Positions 1-64,000 of a stretch of 64,000 nucleotides of DNA are shown in pieces. Within the stretch, counting starts at the first letter, position 1. Each line of letters starts with the position of its first letter. Origin of the DNA: Diabrotica undecimpunctata (lineage: Eukaryota; Arthropoda; Insecta; Coleoptera; Chrysomelidae); the NCBI RefSeq assembly GCF_040954645.1, contig NC_092806.1, forward strand, positions 114,124,458 through 114,188,457, given 5' to 3'. The notes under the pieces are model-generated. The model was not told the origin of the DNA. It was given only the letters and a program-made list of their open reading frames with translations, and did not search any database. The position numbers were made by a program, and so were the translations under genes.

Positions 1-157
1 TCCCCACAAACTCAAATTGTGCCTTTCGGTGATGATAGGTGTGATGTATTGACTGCGATATGGGCATAGTATATACCCCCCCTAGTAAGGTAAGTGCCGG
101 AGAAAAAGTGGGGAGAGAGTTTCTAGCGCCAAATAAGTTCGGAATCGGGAACTAAAA

Positions 158-283
158 ATTTAGCGGCAAATTCAAAATGTAGGTTCTGAATTTAAGGCGG
201 GAAATTCAAAAAGGATATACTGAATTTTAGGCGGGAAATTCAAAAAATAAATTTCTGAATTTTAGGCGGGAAATTCAAAATGT
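158..283. repeat. Minisatellite, about 40-bp unit, three copies
   Basis: A unit containing TAGGCGGGAAATTCAAAA preceded by TCTGAATTT recurs three times, with a fourth weaker copy at the left edge (GCGGCAAATTCAAAATG). Units differ by small substitutions and length changes. No coding potential is apparent. The bases on both sides hold nothing I recognise. Confidence 0.75.
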
Positions 284-937
284 TCCGAATATTATATAGA
301 AAACAAATATAGTCATAAAATAATAAATAAAAACTTATTCTATGCCAAAATATATTCTCTGTCCAAAAATGTAGTATACACTTATGCAATTTTGTATACC
401 ATAAATGTATAACATATCAGATAGAGTGAGTATTTTGTGACTATATCTGTTTTCCATTACATTAAAACATCAACATAAAAAACAGATATTCTTAAAAATT
501 TATTTATTTCTGTAATTTATAAAATTTGAGGAATCACAGAGATATAATAAATTATAAAGATCGTCATCACTGCCATTGTGGTGGTCTTCACCTGTATCCA
601 CGAAACTAGGCTCCATTCTGAACTTAACCATCTATTCACTGCAACCTGCAAAATGATATATGGAATTACACACAAGCAGCAACCGAAATAAGTAAGCCCT
701 ACCTGCGGAGACTTGCATACCCATATGGACATTCAGGCATACAATTCATTGAGGTGAGAAAGATTGGTCCTAGTAAATTAGGGACCACTCCTTCGAGCCC
801 CAATGCTCCCCAGGCTTTCCTCACCCTCCCCCCCATACCACGCTGATGTGCTATGGGAGGCTAGTTTCATCTATATATTTACTGAATAGTGCAGAGCAGC
901 ATGAGGCTCTTTAGTCTTGCTATGCTATTTGTATGTT

Positions 938-939
<2 letters not shown>
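284..939. other. AT-rich stretch without recognised features
   Basis: Short open frames occur on both strands but none shows a domain or a plausible gene start. I see no RNA gene or terminal repeat pair. A cytosine-rich patch near 815-845 interrupts the AT-rich background. Confidence 0.4.

Positions 940-1010
<71 letters not shown>
940..1010. repeat. Compound (AT)n(GT)n microsatellite
   Basis: About 40 bases of alternating AT are followed directly by about 28 bases of alternating GT and then a short AT run. Confidence 0.95.
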
Positions 1011-1014
<4 letters not shown>

Positions 1015-1079
1015 TAGAGATTTATTATGTATCTAATGTATTTTACACACAAACATATATAAAAAATAAACTATGTTTA

Positions 1080-1400
1080 TGAGTAAAATATGTGCCCATG
1101 TATAATTAAAGTAAAATATGTACCTATGTACTACAATGGCGAGTGAAATATCTTATTCATTTACAATTAAAATGTTTTGAAAACCTTTGTAAACAAAGAG
1201 TAAGTAACATTCTTTCCAGAACTTACATCAAAGGAGAATTTTTAAATACACAGTGTTCACAAATTATATGCAATTTCTTTGAAGTTCATGAATTTGTAAC
1301 TAAGTATAATTAAAGTAAAATATGTAACTATGTATAATAAAAGGAAAATATGTGATTATGTATAATTAAAGTAAAATATGTAACTATGTACTACAATGGG
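1080..1400. repeat. Dispersed and tandem copies of a ~30-bp AT-rich motif
   Basis: The motif GTATAATTAAAGTAAAATAT followed by GTAACTATG recurs near 1100, 1305 and 1355, with variants near 1120 and 1335. Two of the clusters end in the same ACTACAATGG string (near 1130 and 1389). This looks like an old minisatellite or the edge of a repeat family; no coding signal is present. Confidence 0.6.
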
Positions 1401-1689
1401 GAGCGAGACAAGGACATAGCATTTCTCCCAAACTGTTCACCCTTGTTCTATAAGACAAGGTAGATACAGATGAAAGCAATTGTGAAAGACCTAGATTCAG
1501 GAGCGGATGGAAATTGTTTGATGATGAAGATATATGTAAAACAATAAAAAGAATTTTAAAGATTCCATATGAGTCCAGTAAATAGAAAACACAATTTTAT
1601 TTGTTTACAACAAAATGGAAATATGAAACTGTAAACAAGAATGAATAACATACAAATTGTACAGTTTTATACTGGAAATAATTTAATTA

Positions 1690-2290
1690 CACTTATGACC
1701 CGTACTTACAAAATTGTTTTCTCCTACTTTCATATTTTCTGTGAGCTACTAATTTCATAGGATCTATCATAGTGTAGTCTGGTTTATTTTTAAGTAAGTT
1801 AATAAACTTCTGGTCTCTGCCATTTACAATTGCATTTACACTTTTACACCACATATACAGAGAAAGTCTAACAATAAATTTACATATATTTATACCTGTA
1901 TTTGAATGGATTTTACAGTTGAATGGTGAAAAATTTAAACAATTCAATTTCAATGAAATCTGTATCCTCTTTCTTTACTCTAAATAACATATTATATTTA
2001 CATTGCTCACAGGAAACCTTCAATACTTTATTTGCTACATATCCTGCAACATAGGTTACAGTACACCTTCCCACCTGAGTTCTCATAACATTTGAAACTG
2101 AAAGAGGAAGTGAAACATTCACTTCAGGTGCCAAAGGTTTACAACCTGGTAATACCTCACCTGTTAAAAAAAACCTAATGCATCTAATGCTCCCTCACTA
2201 ACATCATTTTCACAATTGCTTTCAGGTGAATGAAAAGATATAAAATTATTTATAAGCAAACCTTTGAAAGTGGTTATAGCATCTGGCACA
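1690..2290 (-). pseudogene. P-element/THAP9-type transposase, C-terminal relic
   Basis: Minus-strand reading in two frames gives a stretch containing YVAGYVANKVLK followed by SCEQCKY. This matches the cysteine-containing C-terminal block of P-element and THAP9-like transposases (family recognition by eye). It continues in another frame as LSLYMWCKSVNAIVNGRD and ends near 1690. Upstream the frame shifts at a homopolymer near 2165-2172, beyond which residues such as ITTFKGLLINNF continue. A 66-base open segment at 2363-2428 is bracketed by AG and GT on the minus strand and could be an upstream exon. Together with the THAP segment at 2812-3019 this suggests a multi-exon transposase gene of P type, now inactive because of frameshifts. 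Confidence 0.6.
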
Positions 2291-2811
2291 CTTACTGAAT
2301 GAAAAATGTAAAGACATATTTTTATAATATATTACCAAAGAATATAGAATATTTGATATTACCATGTACGTCAATAAACCTTATAGTTTGAGTTTCTTCT
2401 TCTTCAATATCTGCTGCATTCTGAGAGCCTGAAATTTAAATACAATATTTTAACAGAACATAACCAATAAATAAATCTGTTGGACTAATAAATAAACAAG
2501 TACTAGATATTTTGATCTTTATCATCATCAGAAATGAACCCAAATAATATGTTGCCCAGAAGGCCCATCAAAATTTATAATAATTAACTACAATTAATAT
2601 TCATAATACTTATATTAAAAATCAAAGTCATATTTGCGGAATACAATTAAGTACAATTAGATTTATAAGTTTTGATGATTTTAAAATATATAAGTAAGAT
2701 TCATATGATAGGATTAACATTAATTTAAACAATAACAGTTTAAACATACAAAATATTATTTAATTTAAGTTTGCTAACAAACATTTGCTATGAGGTACAG
2801 TGCTTACCTAT

Positions 2812-3019
2812 TGCTGGTAAAAATCCACTTTATCTTCGTCTGTAAAAAGTCTAGAGCAAACACGAAATTTATTGTAAACAGTAAGAGGTGTATAATTGTT
2901 TAATACTCCTCTCTTAATTACTTTCAACCATTCCAACGTGTCCATTTCATTTTTCGGATTTGGAAAACGAAATCTACTGCTTGTGTGGTCCTTACAACCA
3001 GGAACACAACATGGTTGGC
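2812..3019 (-). pseudogene. Degenerate THAP DNA-binding domain (N-terminal exon of P-type transposase)
   Basis: Minus-strand translation gives CCVPGCK, then SRFRFPNP, then LEWLKVIKRG, then FRVCSRLFTDED. This is the THAP order: a first Cys-x-Cys/PGC motif, the RFP block, a tryptophan, and a closing CSRxF. The usual closing residue is histidine (CSRHF), which coordinates zinc; here it is leucine, so the zinc site is probably lost. The frame runs into TAG immediately before GTAAGC, a good splice donor. No ATG precedes the first cysteine in this frame, though an ATG in another frame overlaps it. The orientation and distance fit one gene with the C-terminal relic at 1690-2290. Confidence 0.65.
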
Positions 3020-3358
3020 TTTTTCTTTTCTTTTATTTTGTTCCATTTTAACGATCAACAATCATCAGCAATCAATAAGATGATTACAACAAAGACAAAA
3101 CAAAACAAAATTCAACTTGCAATATTTCAATGGCGTACAATACAAATAATACAATACCAACACCAACAGACCAACACAACACCAACCTTCATTCTTCAAC
3201 TTCAAACTTCAATTCTTCCTTCTTCCACGCACGGCACATGCGTCTCATACCCCCACCTAGAGTGACTGTAGCGCCGCCGCCATTACGTACGACTGGAATC
3301 GTCCAAACAAACTTCCCCGCTGCCCTATCTCTCTTGCACTACTATTTCTTTTTATGTA
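3020..3358. other. Spacer between THAP relic and retrotransposon
   Basis: Open frames of 80-100 codons occur on the plus strand but are low-complexity (AACACAAC-rich) and show no domain. A GC-richer patch at 3230-3330, containing GCGCCGCCGCCATTACG, resembles a promoter or 5' untranslated region. It could belong to the divergent THAP gene or be the 3' flank of the truncated retrotransposon. I cannot decide between these. Confidence 0.35.
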
Positions 3359-4957
3359 CTATGGATATGGGTGCCTGAAAAGGATCATCTGTGTTTTGTT
3401 TGGGTTAGGTGTCACTCTCCATCTCTGACACCATTGTTCAACACGGAGCAGATGATTTTGAGCTGACCTAAGTGTAGAGTCGACGTGTGGTGTTGTTGTA
3501 AGGAGTGCTGTATCGTCTGCGTATAGTAGAGTAGTTGTATTGGTATATCTAGGGTTAGGGAAGTCGCTGTTGTAAATTGTGTAGAGTATTGGTGCCAACA
3601 CGGAACCCTGAGGAACTCCCGCTGTGGGAGTGAAGGATGTAGAGAATCGATCACGCTCCTTGACTGTGATTTGCCGTTGAGAGACATATGAGTGGATGAG
3701 TCTGACGAATGGAGTTGGTAGCCCGATGCTCTCTAGTTTCTTGACCAGTCCCACATGCCAGACTTGGTCAAAGGCTTTTTGAACATCGAGGAAGATACCT
3801 AGTGACACTTTGCCGTCGTTCAGACTTTGTGTTAGGTGTGTGACGATTTCTGTCAATGCCGTTTTGGTTGAGTACCCTTCTCTAAAGCCGAATTGGTAAG
3901 ATGGGATGATATTGTGTTCTGTGGTGAAGTCTACGAGTCTTTCTTTAAGGATTCTCTCGAAGACTTTCGCCAGGACGTTAAGGAGAGATATCGGCCTATA
4001 AGAGTGTGGATCGGTACGTGGCTTGCCTTTTTTCAGAAGCATAGTTGTATTGGCTACTTTCCAAGGTTTTGGGAAGTAGCAGAGTTTAAGAGTGGCATTG
4101 ACTATGTTCATCAGGTACAGAGTGACGCTCAGCGGGAGGTGTTGCACACAGTTCCTGGCAATCTTGTCAGGCCCCGGTGCATTTGATTTGCCAATTTGGC
4201 AGAAATGTTTGAAGGTTTGGTGATCCACAGGCGCCATGATTGGATGTTCATGGGGTGCCTGAGGGTCGAAAGGGGTTCTGAGCAGTCGCGTTATGTCTTT
4301 CACTGCGTCGGCACAGAAGGCATGATCAGATCTCGGATCGTCTGGGGAGATTAAGGTATTTTGTAAGTGAGTTTTGAAAGCTTCTGCTTTCTGTTGGTTT
4401 GAGTTGATAATATGATTGTTCACCACAAGGTGAGAAGGATTATTGGTTTTTTGTTTGGTTAGGCATTTGAATTTATGCCAGAATCTACCGCTGTCACGGT
4501 AATCAAGACTGGAGGTCGCTGCAATCCATTGTCTGGACTGCAGATTGTTGACCTGCAGTTTGATCGCCGCAGACAGCCGGTTATACTCTGTTTTGACAAG
4601 GGAATTGCGGGTACGTTGGAACTGACGGAGGAGACGTCTCTTTTGCTTAATTTTATCGACGATAAACTGAGGTAGAGGAGGTTTATTAGGGTTGTTACCC
4701 CTATTTGGGACTGACAAATCAGCTGCTTGGTTTATCAGGTTAGAAATTACCGTGATACCTCGGTCGATATCATCTGGGTACGTTAAGTTGACTAACTCTG
4801 GAGTGTTATTTGATAGGTATGTTTGGAAGAGTTCCCAGTTGGCGTGTTTGTAGTCTCTTATTACTTTAGGAGGGTCTGGAGGTGGAGGGTTCAGTATCTG
4901 TTCCTTAACCAGCAGAGGTAGGTGACGTAATCGAGTCTCCCAGGAAGCATTCGTCAC
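3359..4957 (-). pseudogene. Reverse transcriptase part of Jockey-like ORF2 (copy A)
   Basis: The open frame is 532 codons from a non-ATG codon. Residues 1-20 are the end of the endonuclease (RHLPLLV, normally SDHLPL). A linker follows, then the RT core from about residue 255 (SNAPGPDKI) onward: WKVANTTMLLKKGK, SYRPISLL near 319, motif A FLDVQKAFDQVW at 389-400, GVPQGSVLAPILY at 447-459, and the catalytic YADD at 479-482. The frame ends at NPNKTQMILF near 527, without the usual C-terminal 200 or so residues. It is joined to the endonuclease by a one-base frameshift between about 4925 and 4955. Catalytic aspartates are intact, but the protein is truncated and split, so it is not expected to work. 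Confidence 0.85.
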
Positions 4958-5540
4958 TCAATCGATCAATTAAGTCGTACGTGCATACGATATGATCGAT
5001 GATTGACAAGCCCTGGGGACCCATAAACGTCGGCACACGGTTACGTATATGGTGTAGAGGGCGGTTAAGGAGCAAATCCGAGAGATCTTTGCCTGCACGG
5101 TTCGACACCGTGTCGCCATATCTGATGTGTCTGGCGTTAAAGTCTCCTAGAATGATAGCCTTGTTCAGGCTGGAGACGTAATCAAACAATGTCTCGGATA
5201 GCGGTTGAAGAGGATGCTTGTAATAAGAGACTAGGGTGATGGTCTCGTTGTTGTCGAGGTGGGTGTCAACTGCCAGGAAGTCTTCATCATTGAGGATGAT
5301 GTGAGGAGGAATGGTATGTGGGGAAAAAGGGATGCCATACTTGATCAGGAAGCCAATGTCGTGTGAAATTTGGCTTTTGGGTCGGTGTAAAGTGCAATAG
5401 CCTGGGAAGATGGGATCTTGTTTGGCGAGGGTGTCGGAGAGGGCAAGGATTTGGATATTGTATTGTTGAAGGATATGCTTGATGAAGGGGCGTTTTCTCG
5501 CAACACCCTGGCAGTTCACAGCACCTATTGTACTGTCCAT
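4905..5540 (-). pseudogene. Endonuclease domain of Jockey-like ORF2 (copy A)
   Basis: The frame starts at an ATG 33 bases after ORF1 ends and runs 211 codons. It matches the exonuclease-endonuclease-phosphatase fold: VNCQGV near residue 8, LSDTLAK near 33, IILGDFNARH near 129-138, and LSIIDHIV near 178. In active members the second motif usually carries a glutamate (LSET or LQET); here it is aspartate. The final SDHLP motif is reached only in another frame and reads RHLPL there, so the catalytic aspartate is also absent. This endonuclease would normally nick the target DNA for target-primed reverse transcription. Confidence 0.8.
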
Positions 5541-5573
5541 TAGAGGGGCAGGAAGGTGATGGAAGCTTTGTTG

Positions 5574-7124
5574 CTATGAGCGACAAGAGTACTCTTTATG
5601 CCCAAACATCAAAGTAGTGAAGTGGTTGGTGATGTCAAGGATTAGTTGACGTCGGTCAGGGAGAAGGTTAATTAGGATAAGTGAGGTGAACTCCATAACT
5701 GTCTTCATATCAGAAGTCAGCTCGTATGGAGGGTCTCGCTTTTCAGTAGAGATTGGCTGGGTTTCTTGTGGTGTCTTAGGAGCTTCCCTTCTGTGGGGAC
5801 ATTTGACCGAGTAGGCCGCATGGTCTCCTCCACAGTTGGGACATTTATGAGTTTGTGGGGTGGGGCAGGCCGTGGATTTGTGGTCCTGGCCACAGGTTGG
5901 GCAGCGGTACTGCTTTTGCGGGCACTCCATGATGGTATGCCCGTTCTGGCTGCACCTGCCGCAGTATTTTGGGATGGGAGGCACGGGATTTGAATTGAGT
6001 GGAAGTTCCACATGGAGTCGGAGGCCGTCCATGAAGATTCCTCTGGTCAGCATCTCCGTGTATTTCAATTCACTCGATGTGACCAGCTTCACAAACGTGG
6101 TGGGGAGATTGGATTTGGATATAATCCGCCATAGTCGAACTACGGGGATATCCATTTCCGTAAAGGCTTTGGTTAGATCGTCGTCTGAGTAGTCTCTTTC
6201 GACCCCCTTGACGACGACCATGTAGGTGGGTTTGGATGAGCGGGTGGGATTGCGTGGTGTTGGGATGTGCTTGGGTGTGACGAGGACTTTGGGATCGCCC
6301 AGCGCATCACGGAGTTTTCGTTGCAACTCGACGTGGTTAACGGGGTGGATGGTTGTTAGGTGGGCGATTTGGGTGTGTAGAACTTTAACCGTCGAGATTT
6401 GATTGAGTAAAATCTCTCTGGTGTTGATGATTCGAAAGAAATCTCTCTGGTTAGATTTCTCTCGAGGGATGTTGGATATGGTGTAATTGAATGATTTTGG
6501 CTGTGTGGAGGTGATGACCTGGGATGCAGGGATGGTAGGTTTGGGAGTGGTAGTGGCGTTAGCGTATGATAAGTGTGTGTTTTGTGTGGATGGTGGGTTG
6601 ATGGGTGTGTGTATTAATTGTGAATTGTGTATATTTGTTGGTTGTGGATTGACTGTGTTTATTATTTGTGGAGTTTGGGTGATTGTCGGTTGAGCGGTAT
6701 GGGTGGATATTGGTTAAGTGACATTAGTATGTGTGGTGAAATTGTGTTGTGGTTGAGTGGTGATAGGAGAAGTGGATGGGTTTAGGATAGCGGATGACCG
6801 GGTCAGCTGAAGTTGAGCGATCAGCCGGTCGATTTGCTCTATGGGCAGAGTGGATAATATGTCCGACATAAAAGTGTCAGACAAATTGTTGGTGATCGAG
6901 GATTGTGTAGTATCAGGGATATGTATTGTAGGTGGAAAAGAGGTAGACATAGGTGGGGTGGTAAGGTTGGTTGGTGGGATTACAGGCTGTGAGACAGTTG
7001 TTCTGTGTAGAGGTAGCGGCGGAAAGTCATAGTTGTCAGGAGTGTTATTAGTGTATTGACCAGGGTCGGGCGGTTCGGCAGGGATGACTTTATTAGACCT
7101 GTTTGAACGTGTCGACCTCGGCAT
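5574..7124 (-). pseudogene. ORF1 (CCHC nucleic-acid-binding protein) of Jockey-like element, one internal stop (copy A)
   Basis: A single frame of 516 codons runs from ATG at 7124 to the stop at 5574, interrupted only by TAA at 6714-6716 (codon 137). The region before the stop is Pro/Thr/Ser-rich and disordered-looking. After it come a region like PRE_C2HC (TYMVVVKGVERDYSDDDL near residue 300) and three zinc knuckles: CGRCSQNGHTIMEC at 388-401, CPTCGQDHKSTAC at 408-420 and CPNCGGDHAAYSVKC at 428-442. In the family this protein binds the element RNA and acts as chaperone. TAA could come from CAA by one change. Copy B has the same stop, so it predates the 14-kb duplication. Confidence 0.85.
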
Positions 7125-7140
7125 TTTAGCAGTGGACGGC

Positions 7141-7744
7141 TAGGTATTATACCCAGATGACTCCTTGTTTTCTTGTACCTGGTGCAATGTACAAGATGGC
7201 AGGAATGCCGGACTATACTTATCTAAAATTATAGGCTAGCGGTCCCTCGTAGATACGTATTTTTTATATGATATTGGAAAAGTGCAGATTTCTGCCGGCG
7301 CGGCACGTTCACAAACTCCGACGGAAGCTGATAGCCCCAGCAACGGCCTACGTGGGTGGCTTCTTACGGACCACCCACTATACCTACACTGTGACCAGCA
7401 GAATCTCCGTGAGAGAGTGAAAAACGCCAAAAACCAACAGAAAACACAGCACTTACCTTCTTTGTCTCCAAATGCGGCCACGTGGTGACCAAGTGGTTGG
7501 TTTCACCAGGTTATATTCTCTTCGATACCGTTATCCAACGGTTTTTCTGCTTCTTGGCGGCTTCCAAGCGGCCAGAGCTATGGCTTTGTCTAAGACAGGC
7601 GTCTGACCCTTTGCTATCGGAAACCTAAAAGGTTTATATATTCATATTTATATTTTCCACTCGCCTCCCCTCCACTGGTTTCGCCGTGAGGGGGCGTGTC
7701 GTCGTTCGTAGCTTTTCTTTTTTTGTGTTTTGCGGGAAGGGTGT
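7141..7744. other. Non-coding block between retrotransposon ORF1 and Penelope-like relic
   Basis: It probably holds the 5' leader of the Jockey-like element and the 3' tail of the Penelope-like element. It is GC-richer than its surroundings. Short frames on both strands have no recognisable domain. I looked for a hammerhead core (CTGATGA...GAAA), which often accompanies Penelope elements, and did not find a convincing one. Confidence 0.4.
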
Positions 7745-8558
7745 TTGTGGATTATAATATTGGTATTTTGTCAATTAGTCCTTCGTCTATCCGATTAAAA
7801 TAATTTGGATACTTATATATTTCCACCGCTTCCTGATATAACCGTGGGTAGTACTGTTATGTTTTATCCAGCATCTGCGTTTCTTGCCTAAACTACAATG
7901 GCTTTTATGTTCGTTGATCCTTGTGTTTGTGTGTCTTTTCCTGGTTCCCACATATACCATTCCACATGTGCATTGTATTCGGTATACTCCGGCCGTTGGT
8001 AATGGGTCGCGTTTGTCCTTCACCGATCTTAAATAGTCCTTGATTTTCTTTGTAGGCTTGAAAATGTTCTTTATATTGGCTTTTTAAGTATTCCCACAAT
8101 TCTGTTGTTATCCCCGATATATAGGGCAAAAACGCTTTGCCTATACATGCTGTTTCTTCGTCCTTTCTTCTAAAATCGTTGTTAATCGCTTTATGTATTT
8201 CTCTTCTGGTATAACCATTAGAGGTAAGCGCTTTGTCAATATGAAGAAGTTCACTTTGCAGATGCTGTGGTTCACATATTCTCTTTACCCTCTCCTCCAG
8301 AGTTTTGATGATACTTTGTTTTTGGCCTGGATGATGATTTGAGTTCCTGTTTAGGTATCGTCCGTGTGTGTAGGTTTTCGAAACACTTTATGTCCTAAGT
8401 AACCTTCCTTTCGATTTACTAATACTTTACTCTGGGAACGCTTGTTCTCTGTTTCCATCGTAAATTGAATATTTGGATGTAGTGTGTTTATATAAGACAG
8501 GAAATCGTTAAGTTTTTCTACTCCGTGACACCAAATCACAAAAGGGTCATCGACGTAT
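7745..8558 (-). pseudogene. Penelope-like element: end of RT plus GIY-YIG endonuclease (copy A)
   Basis: Minus-strand reading begins at the RT active-site motif QYVDDPFVIW (8530-8558), continues HGVEKLNDFLSYIN and IQFTMETE, then after gaps LPYISGITTELWEYL near 8110. It ends in a GIY-YIG domain: GVYRIQCTCGMVYVG, RKRHTNTRINEHK (7830-7985). This order (RT, linker, GIY-YIG) is diagnostic of Penelope-like elements. At least two frameshifts break it. Everything upstream of YVDD is missing: the LTR at 8559 begins exactly there, so the LTR element either inserted into it or joined it by rearrangement. Confidence 0.8.
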
Positions 8559-8851
8559 TGTAATAAATAATGCTTCACTTTTGGTCTCGTGTGGTATATT
8601 TATTTAAAACACTAGATACTCATGATTTGGTTTATTGGTTATCAAGTACAATACTAGATGGTACTCAGTTGACGTTGACAATACTAACTTAGACCGTTCT
8701 CTCGATTCTTCATTCTTAACAATAATGATAATACCCATAATCCCGTGATTTCCAGCTATTTAACACACGTGAGTTTGTTATCATAATACGTTTGTTATTT
8801 GTTAATTGATACACGTTATTTAATAATCTTTCGACTACATTGCAAATTTCA
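8559..8851 (-). repeat. 3' LTR (copy A)
   Basis: It is 293 bp and aligns end to end with 13674-13963, differing by a 3-base gap (AACTTAGACC against AACGACC) and a few substitutions. Ends are TG and CA. Its outer edge abuts the YVDD codons of the Penelope-like relic. Confidence 0.85.
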
Positions 8852-9821
8852 CTAGGTCAGAGTGTGTCCTCGTTACAACGATATTTTCAATGTCGTAAAC
8901 AAATAATATATTTTCGCAAATGTGTGTCACGGTATTAAAAAGATTACTTGAATCTGGTGCTTAATTAAATCCCGTTATAGTATCTAAACCATACCCTTGG
9001 CTTAAATCCCGTTACATCCCTATCCCTCAGAAGAAAAATTTTCTGAGTGCTGTTCGTTTTCAATCAATTACATGAACTGTTTTTACTCTTCCCTTCCGAA
9101 AGAAGAAAATTTTTCGTGTCATCATCAACTGATTACTGTACATATACACATTTTTGGTACATATTTCCTTATATCTAATTTTTTTTTTATTTTTTAAATT
9201 TAGTAACCTCACCTAACCTAACATCAGCATATTATAAAGTTACCCTGATTGTTCCCTTGTAATATGCTATTTATTATCCTTTATTATGCCTTATATTAGC
9301 TTAATATTTTACCTACGTTATTTTACCTTACGTTAAATTATTTAGATTATATTACATATTACCCCCTATTATGTTATTATGTGGTTAATTACATATTATA
9401 TCTTACCCCCTATTATGTGCACATAATATTTACAATAACCTTCACATATTTTAAATAATAAATAAAAATTTATAATAATAAAATCTTATATTAATTCTTG
9501 TATTAATTCTTGCATTAATTCTTGATACCAAGTAATAGTTCTATTTTCACTTTTCATATACACTATTAATAACTTTGACATCTCACAATAAGGGTTTGTC
9601 GTTTTATTCATTTATTCATTTATCCCTATTTCTTTTGTTTAACTACTGCTACTATACAGTCTAACATTTTTCTTTTTGTTATACACATTTTAAATATATA
9701 TGTTGTACGAACTTAAAAACATTATATTCATTTAAATATATTTTTATATATTATTTGCATTCAAAAGTACTTGTATATATTACGAGTATATACATTGACT
9801 CTAATTGTAGCAAAGTGTTGT
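8852..9821 (-). other. Decayed 3' interior of the LTR element (copy A)
   Basis: Very AT-rich, with runs such as CCTTATATTAGCTTAATATT and repeated ATTACCCCCTATTATG (9360-9415). No env-like or other frame is recognisable on either strand. If the ancestor had an env gene, it is not detectable here. Confidence 0.4.
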
Positions 9822-10130
9822 TTCCTTAATTATTCTAGCTATAAACTCTGTGCCTTGGTCTGCTATTATTTTTCTGGGTACTCCATACCTCAAGATAAAT
9901 TTTTCTACCAATGATTTGGCTACTGTTTTGGCTTATTTTATTTTCTATTACATATTCTTCTACGTAGTTGCTTAATTCGCATTGTACGTCAATATATCTG
10001 TTTCCATTTTCATCCATGTACATTTTCATGGATTCCTTGTTTATGATTTAGTGCTTATGCCTTTTTAGTCGTCGCATCTCTTCACATTTCACGTGTTTCT
10101 CAACATTTCTTCGTAATTCGTTCCAGAAAT
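9822..10130 (-). pseudogene. Integrase fragment of the LTR element (copy A)
   Basis: Minus-strand reading shows the end of a zinc-binding region (ELRRNVEKHVKCEEMRRLKR near 10050-10115). Next comes DENGNRYIDVQCELSNYVEE (from 10017) and, one frame over, ILRYGVPRKIIADQGTEF (9840-9895). The last block contains the second catalytic aspartate of the retroviral-type DDE core. The pieces match Gypsy-type integrases in order but are shortened and split by at least one frameshift and an in-frame stop, so no functional integrase can come from this copy. Confidence 0.75.
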
Positions 10131-11546
10131 AGTATTAACTTATATTTCTGTATTTAATATATCATATTTATTCTTACATATCCTTCCTGTAACATGTGGA
10201 AGTCGTTAATTATAACTCTTCTTGACCTGCTTATCTTGTACTATATTATGTATTGCTTGTATTATGTTTATCTTATACTATACAAATTTTTATACATTTT
10301 CCTTAAAAAAAATTATTTTTTATTTAAATCTTTTCGTATTTTATTAAGAATTCGCTGATTCTTATTTTCCACCTCTTCTTATTCTCATTTTTCATTATTA
10401 TCATTTTCTTTATAATCTTCTGCACTCACATTTGTGAGCCAAAATCCCAACAAGTCTCCTAATGCTATTCCTGAAGCATAAATCTTTAAAATAAATTTAT
10501 TTTTCATCGATAAATCGGGGAATTCCATAACCGGGGCTTATTAGATATATCTTGGGCTTATTAAATTTTTCTTGCATCGTAAATAAAATTTTAAACACGG
10601 ATCATAATAATAAAATATTTAACCTGGTCAGTTACATTGTACTCATTTCAAAGTTTATGGAATTGCTTACTACGTACATTCCAACTGTATCAAATAACAT
10701 ATGTAATGTTTTTATAACGAATACTGAGTTTGCTATCGTAATAAAATATTATAGGTATGTTTTTTTTTGTTTATTGTTTGGTTTCTCGTCTTTTACAAAC
10801 TAACTTTTGCTTGTACATCTGGGTCTTTTCCTAAATAAAAAACATCTGCATATTTTGCATTTTTTTCGATGGGCCGTTTTCTTCCAATATTGATAGTTTT
10901 TACTGTGCTTAATAGTTGTTCGACTCTTTTTTACTCTTTGCCGTGTTTCTTCCATATAAAATATATAAAAAAATTTTCCTGTTTTTGTATCTTCGGAATA
11001 AAACTTCTAATTTATATTTCTCGATTATTTACATTTATGATTCGTATAGGTAACATAATTTTAATCGGTTTATCTATTAATCCTACTGTAAATTCCTTCT
11101 CAACTTCTGGTTTATATATTACTGTAACTGTTTCTTCTGTTTTTCAGTTCGATCTCGAAAGTAATTTCGTCAAATATGTAATAATACTGACATAATTATA
11201 CTTTTCAAAATAATCTGTTCATCATTTTTCGCCTTTGTGCGTTTAATTTACTTAACATGTTTTCTTCTCTTGCATATAAATAAAATAATTGTAGGGAATC
11301 GTCTTTCATTGTGACAAACTTCCTTTTCAATAATTTTCCATTTACTTTAATAAAAAAAATCATTATTCAAAATTCGTTCCGCAATTTTAATCCATTCTGT
11401 AGTTACTGTATTGTCGTGCTGGAGCCGCAGGACTCTCAGCGGGTTGGGATTCAAGTACCACCCTAGCTTATCCTCTTAGCAGCCTGCTGCTCGACGTAGG
11501 TTTCAACCATTAAGGTCGAACCATATGCAGTTTGCCTACATTTCTG
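10131..11546 (-). other. Region expected to hold protease, RT and RNase H, not recognisable (copy A)
   Basis: Between the Gag tail and the integrase fragment there are only about 1.4 kb, far less than a complete Gypsy pol needs. Open segments are short and AT-biased. I found neither a D-S/T-G protease motif nor a YxDD RT motif on the minus strand. Internal deletion plus decay is the simplest reading. Confidence 0.5.
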
Positions 11547-11855
11547 TCAAAAATCTACTTCTGTCACTGTATTCGTATTCGCATGCGGTGCGTAATATGC
11601 TATTGCTGTGCCTCTATTTCTGTGGCATCTCACCTGTGTCCATTGATTATTCTTTGTTCTTCGTTGTGATTGCCAATCTCCTCTGTTTCTATTACGATAT
11701 ATCCTCGTATTATGTCTTCCATATTCACTTATATTTCTATAATTTTTGTTCCTATATTCTTTTCTTTCTTCGAATTTATTTTTATAATATCCATATATTG
11801 CATTCTTACCTTCTTTTCTCATATCAAAATCGTATTTGTTCCTGTAATTTAACAC
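11547..11855 (-). pseudogene. Basic C-terminal tail of Gag, frame-shifted from BTB-Gag (copy A)
   Basis: A frame of about 100 codons, one frame over from the end of BTB-Gag, is rich in Arg, Asn, Tyr and Lys (RKEYRNKNYRN, RIYRNRNRGDW). This composition is typical of the nucleic-acid-binding C-terminus of Gypsy-type Gag proteins that lack a zinc knuckle. It overlaps the BTB-Gag stop by a few bases, so it was probably continuous with it before a one-base change. A programmed frameshift cannot be excluded but no clear slippery heptamer is seen. Confidence 0.6.
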
Positions 11856-12904
11856 TTTTCCTTGTGTGCTATCTTGTCGATCAATAAAAATTTGTATATT
11901 ACCTCTTGGGTGGTTGAAAAGTTACATGCTTCCAAAATGAATTTAGCTTTTTCTGTGTTGACGTTGCGTTTCATTGTAGCTACTACTGCCTCTGTTGTGT
12001 ATTTTTTCGCTAGTTCCAATGACATTCCTTCCGCTACGTATGCAACTTTTAGTTGTTCCGCTAATTCTTCAACTTCAGATGCATAGACCTCTGCATCTTT
12101 ATGTCCTTGTCTTTTCTTCGCCAATTTAGCTATTACCGTCTTTGGACTGTCGCCTCCCAGTTCTCTCTTCAGTACCTCTGCTATTCTTGCGATTGTATCT
12201 TCTGTAGTTATAACGTTTCTGGCCTTATTGGTTAATCTTGCCTTTATTAATGTTGTCGCTGTCTCCTCGTGTCCTATCGCTATTTTCTCAAGGAGTTCTA
12301 GTGCATCTAAAAATGACTGCAGTTTACCTGCTTTTCCATCAAACTCGCGGGGTAACACCTTGCTTGCGATATTTAAAAATTCGTTTGTTGTAAGAGCCAT
12401 ACTTATTTCTTGCTCTGTGTCGCTATGTTCTTCCTTCTTTATAGGTTGTTGTTTCTTTGTCACAGGTAGAGAAACCGGTTTAAAATCTCTTACATTTTGA
12501 GTATATTCTTTATCCGAAATTTCCATAATGTTATTATCATTTAAAACTTTTCTATCTCCAGTGAGTCCTTGTATTTGCAATGATTCGGCCGTTTCAATGA
12601 AGGTATTTAAATTTTCTTGTCTAATTTGTACTTCTCCATGGTATATAAATTGTAATAAGTCTCTTAGTGCTTCGTAAGTCACGTTTGTCAAAATTACTAT
12701 AGGATGTTGACAGGGATTTGACATAAAAATTTCTTTAAAATATGGGCTACAAACCGAAAGAACCATTTTATGCGCTTTTATGCATTTTCCTTGTGCTGAA
12801 AGCGTTACGTCTACAAAATCTTGACTCTTCCATAATGAATTTATTCCTGAACTCATATTTTCGTGAAAATTGTTCCAACATAATGAAAATTTTTCTGATG
12901 CCAT
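11849..12904 (-). CDS. BTB/POZ domain fused to Gypsy-type Gag (copy A)
   Basis: The ATG at 12904 opens 351 codons. Residues 1-115 are a BTB/POZ domain of the insect tramtrack/bric-a-brac type: FSLCWNNFHENMSSGINSL at 6-24, then DFVDVTLSAQGKCIKAHKMV at 29-48, then LSVCSPYFKEIF, and FIYHGEVQIRQENLNTFIET at 85-104. Such domains dimerise nuclear regulators. A Lys/Glu-rich linker (about 120-168) follows. From Met169 the protein reads as a Gypsy-type Gag: MALTTNEFLNIASKVLPREF at 169-188, LQSFLDALELLEK at 195-207, and a helical capsid-like region to about 345. Met169 looks like the original Gag start, so the BTB was added upstream. The frame is open in both copies, differing by one Arg/Lys change at 139. 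Function is unknown; it may be an element protein or a captured host gene. The longer frame from 12910 uses no ATG. Confidence 0.85.
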   Translation of the reverse strand: MASEKFSLCWNNFHENMSSGINSLWKSQDFVDVTLSAQGKCIKAHKMVLSVCSPYFKEIFMSNPCQHPIVILTNVTYEALRDLLQFIYHGEVQIRQENLNTFIETAESLQIQGLTGDRKVLNDNNIMEISDKEYTQNVRDFKPVSLPVTKKQQPIKKEEHSDTEQEISMALTTNEFLNIASKVLPREFDGKAGKLQSFLDALELLEKIAIGHEETATTLIKARLTNKARNVITTEDTIARIAEVLKRELGGDSPKTVIAKLAKKRQGHKDAEVYASEVEELAEQLKVAYVAEGMSLELAKKYTTEAVVATMKRNVNTEKAKFILEACNFSTTQEVIYKFLLIDKIAHKEKC

Positions 12905-13660
12905 GGTCAATTATCTTTAAAAGTTCTTTTAAATTCGTTTTTCTTCCTTATAAATGTAACAATAATTCTAAATATCCTAATTTATTGTAGCTAAATAGTA
13001 AAATAAAAAGTCATATCCGATTTCTTCGTCTATATTAATTGAAGAATTTGTCATTTAAGCAAATTCATGTCGTAATTTAATATTTTCCGACTTAGTCACA
13101 GTATATTTTCATGGTCAAATATAAATATTTTTAAAACTATACCTTAAGCAAATAAAATTATATGTCACATTTGTTTCATTAAAAAATAGAATTTGATATA
13201 TAAACAGTTATTAGCGATAATTTAAAAATAAATTATATTCTGTACTTTTAAAAGCAATAAAAGTTGTGTACTCAACATTCTGAACTTGAATTAGTTAAAT
13301 TCTTATATTCAAATACTAAGTAATAATTTCTATCTGTTAGACTGTATAATTTAAATAAGGGATAAAAAATAAAATTTACTTACATAATATATTTCATATA
13401 TGGTTTTTGTTAATTCACTTTTGTCCATTTATCCATTTTTTTATTTATTGTCCATTGTCATGAGCTGGGATGCTGTCGCGGTGCTCCTGGCGGGTTTGGT
13501 CCGGAATTTGGCGGGAATTTTCTTAACTGCTGATGCATTTTCTCTTTCGAACTGGTACACTGGGTTCCATATAACATCTATATAAATTTCCATTTAAATT
13601 TCCAGTATGTAGTTGCCATTTTTATTTATTTCTTTGGATCAGAAGACTCCTTATTCAAAA
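12905..13660 (-). other. Leader region upstream of BTB-Gag (copy A)
   Basis: About 750 bases separate the primer-site-like sequence from the BTB-Gag ATG. Near 13380-13390 the minus strand has ATGTAAGTAAA, a strong splice-donor match, so a leader intron is possible; no equally clear acceptor lies just before the ATG. A GC-richer patch at 13460-13530 stands out from an AT-rich background. No other open frame is convincing. Confidence 0.4.
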
Positions 13661-13673
13661 GGCAGGATCGCCA
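13661..13673 (-). promoter_or_regulatory. Candidate tRNA primer-binding site
   Basis: On the minus strand TGGCGATCCTGCC directly follows the LTR terminus TTACA. The TGG start complements a tRNA CCA end. The tRNA identity is not assigned. Confidence 0.6.
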
Positions 13674-13963
13674 TGTAATAAATAATGTTTCACTTTTGGT
13701 CTCGTGTGGTATATTTATTTAAAACACTAGATACTCATGATTTGGTTTATTGGTTATCAAGTACAATACTAGATGGTACTCAGTTGACGTTGACAATACT
13801 AACGACCGTTCTCTTGATTCTTCATTCTTAACAATAATGATAATACCCATAATCCCGTGATTTCCAGCTATTTAACACACGTGAGTTTGTTATCATAATA
13901 CGTTTGTTATTTGTTAATTGATACACGTTATTTAATAATCTTCCGACTACATTGCAAATTTCA
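13674..13963 (-). repeat. 5' LTR (copy A)
   Basis: It is 290 bp with TG and CA ends on the minus strand and is near-identical to 8559-8851. Beyond its outer edge begins the ZNF 5' flank (CCAAGAAAACAATTACTAAA), which is also present at 35673 in unit C. This fixes the LTR border to the base. Confidence 0.85.
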
Positions 13964-14974
13964 CCAAGAAAACAATTACTAAATGAAGTAAAGAGATTAT
14001 TAAGTAAAAAACAGAATAAACTATTAGGTATTATTGCTTTCCACATTTAAATAATGATTACAACAGTCGTTTAAGACTAAAATGCCACTCAACTTCTAAC
14101 ACCTTTTTTGGGACCTCAAAAAGATGCAAAAATATTTGCCGCTCCTTCCTCGGGCTTTTCTCTAAACCCCCCTCGTTGGCAGTGAAAAACGGAAAACATT
14201 GATTTACCAAGAATCTGTACGCCGTAGAAAAAAATGTTTCAAACTAGAAATGTAACAGGTTATTTTAAAGAAAAATGTGTGTTAACACTTCTGGTGTAGA
14301 ATAAATAGTTCTCTCAGAAATAACGCTTGAAGCGACCGGCGATTTTGAATGTTACTTACACGAGCGAAATTAAAATTTTTAAGTAAAATTTCGACTGTAA
14401 AAACTCGATATCTTTAAATCCGAATGTCCCATCGACAAAAATCAAAGTGCATTTTAAAGGTGAAAAATGCAACTTTCGCATCCAATTTTTGCGTTTTGGC
14501 ACTAATGAAGTCAGGCTCTATGAGGCTGTTAAATAAATAAAATAATCATTTTTAGTTTTCCTCCAATGTTTTAGTTAAAGGTCGGGTACCATGGGACGCT
14601 AGACACTATCTGCCTACTTCTTGCTAGAGGAGGTAACATGCTTGATAGTCATATGCTGTGAACATAACTGAGAAGTATACCCAGTCAAACACATAAAAAA
14701 TTAGTATTTGGTAGACATGCGTTAATAGGGCTGAAGTACTGCATAAAAAAGCAGAAACAAGCTCAGAATCATCACAAAAAGTGTTGCAGTAAACCTGAAT
14801 AGAATACGTCAATGTATAAAAAGATTTGGAAACTTGGGCGAAGCACCAACTAGGTTGGACGATAAATGACGTTGTCATAGTGTGTCTTTACTTTATTTAT
14901 TCCAGCGTTGTAAGATGTTATTTATGATCTGCAGTTTCAGCATGCAAAGTTTTATAGTTTGATTTTTCTTTTAG
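13964..14974 (+). repeat. 5' flank of ZNF copy A, shared with copies B, C and D
   Basis: The block begins CCAAGAAAACAATTAC and is alignable to B (28448 on), C (35673-36584) and D (42927-43847). It contains GGTTGGACGATAAATGACG and ends at a polypyrimidine tract plus TTTTCTTTTAG, a splice-acceptor-like site. No ATG-initiated exon joins it obviously, so promoter and first exon of the ZNF gene are not identified. Confidence 0.6.
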
Positions 14975-16490
<1,516 letters not shown>

Positions 16491-17288
16491 AAAGATATAT
16501 ATTTTTAAATGAAACACTCTGTATTTTATTTTAAATTTCATTGCAAGGATACAAAGTAGTAACCTGTTATACTGGACATTTAAAAACGTTTAACCAATAT
16601 TACATGAATAACCATAAAAACCGATTACCAATAATTATTTGTTTCATCAAAAATTGAACTTTTACCATTATTGTATGTTAACTTGGTAATCATCATTTAA
16701 GGTTGATCTGCACCCCCAAAAGACAATCTCCAAATTCAAAAAATTTGAGAAGGTATATGTGATGACTAGAAGTATTTTGACAACTCTTAAGCAGACTTCA
16801 TGTTTTCGTTTTTGAAAAAAACAAAAAACTACTTTTTTCCAAGTATAAAGCGGGAAAACCAAACATAGGATTTTGTTAATTTTTTACAGCATTAAGATAT
16901 ATTTATAAGAAATACTTATGAATTTTTTGAAAATTTTTGAATTTACAGTTTTGTCCCAATAGGAAAAAATAATTTGTTTCGGCTTATACTAAAGCTACCG
17001 GTAAGAACCCGAAAAAAAAATTAATAACAACATATATAAAACTGTAAAAGTGGAAAATATTTGCAATAAAACGTTAAATATTTTTCCTAAACATATGAAA
17101 AATCGCGTCAAACAAGAATTATGTCTTGAACTGCCGCTTTCAAATTGTTCTCTCATCTGAAGCAATGGTAGTATTTATCATCGATAGATAGCATTACGTT
17201 CGGCTTCGAAACGCTTCAAACGAAACGTCATACTAACAGGGTTGCCGTATCAATTACTTTGTACAACACTTTGGCAGATTATCAAAGT
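16491..17288 (+). repeat. 3' flank of ZNF copy A, shared with B and C
   Basis: The sequence after GAGTACCGCATCAAAG matches 30965-31763 and 38320-39126. It is AT-rich and non-coding. It ends at the TTAA where piggyBac inserted (17289-17292). Unit C shows the uninterrupted target (ATTTAATAGGAATG at 39129-39142). Confidence 0.7.
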
Positions 17289-17292
17289 TTAA

Positions 17293-17520
17293 CCTTTGTG
17301 TCTATACCCAGGTACCTGGGTATCCTTGGTAATTGTTTTATCTGAATCATTGACGATAGTATAAATATTTTTATTCGAGCTTCTAGTTATTCCTAAAATT
17401 ATTTAGAACGAAGAGATTTATAATAAAAACCAAAGAAAAAAATGCATATAATATATTAAAATTACCTGTCAAAGTTTTTGCACCATTACATCCACACCCA
17501 TGGCACCCGGGTAACACTAA
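17293..17520 (-). mobile_element. piggyBac left end, cut by the tandem-duplication junction (copy A)
   Basis: TTAA at 17289-17292 is followed by CCTTTGTGTCTATACCCAGG, the same terminus as the full element at 31768. The sequence then stops at 17520, where it joins the retrotransposon RT gene of unit B. Only the transposase 3' side is present. Confidence 0.9.
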
Positions 17521-19068
17521 TGTCACTCTCCATCTCTGACACCATTGTTCAACACGGAGCAGATGATTTTGAGCTGACCTAAGTGTAGAGTCGACGTGTG
17601 GTGTTGTTGTAAGGAGTGCTGTATCGTCTGCGTATAGTAGAGTAGTTGTATTGGTATATCTAGGGTTAGGGAAGTCGCTGTTGTAAATTGTGTAGAGTAT
17701 TGGTGCCAACACGGAACCCTGAGGAACTCCCGCTGTGGGAGTGAAGGATGTAGAGAATCGATCACGCTCCTTGACTGTGATTTGCCGTTGAGAGACATAT
17801 GAGTGGATGAGTCTGACGAATGGAGTTGGTAGCCCGATGCTCTCTAGTTTCTTGACCAGTCCCACATGCCAGACTTGGTCAAAGGCTTTTTGAACATCGA
17901 GGAAGATACCTAGTGACACTTTGCCGTCGTTCAGACTTTGTGTTAGGTGTGTGACGATTTCTGTCAATGCCGTTTTGGTTGAGTACCCTTCTCTAAAGCC
18001 GAATTGGTAAGATGGGATGATATTGTGTTCTGTGGTGAAGTCTACGAGTCTTTCTTTAAGGATTCTCTCGAAGACTTTCGCCAGGACGTTAAGGAGAGAT
18101 ATCGGCCTATAAGAGTGTGGATCGGTACGTAGCTTGCCTTTTTTCAGAAGCATAGTTGTATTGGCTACTTTCCAAGGTTTTGGGAAGTAGCAGAGTTTAA
18201 GAGTGGCATTGACTATGTTCATCAGGTACAGATTGACGCTCAGCGGGAGGTGTTGCACACAGTTCCTGGCAATCTTGTCAGGCCCCGGTGCATTTGATTT
18301 GCCAATTTGGCAGAAATGTTTGAAGGTTTGGTGATCCACAGGTGCCATGATTGGATGTTCATGGGGTGCCTGAGGGTCGAAAGGGGTTCTGAGCAGTCGC
18401 GTTATGTCTTTCACTGCGTCGGCACAGAAGGCATGATCAGATCTCGGATCGTCTGGGGAGATTAAGGTATTTTGTAAGTGAGTTTTGAAAGCTTCTGCTT
18501 TCTGTTGGTTTGAGTTGATAATATGATTGTTCACCACAAGGTGAGAAGGATTATTGGTTTTTTGTTTGGTTAGGCATTTGAATTTATGCCAGAATCTACC
18601 GCTGTCACGGTAATCAAGACTGGAGGTCGCTGCAATCCATTGTCTGGACTGCAGATTGTTGACCTGCAGTTTGATCGCCGCAGACAGCCGGTTATACTCT
18701 GTTTTGACAAGGGAATTGCGGGTACGTTGGAACTGACGGAGGAGACGTCTCTTTTGCTTAATTTTATCGACGATAAACTGAGGTAGAGGAGGTTTATTAG
18801 GGTTGTTACCCCTATTTGGGACTGACAAATCAGCTGCTTGGTTTATCAGGTTAGAAATTACCGTGATACCTCGGTCGATATCATCTGGGTACGTTAAGTT
18901 GACTAACTCTGGAGTGTTATTTGATAGGTATGTTTGGAAGAGTTCCCAGTTGGCGTGTTTGTAGTCTCTTATTACTTTAGGAGGGTCTGGAGGTGGAGGG
19001 TTCAGTATCTGTTCCTTAACCAGCAGAGGTAGGTGACGTAATCGAGTCTCCCAGGAAGCATTCGTCAC
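17383..19068 (-). pseudogene. RT part of Jockey-like ORF2, fused at the junction to piggyBac flank (copy B)
   Basis: This frame matches copy A through WCQRWRVT (residue 515) and then crosses the duplication junction at 17520. It reads 46 further residues from piggyBac non-coding sequence before a stop at 17383. Motif A and YADD are present as in copy A. Two visible amino-acid differences from copy A are Pro to Leu in LLKKGKxRTD and Thr to Asn in LPLSVxLYLM. The chimeric tail is a by-product of the rearrangement and has no expected function. Confidence 0.85.
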
Positions 19069-19651
19069 TCAATCGATCAATTAAGTCGTACGTGCATACG
19101 ATATGATCGATGATTGACAAGCCCTGGGGACCCATAAACGTCGGCACACGGTTACGTATATGGTGTAGAGGGCGGTTAAGGAGCAAATCCGAGAGATCTT
19201 TGCCTGCACGGTTCGACACCGTGTCGCCATATCTGATGTGTCTGGCGTTAAAGTCTCCTAGAATGATAGCCTTGTTCAGGCTGGAGACGTAATCAAACAA
19301 TGTCTCGGATAGCGGTTGAAGAGGATGCTTGTAATAAGAGACTAGGGTGATGGTCTCGTTGTTGTCGAGGTGGGTGTCAACTGCCAGGAAGTCTTCATCA
19401 TTGAGGATGATGTGAGGAGGAATGGTATGTGGGGAAAAAGGGATGCCATACTTGATCAGGAAGCCAATGTCGTGTGAAATTTGGCTTTTGGGTCGGTGTA
19501 AAGTGCAATAGCCTGGGAAGATGGGATCTTGTTTGGCGAGGGTGTCGGAGAGGGCAAGGATTTGGATATTGTATTGTTGAAGGATATGCTTGATGAAGGG
19601 GCGTTTTCTCGCAACACCCTGGCAGTTCACAGCACCTATTGTACTGTCCAT
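19016..19651 (-). pseudogene. Endonuclease domain of Jockey-like ORF2 (copy B)
   Basis: The translation is identical to copy A (4905-5540), including LSDT in place of LSET and the one-base frameshift into the RT frame. Start ATG at 19651 lies 33 bases beyond ORF1. Confidence 0.8.
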
Positions 19652-19684
19652 TAGAGGGGCAGGAAGGTGATGGAAGCTTTGTTG

Positions 19685-21235
19685 CTATGAGCGACAAGAG
19701 TACTCTTTATGCCCAAACATCAAAGTAGTGAAGTGGTTGGTGATGTCAAGGATTAGTTGACGTCGGTCAGGGAGAAGGTTAATTAGGATAAGTGAGGTGA
19801 ACTCCATAACTGTCTTCATATCAGAAGTCAGCTCGTATGGAGGGTCTCGCTTTTCAGTAGAGATTGGCTGGGTTTCTTGTGGTGTCTTAGGAGCTTCCCT
19901 TCTGTGGGGACATTTGACCGAGTAGGCCGCATGGTCTCCTCCACAGTTGGGACATTTATGAGTTTGTGGGGTGGGGCAGGCCGTGGATTTGTGGTCCTGG
20001 CCACAGGTTGGGCAGCGGTACTGCTTTTGCGGGCACTCCATGATGGTATGCCCGTTCTGGCTGCACCTGCCGCAGTATTTTGGGATGGGAGGCACGGGAT
20101 TTGAATTGAGTGGAAGTTCCACATGGAGTCGGAGGCCGTCCATGAAGATTCCTCTGGTCAGCATCTCCGTGTATTTCAATTCACTCGATGTGACCAGCTT
20201 CACAAACGTGGTGGGGAGATTGGATTTGGATATAATCCGCCATAGTCGAACTACGGGGATATCCATTTCCGTAAAGGCTTTGGTTAGATCGTCGTCTGAG
20301 TAGTCTCTTTCGACCCCCTTGACGACGACCATGTAGGTGGGTTTGGATGAGCGGGTGGGATTGCGTGGTGTTGGGATGTGCTTGGGTGTGACGAGGACTT
20401 TGGGATCGCCCAGCGCATCACGGAGTTTTCGTTGCAACTCGACGTGGTTAACGGGGTGGATGGTTGTTAGGTGGGCGATTTGGGTGTGTAGAACTTTAAC
20501 CGTCGAGATTTGATTGAGTAAAATCTCTCTGGTGTTGATGATTCGAAAGAAATCTCTCTGGTTAGATTTCTCTCGAGGGATGTTGGATATGGTGTAATTG
20601 AATGATTTTGGCTGTGTGGAGGTGATGACCTGGGATGCAGGGATGGTAGGTTTGGGAGTGGTAGTGGCGTTAGCGTATGATAAGTGTGTGTTTTGTGTGG
20701 ATGGTGGGTTGATGGGTGTGTGTATTAATTGTGAATTGTGTATATTTGTTGGTTGTGGATTGACTGTGTTTATTATTTGTGGAGTTTGGGTGATTGTCGG
20801 TTGAGCGGTATGGGTGGATATTGGTTAAGTGACATTAGTATGTGTGGTGAAATTGTGTTGTGGTTGAGTGGTGATAGGAGAAGTGGATGGGTTTAGGATA
20901 GCGGATGACCGGGTCAGCTGAAGTTGAGCGATCAGCCGGTCGATTTGCTCTATGGGCAGAGTGGATAATATGTCCGACATAAAAGTGTCAGACAAATTGT
21001 TGGTGATCGAGGATTGTGTAGTATCAGGGATATGTATTGTAGGTGGAAAAGAGGTAGACATAGGTGGGGTGGTAAGGTTGGTTGGTGGGATTACAGGCTG
21101 TGAGACAGTTGTTCTGTGTAGAGGTAGCGGCGGAAAGTCATAGTTGTCAGGAGTGTTATTAGTGTATTGACCAGGGTCGGGCGGTTCGGCAGGGATGACT
21201 TTATTAGACCTGTTTGAACGTGTCGACCTCGGCAT
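19685..21235 (-). pseudogene. ORF1 CCHC protein of Jockey-like element, internal TAA (copy B)
   Basis: Same 516-codon frame as 5574-7124, with the TAA at 20825-20827 shared with copy A. The three zinc knuckles are intact. The identity of the defect shows that the element was already dead when the 14-kb block duplicated. Confidence 0.85.
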
Positions 21236-21856
21236 TTTAGCAGTGGACGGCTAGGTATTATACCCAGATGACTCCTTGTTTTCTTGTACCTGGTGCAATG
21301 TACAAGATGGCAGGAATGCCGGACTATACTTATCTAAAATTATAGGCTAGCGGTCCCTCGTAGATACGTATTTTTTATATGATATTGGAAAAGTGCAGAT
21401 TTCTGCCGGCGCGGCACGTTCACAAACTCCGACGGAAGCTGATAGCCCCAGCAACGGCCTACGTGGGTGGCTTCTTACGGACCACCCACTATACCTACAC
21501 TGTGACCAGCAGAATCTCCGTGAGAGAGTGAAAAACGCCAAAAACCAACAGAAAACACAGCACTTACCTTCTTTGTCTCCAAATGCGGCCACGTGGTGAC
21601 CAAGTGGTTGGTTTCACCAGGTTATATTCTCTTCGATACCGTTATCCAACGGTTTTTCTGCTTCTTGGCGGCTTCCAAGCGGCCAGAGCTATGGCTTTGT
21701 CTAAGACAGGCGTCTGACCCTTTGCTATCGGAAACCTAAAAGGTTTATATATTCATATTTATATTTTCCACTCGCCTCCCCTCCACTGGTTTCGCCGTGA
21801 GGGGGCGTGTCGTCGTTCGTAGCTTTTCTTTTTTTTGTGTTTTGCGGGAAGGGTGT

Positions 21857-22670
21857 TTGTGGATTATAATATTGGTATTTTGTCAATTAGTCCTTCGTCT
21901 ATCCGATTAAAATAATTTGGATACTTATATATTTCCACCGCTTCCTGATATAACCGTGGGTAGTACTGTTATGTTTTATCCAGCATCTGCGTTTCTTGCC
22001 TAAACTACAATGGCTTTTATGTTCGTTGATCCTTGTGTTTGTGTGTCTTTTCCTGGTTCCCACATATACCATTCCACATGTGCATTGTATTCGGTATACT
22101 CCGGCCGTTGGTAATGGGTCGCGTTTGTCCTTCACCGATCTTAAATAGTCCTTGATTTTCTTTGTAGGCTTGAAAATGTTCTTTATATTGGCTTTTTAAG
22201 TATTCCCACAATTCTGTTGTTATCCCCGATATATAGGGCAAAAACGCTTTGCCTATACATGCTGTTTCTTCGTCCTTTCTTCTAAAATCGTTGTTAATCG
22301 CTTTATGTATTTCTCTTCTGGTATAACCATTAGAGGTAAGCGCTTTGTCAATATGAAGAAGTTCACTTTGCAGATGCTGTGGTTCACATATTCTCTTTAC
22401 CCTCTCCTCCAGAGTTTTGATGATACTTTGTTTTTGGCCTGGATGATGATTTGAGTTCCTGTTTAGGTATCGTCCGTGTGTGTAGGTTTTCGAAACACTT
22501 TATGTCCTAAGTAACCTTCCTTTCGATTTACTAATACTTTACTCTGGGAACGCTTGTTCTCTGTTTCCATCGTAAATTGAATATTTGGATGTAGTGTGTT
22601 TATATAAGACAGGAAATCGTTAAGTTTTTCTACTCCGTGACACCAAATCACAAAAGGGTCATCGACGTAT
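21857..22670 (-). pseudogene. Penelope-like RT end plus GIY-YIG relic (copy B)
   Basis: Duplicate of 7745-8558, with the same YVDD start point against the LTR and the same frameshifts. An extra T near 21830 lies just outside it. Confidence 0.8.
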
Positions 22671-22963
22671 TGTAATAAATAATGCTTCACTTTTGGTCTC
22701 GTGTGGTATATTTATTTAAAACACTAGATACTCATGATTTGGTTTATTGGTTATCAAGTACAATACTAGATGGTACTCAGTTGACGTTGACAATACTAAC
22801 TTAGACCGTTCTCTCGATTCTTCATTCTTAACAATAATGATAATACCCATAATCCCGTGATTTCCAGCTATTTAACACACGTGAGTTTGTTATCATAATA
22901 CGTTTGTTATTTGTTAATTGATACACGTTATTTAATAATCTTTCGACTACATTGCAAATTTCA
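22671..22963 (-). repeat. 3' LTR (copy B)
   Basis: It is 293 bp and equals 8559-8851, with TG and CA ends on the minus strand. Confidence 0.85.
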
Positions 22964-23933
22964 CTAGGTCAGAGTGTGTCCTCGTTACAACGATATTTTC
23001 AATGTCGTAAACAAATAATATATTTTCGCAAATGTGTGTCACGGTATTAAAAAGATTACTTGAATCTGGTGCTTAATTAAATCCCGTTATAGTATCTAAA
23101 CCATACCCTTGGCTTAAATCCCGTTACATCCCTATCCCTCAGAAGAAAAATTTTCTGAGTGCTGTTCGTTTTCAATCAATTACATGAACTGTTTTTACTC
23201 TTCCCTTCCGAAAGAAGAAAATTTTTCGTGTCATCATCAACTGATTACTGTACATATACACATTTTTGGTACATATTTCCTTATATCTAATTTTTTTTTT
23301 ATTTTTTAAATTTAGTAACCTCACCTAACCTAACATCAGCATATTATAAAGTTACCCTGATTGTTCCCTTGTAATATGCTATTTATTATCCTTTATTATG
23401 CCTTATATTAGCTTAATATTTTACCTACGTTATTTTACCTTACGTTAAATTATTTAGATTATATTACATATTACCCCCTATTATGTTATTATGTGGTTAA
23501 TTACATATTATATCTTACCCCCTATTATGTGCACATAATATTTACAATAACCTTCACATATTTTAAATAATAAATAAAAATTTATAATAATAAAATCTTA
23601 TATTAATTCTTGTATTAATTCTTGCATTAATTCTTGATACCAAGTAATAGTTCTATTTTCACTTTTCATATACACTATTAATAACTTTGACATCTCACAA
23701 TAAGGGTTTGTCGTTTTATTCATTTATTCATTTATCCCTATTTCTTTTGTTTAACTACTGCTACTATACAGTCTAACATTTTTCTTTTTGTTATACACAT
23801 TTTAAATATATATGTTGTACGAACTTAAAAACATTATATTCATTTAAATATATTTTTATATATTATTTGCATTCAAAAGTACTTGTATATATTACGAGTA
23901 TATACATTGACTCTAATTGTAGCAAAGTGTTGT

Positions 23934-24242
23934 TTCCTTAATTATTCTAGCTATAAACTCTGTGCCTTGGTCTGCTATTATTTTTCTGGGTACTCCATAC
24001 CTCAAGATAAATTTTTCTACCAATGATTTGGCTACTGTTTTGGCTTATTTTATTTTCTATTACATATTCTTCTACGTAGTTGCTTAATTCGCATTGTACG
24101 TCAATATATCTGTTTCCATTTTCATCCATGTACATTTTCATGGATTCCTTGTTTATGATTTAGTGCTTATGCCTTTTTAGTCGTCGCATCTCTTCACATT
24201 TCACGTGTTTCTCAACATTTCTTCGTAATTCGTTCCAGAAAT
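23934..24242 (-). pseudogene. Integrase fragment of the LTR element (copy B)
   Basis: Duplicate of 9822-10130: the block DENGNRYIDVQCELSNYVEE and, in another frame, VPRKIIADQGTEF are visible with the same frameshift. Confidence 0.75.
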
Positions 24243-25658
24243 AGTATTAACTTATATTTCTGTATTTAATATATCATATTTATTCTTACATATCCTTCCT
24301 GTAACATGTGGAAGTCGTTAATTATAACTCTTCTTGACCTGCTTATCTTGTACTATATTATGTATTGCTTGTATTATGTTTATCTTATACTATACAAATT
24401 TTTATACATTTTCCTTAAAAAAAATTATTTTTTATTTAAATCTTTTCGTATTTTATTAAGAATTCGCTGATTCTTATTTTCCACCTCTTCTTATTCTCAT
24501 TTTTCATTATTATCATTTTCTTTATAATCTTCTGCACTCACATTTGTGAGCCAAAATCCCAACAAGTCTCCTAATGCTATTCCTGAAGCATAAATCTTTA
24601 AAATAAATTTATTTTTCATCGATAAATCGGGGAATTCCATAACCGGGGCTTATTAGATATATCTTGGGCTTATTAAATTTTTCTTGCATCGTAAATAAAA
24701 TTTTAAACACGGATCATAATAATAAAATATTTAACCTGGTCAGTTACATTGTACTCATTTCAAAGTTTATGGAATTGCTTACTACGTACATTCCAACTGT
24801 ATCAAATAACATATGTAATGTTTTTATAACGAATACTGAGTTTGCTATCGTAATAAAATATTATAGGTATGTTTTTTTTTGTTTATTGTTTGGTTTCTCG
24901 TCTTTTACAAACTAACTTTTGCTTGTACATCTGGGTCTTTTCCTAAATAAAAAACATCTGCATATTTTGCATTTTTTTCGATGGGCCGTTTTCTTCCAAT
25001 ATTGATAGTTTTTACTGTGCTTAATAGTTGTTCGACTCTTTTTTACTCTTTGCCGTGTTTCTTCCATATAAAATATATAAAAAAATTTTCCTGTTTTTGT
25101 ATCTTCGGAATAAAACTTCTAATTTATATTTCTCGATTATTTACATTTATGATTCGTATAGGTAACATAATTTTAATCGGTTTATCTATTAATCCTACTG
25201 TAAATTCCTTCTCAACTTCTGGTTTATATATTACTGTAACTGTTTCTTCTGTTTTTCAGTTCGATCTCGAAAGTAATTTCGTCAAATATGTAATAATACT
25301 GACATAATTATACTTTTCAAAATAATCTGTTCATCATTTTTCGCCTTTGTGCGTTTAATTTACTTAACATGTTTTCTTCTCTTGCATATAAATAAAATAA
25401 TTGTAGGGAATCGTCTTTCATTGTGACAAACTTCCTTTTCAATAATTTTCCATTTACTTTAATAAAAAAAATCATTATTCAAAATTCGTTCCGCAATTTT
25501 AATCCATTCTGTAGTTACTGTATTGTCGTGCTGGAGCCGCAGGACTCTCAGCGGGTTGGGATTCAAGTACCACCCTAGCTTATCCTCTTAGCAGCCTGCT
25601 GCTCGACGTAGGTTTCAACCATTAAGGTCGAACCATATGCAGTTTGCCTACATTTCTG

Positions 25659-25967
25659 TCAAAAATCTACTTCTGTCACTGTATTCGTATTCGCATGCGG
25701 TGCGTAATATGCTATTGCTGTGCCTCTATTTCTGTGGCATCTCACCTGTGTCCATTGATTATTCTTTGTTCTTCGTTGTGATTGCCAATCTCCTCTGTTT
25801 CTATTACGATATATCCTCGTATTATGTCTTCCATATTCACTTATATTTCTATAATTTTTGTTCCTATATTCTTTTCTTTCTTCGAATTTATTTTTATAAT
25901 ATCCATATATTGCATTCTTACCTTCTTTTCTCATATCAAAATCGTATTTGTTCCTGTAATTTAACAC
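25659..25967 (-). pseudogene. Basic Gag tail (copy B)
   Basis: Same Arg/Asn-rich frame as 11547-11855, again displaced by one frame from BTB-Gag. Confidence 0.6.
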
Positions 25968-27016
25968 TTTTCCTTGTGTGCTATCTTGTCGATCAATAAA
26001 AATTTGTATATTACCTCTTGGGTGGTTGAAAAGTTACATGCTTCCAAAATGAATTTAGCTTTTTCTGTGTTGACGTTGCGTTTCATTGTAGCTACTACTG
26101 CCTCTGTTGTGTATTTTTTCGCTAGTTCCAATGACATTCCTTCCGCTACGTATGCAACTTTTAGTTGTTCCGCTAATTCTTCAACTTCAGATGCATAGAC
26201 CTCTGCATCTTTATGTCCTTGTCTTTTCTTCGCCAATTTAGCTATTACCGTCTTTGGACTGTCGCCTCCCAGTTCTCTCTTCAGTACCTCTGCTATTCTT
26301 GCGATTGTATCTTCTGTAGTTATAACGTTTCTGGCCTTATTGGTTAATCTTGCCTTTATTAATGTTGTCGCTGTCTCCTCGTGTCCTATCGCTATTTTCT
26401 CAAGGAGTTCTAGTGCATCTAAAAATGACTGCAGTTTACCTGCTTTTCCATCAAACTCGCGGGGTAACACCTTGCTTGCGATATTTAAAAATTCGTTTGT
26501 TGTAAGAGCCATACTTATTTCTTGCTCTGTGTCGCTATGTTCTTCCTTCTTTATAGGTTGTTGTTTCTTTGTCACAGGTAGAGAAACCGGTTTAAAATCT
26601 TTTACATTTTGAGTATATTCTTTATCCGAAATTTCCATAATGTTATTATCATTTAAAACTTTTCTATCTCCAGTGAGTCCTTGTATTTGCAATGATTCGG
26701 CCGTTTCAATGAAGGTATTTAAATTTTCTTGTCTAATTTGTACTTCTCCATGGTATATAAATTGTAATAAGTCTCTTAGTGCTTCGTAAGTCACGTTTGT
26801 CAAAATTACTATAGGATGTTGACAGGGATTTGACATAAAAATTTCTTTAAAATATGGGCTACAAACCGAAAGAACCATTTTATGCGCTTTTATGCATTTT
26901 CCTTGTGCTGAAAGCGTTACGTCTACAAAATCTTGACTCTTCCATAATGAATTTATTCCTGAACTCATATTTTCGTGAAAATTGTTCCAACATAATGAAA
27001 ATTTTTCTGATGCCAT
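25961..27016 (-). CDS. BTB/POZ domain fused to Gypsy-type Gag (copy B)
   Basis: ATG at 27016 opens the same 351-codon frame as copy A. BTB/POZ occupies residues 1-115, a charged linker 120-168, and Gag from Met169. The only protein difference seen is Lys for Arg at residue 139 (QNVKDF against QNVRDF). The intact frame contrasts with the broken pol, ZNF and ORF1 frames of the same unit. Because the duplication is recent, two open copies count as little more than one observation. Role unknown: structural protein of the element, a captured BTB regulator, or a host-domesticated fusion. Confidence 0.85.
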   Translation of the reverse strand: MASEKFSLCWNNFHENMSSGINSLWKSQDFVDVTLSAQGKCIKAHKMVLSVCSPYFKEIFMSNPCQHPIVILTNVTYEALRDLLQFIYHGEVQIRQENLNTFIETAESLQIQGLTGDRKVLNDNNIMEISDKEYTQNVKDFKPVSLPVTKKQQPIKKEEHSDTEQEISMALTTNEFLNIASKVLPREFDGKAGKLQSFLDALELLEKIAIGHEETATTLIKARLTNKARNVITTEDTIARIAEVLKRELGGDSPKTVIAKLAKKRQGHKDAEVYASEVEELAEQLKVAYVAEGMSLELAKKYTTEAVVATMKRNVNTEKAKFILEACNFSTTQEVIYKFLLIDKIAHKEKC

Positions 27017-27772
27017 GGTCAATTATCTTTAAAAGTTCTTTTAAATTCGTTTTTCTTCCTTATAAATGTAACAATAATTCTAAATATCCTAATTTATTGT
27101 AGCTAAATAGTAAAATAAAAAGTCATATCCGATTTCTTCGTCTATATTAATTGAAGAATTTGTCATTTAAGCAAATTCATGTCGTAATTTAATATTTTCC
27201 GACTTAGTCACAGTATATTTTCATGGTCAAATATAAATATTTTTAAAACTATACCTTAAGCAAATAAAATTATATGTCACATTTGTTTCATTAAAAAATA
27301 GAATTTGATATATAAACAGTTATTAGCGATAATTTAAAAATAAATTATATTCTGTACTTTTAAAAGCAATAAAAGTTGTGTACTCAACATTCTGAACTTG
27401 AATTAGTTAAATTCTTATATTCAAATACTAAGTAATAATTTCTATCTGTTAGACTGTATAATTTAAATAAGGGATAAAAAATAAAATTTACTTACATAAT
27501 ATATTTCATATATGGTTTTTGTTAATTCACTTTTGTCCATTTATCCATTTTTTTATTTATTGTCCATTGTCATGAGCTGGGATGCTGTCGCGGTGCTCCT
27601 GGCGGGTTTGGTCCGGAATTTGGCGGGAATTTTCTTAACTGCTGATGCATTTTCTCTTTCGAACTGGTACACTGGGTTCCATATAACATCTATATAAATT
27701 TCCATTTAAATTTCCAGTATGTAGTTGCCATTTTTATTTATTTCTTTGGATCAGAAGACTCCTTATTCAAAA

Positions 27773-27785
27773 GGCAGGATCGCCA
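27773..27785 (-). promoter_or_regulatory. Candidate tRNA primer-binding site (copy B)
   Basis: TGGCGATCCTGCC on the minus strand, directly after the 5' LTR, as in copy A. Confidence 0.6.
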
Positions 27786-28447
27786 TGTAATAAATAATGT
27801 TTCACTTTTGGTCTCGTGTGGTATATTTATTTAAAACACTAGATACTCATGATTTGGTTTATTGGTTATCAAGTACAATACTATACCCTGGCCGCTTAAA
27901 ACATGGAATCCAAGGTCGCATGATCACTCAATGCAAGCATCGACAGGCGCTCGAAACTAGACCTTATGGGAAACTGTTTACACCGTCATTATTTGTGTCA
28001 TGATACTATATATTAAATGTTTTATGTATCATGATTTGTGTTTCACTTTCGCTGGCTGGTGAATTTTGTGAAAATGTTTAAAATTAATGTAAATCAATAA
28101 CCTCTAAAAAACGGTATAAATATATTATAGCAACATTGTTAGTTCGTTTTTGTTGAGCGGTGTAAACGTGGGAAAAGTGGTAACATAGGAAGAGGACTAT
28201 TTAAGAGTGCGTGCCATTCACATGATCATTCCATCTTTTCAGCGGCTCAACTATAGATGGTACTCAGTTGACGTTGACAATACTAACGACCGTTCTCTTG
28301 ATTCTTCATTCTTAACAATAATGATAATACCCATAATCCCGTGATTTCCAGCTATTTAACACACGTGAGTTTGTTATCATAATACGTTTGTTATTTGTTA
28401 ATTGATACACGTTATTTAATAATCTTCCGACTACATTGCAAATTTCA
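27786..28447 (-). repeat. 5' LTR with MITE insertion (copy B)
   Basis: Removing 27884-28253 and one TA copy restores a sequence matching the 290-bp LTR at 13674-13963. The insertion splits it after CAATAC. Confidence 0.85.
27884..28253. mobile_element. 370-bp MITE, Tc1/mariner-like by its TA duplication
   Basis: Unit A reads CAATACTAGATGG where unit B reads CAATAC-TA-[insert]-TA-GATGG, so TA was duplicated. The insert ends are imperfect inverted repeats of about 25 bases; both contain GCCGCT-x-AAAA-x-ATGG when read inward (CTGGCCGCTTAAAACATGG at the left; reverse complement of CCATCTTTTCAGCGGC at the right). No transposase frame is present. It is absent from unit A, so it inserted after the duplication or is a haplotype difference. 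Confidence 0.85.
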
Positions 28448-29457
28448 CCAAGAAAACAATTACTAAATGAAGTAAAGAGATTATTAAGTAAAAAACAGAA
28501 TAAACTATTAGGTATTATTGCTTTCCACATTTAAATAATGATTACAACAGTCGTTTAAGACTAAAATGCCACTCAACTTCTAACACCTTTTTTGGGACCT
28601 CAAAAAGATGCAAAAATATTTGCCGCTCCTTCCTCGGGCTTTTCTCTAAACCCCCCTCGTTGGCAGTGAAAAACGGAAAACATTGATTTACCAAGAATCT
28701 GTACGCCGTAGAAAAAAATGTTTCAAACTAGAAATGTAACAGGTTATTTTAAAGAAAAATGTGTGTTAACACTTCTGGTGTAGAATAAATAGTTCTCTCA
28801 GAAATAACGCTTGAAGCGACCGGCGATTTTGAATGTTACTTACACGAGCGAAATTAAAATTTTTAAGTAAAATTTCGACTGTAAAAACTCGATATCTTTA
28901 AATCCGAATGTCCCATCGACAAAAATCAAAGTGCATTTTAAAGGTGAAAAATGCAACTTTCGCATCCAATTTTTGCGTTTTGGCACTAATGAAGTCAGGC
29001 TCTATGAGGCTGTTAAATAAATAAAATAATCATTTTTAGTTTTCCTCCAATGTTTTAGTTAAAGGTCGGGTACCATGGACGCTAGACACTATCTGCCTAC
29101 TTCTTGCTAGAGGAGGTAACATGCTTGATAGTCATATGCTGTGAACATAACTGAGAAGTATACCCAGTCAAACACATAAAAAATTAGTATTTGGTAGACA
29201 TGCGTTAATAGGGCTGAAGTACTGCATAAAAAAGCAGAAACAAGCTCAGAATCATCACAAAAAGTGTTGCAGTAAACCTGAATAGAATACGTCAATGTAT
29301 AAAAAGATTTGGAAACTTGGGCGAAGCACCAACTAGGTTGGACGATAAATGACGTTGTCATAGTGTGTCTTTACTTTATTTATTCCAGCGTTGTAAGATG
29401 TTATTTATGATCTGCAGTTTCAGCATGCAAAGTTTTATAGTTTGATTTTTCTTTTAG
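28448..29457 (+). repeat. 5' flank of ZNF copy B
   Basis: Same block as 13964-14974, with a one-base loss near 29077. It ends in the acceptor-like TTTTCTTTTAG. No independent gene is seen. Confidence 0.6.
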
Positions 29458-30964
<1,507 letters not shown>

Positions 30965-31763
30965 CAAAGATATATATTTTTAAATGAAACACTCTGTATT
31001 TTATTTTAAATTTCATTGCAAGGATACAAAGTAGTAACCTGTTATACTGGACATTTAAAAACGTTTAACCAATATTACATGAATAACCATAAAAACCGAT
31101 TACCAATAATTATTTGTTTCATCAAAAATTGAACTTTTACCATTATTGTATGTTAACTTGGTAATCATCATTTAAGGTTGATCTGCACCCCCAAAAGACA
31201 ATCTCCAAATTCAAAAAATTTGAGAAGGTATATGTGATGACTAGAAGTATTTTGACAACTCTTAAGCAGACTTCATGTTTTCGTTTTTGAAAAAAACAAA
31301 AAACTACTTTTTTCCAAGTATAAAGCGGGAAAACCAAACATAGGATTTTGTTAATTTTTTACAGCATTAAGATATATTTATAAGAAATACTTATGAATTT
31401 TTTGAAAATTTTTGAATTTACAGTTTTGTCCCAATAGGAAAAAATAATTTGTTTCGGCTTATAATAAAGCTACCGGTAAGAACCCGAAAAAAAAATTAAT
31501 AACAACATATATAAAACTGTAAAAGTGGAAAATATTTGCAATAAAACGTTAAATATTTTTCCTAAACATATGAAAAATCGCGTCAAACAAGAATTATGTC
31601 TTGAACTGCCGCTTTCAAATTGTTCTCTCATCTGAAGCAATGGTAGTATTTATCATCGATAGATAGCATTACGTTCGGCTTCGAAACGCTTCAAACGAAA
31701 CGTCATACTAACAGGGTTGCCGTATCAATTACTTTGTACAACACTTTGGCAGATTATCAAAGT
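30965..31763 (+). repeat. 3' flank of ZNF copy B
   Basis: Same as 16491-17288. It runs to the TTAA at 31764-31767 that precedes piggyBac. Confidence 0.7.
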
Positions 31764-31767
31764 TTAA

Positions 31768-34213
31768 CCTTTGTGTCTATACCCAGGTACCTGGGTATCC
31801 TTGGTAATTGTTTTATCTGAATCATTGACGATAGTATAAATATTTTTATTCGAGCTTCTAGTTATTCCTAAAATTATTTAGAACGAAGAGATTTATAATA
31901 AAAACCAAAGAAAAAAATGCATATAATATATTAAAATTACCTGTCAAAGTTTTTGCACCATTACATCCACACCCGTGGCACCCGGGTAACACTAATGTTT
32001 AGTAAATTATGAAGCTCTGTCTAGTTTTTTTTTATAATAAAAGTGATATGGAAACGTAAATAAAAGTTACATTTTAAACACATTGTCCACACTTACTTAT
32101 ATTTACTGAGTGTTCGTTACATAGTGGACGATAACAAATATTACATGATTTTCGTGTCTTTCTTAGCCGCTTTTTCGCTAAAGACATACAAATGTAGCAG
32201 TTTCCAAGGATTTTGAGGCGTCCAGTGGAATCTCGAAGTGGTAATGACTCTGCAGTATTACTTGAATCTGTATGTAGATGTTTTCCTAACATACACTCAA
32301 TTCCTGACCTTGATGAAAAATTTCGGTATACATTTGCTACTTTAGATCTAGCAGAAATTGCAGGCATCACTAGTTTTTTCTCTAAGTCTTGTAGAAAAAT
32401 TCTACGCTGACTGGTTTCAGTAGAACTCTGTGGATTATTCTCTGTATAATTATATAGGTTGCTAGGCAAGCTACGTCTAGGATATTGTAAAAGAAGGCTA
32501 CTGGCCAACGCAAAGTTCTGCGTTTAGTGGAATAATGAGAAACCATTTTGTCCATATTGTCTACGCCTCCTTTAGTTGTATTATAGAACTGAATTATTTC
32601 AGGTCTATTTTTTGGGCCACTTTACATTATCGTTGTCATGCATTGTTGACAGCAAGATAACGCTTTTTTTCTTTTTGGTACATATGAACAAATAGTAACA
32701 CGATCTGCACTGAATCCGTGTAATGACGATCCAGGCTCACGCTCTGGCGAAGGCAGCAATTTCTTGTGGAATATATGGTTTATTTCTTTTTCAAAGTACC
32801 AACTAATTGATACATTCCAAGACAACAGGAGACGGGCTAGTGGAAGAGTTGTGATAAATTATCCATTGTTATGTTTCGTCCCAGAATTTTTGTATCGGTA
32901 ACACAAATCTTTTACCTACGCGTTCACTCTTGATTAGTTTCACGTCTAGTCGAACTTTTTTCCAGTATAAATTTGTCCAGTAAATGGATACGAATTATTG
33001 GCGTCACAAACTCACCAACCCTTGATGCCATACTTGGCAGGTTTTGCTGGCATATATTGCGTGGAAACGTGTCCTACCTCTAAAAGGAAATAACTGTTCA
33101 TCCACAGTAAGAGAATCTGACGGTACATAGTTACGACGTAAATTATCATTGAGAAGATGGAATATATCTGTAATAGCTGCAGCTTTATCATTTTGCAAAC
33201 GTTCTGCACGTATTTTGTCATTGTCAAACCGTAAGAATCTGCTGATGCTCAAAAGCGATTTATGCCCATACTTGCTCGGTATAAAGGATGAGGTCTGTTT
33301 GCCATAAATCTTTCGAGTGCTCTGAATTTGAATGCCGTACTCCTGCTGTAATAAGAATACATAAGTATGCATCAAATTCTTCTGTTGTGAGTGACTTCCA
33401 AACATTTCGAGGTTTGTCGGGGTTTTCAACATTAGACTTTTCACAAACGCTATTAGCTTTTCGATTGGTTTCGCGTATAATTATGTCACACATTACGTCA
33501 CTGAAAACACATTTTGAATGTATCTCTAATCGAAAGAGTTTTAGTAGAACGTACTGGGCTCGTTTTTTTTACGCAAAAGGTTACGTTTCAGTGTTCGACT
33601 TGCAGTAAACGGTTTTCGTTGCCAAATCGTTTTTTATCTTTTGCAACCAGAACATCACTTTGGGAAGAACTTCTTGAAATCGTCAAAATCTTCATCACTA
33701 CTATCGTCGCCGTCGGTATAGATTTCAATCTTATTGTGATATCAGTAAAAACGTCCTCTACGTCAGAAGCTTCATCTCCATCCGGTTTGCTTTGCGAAAC
33801 ATAGTCCTCATCTGATTCCTGGTTTTCGATATTTTTGTCTACTTCATCATCTATATCGTCTATAAATTGTTGCATGTACTTCTGTTGCTTTTAATACGTC
33901 ATTCTAAAATTGATATGATCTATGTATAAAACATTGTAAAAATAAACAGTAATAACTTACCTTCTAAATTGGCTAGCACCCACTTCTCTTCTTGCCATAT
34001 ATTACAAGTAATTACAACATAAAACACGCATATAGTCACAAAAATATTATCAACTTAAGCACAGTTAAATAAACACTGATAGCAAACAAAAGAAAAATCC
34101 CAATTGTCTGTTATTTTCGGATGTACAAGCGAAGTTTACGAAACAATGTCGGGGGTACCTGGGTAGCACGGGTATAGACTCCCGTATCAGGTACTTGGGT
34201 ATTGACATAACGG
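31768..34213 (-). mobile_element. piggyBac-like element, about 2.45 kb
   Basis: The left end is TTAA then CCTTTGTGTCTATACCCAGG. The right end, read as reverse complement, is CCGTTATGTCAATACCCAAG; both continue GTACCTG. These imperfect terminal repeats of about 25 bases face inward. The right flank reads TAATAGG where the empty site at 39131 reads TTAATAGG, so one T of the TTAA duplication was lost. The interior encodes a decayed piggyBac transposase on the minus strand. Confidence 0.85.
32074..33875 (-). pseudogene. piggyBac-type transposase (DDE_Tnp_1_7), multiply frameshifted
   Basis: ATG at 33875 begins an acidic N-terminus (DDIDDEVDKNIENQESDEDY). The catalytic domain appears across several frames: EFDAYLCILITAGV near 33370, FLRFDND near 33235, and LTVDEQLFPFRGRTRF near 33075-33125, which carries the first catalytic aspartate. 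PAKPAKYGIKGW follows in another frame. ERVTICSYVPKRK-like sequence lies near 32680. The C-terminus (32508-32074) ends with a cysteine-rich finger: CYICMSLAKK, CNICYRPLCNEH, CGQC, typical of the family. Many frame breaks make it inactive. Confidence 0.8.
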
Positions 34214-36584
34214 TAATAGGAATGTTATCGGTTTGAATTTTGAACTGGTCATGCTGAAACTTACAGAGTTACAGAATAGTAGATACTGCAACTTTTATTT
34301 TGAAAGTACGATATCATAAAATTTACACTCTATAAGTAATATATCTATAAAAGACCTATTTAGTTTGAAAAATCTATTTAGGCGTTTTAGTTAATTATTT
34401 TAGTATTTATAAACAATAGAGTAGTATACCTTTATATGCTGTAGTCTAATTAATTTTTAATATCTCACTATGAAGTACAAAGTGTTTATTTTGAAATTTT
34501 CATTCTTCGTTGTTCCAAAAACACCATTTTTTTAGAACTATGACAGCATACAAATTTTGATGAAATGGTTTCAGCATAACTTGCAGAACAATAATTAGTA
34601 AGTGACCCTCCTTATTCTCAAATAGTACTCCTTATTGGTATGCAAGTTATTCTGATCTATTTCGTCAAAAAATTGTGTGTCGTCTCAGAACAATCAACCG
34701 AAACCATTTTTTTTTATAGATCCACCCTATTAAAAAATGTCTGTCCGTCAAAAGTCGTGTATGTCGTTCTGCACAACAACTCATTTTTACCAAACTTTGC
34801 ACAAAATTCTATAATAAAAGTTCATAGTTTTAATACAGAGCTGTATATGTATATAGAATGATTTAGAGAATACTTATTTTTGGTCATAGTTTTGCAATTT
34901 TTATATTATATACTTAATAAATATTATAATACCAAGACCTTTAGAATGGATTTTGTCCAGGGCGTCTAACAATATGGCGATCGCTATTAACATCACAAAA
35001 TTCAAACCGATATTTTTAAATTACTATTGTTAATTAAAAACTTACAAATGTCTTGGAATGAGCTTGAAAGTTTTTTCTATTTCATAAAGTTCTTTGGGAA
35101 AGTTAGATATTTTAGTTTCTGTTAGATAACTAAATTTATGAAAAAAAGAAACACCTATATTGGTTGTTATTAAATTGGTCCCCCGCTCTATAAACCCAGA
35201 TTATGAAAGTTTATCTTTTAATTTTCTTCAACTTTTGGAAAGAAATAATATAGGCACAATAGCCAATTAGTAATACAACTGTCTAAATATTAATTTGTCA
35301 CTTCTAGAGAAATCTGTATTATTATACTCATTTTACCATTTCATAATGGTAAAATGGTAAGAAGACATAATGGAATTTGTCACAAAAGTTGATCATCCTA
35401 GCTGGTACATTGTTGCCAGTATTAGAGTCTTATACATATGGCAGTAAAATATTGCTGATTTAGGCGCACCTAGAGACAATCAAAAAGTGGTATACAACCA
35501 ATTTTTGTTTGTATATATGTGGGGCTTAAAAGACTAATTTGGCACATTTCTATTAGTCGCAAAATAAAACAAACTAGCAATTTTGTAATAATACAAGTAG
35601 GTACATTAAAATTAAGTAAATAATAATGCAGTAGAATTTAACACATAGTAAAACAAAATATCCATCCATATCCAAGAAAACAATTACTAAATGAAGTAAA
35701 GAGATTATTAAATAAAAAAAGGAATAAAGTATTAGGTGTTATTACTTTCCACATTTAAATGATTACAACAGTCGTTTAAGACTAAAATATTTCCCCGGGC
35801 TTTCCTCTAAAACCCCCTCGTTGGCAGTGAAAAACGGAAAACATTGATTTACCAAGAATCTGTACACCGTAAAACAAATGTTTTAAACTAGAAATAAAAC
35901 TAAGACAATTTTGAAGGAAAATGTTTGTTAGCACTTTTGGTGTAGAATAAATAGTTATCTCACAAATCACGTTTGAAGCGAACGGCGATTGTATTACACG
36001 AGCGAAATCAAATTTTTAAGTAAAATTTTGACGGTAAAAATTCGTTATCTTTTAATCTGAGTGTCCCATCGATAAAAATCAAAGTGCATTTTAAAGGTGA
36101 AAAATGCAACTTTTGCATCCAATTTTTGTATTTTACCACTAATGAAGTCAGTTTCTATAAGGCTGTGAAATAAATAAAATAATTCGAATAATATAATCGT
36201 TTTTAGTTTTCCTCCAAATGTTTTAGTTAAAGGCCGGGTCACGTGAGACGCTAGAAACTATCTGCCTTCTTCTTGCTAGAGAAGGTAACATGCTTGAGAG
36301 TTATATGCTGTGAACATAACTGGGAAATATACCCAGCCAAACACATAAAAAAATTAGTATTGGGTAGACATGTGTTAATAGGGATGAAACTATTAGGGAT
36401 AAGCCCAAATAGTATAGGTCAATGTATAGAAATATGTGGAAACTTGGGCGTAGTACCAACTAGGTTGGACGATAAATGACGTTGTCATAGTGTGTGTTTA
36501 CTTTATTTATTCCAGCGTTGTTAGATTTTGTTTCTGATCTACAGTTTCAGTATGCAAAGTTTTATAGTTTGATTTTTCTTTTAG

Positions 36585-37579
36585 GTTTACGTCAGAATGA
36601 GAAACCGAAATCAGAAAAAACGTTGGTAACACACACCGGAAAAAAGTCTTTCAAGTGTGAAATTTGTTCTAAGCAATTTAGTCAAGATGGTAATTTAAAA
36701 ACGCATTTAAGGATACACACTGGAGAAAAGCCTTACAAGTGTGAAATTTGTTCTAAACAATTTAGTCGTAGTGAAACTTTGAAAAATCATTTAAGGATAC
36801 ACACTGGAGAAAAGCCCTACAAGTGTGAAATTTGTTCTAAGCAATTTAGTGATGCTGGAAATTTAAAAAAACATTTAAGGATACACACTGGAGAAAAGCC
36901 TTACAAGTGTGAAATTTGTTCTAAGCAATTTAGTTATGCTGTAATTTTAAAAAAACATTTAAGGATACACACTGGAGAAAAGCCTTACAAGTGTGAAATT
37001 TGTTCTAAGCAATTTCGTCATAATGAAAATTTCAAAAATCATTTAAGGATACACACTGGACAGAGGCCTTACCAGTGTGAAATTTGTTTTAAGCGATTTA
37101 TTCGAAATGTAAATTTAAAAAGGCATTTAAGGATACACACTGGAGAAAAGCCTTACAAGTGTGAAATTTGTTCTAAGCAATTTAGTCAAGATCAAACTTT
37201 AAAAATACATTTAAAGATACATACTGGAGAAAAGCCTTACAATTGTGAAGTCTGTTCTAAGCAATTTAGTGATGGTGGATTTTTAAAAAAGCATTTAAGG
37301 ATACACACTGGAGAAATGCCTTGCCAATTTTGTTTTAAGCAATTTAGTAATGCTTCAACTTTAAAAAAGCATTTAAGAGTACACACCGGGGAAAAGCCTT
37401 ACAAGTGTGAAATTTGTTCTAAGCAATTTAGTCAAGATCAAACTTTAAAAAGGCATTTAAGGATACACACTGGAGAAAAGCCTTACAAATGTGAAATTTG
37501 TTCGAAGCAATTTAGTCAATATGGACATTTAAAAATGCATTTAAAGATACACCCCAAAAAAAATTCCTTATTAGTGTGA
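36585..37579 (+). CDS. C2H2 zinc-finger protein exon, 11 fingers (copy C)
   Basis: The frame is open from 36494, but no ATG occurs upstream of the fingers. TTTGATTTTTCTTTTAG at 36568-36584 is a good acceptor, so I start the exon at 36585 (RQNEKPKSEKTLVTH). Eleven C2H2 fingers follow with TGEKPYK linkers. Helix regions read [90 protein letters not shown] and SQYGHLKMH. All Cys and His ligands are present. It ends at KKNSLLV, where a mutated linker introduces TAG. More fingers lie downstream out of frame, so it is probably a shortened array. Likely a nuclear DNA-binding protein if a 5' exon supplies the start. Confidence 0.75.
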
Positions 37580-38320
<741 letters not shown>

Positions 38321-39130
38321 CATCAAAGATATATATTTTTAAATGAAACACTCTGTATTTTATTTTAAATTTCATTGCAAGGATACAAAGTAGTAACCTG
38401 TTATACTGGACATTTAAAAACGTTTAACCAATATTACATGAATAACCATAAAAACCGATTACCGATAATTATTTTGATTTGGCCATGATTGTTTCATCAA
38501 AAATTGAACTTTTACCATTATTGTATGTTAACTTGGTAATCACCATTTAAGGTTGATCTGCACCCCCCAAAAGACAATCTCCAAATTCAAAAAATTTGAG
38601 AAGTTATATGTGATGACTAGAAGTATTTTGACAACTTTTAAGCAAACTTCATGTTTTCGTTTTTGAAAAAACAAAAAAACTACTTTTTTCCAAGTATAAA
38701 GCGGGAAAACCAAACATAGGATTTTGTTAATTTTTTACAGCATTAAGATATACTTATAAGAAATACTTATGAATTTTTTGAAAATTTTTGAATTTACAGT
38801 TTTGTCCCAATAAAAAAAAATAATTTGTTTCGGCTTATAATAAAGCTACCGGTAAGAACCCGAAAAAAAATTTAATAACAACATATATAAAAGTGGAAAA
38901 TATTTGCAATAAAACGTTAAATATTTTTTCCTAGACATATGAAAAATCTCTTTAGACAAGAATTATGCCTTGAACTGCCGCTTTCAAATTGTTCTCTCAT
39001 CTGAAGCAATGGTAGTATTTATCATCGATAGATAGCATTACGTTCGGCTTCGAAACGCTTCAAACGAAACGTCATACTAACAGGGTTGAGTATCAATTAC
39101 TTTGTACAACACTTTGGCAGATTATCAAAA
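38321..39130 (+). repeat. 3' flank of ZNF copy C, with empty piggyBac target
   Basis: It matches 16491-17288 and 30965-31763. At 39130 it continues as ATTTAATAGGAATG without interruption, which is the pre-insertion form of the piggyBac site. Confidence 0.75.
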
Positions 39131-40994
39131 TTTAATAGGAATGTTATCGGTTTGAATTTTGAACTGGTCACGCTGAAACTTACAGAGTTACAGAATAGTA
39201 GATACTGCAACTTTTATTTTGAAAGTACGATATCATAAAATTTACACTCTATAAGTAATATATCTATAAAAGACCTATTTAGTTTGAAAAATCTATTTAG
39301 GCGTTTTTAGTTAATTATTTTAGTATTTATAAACAATAGAGTAGTATACCTTTATATGCTGTAGTCTAATTAATTTTTAATATCTCACTATGAAGTACAA
39401 AGTGTTATTTTGAAATTTTCATTCTTCGTTGTTCCAAAAACACCATTTTTTAGAACTAGACAGCATACAAATTTTTGATGAAATGGTTTCAGCATGACTT
39501 GCAGAACAATAATTAGTAAGTGATCCTCCTTATTCTCAAATAGTACTCCTTATTGGTATGCAAGTTATTCTGAATCTATTTCAGCAAAAAATTGTGTGTC
39601 GTCTCAGAACAATCAACTGGAATCGTTTTTTTTTTATAGATCCACCCTATTAAAAAATGTCTGTCCGTCAAAAGTCGTGTATGTCGTTCTGTACAACAAC
39701 TCATTTTTACCAAACTTTGCACAAAATTCTATAATAATAGTTCATAGTTTAATACAGAGCTGTATATGTATACAGGATGATTTGGAGAATACTTTATTTT
39801 TGGTCATAGTTTTGCAATTTTTATATTACATACTTAATAAATATAATACCAAGACCTTTAGAATGGATTTTGTCCAGGGCGTCTAACAATATGGCGATCG
39901 CTATAACATCACAAAATTCAAACCGATATTTTTAAATTACTATTGTTAATTAAAAACTTACAAATGTTATATTTATTACGTTTTTGTAGTGTAACTGATG
40001 TCACTAATATTTACAATAAATTTTCTTGGAATGAGCTTGAAAGTTTTTTTTATTTCATAAAGTTCTTTGGGAAAGTTATATATTTTAGTTTCTGGTAGAT
40101 AACTAATGTTCTTAGAGATAGGAATTTTTTTTGGACTGCCCTGTTTAATGTCTTAGTACTTAATTGTTATAACGGTTAACTAGAACTAATAAAATTTAAA
40201 AAGTGATTCTCACTTGCTATGGTTTTTTAAATTTATGAAAAAAAGAAACACCTATATTGATTGTTATTAAATTGGTCCCCGCTCTATAAAACCCAGATTA
40301 TGAAAGTTTATCTTTTAATTTTCTTCAACTTTCGGAAAGAAATAATATAGGCACAATAGCCAATTATAGTGTATTTTTATGTATGAGAGAGTAATAAAAC
40401 AATAAATTATGTATGCAAATCCCTAAACTGTTGATACGGGTGACTCAATATAAAACAGATATTTGTCAACAAGTTTACAGAAGTATATAGGAAAACAATT
40501 TTAAATTGAGTATGACCACCAGGTATAAAGGTTGGAGCAGAATAGAATACAATAGTTGTGAGGTTTACTAATCCCTAAATAAGGTTGCCAGTGTCGGAGT
40601 GATGGAGGTTAACAGGTACTAATGAATTTGCAAGAAATGTAAGATGTTTATTTTATTGGTTATATATAACCAATAAAAGTTTAATAAGTACCTACCTATT
40701 TGCAAAATAAAGTTTAATTCTTTAGATAAAATAAAACGTTTTATTTTATCTGAAATGAGTGCATTCCACGAAGTAAGGGTTTCAACAATCAAACATTTAA
40801 TTCTTTAATTCCAGGAATCTACGACAGTAATTGACTAGATAATTACCTTCTAAACTTATTCCACAGAAAATGTGATAGTGGGTTTTTCCATTTTGTATAT
40901 AGGAAGGTCCAAGTGGCGTATTCAAAATTTTTAACAGTTCACTAAAAGTAGGTACTTCAGTTGCAAGGTGCAGTTTATTGTGTATACTAGTGTT

Positions 40995-41339
40995 ATGGAA
41001 AATTTGGAAGTGCCGTGTAAACGCCGAAAAATTGGTCCTCTAACAGTTAATGAAAAAACATTAATATTTATTTGTTTTAAATCATTTACAGACAAACGTT
41101 TATGTGAAAGTGTTGATGAGACCGTTGAGTTAGTTAGCAGTACACTTGGTGTTGGGAAATCTACGATTTACAGAGTTATTAAAGAAGAGAAATGTATTAG
41201 TTTTCAAATGCCACGTAATGCTCCAGGGAAACCAAAATTTCAAATAGAATATCATTTTAAAGAAGGACTTCGACGGAAAGTGCATGAATTCTTCTTTAGA
41301 CAAGAATTTCCAACGTCATATGGAGAAGACATTTTCTAA
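40995..41339 (+). pseudogene. Transposase N-terminal part (helix-turn-helix), DD82E element
   Basis: ATG at 40995 starts MENLEVPCKRRKIGPLTVNE. A helix-turn-helix-like segment follows: VSSTLGVGKSTIYRVIKEE at about residues 48-66, then HFKEGLRRKVHEFF. It ends at PTSYGEDIF. In relatives the next stretch links to the DDE domain through a further 30-40 residues (GF-xKK-xRR-like); that part is missing, and the frame shifts by one. This is the DNA-binding half of the 41354-42190 protein, separated by an internal deletion or frameshift. Confidence 0.7.
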
Positions 41340-41353
41340 GAACCATAAAGGAA

Positions 41354-42190
41354 ATGAGAAACCAAAAAAGAAAAATATTTTATCTTGATGAAACATGGAT
41401 CAACGAGGGTCATACACCAAATAAATTTTGGCAGGATGAAACTGTTACAAGTCAAAGGCACGCTTTTGTAAATAACTTATCTACTGGTTTAAACCCACCA
41501 TCAGGAAAGGGACGCAGGCTGATAATAGTACACATTGGCAGTTCAGACGGTTTTGTTGAAGGTGGTTTATTAACTTTTGAATCAACTCGTACCGGTGACT
41601 ACCATGAAGACATGAACGCTGATGTCTTTCAAGAATGGTTCGAACAAATGATAGATCTTCTTCCTAAGAACTGTGTAATAGTAATGGATAATGCAAGTTA
41701 TCACTCCAGACTTATAGAAGGACTGCCCACAACCAAGTGGTTAAAAAAAGACTTGCAGAATTGGCTGAGTTCAAAAAATATTACGTACCATCCCGGATCT
41801 ATAAGAAAGGAACTTTATTCGTTGCGTGCCCTTCATAAAGAAAAATTTAAAAAATACGAAATTGATGAAATTGCCAAAAATCGTGGAATGACAGTACTTA
41901 GATCCCCACCATATCATTGTGAATTAAACCCGATTGAACTGGTATGGGCACAGATAAAGAGTGAAGTTTCAAGAAAAAATACCACTTTCAAAATTCATGA
42001 TGTTAAACAGTTGTTTTTGGAGGCCGTAAATAATGTAAAACCGGAAAACTGGGAAAAGGCAGTAAATCACACTATTAAAGAAGAGGAAAAAATGTGGAAG
42101 CTGGACAATATTACTGATAAAATGATCGAGCCAGTTATTATAAATCTTGGTTCTGAAAGTTCATCTTCTGAATCTGATTTGGATTTGTAA
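41354..42190 (+). CDS. DDE transposase catalytic domain, DD82E spacing
   Basis: An open frame of 278 codons from ATG. Catalytic residues are Asp12 (IFYLDETWIN), Asp112 (CVIVMDNASYHS) and Glu195 (CELNPIELVWAQIK). There are 82 residues between the second Asp and the Glu, far more than the 34-41 of classical mariner and Tc1. This matches the DD82E group (named Sailor, from memory) of the Tc1/mariner assemblage. The insert between them includes HPGSIRKELYSLRALHKEKF. The C-terminus is acidic and Ser-rich. The frame is intact, but the element's N-terminal half lies in another frame, so activity is unlikely without restoration. Confidence 0.8.
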   Translation: MRNQKRKIFYLDETWINEGHTPNKFWQDETVTSQRHAFVNNLSTGLNPPSGKGRRLIIVHIGSSDGFVEGGLLTFESTRTGDYHEDMNADVFQEWFEQMIDLLPKNCVIVMDNASYHSRLIEGLPTTKWLKKDLQNWLSSKNITYHPGSIRKELYSLRALHKEKFKKYEIDEIAKNRGMTVLRSPPYHCELNPIELVWAQIKSEVSRKNTTFKIHDVKQLFLEAVNNVKPENWEKAVNHTIKEEEKMWKLDNITDKMIEPVIINLGSESSSSESDLDL

Positions 42191-43847
42191 CAAGTAGCTG
42201 TAAGTTTTATATTAATATTTTTATTCATCTATTTAACATACCTTAGACGGTTTTAAAAACTCTTTTTCTCTTTTGTAATTTTTAAAAATTAAAAAAAATG
42301 TGAATTTTTTAAAACCCTTTTTAATGTAGGCCAGTCAGTTCTAATGTAGTGTGTGATAAAAGAGGTCACTTTTGTTTACATACACATAACACTGAAATAA
42401 TTCATTTATTTTTTACAATTATTCAAAGTAATTTTTCAATTAATCTTGAGCACGCCCATGGAGTGGTCGGAGCTACCAGTTAAAATTATGCTAATTACTC
42501 TCTCGTTCATAAAAATAAACTATAGTAATACAACTGTCTAAATATTAATTTGTCACTTCTAGAGAAATCTGTATTATTATACTCATTTTACCATTTCATA
42601 ATGGTAAAATGGTAAGAAGACATAATGGAATTTGTCACAAAAGTTGATCATCCTAGCTGGTACATTGTTGCCAGTATTAGAGTCTTATACATATGGCAGT
42701 AAAATATTGCTGATTTAGGCGCACCTAGAGACAATCAAAAAGTGGTATACAACCAATTTTTGTTTGTATATATGTGGGGCTTAAAAGACTAATTTGGCAC
42801 ATTTCTATTAGTCGCAAAATAAAACAAACTAGCAATTTTGTAATAATACAAGTAGGTACATTAAAATTAAGTAAATAATAATGCAGTAGAATTTAACACA
42901 TAGTAAAACAAAATATCCATCCATATCCAAGAAAACAATTACTAAATGAAGTAAAGAGATTATTAAATAAAAAAAGGAATAAAGTATTAGGTGTTATTAC
43001 TTTCCACATTTAAATGATTACAACAGTCGTTTAAGACTAAAATATTTCCCCGGGCTTTCCTCTAAAACCCCCTCGTTGGCAGTGAAAAACGGAAAACATT
43101 GATTTACCAAGAATCTGTACACCGTAAAACAAATGTTTTAAACTAGAAATAAAACTAAGACAATTTTGAAGGAAAATGTTTGTTAGCACTTTTGGTGTAG
43201 AATAAATAGTTATCTCACAAATCACGTTTGAAGCGAACGGCGATTTTGAATGTTAGTTACACGAGCGAAATCAAATTTTTAAGTAAAATTTTGACGGTAA
43301 AAATTCGTTATCTTTTAATCTGAGTGTCCCATCGACAAAAATCAAAGTGCATTTTAAAGGTGAAAAATGCAACTTTTGCATCCAATTTTTGTATTTTACC
43401 ACTAATGAAGTCAGTTTCTATAAGGCTGTGAAATAAATAAAATAATTCGAATAATATAATCGTTTTTAGTTTTCCTCCAAATGTTTTAGTTAAAGGCCGG
43501 GTCACGTGAGACGCTAGAAACTATCTGCCTTCTTCTTGCTAGAGAAGGTAACATGCTTGAGAGTTATATGCTGTGAACATAACTGGGAAATATACCCAGT
43601 CAAACACATAAAAAAATTAGTATTGGGTAGACATGTGTTAATAGGGATGAAACTATTAGGGATAAGCCCAAATAGTATAGGTCAATGTATAGAAATATGT
43701 GGAAACTTGGGCGTAGTACCAACTAGGTTGGACGATAAATGACGTTGTCATAGTGTGTGTTTACTTTATTTATTCCAGCGTTGTTAGATTTTGTTTCTGA
43801 TCTACAGTTTCAGTATGCAAAGTTTTATAGTTTGATTTTTCTTTTAG

Positions 43848-44755
43848 GTTTACGTCAGAATGAGAAACCGAAATCAGAAAAAACGTTGGTAACACACACC
43901 GGAAAAAAGTCTTTCAAGTGTGAAATTTGTTCTAAGCAATTTAGTCAAGATGGTAATTTAAAAACGCATTTAAGGATACACACTGGAGAAAAGCCTTACA
44001 AGTGTGAAATTTGTTCTAAACAATTTAGTCGTAGTGAAATTTTGAAAAATCATTTAAGGATACACACTGGAGAAAAGCCCTACAAGTGTGAAATTTGTTC
44101 TAAGCAATTTAGTCGAGATGTAAATTTAAAAAGGCATTTAAGGATACACACTGGAGAAAAGCCCTACAAGTGTGAAATTTGTTTTAAGCAATTTATTCGA
44201 AATGTAAATTTAAAAACGCATTTAAGGATACACACTGGAGAAAAGCCTTACAAGTGTGAAATTTGTTCTAAACAATTTAGTCATAGTGAAACTTTGAAAA
44301 ATCATTTAAGGATACACACTGGAGAAAAGCGCTACAAGTGTGAAATTTGTTTTAAGCAATTTATTCGAAATGTAAATTTAAAAACGCATTTAAGGATACA
44401 CACTGGAGAAAAGCCCTACAAGTGTGAAATTTGTTTTAAGCAATTTATTCGAAATGTAAATTTAAAAACGCATTTAAGGATACACACTGGAGAAAAGCCT
44501 TACAAGTGTGAAATTTGTTCTAAGCAATTTAGTTATGCTGTAATTTTAAAAAAACATTTAAGGATACACACTGCAGAAAAGCCTTACAAGTGTGAAATTT
44601 GTTTTAAGCAATTTAGTCAAGATGTACATTTAAAAAATCATTTATGGATACACACTGGAGAAAAGCGGTATAAGTGCAAAATTTGTTCTAAGCAATTTAG
44701 TTACTCTGGAGCTTTGAAAAGTCATATAAGCATACACACAAGAGAAAAACCTTAG
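43848..44755 (+). CDS. C2H2 zinc-finger protein exon, 10 fingers (copy D)
   Basis: It begins after the acceptor TTTTCTTTTAG with RQNEKPKSEKTLVTH, as in copy C; the open frame extends back to 43757 without an ATG. Ten C2H2 fingers are linked by TGEKPYK. Helix regions: [90 protein letters not shown]. Fingers 4, 6 and 7 have the same helix, so modules were copied inside the array. It ends naturally at ISIHTREKP. This is the best-preserved copy; its 5' exon and promoter are not identified. Likely a nuclear DNA-binding regulator. Confidence 0.8.
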
Positions 44756-44760
44756 AACCT

Positions 44761-45530
44761 AGAGTTCTAAGGTTTCACTGAAGATAAGCTTTACAAGTGC
44801 GAAATTTGCTTTAATATTTAAACTTTACTAATATTTAAAAAAACCGACTCAGATTGTTTTGAAGAAAATAATCTTCTTGAGTGTCATTCATGGTTCAGGG
44901 AATCAAGAGGTTGCATTGATAAGTATTCACCTTCACTTTTGTTGTACCACTGCGACTAAAAAAGCGCAAAGTACTGTGACCAAAACCAGCTAACTGTGTA
45001 GGTTTAATGGCTAACATGAAAATGCATTCTTGGACATCTCGTGTAAAACTTCGTTTGTTCAAAGCCTTGTTATGAGCTGTGTCCTTTTCAAAAATAATAT
45101 ATACTGACTAGTTGGAAAGAATACAAATAGTGTTTTTTTAAAACATATCTTAGTATCAATACACCTGATTATGCTTTTAGATTTGAAACAGGAAGAATCA
45201 AAATTTCTTTTACTGTTTTCAAGTTTGCTTTAAATTGCCTCAAGCTATCGCAAATGCACGATTCAGGACTTCCGCCTATTTGTTTTCTGCGCTAGCTTCA
45301 ACTTACTTCAGTAAATAAGAACAGATGCAACTGGGTCTCACAGTTTAAGCAACATTTTCAAATATTAAACTAGAATTCTCTTGGGAAAGAAACATTTCTA
45401 ATTCGCTGTTAAAATACAAGAAAAGGGTGTTACAAAAATTAATGGATCTGCTTCATCAAAAAGACGTGCACAGTTTACCTATCAACATTCTCAACTATTT
45501 ACAAAGAATTTATTCGTAGATACTACAGTA
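44761..45530. other. Unannotated spacer after ZNF unit D
   Basis: The first about 60 bases still resemble finger sequence (TACAAGTGCGAAATTTGC). The rest shows no domain on either strand and no repeat pair that I can see. Confidence 0.4.
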
Positions 45531-46301
45531 CAGCAAAACTTCGATTTAACGGACTATTTGGGGAACGGGGTGTCCGTTAAAGTCCGTTATATAAGAATAT
45601 ATTTAAAATAAATCAAAAAACTTTTTTTGAAAATATGTACACTGTATTTAGATATATGTAAAAAGTACAAAATACAAACAAAATTCTATTTAATTTTCTT
45701 CGAACATTCGTCATGAAGTGACGTTGCTGTTAATATCGACGCACTTGCTGTCGGTAATCCTGTTTTGAAAAAGTAATTATGTTTCATTTGTACTTTCGAT
45801 GTTTGCTGTTTTTTTATAATCAACTCTCTAAAATTACGAAAATGTGTAGGATGCGATTGAACTGAGATGCGATTTTAACCTCTGATAACTTCATTTTTGT
45901 CAGTGTTGTTTGGTCGTCGTCTTCGCTTTCTTCACTTCCATCCTCATTTTTTAGGTTCATACCTTCATCTGCTATTTCACTTTCAGTCATGATGTTATAC
46001 CCAGGGTCACCTTCGTCTACTTCTAGCTATTGTAAAACATCTTCCTCAGCTACATGTTCTCCGGCTTTATTATGTATTGTCCTACAGCAATCAGGAACTT
46101 CCGACCTTTCCAAATCTATGTATGTGTGCATCTTGACCATCAAACAAATTCTTCCAACAATTTTTTAATGTTTGCTCCTTCACCTCCTCCCATGCTTCAG
46201 CAAAATTAAATATTGTTGATTTTAAATTGTAAGACCTGTATATTCTGCATTATCTCCATCATGCAATACAACCATATATACACATAGATCGGTTTAAAAC
46301 G

Positions 46302-46535
46302 TTCTCCTACGTCTTCCGATACTCAGTTGCCACTCCTCTCGATTCATCCATAAGTCTTCTTCTATGTCTCTGTCTGTCATGTCTCTATTGATGCTTTCTC
46401 TCCAACTTAGGCGGGGTCTTCCTCTTTTTTTCTACCGTAGGGGTCCACATTAAGACTTGTTTTGGGAGACGTTCTTCAGACAGTTTCTGTACATGACCGT
46501 ACCATCTGAGTTGTTGGGTATCAACATCGTCTCGT
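46302..46535 (-). mobile_element. 3' end of an RTE-type non-LTR retrotransposon nested in Tigger
   Basis: Minus-strand reading gives LRWYGHVQKLSEERLPKQVL, then, one base later in frame, RGRPRLSWRESINRDM and DLWMNREEWQLSIGRRRRTF ending at TAA. This WxGHVxR...RGRPxxxW...W order is the usual C-terminus of RTE-like reverse transcriptases. A one-base shift occurs in the poly-A run between the two halves. No RT core is present. Confidence 0.7.
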
Positions 46536-46771
46536 ATCGAAGCAATACAACCATTACTTCGTCTAAAAACTTTCTGCGATATATTTGTTTGGTTTCCAAA
46601 ATTATTCCCTGATCCATGGGTTGAATAAGCTATGTTTTATTTTTTGGAATTTAGAATATTTAGAATGAAATTAGAATATATGCAGAGGAATGAACAGAAG
46701 CCTCGTTTAAAAGCAAAAAACATTTCACCTCTTCTGGCGGTATTTCTAATTTCTTCTCTTCCTAGATACCT

Positions 46772-47038
46772 TCATGCCTTCGTAGAGCTATAATATGAAA
46801 CTGGCAGATGATGCATTATATCTTTTAAAACTCTAGGTTTACGAGATTTGCCAATCATTACAGGAGTCGATCTATGCGATCCATCGGCGTTAGCACAAAA
46901 CAGCGCCGAGATCCTGTCCTTGCTGATTTTTCTTCCAGAATTCGATTTTTCATGTTTGGAGGCTTGTGTGCTTTTCTGCAAAGTGCGCCATAACAAACCA
47001 GTTTCGTCAGCATTGTAAATCTGAGATTCTAATAGCAT
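46772..47038 (-). pseudogene. Tigger transposase DDE fragment
   Basis: The frame reads YNADETGLLWRTLQKST (first catalytic Asp), then SKDRISALFCANADGSHR and MIGKSRKPRVLK, typical of Tigger/pogo (DDE_1) transposases. The second and third catalytic regions are not found in frame downstream; the RTE insertion and decay remove them. Confidence 0.8.
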
Positions 47039-47298
47039 TTCATTACTTATATGTTCTACTAATTTTTGACTAACGGGTTCTGTTTCTTCTTTTGGTGCAC
47101 TTTAAGCTTCCCCGTAAATTATTTGATTTACGATTCCGTGTCTTTTGCGAAAGCTCCAGAGCCATCCATCACTTGCTCTGAATGGTATGTCCATATGATT
47201 TCAATTCGACTGTCCGGACCGGGCATCTTTCAGTGAAGTTTCACGAGCCAATTTCATTCGTGTTTTGAGACTGCTGTTCCCTCCTACATCACACATTA

Positions 47299-47460
47299 AT
47301 GCAAATTTATTTTGCTTTTGTTATTTTTTAGAGCCGAAACAGTTTGTTTTTTTATGCCATATTGATCACATGTATGAGACGCAGTCGTTTCAAACTCCAG
47401 CTTTTGTATAAGTTCTAGTTTTTGATTAATCGTTAGATTGATTCTTTTCCGTTTATCCAT
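47299..47460 (-). pseudogene. Tigger transposase N-terminal helix-turn-helix
   Basis: ATG at 47460 opens MDKRKRINLTINQKLELIQK, then CDQYGIKKQTVSALKNNK, a pipsqueak/CENP-B-type N-terminal helix-turn-helix. The frame is about 54 codons long and then decays. It pairs with the DDE fragment at 46772-47038, with about 260 bases of broken sequence between. Confidence 0.75.
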
Positions 47461-47879
47461 ATTTAAAGGGTAGGACTGCGAAAATTTTAATTTATTTACT
47501 GGCGTACACTAAATATATTCATTGAAAACGAATAAACAAGTCAAACTGCTATAGAGTTGCTTGAATCCCCGGCCAGCGTGGTAAACACACAATATAAGCA
47601 TACAAACCTACGCGTTATTATATTAGGGAATCCCCCCTTTCTCTCCTTTCTTTCTTTCTCTCTTCCCTACAAATGTGTAAATTTATATCTCATAGATATA
47701 TTATCTTACTCTTACAAATATTACTATTAGAAATGTGCTTATGCTAAATTTTATTGAAATTCTTTGTAAAATACAGTGTTATGGGACGGGTTAGGCATAT
47801 ATATATATATATAAACATTACGTTTTTATTTTTTTTACATTTTACCGGATTTTTTGTCCGTTATAGCGAGGTTTTACTG

Positions 47880-48567
47880 CACAGAAATATCTAGAATTTC
47901 AAATTCCTATAAAATACATTCGTACCAAAGTGCGCCTTCGAACATATAATTGCTATGCGTTAAAATTCACCTGTAAGAGTATAACATATTTTATCGTATT
48001 GGACCATGCGAAATTTGTCTATTTGCAACACAAACAAGTCGGAAACTCTTTACTATTTACTATTTGAATGTCCCGTTTACTGTTTAATGAAACCGGTATT
48101 GCTCCTCCTAACAATTGTACCGACCTTATGGGTTGTATTAATTTATAATATTCTTAAACTTCATTTTTTTATTGATTACGTTTCAGTTGCTCATTTATTT
48201 AGTTGATGTTCACTAAATCTGTTCTCCAAATCAGTTAGTGATAGCGCTTATCTTTTTATTACAGTTGTTAATAATTACATACTAGAGTAGTTATAATTTG
48301 TACACGTTCTTAACTTATTTTTATAAAACTGTAGTTTTTTAAAAACAATAAATATATATCTAAAAAATACTTCAGTTTATTAATTTCCACAGAATACGGC
48401 CAACTTGACATATCTGCTGTAGAAAAAGTTTCCTTAAGGCGGCTAAAGACACAACTACACGTTTGGCCAGCATGCTTGTTCAATCTTTTTGTACAAGTAT
48501 GCACCATTTGCCTTTGGCACCACACGTACAAGCATTCTTAATAAAAATAGAGGTAGTTTAATAAAAT
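47880..48567. other. Spacer between Tigger and Harbinger relics
   Basis: No domain-bearing frame is evident. Sequence near 48470-48535, containing GGCACCACACG, could be part of a Harbinger terminal or second-ORF region, but I cannot confirm it. Confidence 0.35.
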
Positions 48568-49052
48568 ATGTGTAGCTCGGATGACGATATGCTCGCTGTT
48601 GCCGCTTTTGTTCTCGTGAAAAAGAAAATCCCAAATAAAAAAGCGTGTGGTGTAAACAATGGTTGATGAAAAGGAAAACCTATTCTCACATTAGCTTACT
48701 AAGTGAGCTGAAAATATATCCGAGTGACTGGCACAATTATCTTAGAATGGATGAACAGACGTATTTAAACCTTTTGTCTCGTGTATCACCTTTGATTCAA
48801 AAGCAGGATACGATCATGAGAGAAGCCATAACACCACATGAAAGATTAACGGCAACATTGCGATTTCTTGTGACTGGAAGGAGTTATGAAGACCTAAAGT
48901 ATTCAACTATTATTTCACCACGAGCATTAAGTTATATGGTTTTTGAAACCTGCCACGTCATTTACAAGGTGCTAAGAAGCAAGTATTTGCACGCTATATA
49001 CATTAGATGTATAACTATATATGTATTATACAATACGTCTCACGTCGTTTGA
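48568..49052 (+). pseudogene. PIF/Harbinger transposase, N-terminal fragment
   Basis: ATG at 48568 starts MCSSDDDMLAVAAFVLVKKK; a one-base shift near 48643 leads into WLMKRKTYSHISLLSELK. Then come PSDWHNYLRMDEQTYLNLL, REAITPHERLTATLRFLVTG and RSYEDLKYSTIISPRALSYM. This is the conserved N-terminal region of Harbinger (ALP1-like) transposases. The reading is lost after VIYKVLRSKYLH, before the DDE nuclease domain, which is absent. Truncated and inactive. Confidence 0.8.
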
Positions 49053-49124
49053 TTTGATGTGTCATGTGCTAATAGTAGTTGTTTTGTTTGTTTTTTTTGT
49101 CATGTTATGACTTGATTAGTTGTT

Positions 49125-49456
49125 TATTTTGTATACAGCCAGAGGTCTTCTTTAAGTCAATAAATCAAAATTTGTTTTATAGTAAATCTTTTTTTATCTA
49201 TAGTACCCTATGATATCTCGTATGTTGCTATACGTTCATTAATAATGAAGATAATGTGAATTGCCTTTTTGGTAGTCGCCTTGTTTATTTTTTCTATTTG
49301 AATATTTTTGTTATATCTTTCCCTATTTTGTATTAGGCCAATCTTCTAGAGGTTAATAAATCAAAATTTGTCTTTTGGTTAAACTATTTTTATGCATAGT
49401 GCCCTATGACATCTCGTAGGTAACTATACGTTCATTATTAACGAAGACAATGTGTA
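49125..49456. repeat. Diverged tandem repeat, ~134-bp unit with 199-bp period
   Basis: Both 49125-49258 and 49324-49456 run TATTTTGTAT, then AATAAATCAAAATTTGT, then GTGCCCTATGA or its variant GTACCCTATGA, then CTATACGTTCATTA and AATGTG. Divergence is clear. No coding content. Confidence 0.65.
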
Positions 49457-49976
49457 GTGTAATTTAACATATTACACTCCCCAATCGGACCAAACACAAC
49501 ATATTCGCTACCGCCTCTCCTTTCCAATGATATATCATACGTCACTATCCGACGAACTATTCTATCCCTACCACAAAAGCCCAAAAAATTTAATTCTAAA
49601 TAATTCTGTTTAACTTGATTTAATTTTATTTAATTCTATTTACCTTTATTTAATCTTATTTAGTTGTTATTTTATTTTATTTTGGTAAAGCGTTGTTGAC
49701 GTTTATTAAATGTCATTTTATTTTTATTGTGTGTTTATCTTACCCAGTGACATATAATAATAAATATATATTATACGTCATTGATCTTACCTTACAATTA
49801 CAGTAACCTATATTTTTAGCAAATTTCTAAAAAATTAATTAATTCAGATCTCTCTAAATTATTTTGTATTAAATTCTACCTTAAAAATATTATTAAAATT
49901 ATTAATTATATTATATTAATATGTAATTAATACAGTATTATTAATTAAACGTATCGTTTCAAGTACAAAATATATT

Positions 49977-50072
49977 AATTACTATTTAAATGGGAATAAG
50001 CCACAATTAAAGGTTAATATACGTTTATTGACGTTTCAATTTCCACTTCGGAAATCGTTCTCAAAATACAAA
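49977..50072. repeat. Single-arm copy of the palindromic element found at 54003
   Basis: It runs AATTACTATTTAAATGGGAA through TTCCACTTCGGAAATCGTTC, matching the left arm of the 54003-54160 palindrome with a few changes. It continues CTCAAAATACAAA, a continuation that the palindrome lacks. This suggests a dispersed family whose usual form is the single arm. Confidence 0.7.
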
Positions 50073-50089
50073 CGGCATTTTGTATTTTA

Positions 50090-52080
50090 TTCCCCCCGTT
50101 TTTTAAGTGTTTTCTGTGTGTCTTAAAGTGTCTCAATTTTAAATTTTAACTTTATAATTTGGACTTTACAACAATTTGCCACATATTGTAACATAACTTT
50201 ATCAAAGAAATTTGATAATTACAAGCTGATCTAATTGCACACCCACACAATTTGTACATCTATTCTTATTCATTGTCTCACAACTGTCACCTTCCAAAAC
50301 AAAAATAAAAATCTCAACAAATAACACACATTTCATAAATATATCTCCAGAATAAATATAAATAACTTTAAAGAACTTAATGGTATAGAACATTACTTTC
50401 ATCAAACAAACAATTACATTTACCTATCTACTTCATTGGATAAAATCTGTCTCCTCAAGAACTTCCCCGTTTACTGTTAAACAATTACAATAGTTGACTT
50501 GAGTTCTCCAATCAACAATACAAGATAGTTTGAACCATGTTCTTTCAACCATCAATTAATAGAGTACCGGCATGTAAGTAATGTTTTATTTATTTGTTTA
50601 TTTATTAATTCATTACAGTTTAATAGACTATTTCACCAATTTGTGGGTCTTACCTTGTCTGCTTAAACATTTTATTCATTTTTAAAAACCACAGACATGT
50701 AATATTGGCATAATTACTGTAATTTATATAATTTATATCACCTATCTTTGTTTTACCTTTATTAGACAACACCCTAATATGGGTTTATTATTTTCAGCAT
50801 TTAATTAACTTTATATCGTGACCTGAAGATTCTTTGCATATTGTAGAAAGCGAAACCGGTCGTCTGATAGTTAAATTAAATTGATTGTGAGTAAGTCTAA
50901 TTTATTATTTCTTTTACCTTTTATATAATTTTGTATTAAAATGTTTTCTTATGTATTTTAGTGTGTTGCAGTAATCTTAAAACTATGTGCATTTACTGTT
51001 AATATAATAGTTGACATTTTAAAAATTTCTCACTTACTAACTATTCTGATGTTTTGCATAGAACCAAGCACACGTGCTCATAGCTTATTTCATTGGAGTA
51101 TTTCGTCGACCTTTTCTGCAAACTTATACTAATATTCTATTATTCCTATCAGAAACTAGTTCTGGACAACCCGGGATTTTACCTTTTTTATCTATAATTT
51201 TATTATACGATTATATAACACAATATTGACTACGTCTTGTGATTATATATGGTTTAAAATATTGCTTATTCAGCGTTATTATCATCACTTAAAAAAAAAC
51301 AATAAATTAGCCGGTCAATATTAAAATTTATTCGTTTATTGAAACTATTCTAAAGGTAAATGCTACCAAATATTTTAAGTTGGTTGCCTACATTTGGCGC
51401 AACTTAACGATATAAACTAAATTAGCCCAACTTTGTTATAAAATATATTTTTTTATATATATAATAGAAACTTACTTTCTTTATACATGCGATAAATTTC
51501 TAAGCGAATTTAATTTTTGACGCTCTTATCATTGAAGTCAGTCGTTAATTTCCTTTTGCGACTTTTCTTCTTTAAAGTGAGGGTTTTATTAGGCCCAAAT
51601 TTATATTTACCCACACTTTTTTCTGAGACTTTCAGACATTTGGATGTTAACTGAAATGTTTTTGTTATTAAGCACATATGTAACATTTACCTAATTCGAT
51701 GAATACATTTTAATGATCAACTTAACTCAACAGAGTTTTCATTCGGCAAATAATTAAAAAAAAAATGGTAGGCATTTTGAATAAACCTTTGTGCAGTTTC
51801 ATTACCTTGTAATTTGACAGCATCCTTTCTCATCTAAAAATATTAACTTTTAATAAACATTTTATTATACTTATTTGTTAAAGAAAAACTTAACAACGCA
51901 TTAGCTGATGGAACAAATGGAAAACCTTGAATATCCATAATAATAAAATTCAAAATAGAACTAACTAATTAGCTAAATAAAACTAACAAATAATAAACCA
52001 ATAAAACTATATTAAATAAAATAAACAATGCGAATAATACAAATATTTCCTACAATAAGTTAAACTGTAACAACTCAAAT
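50090..52080. other. AT-rich region without recognised genes
   Basis: No domain-bearing frame on either strand. GAAAGCGAAACCGGTCGTC near 50850 looks like part of a dispersed repeat. Poly-T and poly-A runs are common. Confidence 0.4.
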
Positions 52081-52084
52081 ATTA

Positions 52085-52895
52085 TATTTTAAATATACAG
52101 GGAGAATTTTTTGGGTTTAGTATACACTTCCATTATTTAGAATAATTCTTCTTTTTTTCAAGGGAATAAGTCTGCAATAGTAGTATCAAAGAATATAGAC
52201 GCTTAAGCATCTATATTCTAGACTGTTCTAGACTAGATCTATAATTAGACTAAGCGTGTATATTCTTTGGTAGTATATTTGTCTATTAATAATACTGAGA
52301 AGTAGGAATTTTTGTGTTATAGGTTTCCTATTCCTACCATGAATCTGTCAAAATATGCCCGAGGCACAGTATATTACATATTATTCTTTTTAAGCAATAT
52401 ACTGTGCCCGAGGCCCGAGCTAAGCGAATAGACCTTATACTCGGTTCGTTATTCCAGTCTTAACTGTCTAGTGAATTTAGTAACTATTTTTTTGCGAAGT
52501 TAGTTACCTACTTTCTGACAGACTAAAAGTGTCTGGAAATTACTATACAACCAAAGAATATAGACGCTTAATTCTTTGATACAACTAAGCACACGTACTC
52601 ATAGTCAATATTAATAGTAAACAAACTAAATAGTAAATAAAATAGAACTTGCGAATTACCGACAATCAATATTTATTTATCTGCACCTGCACCATATAAG
52701 AAATAGTTATGTTAAATTATAACAACTAAAATATATTTTTTAAATATATACTACCCAAAATATGATGGGTTTATTATACACTTCCACTATTTAGAATAAT
52801 TCTTCTTTTTTTAAACAAAGTAGTATGCAATAGTAGGATACTTGAGCTATTAATACTGAGAAGTAGGAATTGTTGTGTTGTAGGTTTCCGACAAT
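52085..52895. repeat. Two related AT-rich repeat copies with inverted CAAAGAATATAGACGCTTA motifs
   Basis: Segments near 52110-52345 and 52755-52905 share ATACACTTCC, ATTTAGAATAATTCTTCTTT, GCAATAGTAG and TACTGAGAAGTAGGAATT. The motif CAAAGAATATAGACGCTTA occurs at 52187 and 52552 and, inverted with one change, at 52251-52269, forming an inverted pair of 83 bases. This looks like nested non-autonomous transposon ends. Confidence 0.5.
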
Positions 52896-53224
52896 GAATT
52901 TGTCAAAATATGCCCGAGCTAAGCGAATGGAGTTTATATATACAATACATCGAGTTAGAATCTACTAACTAACTCGATGATACAATATGACAATGCCGAT
53001 GCCGATGAATGTGACCGACAACCGTTGACAGCATCCTACGTCAAAATGGTTGACAGGGTTGCCAAGTATAATCTTGTTACAATAAGACATATAAAAAATA
53101 ACTTACTTGAAAAGTGATAACGTTTCACAAAAAATATGTAAACACACAACTTCGTATCAAAACAATAAACAATAACAAAGGTATTCATGTTGTGGACACT
53201 TTTTAAAGCGTTCACCGAGTCTAT

Positions 53225-54330
<1,106 letters not shown>

Positions 54331-55447
54331 TATGAGTTAAAGCAACATCCAAGAATGCAAAACTGGATTAAAACAGAGATAGCACCCAAAGAAGAAGAAA
54401 TATGGATGTTTGTGTAGTGTTATCAGTGTTGTTAGCTCTACATATTTATCTGTAGATCTACATATTTATTTGTAGATCTATCCACGGATTTTCGAAATTA
54501 TTTAGGATTTTTGGGTATCAACCACATTTCTACGGATTTTTCAGCTACAGCCATCAAGAAGAAAATATGGATCTTTTACTCTTAGCTTTTTATAGAAATA
54601 TTTATCAATTAATTAATTGGCATCTCTACTTAAGTTGTCTAGCACTTCACATTATTATGTGCTTATTTCCTTTTGCAGTAGATGGCAGGAGATATCTATA
54701 TATGGTAAGGTATCTATAAAATAGTATGGATGAACTTCAACTTTCGTAACAGGTGAATCCTCAGCGCTTAGTTCAATAACTGATCTCTACTTAGGATAAA
54801 TACTAGCTCTACTTTAAATTTTCACAGAGTTCATTGTGATTTCATTTTGAAAAATAGTTTATATTTTTAAATAACGTAGTGTGTGTTTTTCATACCAAAT
54901 TCAAAATTGTTTTTTGCTAAATCATGGATGCTAAGGCAGGTCTGTTCTCACGAAGAGGAGAGTTGATTAATTCAAATTTAAAAGGCATATTCTCAGTGGT
55001 TGTTTGTATACCATAGTTAAAAAAAACTTACAATGAAGTAAAAACTTCTTTTTGTATAAAGGTATAAAATTTTATTATTAAACTTTTTTTAAAAATTGAG
55101 GAGCATACATGCAAAAACCACTTTTTCCAATTTTCAGATAAAAGCCAAAAACTTGTACAGAAAAATCCCATAACAATTTAAAGAAACATTATATTGGAAA
55201 TAAATAGTAGTTATAAGTTATAAGTCATGTAATAAAATTCTAGAATTTTAATATATTATATATTTCATATATTATAATATCTTTTTTTATTGTTTTTATT
55301 TTTGTTTTTTTTTAATTTATCGGGTTTTGCTTGAAAACAGAAATTTATTGGTTTTTGCCTGAAAGATCTTTACAAGAGCACCATATTTTTGTTGTTAATA
55401 AAAGAAAATAAACGAACAAGAATGTAGAAAATTATTTTTATTATAAG
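54331..55447. other. AT-rich spacer before the I-like element
   Basis: No gene recognised. Bases 55020-55062 (ACTTACAATGAAGTAAAAAC) match, inverted, the right end of the fold-back element near 61880. Otherwise simple AT-rich sequence. Confidence 0.4.
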
Positions 55448-55617
55448 TATTTTTTTTTTTTTTTTATTTCAAATTACATGTCTCGGCTGCTGTGGCCATT
55501 GACACGAGGAACTGTATTACAGAAAACAATAAATTAAGTTACATTGATATCTAAAAAAAAAGAAAATAAAAAACTAGTGGATGATTACAAAAATTGAAAT
55601 ATAGGTAGGTGATACAA

Positions 55618-56502
55618 TTACAACAGGTGATATAATTTACAGTTTTTAAGGAACTCTATGACATTAGACATATTGTTTTTGGATTTTAAGATATCACATA
55701 AACTTCCGTGGATACCATGTTTGATCCGTGCTGCTGCGTACTGGTTACATTCCACAAGTATATGGTGTACACTTAGATGGGAGTTGCAATATTGGCAGTT
55801 TGGAGGTTCTTCGGGAACCATCAGATATCCGTGGGTTAGCCGGGTGTGCCCAATTCTAAGCCTTCTAATGATGGTCTTCGATTTTCTTTCCGTAGTAAAA
55901 ATTCTAGGTCCTAAAATGTTTGGTTGGATGGACTTTAATTGGGTAGTGCACCTGTTCCATTGATTTTGCCACATTGAGGTAGATAACTTTTTAATTTCAA
56001 TGATTATATCTTGAAACATTTGGACTTTTTCATCTGTAAGGTCGGAGCGACGTGCTTCATTTGCTGCGTGGTCAGCATTCTCATTTCCTTTAATACCAAC
56101 ATGTGAAGGATTCCATATCATCGAAACCGAAGTGTTTGACTTAGCAAGTGCTGTACATCTTTCGTGGATCTCATTAACTAAATGATTTGATGTGTAGATT
56201 TTTCTAATCGAATTTATGGATGATAATGAATCTGTGCAGATTGCTAAGTTTTTGGTACCCTGGATTGGAACCTCTAGAGCTTTAAGTATAGCGTAGAGTT
56301 CTACTTTGAATATACTAGTCATCTTGGGTAGTCTATACATTGCTAATCTGTTATTTGTGTAAGTAACAGCACATCCGACACTTTCTTCGTCTTTAGATGC
56401 ATCTGTGAATATTATGTTATCAAACTTGCCTCTATTAATTATGTCGTTAAAAGTTTGTTTCATGAGTATCGTGGAGGTTTCCATTTTCTTATATCTGCAC
56501 AA
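55618..56502 (-). pseudogene. RNase H domain of the I-like ORF2
   Basis: About 294 codons. All four RNase H catalytic acids are visible: IIFTDASKDE, FKVELYAILKALE, LAICTDSLSSI and GNENADHAANEA. NPSHVGIKGN precedes the last. A C-terminal HCC-like cysteine region follows (PNCQYCNSHLSVHHILVEC). The domain removes RNA from the RNA-DNA hybrid during retrotransposition. It is separated from the RT by a frameshift near 56550, after which LCRYKKMET-type sequence resumes. Confidence 0.8.
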
Positions 56503-56528
56503 ATTTACGTTAAAGTCAGATAATATTT

Positions 56529-57422
56529 TTAGCCAAGGTGGAGTATTGGGTATTGGGTAAAGTGAATAATGGGGGTGGTAAGATTTAGGTCAAAATTTTC
56601 TAAGAGTGGCAATAGAAACTGTAGTGATGAATTGGCAGTAGCTCTACTGTGTGCTCCTGTTGATTGAAAATTTTTAATAAGTTGGAAAGATATATTATTC
56701 GGGTTTGCAGAGACCTTGGCAAAATAGGAGTTTAGTAGACGTTGTTTTCTAATATTTAGAGGAGGTTCACACGATTCGACATATATGCTTTCTGTAGGGC
56801 TAGATCTGAAGGCTCCAAGGCATATTCTTAATGAAGTGTTTTGAATTGTATCTAGTGATTTTAAATAAGTTTTAGGGGCAGACATATATAATATCGATCC
56901 ATAGTCTAACTTAGATCTTATTAGGGCTCTGTATAGACTTAATAGAACTTCTTCTTCGGCTCCCCATTGTCGATTGGCTAGTGATTTTAAGAGATTTATA
57001 TTTTTTGAGGCACTGGCTTTAGTTTTTTTTATATGTCTCTTCCATGTTAATTTTTTGTCGAAAATTACCCCTAAAAATTTGTGATTTTCAACTACTTGTA
57101 GTGGATGCACTTTTAATTTTATGAGTGGAAGAGTTTGTTTATATTTTTTGCTAAAGTTAATCACTTTAGACTTTGTAGGCAAGAAGCTGAAACCAATTTT
57201 TTTAGACCAGTGAGAAATGTTATCAATAGTATTTTGCAAAAGAGTGCTAGTGGAGCTTGTTACTTTACCCGAGCAGTAAATAACTAGATCCTTCGCATAG
57301 ATATTATGTTTGACAGGGGGTTGTACTAAGCAACTAAGGTCGTTAACAAGCAGTAAAAATAAGGTTGTGCTGAGGACTGATCCTTGAGGTACTCCTGTCT
57401 CCAGGATATATGAGGGAGACAT
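56529..57422 (-). pseudogene. RT palm/thumb part of I-like ORF2, YADD changed to YAKD
   Basis: The frame begins at SPSYILETGVPQGSVLSTTL (GVPQGS block) and then reads HNIYAKDLVIYCSG where family members have YADD. The first catalytic aspartate of the pair is therefore lysine. KFLGVIFDKKLTW and LYRALIRSKLDYG follow, as expected for the thumb. The stop at 56529 follows a frameshift. Mutation of the active site shows loss of function independent of the frame breaks. Confidence 0.85.
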
Positions 57423-57556
57423 TTTACCATTTGCAGAGACTTTGAAACTTCTGTTAGCTAAAAAATTCTCAACAAATAGATATATGTTTCCAGATAAATT
57501 AGACTCTTTAAGTTTTTCTAGAATTGCCGGCCTTGATGCTGTGTCAAAAGCACTTT

Positions 57557-59290
57557 CTATATCGAGTTGACAGTTATAAGGTCGTTTCTATTAGAGAATG
57601 CTTCTATGATATCGGATTGAAGAGTGATAAGATTATCCATCGTGCAACGATTTGGACGAAATCCTGATTGAGCGGTATTGATAATATTATGTTTTTCAAG
57701 ATACCAAAGTAAGCGTTTGTTGACAATTTTTTCCAGGAGTTTGCAAAATGTGCACGTTAATGAGATGGGTCTAAATGACATACTTGTGTTGGCAGAAGTA
57801 TCATTTTTCTTGAGTGGAATTGTTATAGCTTGTCGCCAAAGTGTTGGAAATTGATTACATAGCCATATGTTGTTGTAGAATTCTAGTAACTTTATTAGGG
57901 TATCTTCATGTAGATGTTTTAGGAATATCGATGGAATGTCATCCAGCCCTGCAGCACTGTTCTTTAGGGAGTTAACAGCTTCGACTAATTCGTCGATTGT
58001 TAGTGGGAGATTGACAGGATGATCATTGGAATTTGGATTCATATGTACAACACATTTATTTGTTATGTTTGTTGGTCCAGTATAGTTGTTATCAAGTTTA
58101 GATTTATTTAAATAGTATTTGGCAAGTGTGTTTACAATCTGCTGGTCATTAGTTATGAAATTGATATTTTCTATAATGGCTGGAATTTTGTATGTTGTAT
58201 ATCTACCTTTCATCTGTTTTATTTTAGTCCATATTTTACTAGAAGGTGTGTCGGAAGTTATGCTACTGATGTATTTGTTCCATGAGTTCTTTTTGCTTTC
58301 TTTAACAATTCGCTTAGATTTAGCTCTTAGTTTTCTAAGATTTATTAGGTCAACTTGGTTTCTAGTTTTACGATATCGGTTTAATGCTTTTTTACAATCT
58401 TTTACAGGTAGTTTACATGATTCATTCTACCACGGAACATATTTTTTGGAGGGATCAAAGTAGTATTTACCGATGCATTTTTCAGCTGAAGTTATAATAC
58501 AATTAATCAACATGTTAAGATCTTCATTAGCAGAATTCATAAAGGAAATTTCATTTGTTTGTTCCTTGACAATTAAGTTAAATAGATCCCAGTCAGCGTG
58601 AGCAATTTTCCACTTAATTTGGCTTTGTCTTTGTGAGTTATCATTGTTAGAAATTAAAATGGGAAAATGGTTACTGCCATAGAGACTTTCCAGTGTTTTC
58701 CATGTAAGACGAGTAGATAATTCTGGATTACATATGCTTAAATCAATGGAAGAGAGAGTACCTGTTTGAATATGAAAGTATGTGCTGCTTCCAGTGTTTA
58801 GAAAATTAAGGTTGGAATTGATTATGATATTTTCAATCATTTTGCCTCTACCGAAAGTATTACTGGAGCCCCACATAGTGCTATGTGCATTAAAATCTCC
58901 AACTAAGATAAATGGTTCAGGAAGTTGGTAAGTTAGGTTTGTAATTTCGAGAGCTGTTAGGGTGTAATAGGGAGGGATATATACGTTATTACAAATTACG
59001 ATTTTATTTGGACACCAAGCAGTAACGGCAACGGCTTCTAGAGTTGTTGTTAAGTGGAATTCTTGGTGGAATATATCTGTAGAAATAAATATTGAGCTCC
59101 CACCACTAGCTCGTGCATGTGATGTTCGTATAAAGTGGTAGCCAACGTAATTTTTAAGGTATGGATTATGGTTTTTAGAGAAATTGGTTTCTTGCAAACA
59201 AATGAAATCGGGTGAAGTATCAGCAACAAGCAGTTGGAGATTTTCTAGATGGGGGTAAAACCCATCACAATTCCACTGGATTAAATTGAA
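57557..59290 (-). pseudogene. Endonuclease and RT fingers of I-like ORF2, one internal TAG
   Basis: The reading starts near 59290 with NLIQWNCDGFYPHLENLQLL and FICLQETNFSKNHN (catalytic Asn and Glu), then LVGDFNAHSTMWGS and YGSNHFPIL. Unlike the Jockey-like element, the QET glutamate is kept, but SDH reads SNH. TAG at 58427-58429 interrupts YVPW; a Trp codon (TGG to TAG) is the likely source. The same frame continues from 58426 to 57557 with KNSAAGLDDIPSIFLKHL and SFRPISLTCTFCKLLEKIV. A frameshift near 57570 comes just before the motif A region (DIESAFDTA in another frame). Confidence 0.8.
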
Positions 59291-59339
59291 TGAGAAGAAT
59301 ATTAGAAGGGGGGATTTTTCAGTGCTGCGTCCATTGGGA

Positions 59340-60564
59340 TCGATCAGATAGTTCGCTTGATGAAATTGGGTCTGATAAACTTGTGGCTTCAGAGGATTCT
59401 AGTTGTAGTTGTTTTTTGATCTTTTTACTTAGACGGATAAATCGGTTTTTTAAGGATCTATCTGAAAGATTTGGATATATAGTATGCAGGTTTAAAATTA
59501 AACTTTTTACATCATCCGTGAACTTTTTCGCTTCCGAATAAGTTCAGAATGTCCAAAACTATTTTCAAGGAAGAAAAAGAAATTGTCTATCGGTATTTTA
59601 AAGGTTTGTGGGTTCTTTTTGTATGCTTCTTGGATTGTTCTCTTGGTGGTTTCGGTTAATACTAATTCTGTTGGAGTATCAGGTTTGTCCTTTTTTTTTT
59701 CTTAGCTTTGAGATCTTTTTTGGTGGAAGCTGATAGAGGGGGAGGCATATCTAACAATGGTTGAGCTTCTTTCTCAGGAATTTCAGGGCTTGTTAGTTCA
59801 CTAGAAGTTTCTATTTCAGAGTGTCCTCGTTTTTGAGATATTTGTGTTATGGCAATTTGGTCTGATTGTGTTTCAGTGTTGGATTGAGTTTCAGTGTTGG
59901 AGTCTTTATTTTCGATTTGTGGCTCTTACTCTGTGACATTATGTGTAGAGGGAGATGAAATTTTTACGGATGAGTTGGGGCTTGTTGGTATATATTCGGT
60001 TGGAATTGTATTGTCTGTTTGAGGATTTGGACAGTTGGAAGCTATATGTCCTGTTTGTTTACAGATAAAGCAATGTACTTTATCTGTAGAAAGGAAGATT
60101 CTGTGTTCATTCCCTTCAAAGGAAATAAGTACTGATGTTTGTAATTCAAGATTTTTAATGCTATTTTCAACTATGTCATGTGGTAAGAACGGAGATACAT
60201 TAGATATAATTATTCTTTTAGCAGAGGAAATAAGTCTTCGGATATTTAAAGAAACATCTCCTATCTGTATTATGGGATGTGAATCTATGAGCTGGTCAAC
60301 AAGATTAGTGTTAGAAAGATAGATACAAATGCGATTGTTTGATATCCTAGAGGCAAAGGAGACTTGTTTAGGGCCTATTATATCACCTATAGCTTTAAAG
60401 TAATCGTACAATATCAGATTTTCTTCGGCATGCATCACAATGGCTTGATGTTTGCTTGGGAAAGTTGGCCGTGGAATTGTTTTCGCTACTGATACATGGG
60501 ATAAAACTTGGTTTTGTGTTTGAGACATATTTACTGTTTTGGTATTTGGTACGCCACTGCTCAT
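59340..60564 (-). pseudogene. ORF1 (CCHC protein) of the I-like element
   Basis: ATG at 60564 begins MSSGVPNTKTVNMSQTQNQV. An RRM-like stretch follows (GPKQVSFASRISNNRICIYL) and a zinc knuckle CFICKQTGHIASNC near residue 170. TAA at 59926-59928 interrupts the frame after THNVTE. The same frame continues as an acidic Ser/Thr/Glu-rich region to about 59540, then shifts by one into KSLILNLHTIYPNL. Role in relatives: RNA binding and particle formation. Confidence 0.7.
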
Positions 60565-61003
60565 GTAGTCAAAAGCAATTGCGTTTTTAGTTGAAATTAT
60601 AATTTAGCTTCTTTGTGTTATGGTAAAGTTTCAGCTTTTTATTCATTTTAAAATAAAAATAGATTGCCGGTTCTAAGGCAATCCTGTTTATTTTTTTTTC
60701 TTTTGTGATTTTATTCAGATAAAACAAAAAACAAACCTCAACTAGTAATGAGTAAATTATACATACATTTATTTGTAGTTGAAGGTACACTTATGTTCAC
60801 TGTTTTTGCACTATGTTTTACTAAGCACGGCAAAATATAAAACGATGTTACTCGTTCGACACCTCGTAGTGGAATGATTATAAGTATTTAACAATTTGAA
60901 AAAAGTAAAAATATAATAAATGTAGGATATATTCTTAATAATGTTTATGGGATTGATTCTATCAAGAGTTCCATATAGTGGAACTCCAGGGTAGTTTACC
61001 CCT

Positions 61004-61254
61004 TGCAGGTGGTTAATTACTTGAACACACTAAATACTCATAATTCTGTTTATTAGTTCTCTAAGTACAATAACAGATAGTACTCAGTTGATGGATGACA
61101 TCACTAACTTCGACCATTCTCCATTCTTAATAATAATCTTAATTCCGTGATTTCCAGCTATTTAACTCACGTGCGTTTGTTGATATATTATTGTTTTTAC
61201 TTGTTTAATTTGTACACATTATTTAATAAGCTTTTGATTACATTGCAAATTTCA
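61004..61254. repeat. Diverged solo LTR of the BTB-Gag element family
   Basis: The segment follows the same order as the 290-bp LTRs: ACACTAAATACTCATAATTC, AAGTACAATA, GATAGTACTCAGTTGA, CCGTGATTTCCAGCTATTTAA, ACTCACGTGCG, then ATTGCAAATTTCA at the end. The similarity stops near TGCAGGTGGTTAATTAC at the left. No internal region and no partner LTR is nearby, so it is a solo LTR, older than those in units A and B. Confidence 0.75.
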
Positions 61255-61413
61255 CTACTGGTCGACTTTGTACATCATTTTAAAGGGAAAATAGGTTTTT
61301 GTTGAAATTTTATATTCTAGAAACAGAGAGGGCCACTAAATTGATATGAATCCATATTCAGGTTAAAAAATTCAAAAAATTAATTTATCAGTTGGATTTA
61401 AAATCCATTAATC

Positions 61414-61890
61414 AATGGATTTAAAAATTTTTCAGAACGTTAGATCAGATTATTAATTATTCTCAGTAAAAAAAACGCCTATATAGTATTTGAAATTAGC
61501 CACATGATGAGGTCAGATGAACCTTAAATTATATAATTTAAGTAACTAACATTGTAATTAATTAGACACTAGGTCAATGATAATGGACTACATTTTTTAA
61601 GTGAACATACAATTTCTCAGCTCGAAAAAAGAAACCTTATGCCCTGAGAGGTAACAACTAACTCTCATCAACAATCATGAATTATGTTTACAATGTAATT
61701 ACAATGTTAGTTACTTAAATTATGTAATTTAATCTGACCTCATCATGTGGCTAGTTTTAAATAGACGTTTTTCACTGAGGATGATCTGATAGGATCGAAA
61801 ACGATTTGAAAATTTATAAATCCATTTTGGATAATTTTTAAAACCATTATACAAAAGGAAGTTTTTACTTCATTGTAAGTGTTTTTTTTT
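61414..61890. mobile_element. Fold-back element with long inverted arms
   Basis: The left arm contains TAGCCACATGATGAGGTCAG (as TTAGCC...) and AATTTAAGTAACTAACATTG (61495-61557). The right arm carries the reverse complements at 61694-61755. Outer parts also pair imperfectly (TCTCAGTAAAAAAAACG against CGTTTTTCACTGAG). Arms span roughly 140 bases around a 130-base loop. No coding content. The right end (ACTTCATTGTAAGTG) recurs inverted at 55028. Confidence 0.75.
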
Positions 61891-62039
61891 AATTAATTCA
61901 ATTTACCTATTTCATTAGGAGATATTCATGTGTGAAAATTTCTAAATTTCTAGATGAATCTAATGAATCAGAATATGACAGTGGAAAAGAAACTGTTTTG
62001 AAATTAAAAAATGAAGAAGATGCTGTACGCCCAAACCTA

Positions 62040-63400
62040 TAATGTGGACTGGGAAAGAAAATTTGGTTGGATCACAAAAAAAAGAGAAAAATATTTTTCT
62101 ATTGCAAAACATGTCGACGAGACTATAGAGGGGGAATGACGGAAATTACTAGGCACAAACTAACATCTCGCCATGAGATCGTAGCCAAAAGTTTGGTGAA
62201 ACAAAAAACCATTGTTGATGCTTTCCAACAAACCAAAGGAGACAATAAAGTAAGAAAAGGTGAAGTTAGGCTAGATTCTTTTATTCTGGAACATAATTTG
62301 TCTTTTAATGTATCCAACCGTTTACCGCCTTTAATGAAAGCAATTTATACTGATTCTGATATAGTAAAAAAACTTGTTTTAGGTAGAAATAAATGTTCAT
62401 CTATAATTAAAAATGCAATAGGTAGAAATAATTTCCATCAGTTGATCGAAATACTAAAAATTCAGAAGTTATCTTTAATTGTAGATGAAAGTACAGACGT
62501 TGGGTCGTCAAACCATTTATATCTCGTTGTAAAACATTTAAATAAATATAAAGTTTGTGATAGCTTTTTGGGTCTATTAGGCTCGTTAGGGGAAAGTGCT
62601 TCTGTTGAATCACTAATGGGTTAATAAAAAAAATTTTGTTGAACATTGAATAGATTATGTTCAAAATATGAGAGGGTTTGGAAGTGATGGGGCAAATACG
62701 ATGATGGGTAGCAGGCATTGAGAAAGGATATTCCAAATTTATTTGTAATGAAATGTAGTTGCCATTCATTTGCTCTCTGTTGCTCATATCCATGCAAGAA
62801 ATTGCCGGATTCAACAGAAAAACTGCTTCGTGATATTTATAAATATTTCTTATATAGTCCGAAAAAATTAAGTCAATTCAGGCAATTTCAAGATTTTTGT
62901 TCTGTGTAACCTCACAAAATGCTGCAACCAATGCTAGTTTCCGTTTTCAGTAAGGTACTGGAGCAGTGGCATGCCCTGAAACTATTTTATCAGGACGAAG
63001 TATTGACAGATCCGGATAAAAATATTACCAATGCAGAAACAATCCACATCTCCATGGAAAGCGTGTTTCAAAAAATGTACCTTCATTTTTTGGATTTCAT
63101 TTTGCCAGTGGTAACAGACTTAAATAAACTAATGCAAGCTGAAGATCCAAAATTTTCCATTTTGTATACCAAGGTAAAATCTTTAATGACAACTATTCTT
63201 GAACCGGATTCCGAACTTAAAAAATTTAGAATTAGTTGTATCCAATTTTATCAAGAACTGCTCGATCAAATAAATCGAGCAGACTTAAAAAATATGGTTC
63301 TTTTGATCCCAGCAAATATATGTAACAAGAAGCATTCTTCTATATTGCATCTAAAAAACATTCAGCCACATAATTTCTTCGGAGCAATACAATAATATAT
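62040..63400 (+). pseudogene. hAT-type transposase (DUF4371-like), broken
   Basis: The first frame (to 62624) has a zinc-finger-like start, CKTCRRDYRGGMTEITRH with SRH, then LIVDESTDVGSSNHLYLVV, which is the first catalytic block of hAT-like transposases. GFGSDGANTMMG follows in another frame near 62670, then NLFVMKCSCHSFALCCSYPC at 62735-62795 and RQFQDFC. A gap is then joined to VLEQWHALKLFYQDEV (62955-63005) and a helical C-terminal half to 63395. At least three frame breaks and a deletion of the TRWL-like block. The start codon is not clear; the open frame begins with TTG. Confidence 0.75.
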
Positions 63401-63785
63401 ATCTAGAAGTCTAATAGTGTTCTAAAATTTTGGGAATATGTTTCGGAACTTAGAAATGGATTAGGTGAACAAATGCTTCCCAATATTGTAAAACTTGTAT
63501 TATTAAAATATTACCCCACAGCAGTGCTTGTGTGGAAAAAAATTTTCCAGTATAAATTTAAATAAAACCAAAACAAGAAATACGTTGAACTCTTCCACAT
63601 ATCTGGAATCTTACATTCCCAACGTTCATATAACGATGCGGACAAATCATGTAAAAATTTAACAATAGATAAAAATGTCATTATTAATATAAAAAGTAAA
63701 ATTTTATACGACCATTAAAAAGTATTGTCATCATCCGAGGAAGAGGATAATGGTTAATAGATTAATTATTGCTTTTATTCGGTTA

Positions 63786-63786
63786 G

Positions 63787-63838
<52 letters not shown>
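63786..63838. repeat. (AT)n microsatellite
   Basis: More than 40 bases of uninterrupted AT alternation. The final 160 bases of the window are AT-rich with no recognised feature. Confidence 0.95.
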
Positions 63839-63841
<3 letters not shown>

Positions 63842-64000
63842 TTTTCTGTATATTTTTTTATTTAAATTTTTTATGTCTTTATATTATTGTGTATTATGTT
63901 TTTATATTATTTTTTTTTCTTGGAATACGAAGGTTTCTGTTTACTATATATTTTGTCAAATAAATTTGTTGTACAAACAAGTACTTAGTAACTTATTGAA

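What the first reader, a model, noticed from the sequence alone, without database searches (positions are those of the whole stretch)
11849..12904. BTB/POZ domain fused to the N-terminus of a Gypsy-type Gag inside an LTR element
A 351-codon open frame joins an insect BTB/POZ domain (residues 1-115) to an apparently complete Gypsy-type Gag that begins at an internal methionine (169). It lies between LTRs with TG/CA ends and just downstream of a primer-site-like sequence. I know of no standard LTR element with BTB-Gag architecture. The BTB could help Gag multimerise, direct it to chromatin through host BTB partners, or let it interfere with host BTB regulators. The frame stays open while pol is destroyed, which hints at either recent death or retention for a host role.
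Basis: partly seen in the sequence, partly recalled or inferred. Interest (0 to 1): 0.88.

Follow-up and report, generated by a model that had tools for sequence, protein, structure and literature searches.

The report
Beetle retrotransposon Gag with captured BTB
A family of mobile DNA elements in a Diabrotica beetle has swapped the front of its capsid protein for the BTB domain of a host chromatin protein that looks like Mod(mdg4), a protein known in flies for its ties to retrotransposons, and the family has spread recently although it lost its own copying enzymes.

Summary
The BTB-Gag frame is real (minus strand 12904-11849) and is not a one-off join: the host genome gives 118 matching rows at 116 places, 90 of 118 rows without a stop. 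Eight full-length copies are 5.3-5.8 kb LTR elements with 0-2 LTR mismatches; 6 of 8 examined have perfect 4-bp target duplications. In 14 of 14 ten-kb loci BTB-Gag is the only frame of 150 aa or more inside the element; 20 of 20 further samples have no RT frame. This is a Gag-only, non-autonomous family that moved recently. Residues 1-146 match beetle mod(mdg4)-like proteins (67%); residues 158-409 match the Gag of an autonomous, BTB-less Gypsy relative (65%). The BTB therefore replaced the Gag N-terminus and was not added to a complete Gag. Four BTB-Gag copies carry a late capsid segment 86-88% identical to the autonomous clade, against 74-76% in five others, which points to shared particles. 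dN/dS is about 0.35 for BTB and Gag in the main group (biased sample). BTB function is inferred: most likely Gag oligomerisation, possibly with host Mod(mdg4). Nine paper searches showed no earlier report.

The parts
8559..9016 (-). 3' LTR of the element (TG at 9016, CA at 8559; contains a short local repeat near its start)
   Evidence: 98% identical to the 5' LTR over 294 columns (3 mismatches, 3 gap columns)
9017..9028 (-). polypurine-tract-like stretch before the 3' LTR, same motif as in sibling copies
   Evidence: read; siblings
9816..9932 (-). integrase scrap of a decayed pol
   Evidence: tblastn with L034 pol, E=2.3e-4
11849..12904 (-). BTB-Gag open frame, 351 codons plus stop; leaves the family frame after residue 345
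12560..12841 (-). BTB/POZ domain, residues 22-115
   Evidence: Pfam PF00651, E=1e-26
12467..12904 (-). mod(mdg4)-like part, residues 1-146 (BTB plus linker)
   Evidence: 67% identity of sibling P0002 to Diabrotica mod(mdg4)-like P0036, E=1e-72
11870..12433 (-). Gag part shared with siblings, residues 158-345; capsid region
   Evidence: 65% identity of sibling P0002 to L034 Gag, E=2.6e-108; capsid-like model of homologue P0005
12905..13659 (-). untranslated leader between primer site and ATG
   Evidence: in sibling L012 the leader has no significant similarity to the leader of L034
13660..13673 (-). primer-binding-site-like TGGCGATCCTGCCT; first 10 bases shared with the autonomous relative
13674..13964 (-). 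5' LTR, outer ~125 bases missing
22671..28448 (-). second copy of the element, in the tandem duplication; its 5' LTR carries a ~365-base insert (27884-28247)
25961..27016 (-). BTB-Gag frame of the second copy

Best explanation
This is a copy of a non-autonomous, Gag-only Ty3/Gypsy-type LTR retrotransposon family of Diabrotica beetles. An ancestor acquired codons 1 to about 150 (BTB plus linker) of a host mod(mdg4)-like gene, which took the place of the roughly 110-residue N-terminal segment of its Gag; its pol decayed, while the BTB-Gag frame was kept open (read from sequence). The RNA is copied and integrated by enzymes supplied in trans by BTB-less Gag-Pol relatives. BTB-Gag co-assembles with the relatives' Gag through the shared capsid region, so both RNAs meet in one particle and recombine (inferred from the mosaic gag, the shared primer-site start and the absent pol). 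The BTB, of the arthropod Tramtrack type that forms dimers and hexamers, most likely serves as a replacement oligomerisation module at the Gag N-terminus. It may also bind host Mod(mdg4) and so reach chromatin (inferred, untested). My confidence is about 0.9 for the fusion and the multi-copy element, 0.85 for Gag-only in-trans spread, 0.8 for a mod(mdg4) source, and 0.45 for oligomerisation as the main BTB role.
For: 118 rows at 116 places, 90 of 118 without a stop, 82 of 118 with a 458-codon frame (my counts). Eight LTR pairs with 0-2 mismatches, elements 5.3-5.8 kb. Perfect 4-bp target duplications in 6 of 8 examined. No other forward frame of 150 aa or more inside the element in 14 of 14 ten-kb loci. 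At the RT position of 20 more copies the longest frames are 41-84 aa, against 266 aa in two autonomous controls. BTB half to mod(mdg4)-like protein 67% over 1-146; Gag half to BTB-less L034 Gag 65% over 158-409. L034 pol has PR, RT, RNase H and integrase. The linker of L012 matches the D. undecimpunctata linker KPVSLPxxKKQQP and has the length seen in Diabrotica and Diorhabda, not that of the bruchines, Leptinotarsa or Anoplophora. Mosaic gag: codons 277-345 of L020, L021, L035 and L039 are 86.5-87.9% identical to L034, against 74.4-75.8% for four main-group copies and L036; codons 157-276 are 72.3-75.1% in all nine compared. dN/dS among 28 copies 0.35 (CI 0.20-0.66) for BTB and 0.32 (0.20-0.52) for Gag. 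Between species BTB is 109 of 115 identical and Gag 100 of 110. Published: TTK-type BTBs, Mod(mdg4) included, multimerise and heteromerise (PMC11426971, passages).
Against: No expression or protein data were available. The host mod(mdg4) gene of this genome could not be searched (tool unreachable), so the donor rests on annotated proteins. The element starts MASE, as in other beetles, not MSSE as in Diabrotica mod(mdg4), and the tree does not nest it in Diabrotica. Copies were picked from a protein-ranked list, which favours open frames and low dN/dS. Within the divergent group of 7, dN/dS is 0.94 for BTB and 0.50 for Gag. The shared-versus-singleton test is significant for Gag (p=0.0007) but not for BTB (p=0.79). 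L036, grouped as divergent, does not carry the L034-like segment, and L037 and L038 were not compared. The LTRs of L034 and of this family are not alike, so L034 is a clade member, not the proven helper. Gene conversion could also make a mosaic gag. The model of the BTB-Gag protein itself failed (mean pLDDT 37). In 3 of the 20 RT-position samples (L106, L107, L111) the stretch did not align to the reference copy, and in L097 it fell on the 3' end. Not all copies are young: L020's partial LTR matches are 93.5 and 98.3%, the window's 98%.
Confidence: 0.72

Rival explanations
1. The BTB acts mainly on host chromatin. BTB-Gag binds Mod(mdg4) or other TTK-type BTB proteins, and thereby either tethers the particle or integration complex to chromatin or poisons a host factor that restrains retrotransposons.
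For: The donor looks like mod(mdg4). Mod(mdg4) represses the HeT-A retrotransposon in Drosophila and is a gypsy insulator partner (PMC9723646, abstract and passages). Its BTB forms heteromers with many TTK-type BTBs (PMC11426971, passages).
Against: No binding data. The apparent excess of copies in satellite contigs is largely array amplification: 31 of 41 junctions lie in the satellite, but with only about 10 distinct flanks, so no targeting is shown.
Confidence: 0.3
2. BTB-Gag is a host gene family (domesticated), kept for a host function and only incidentally flanked by repeats.
For: Long open frames: 90 of 118 rows without a stop, and low dN/dS in the main group.
Against: Matches are spread over many contigs, with LTRs, primer site and polypurine tract, 4-bp target duplications and near-identical LTR pairs in the copies examined: the signature of a mobile element.
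Confidence: 0.05
3. The BTB is a chance passenger: a neutral transduction, or a nested insertion, with no function.
For: Captured fragments in LTR elements are known (PMC7264820, passages). The BTB shared-versus-singleton test is not significant. Within the divergent group BTB dN/dS is 0.94.
Against: Present and in frame in subfamilies that differ strongly in late gag; BTB dN/dS 0.35 (main group) and 0.40 (main against divergent) with upper confidence limits 0.66 and 0.83; 109 of 115 BTB residues shared with the D. balteata element; no significant match to the original Gag N-terminus is left.
Confidence: 0.12
4. Assembly error joining a BTB exon to a gag.
For: The window lies in a 99.95% identical tandem duplication, a setting where misassembly occurs.
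Against: The same join is found at 116 places on many contigs and in a protein of another species.
Confidence: 0.01

Closest known systems
Gag-only families of Athila (plant Ty3/Gypsy, superfamily recalled; PMC2410132, passages read)
   Same: Families with LTRs plus one Gag frame under purifying selection, thought to be mobilised in trans, and linked to pol-bearing families by recombination, including hybrid gag
   Different: No host domain in Gag is mentioned in the passages seen; plants, not animals
TR-GAG elements (PMC8704663, passages read)
   Same: LTRs and a single Gag frame; transposition without own pol observed there
   Different: Described in plants; the element followed there is of a Copia family; no captured host domain mentioned in the passages seen
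Ty3/Gypsy elements with acquired host domains, e.g. AlkB-type demethylase in orchid Gypsy (PMC9289625, abstract read); chromodomain elements (listing only)
   Same: Host-type domain fixed in an LTR element
   Different: There an additional frame, or for chromodomains a Pol extension (recalled); here the domain stands in for the N-terminus of Gag
mod(mdg4)-like genes of beetles (BTB plus linker plus variable FLYWCH ends)
   Same: BTB and linker, 67% identity over residues 1-146
   Different: The element lacks the FLYWCH ends; Gag follows instead
Autonomous BTB-less Gypsy relative L033/L034 in the same genome
   Same: Gag 65% identical over 158-409; first 10 bases of the primer site
   Different: Has pol (one open frame in L034, two in L033) and its own Gag N-terminus; LTRs not alike

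Membership tests
LTR retrotransposon | two LTRs, primer-binding site, polypurine tract, short target duplication | tested here: met
   (siblings); the window copy has LTRs but a truncated 5' LTR
Ty3/Gypsy superfamily | pol order PR-RT-RH-IN; homologous Gag | tested here: inconclusive
   Own pol is only scraps; order shown in the Gag-homologous relative L034; 4-bp duplications fit
Gag-only non-autonomous element (TR-GAG-like) | single Gag frame, no pol frame, multi-copy | tested here: met
   14 of 14 ten-kb loci and 20 of 20 samples without RT frame; 116 places; the remaining places were not read downstream
Gag-only non-autonomous element (TR-GAG-like) | mobilised in trans by an autonomous partner | tested here: inconclusive
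   recent copies without pol; mosaic gag with the autonomous clade; no direct assay
TTK-type BTB domain | BTB fold | tested here: met
   PF00651 E=1e-26, by sequence profile; the structure model failed
TTK-type BTB domain | FxLRWN N-terminal motif | tested here: inconclusive
   FSLCWN in the window and in most of 35 copies (some differ), FSLRWN in the D. balteata copy, FSLCWD in the host protein; motif from PMC11426971
TTK-type BTB domain | hexamer formation through hydrophobic B3 strand | not testable with these tools
   I69/I71 are read as sitting where LOLA has I70/I72 (residues from PMC11426971; placement by eye); no assay
mod(mdg4) gene | BTB-linker common region with FLYWCH isoforms | tested here: not met
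   BTB and linker match, but Gag follows and no FLYWCH is found in P0002 or P0003: derived from it, not a member
Retroviral-type capsid (Gag CA) | CA fold | tested here: inconclusive

The most novel reading that the evidence does not exclude
A retroelement has taken the self-association domain of the very chromatin protein that regulates retroelements, Mod(mdg4), and built it into its Gag. The BTB-Gag then co-opts or poisons Mod(mdg4) complexes. The join may have arisen because mod(mdg4) 5' exons are naturally trans-spliced to other 3' exons.
Probability: 0.2. Interest if true: 0.92.

Novelty: new variant of a known kind. Interest (0 to 1): 0.76.

Why it matters
It shows Gag evolving by domain replacement: a host oligomerisation domain stands in for the usual N-terminal segment in a family that has spread recently. 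It makes a concrete question testable: can a BTB do the work of a Gag N-terminus? It also links a Gypsy-type element to mod(mdg4), long known in flies as a gypsy modifier. The natural pair of related Gags with and without BTB in one genome is a ready comparison. It gives an animal example of the Gag-only, recombining lifestyle described for plant Athila, and of the TR-GAG layout.

Tried and rejected
Targeting to satellite DNA: 67 of the 118 rows lie on contigs outside the ten largest (my count), which suggested targeting. I fetched 38 such 5' junctions and added L009, L013 and L015: 31 of 41 flanks match one ~150-160-base satellite, but only about 10 distinct flanks remain among the 29 with a located LTR start, and 0 of 9 chromosomal flanks match. 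Much of the excess is array amplification, so I dropped the claim. The satellite reference came from L009, L013 and L015 themselves; without them it is 28 of 38.

Structure of the BTB-Gag protein: mean pLDDT 37, discarded. Sequence profile of Gag against the PDB: no useful match. Viral structure library: no match with E of 0.001 or less. Pfam finds no Gag family in P0002, P0003, L034 Gag, P0005 or P0124.

Search for an autonomous BTB-Gag-Pol copy: none in 34 copies examined, but that is 34 of 116 places. The helper tRNA was not sought further. Leader comparison was uninformative. PMC10886601 (passages) was read and not used.

Host mod(mdg4) locus, intron positions near codon 150 and an unbiased LTR-based copy sample: not obtained, because the genome search gave no answer.

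Literature: the listings showed no BTB-Gag element. Open-licence papers only and capped lists, so absence from print is not shown.

Dropped rows: L014 and L020 (partial LTR matches) and L009, L013, L015, L021 (no LTR pair seen) are not among the eight dated copies.

Full report
What is there. The frame reported at 11849-12904 is on the minus strand: 351 codons from ATG at 12904 (the same frame read on the plus strand is full of stops). Residues 22-115 are a BTB/POZ domain (PF00651, E=1e-26). The element around it runs from 8559 (3' LTR, 8559-9016) to 13964 (5' LTR, 13674-13964, outer ~125 bases missing), with a primer site at 13660-13673, a leader of about 755 bases, BTB-Gag, and a decayed pol of which an integrase scrap is recognisable at 9932-9816. 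The two LTRs show 3 mismatches and 3 gap columns over 294 columns. The window holds the element twice, in a 14.1-kb tandem duplication (3410-13771 against 17521-27883 at 99.95%, and 13764-17523 against 28248-31998 at 99.6%); the second copy's 5' LTR carries a ~365-base insert.

It is a family. The host genome (1.743 Gb, 2867 contigs) gives 118 matching rows at 116 places, 116 scored of 778 first-look candidates. By my count 90 of 118 rows have no stop inside the match and 82 of 118 have a frame of 458 codons stop to stop. The scored set is the best by protein score, so the true share of intact copies is probably lower. In 14 ten-kb stretches around copies no forward frame of 150 aa or more lies inside the element except BTB-Gag, 458 codons in 9 of 14. 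Eight elements with both LTRs resolved are 5.3-5.8 kb, and their aligned LTR pairs have 0-2 mismatches, i.e. under about 0.9 My at an assumed 2.9e-9 per site per year (rate recalled). Not all are young: L020's partial LTR matches are 93.5 and 98.3%. Six of 8 examined copies have perfect 4-bp target duplications; L016 and L014 do not at the ends I found. LTRs read TGTAA...TTACA.

Gag-only. In 20 further copies, 800 bases at the expected position of RT have longest forward frames of 41-84 aa, against 266 aa at the equivalent place in two autonomous relatives. Nine of those 20 show short integrase or RNase H scraps. Seventeen of 20 align to L012 at 74-99% (L097 only at its 3' end); L106, L107 and L111 do not. 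The shared decay says that pol was lost before most of the amplification, and the near-identical LTRs say that the family kept moving. Enzymes in trans are the published explanation for such families (Athila, PMC2410132; TR-GAG, PMC8704663; passages read).

Where the BTB comes from. Residues 1-146 of sibling P0002 are 67% identical to a Diabrotica BTB protein with FLYWCH isoforms, annotated as uncharacterised, 'tramtrack beta' or 'modifier of mdg4-like' in different beetles. I call it mod(mdg4) because many isoforms carry FLYWCH ends; that reading rests on PMC11426971 and PMC9723646 (passages). The match runs past the BTB into the linker: L012's KPVSLP..KKQQP agrees with D. undecimpunctata except at two residues, and its length is that of Diabrotica and Diorhabda, not of the bruchines, Leptinotarsa or Anoplophora. 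Against a Diabrotica donor: the element starts MASE as in the other beetles, not MSSE, and the unrooted tree attaches it by a long branch (0.46) without nesting it in Diabrotica. So capture in the galerucine lineage is a hint, not a proof. No other TTK-type paralogues were available as an outgroup.

Recombination with the autonomous clade. I sorted 35 copies into 28 main and 7 divergent. Synonymous divergence between the groups is concentrated in codons 277-345 (dS 0.83) and is low in the BTB (0.12) and in early Gag (0.15) (windows). In codons 277-345, L020, L021, L035 and L039 are 86.5-87.9% identical to L034, while L012, L010, L019, the window copy and L036 are 74.4-75.8%; in codons 157-276 all nine are 72.3-75.1% (5 of the 7 divergent and 4 of the 28 main copies were compared). 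The simplest reading is template switching between BTB-Gag RNA and RNA of the autonomous clade inside one particle. Gene conversion is the alternative. L034's LTRs are not alike, although the first 10 bases of its primer site are the same, so the helper is placed in that clade, not identified.

Selection. Among the 28 main copies dN/dS is 0.35 (0.20-0.66) for the BTB, 0.81 (0.39-3.32) for the linker and 0.32 (0.20-0.52) for Gag. Against the divergent group it is 0.40 (0.21-0.83) for the BTB and 0.29 (0.19-0.43) for Gag. Within the divergent group it is 0.94 for the BTB and 0.50 for Gag, as expected of older copies with stops, but it gives no support for constraint on the BTB there. Changes shared by two or more copies are less often non-synonymous than singletons overall (32:31 against 101:41, p=0.007) and in Gag (p=0.0007), but not in the BTB (12:8 against 35:19, p=0.79). 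The copies came from a list ranked by protein score, so these figures lean towards constraint. A D. balteata protein (P0004, 265 aa) is the same fusion; BTB 109 of 115 and Gag 100 of 110 residues agree with L012. A search with the Gag part alone found three proteins, P0005, P0004 and P0124, among 1781 candidates of limited length.

Host. The best protein matches are Diabrotica. The contig of 160,216,187 bases nearly matches a D. undecimpunctata contig of 160,217,234, and flow-cytometry sizes of 1.56-1.64 Gb for two fucata-group species (PMC8982398, passages) are close. I take it as probably D. undecimpunctata.

How it most likely works. Shown: fusion, Gag-only structure in the copies read, recent movement, shared capsid region with a Gag-Pol clade, mosaic gag. 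Inferred: co-assembly with helper Gag, and the BTB as N-terminal oligomeriser. TTK-type BTBs form hexamers of dimers through a hydrophobic B3 strand and mix broadly with one another, Mod(mdg4) included (PMC11426971, passages). The element keeps that stretch hydrophobic (PIVILTNV). A chromatin role through host Mod(mdg4), which represses HeT-A in flies (PMC9723646, abstract and passages), remains open.

Novelty. Gag-only elements and host-domain capture are both known. A host BTB in place of the Gag N-terminus, from a mod(mdg4)-like donor, did not appear in the listings of nine literature searches of an open-licence library.

Noticed in passing
window 3410-31998: 14.1-kb tandem duplication at 99.6-99.95% identity, recent or an assembly duplicate; contains the BTB-Gag element, a non-LTR retrotransposon and a C2H2 zinc-finger array.
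   Followed up: partly
window 14920-16460 and 29281-30937, 36408-38297, 42523-44754: Arrays of 84-base C2H2 zinc-finger repeats (28 codons each; Pfam checked on the first array only), related to each other at 78-95%; the shape of a fast-expanding ZNF cluster.
   Followed up: no
window 27884-28247: About 365-base insert in the 5' LTR of the second copy, absent from the first and apparently flanked by TA; MITE-like, so it probably came after the duplication.
   Followed up: partly
window 3359-6326 and 55618-60564: Non-LTR retrotransposons with endonuclease and RT (and RNase H in the second), frames broken into several pieces.
   Followed up: no
L056, L058-L060, L062-L069, L071-L072, L075, L078-L079, L081, L083-L088, L090-L093 (5' junctions): BTB-Gag copies sit inside a ~150-160-base satellite on small contigs, with the same junction repeated up to 6 times: the elements are being multiplied by satellite array expansion.
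   Followed up: yes
L080 (C63:246528-246878): Polypurine tract directly before an LTR at the expected 5' end: elements joined head to tail through a shared LTR.
   Followed up: no
L033, L034: Autonomous Gypsy family with open Gag and (in L034) one open Pol frame, split in two in L033; LTR stretches held are 99-100% identical, so recently active.
   Followed up: partly
window 41354-42187: DDE_3 transposase fragment near the zinc-finger arrays.
   Followed up: no
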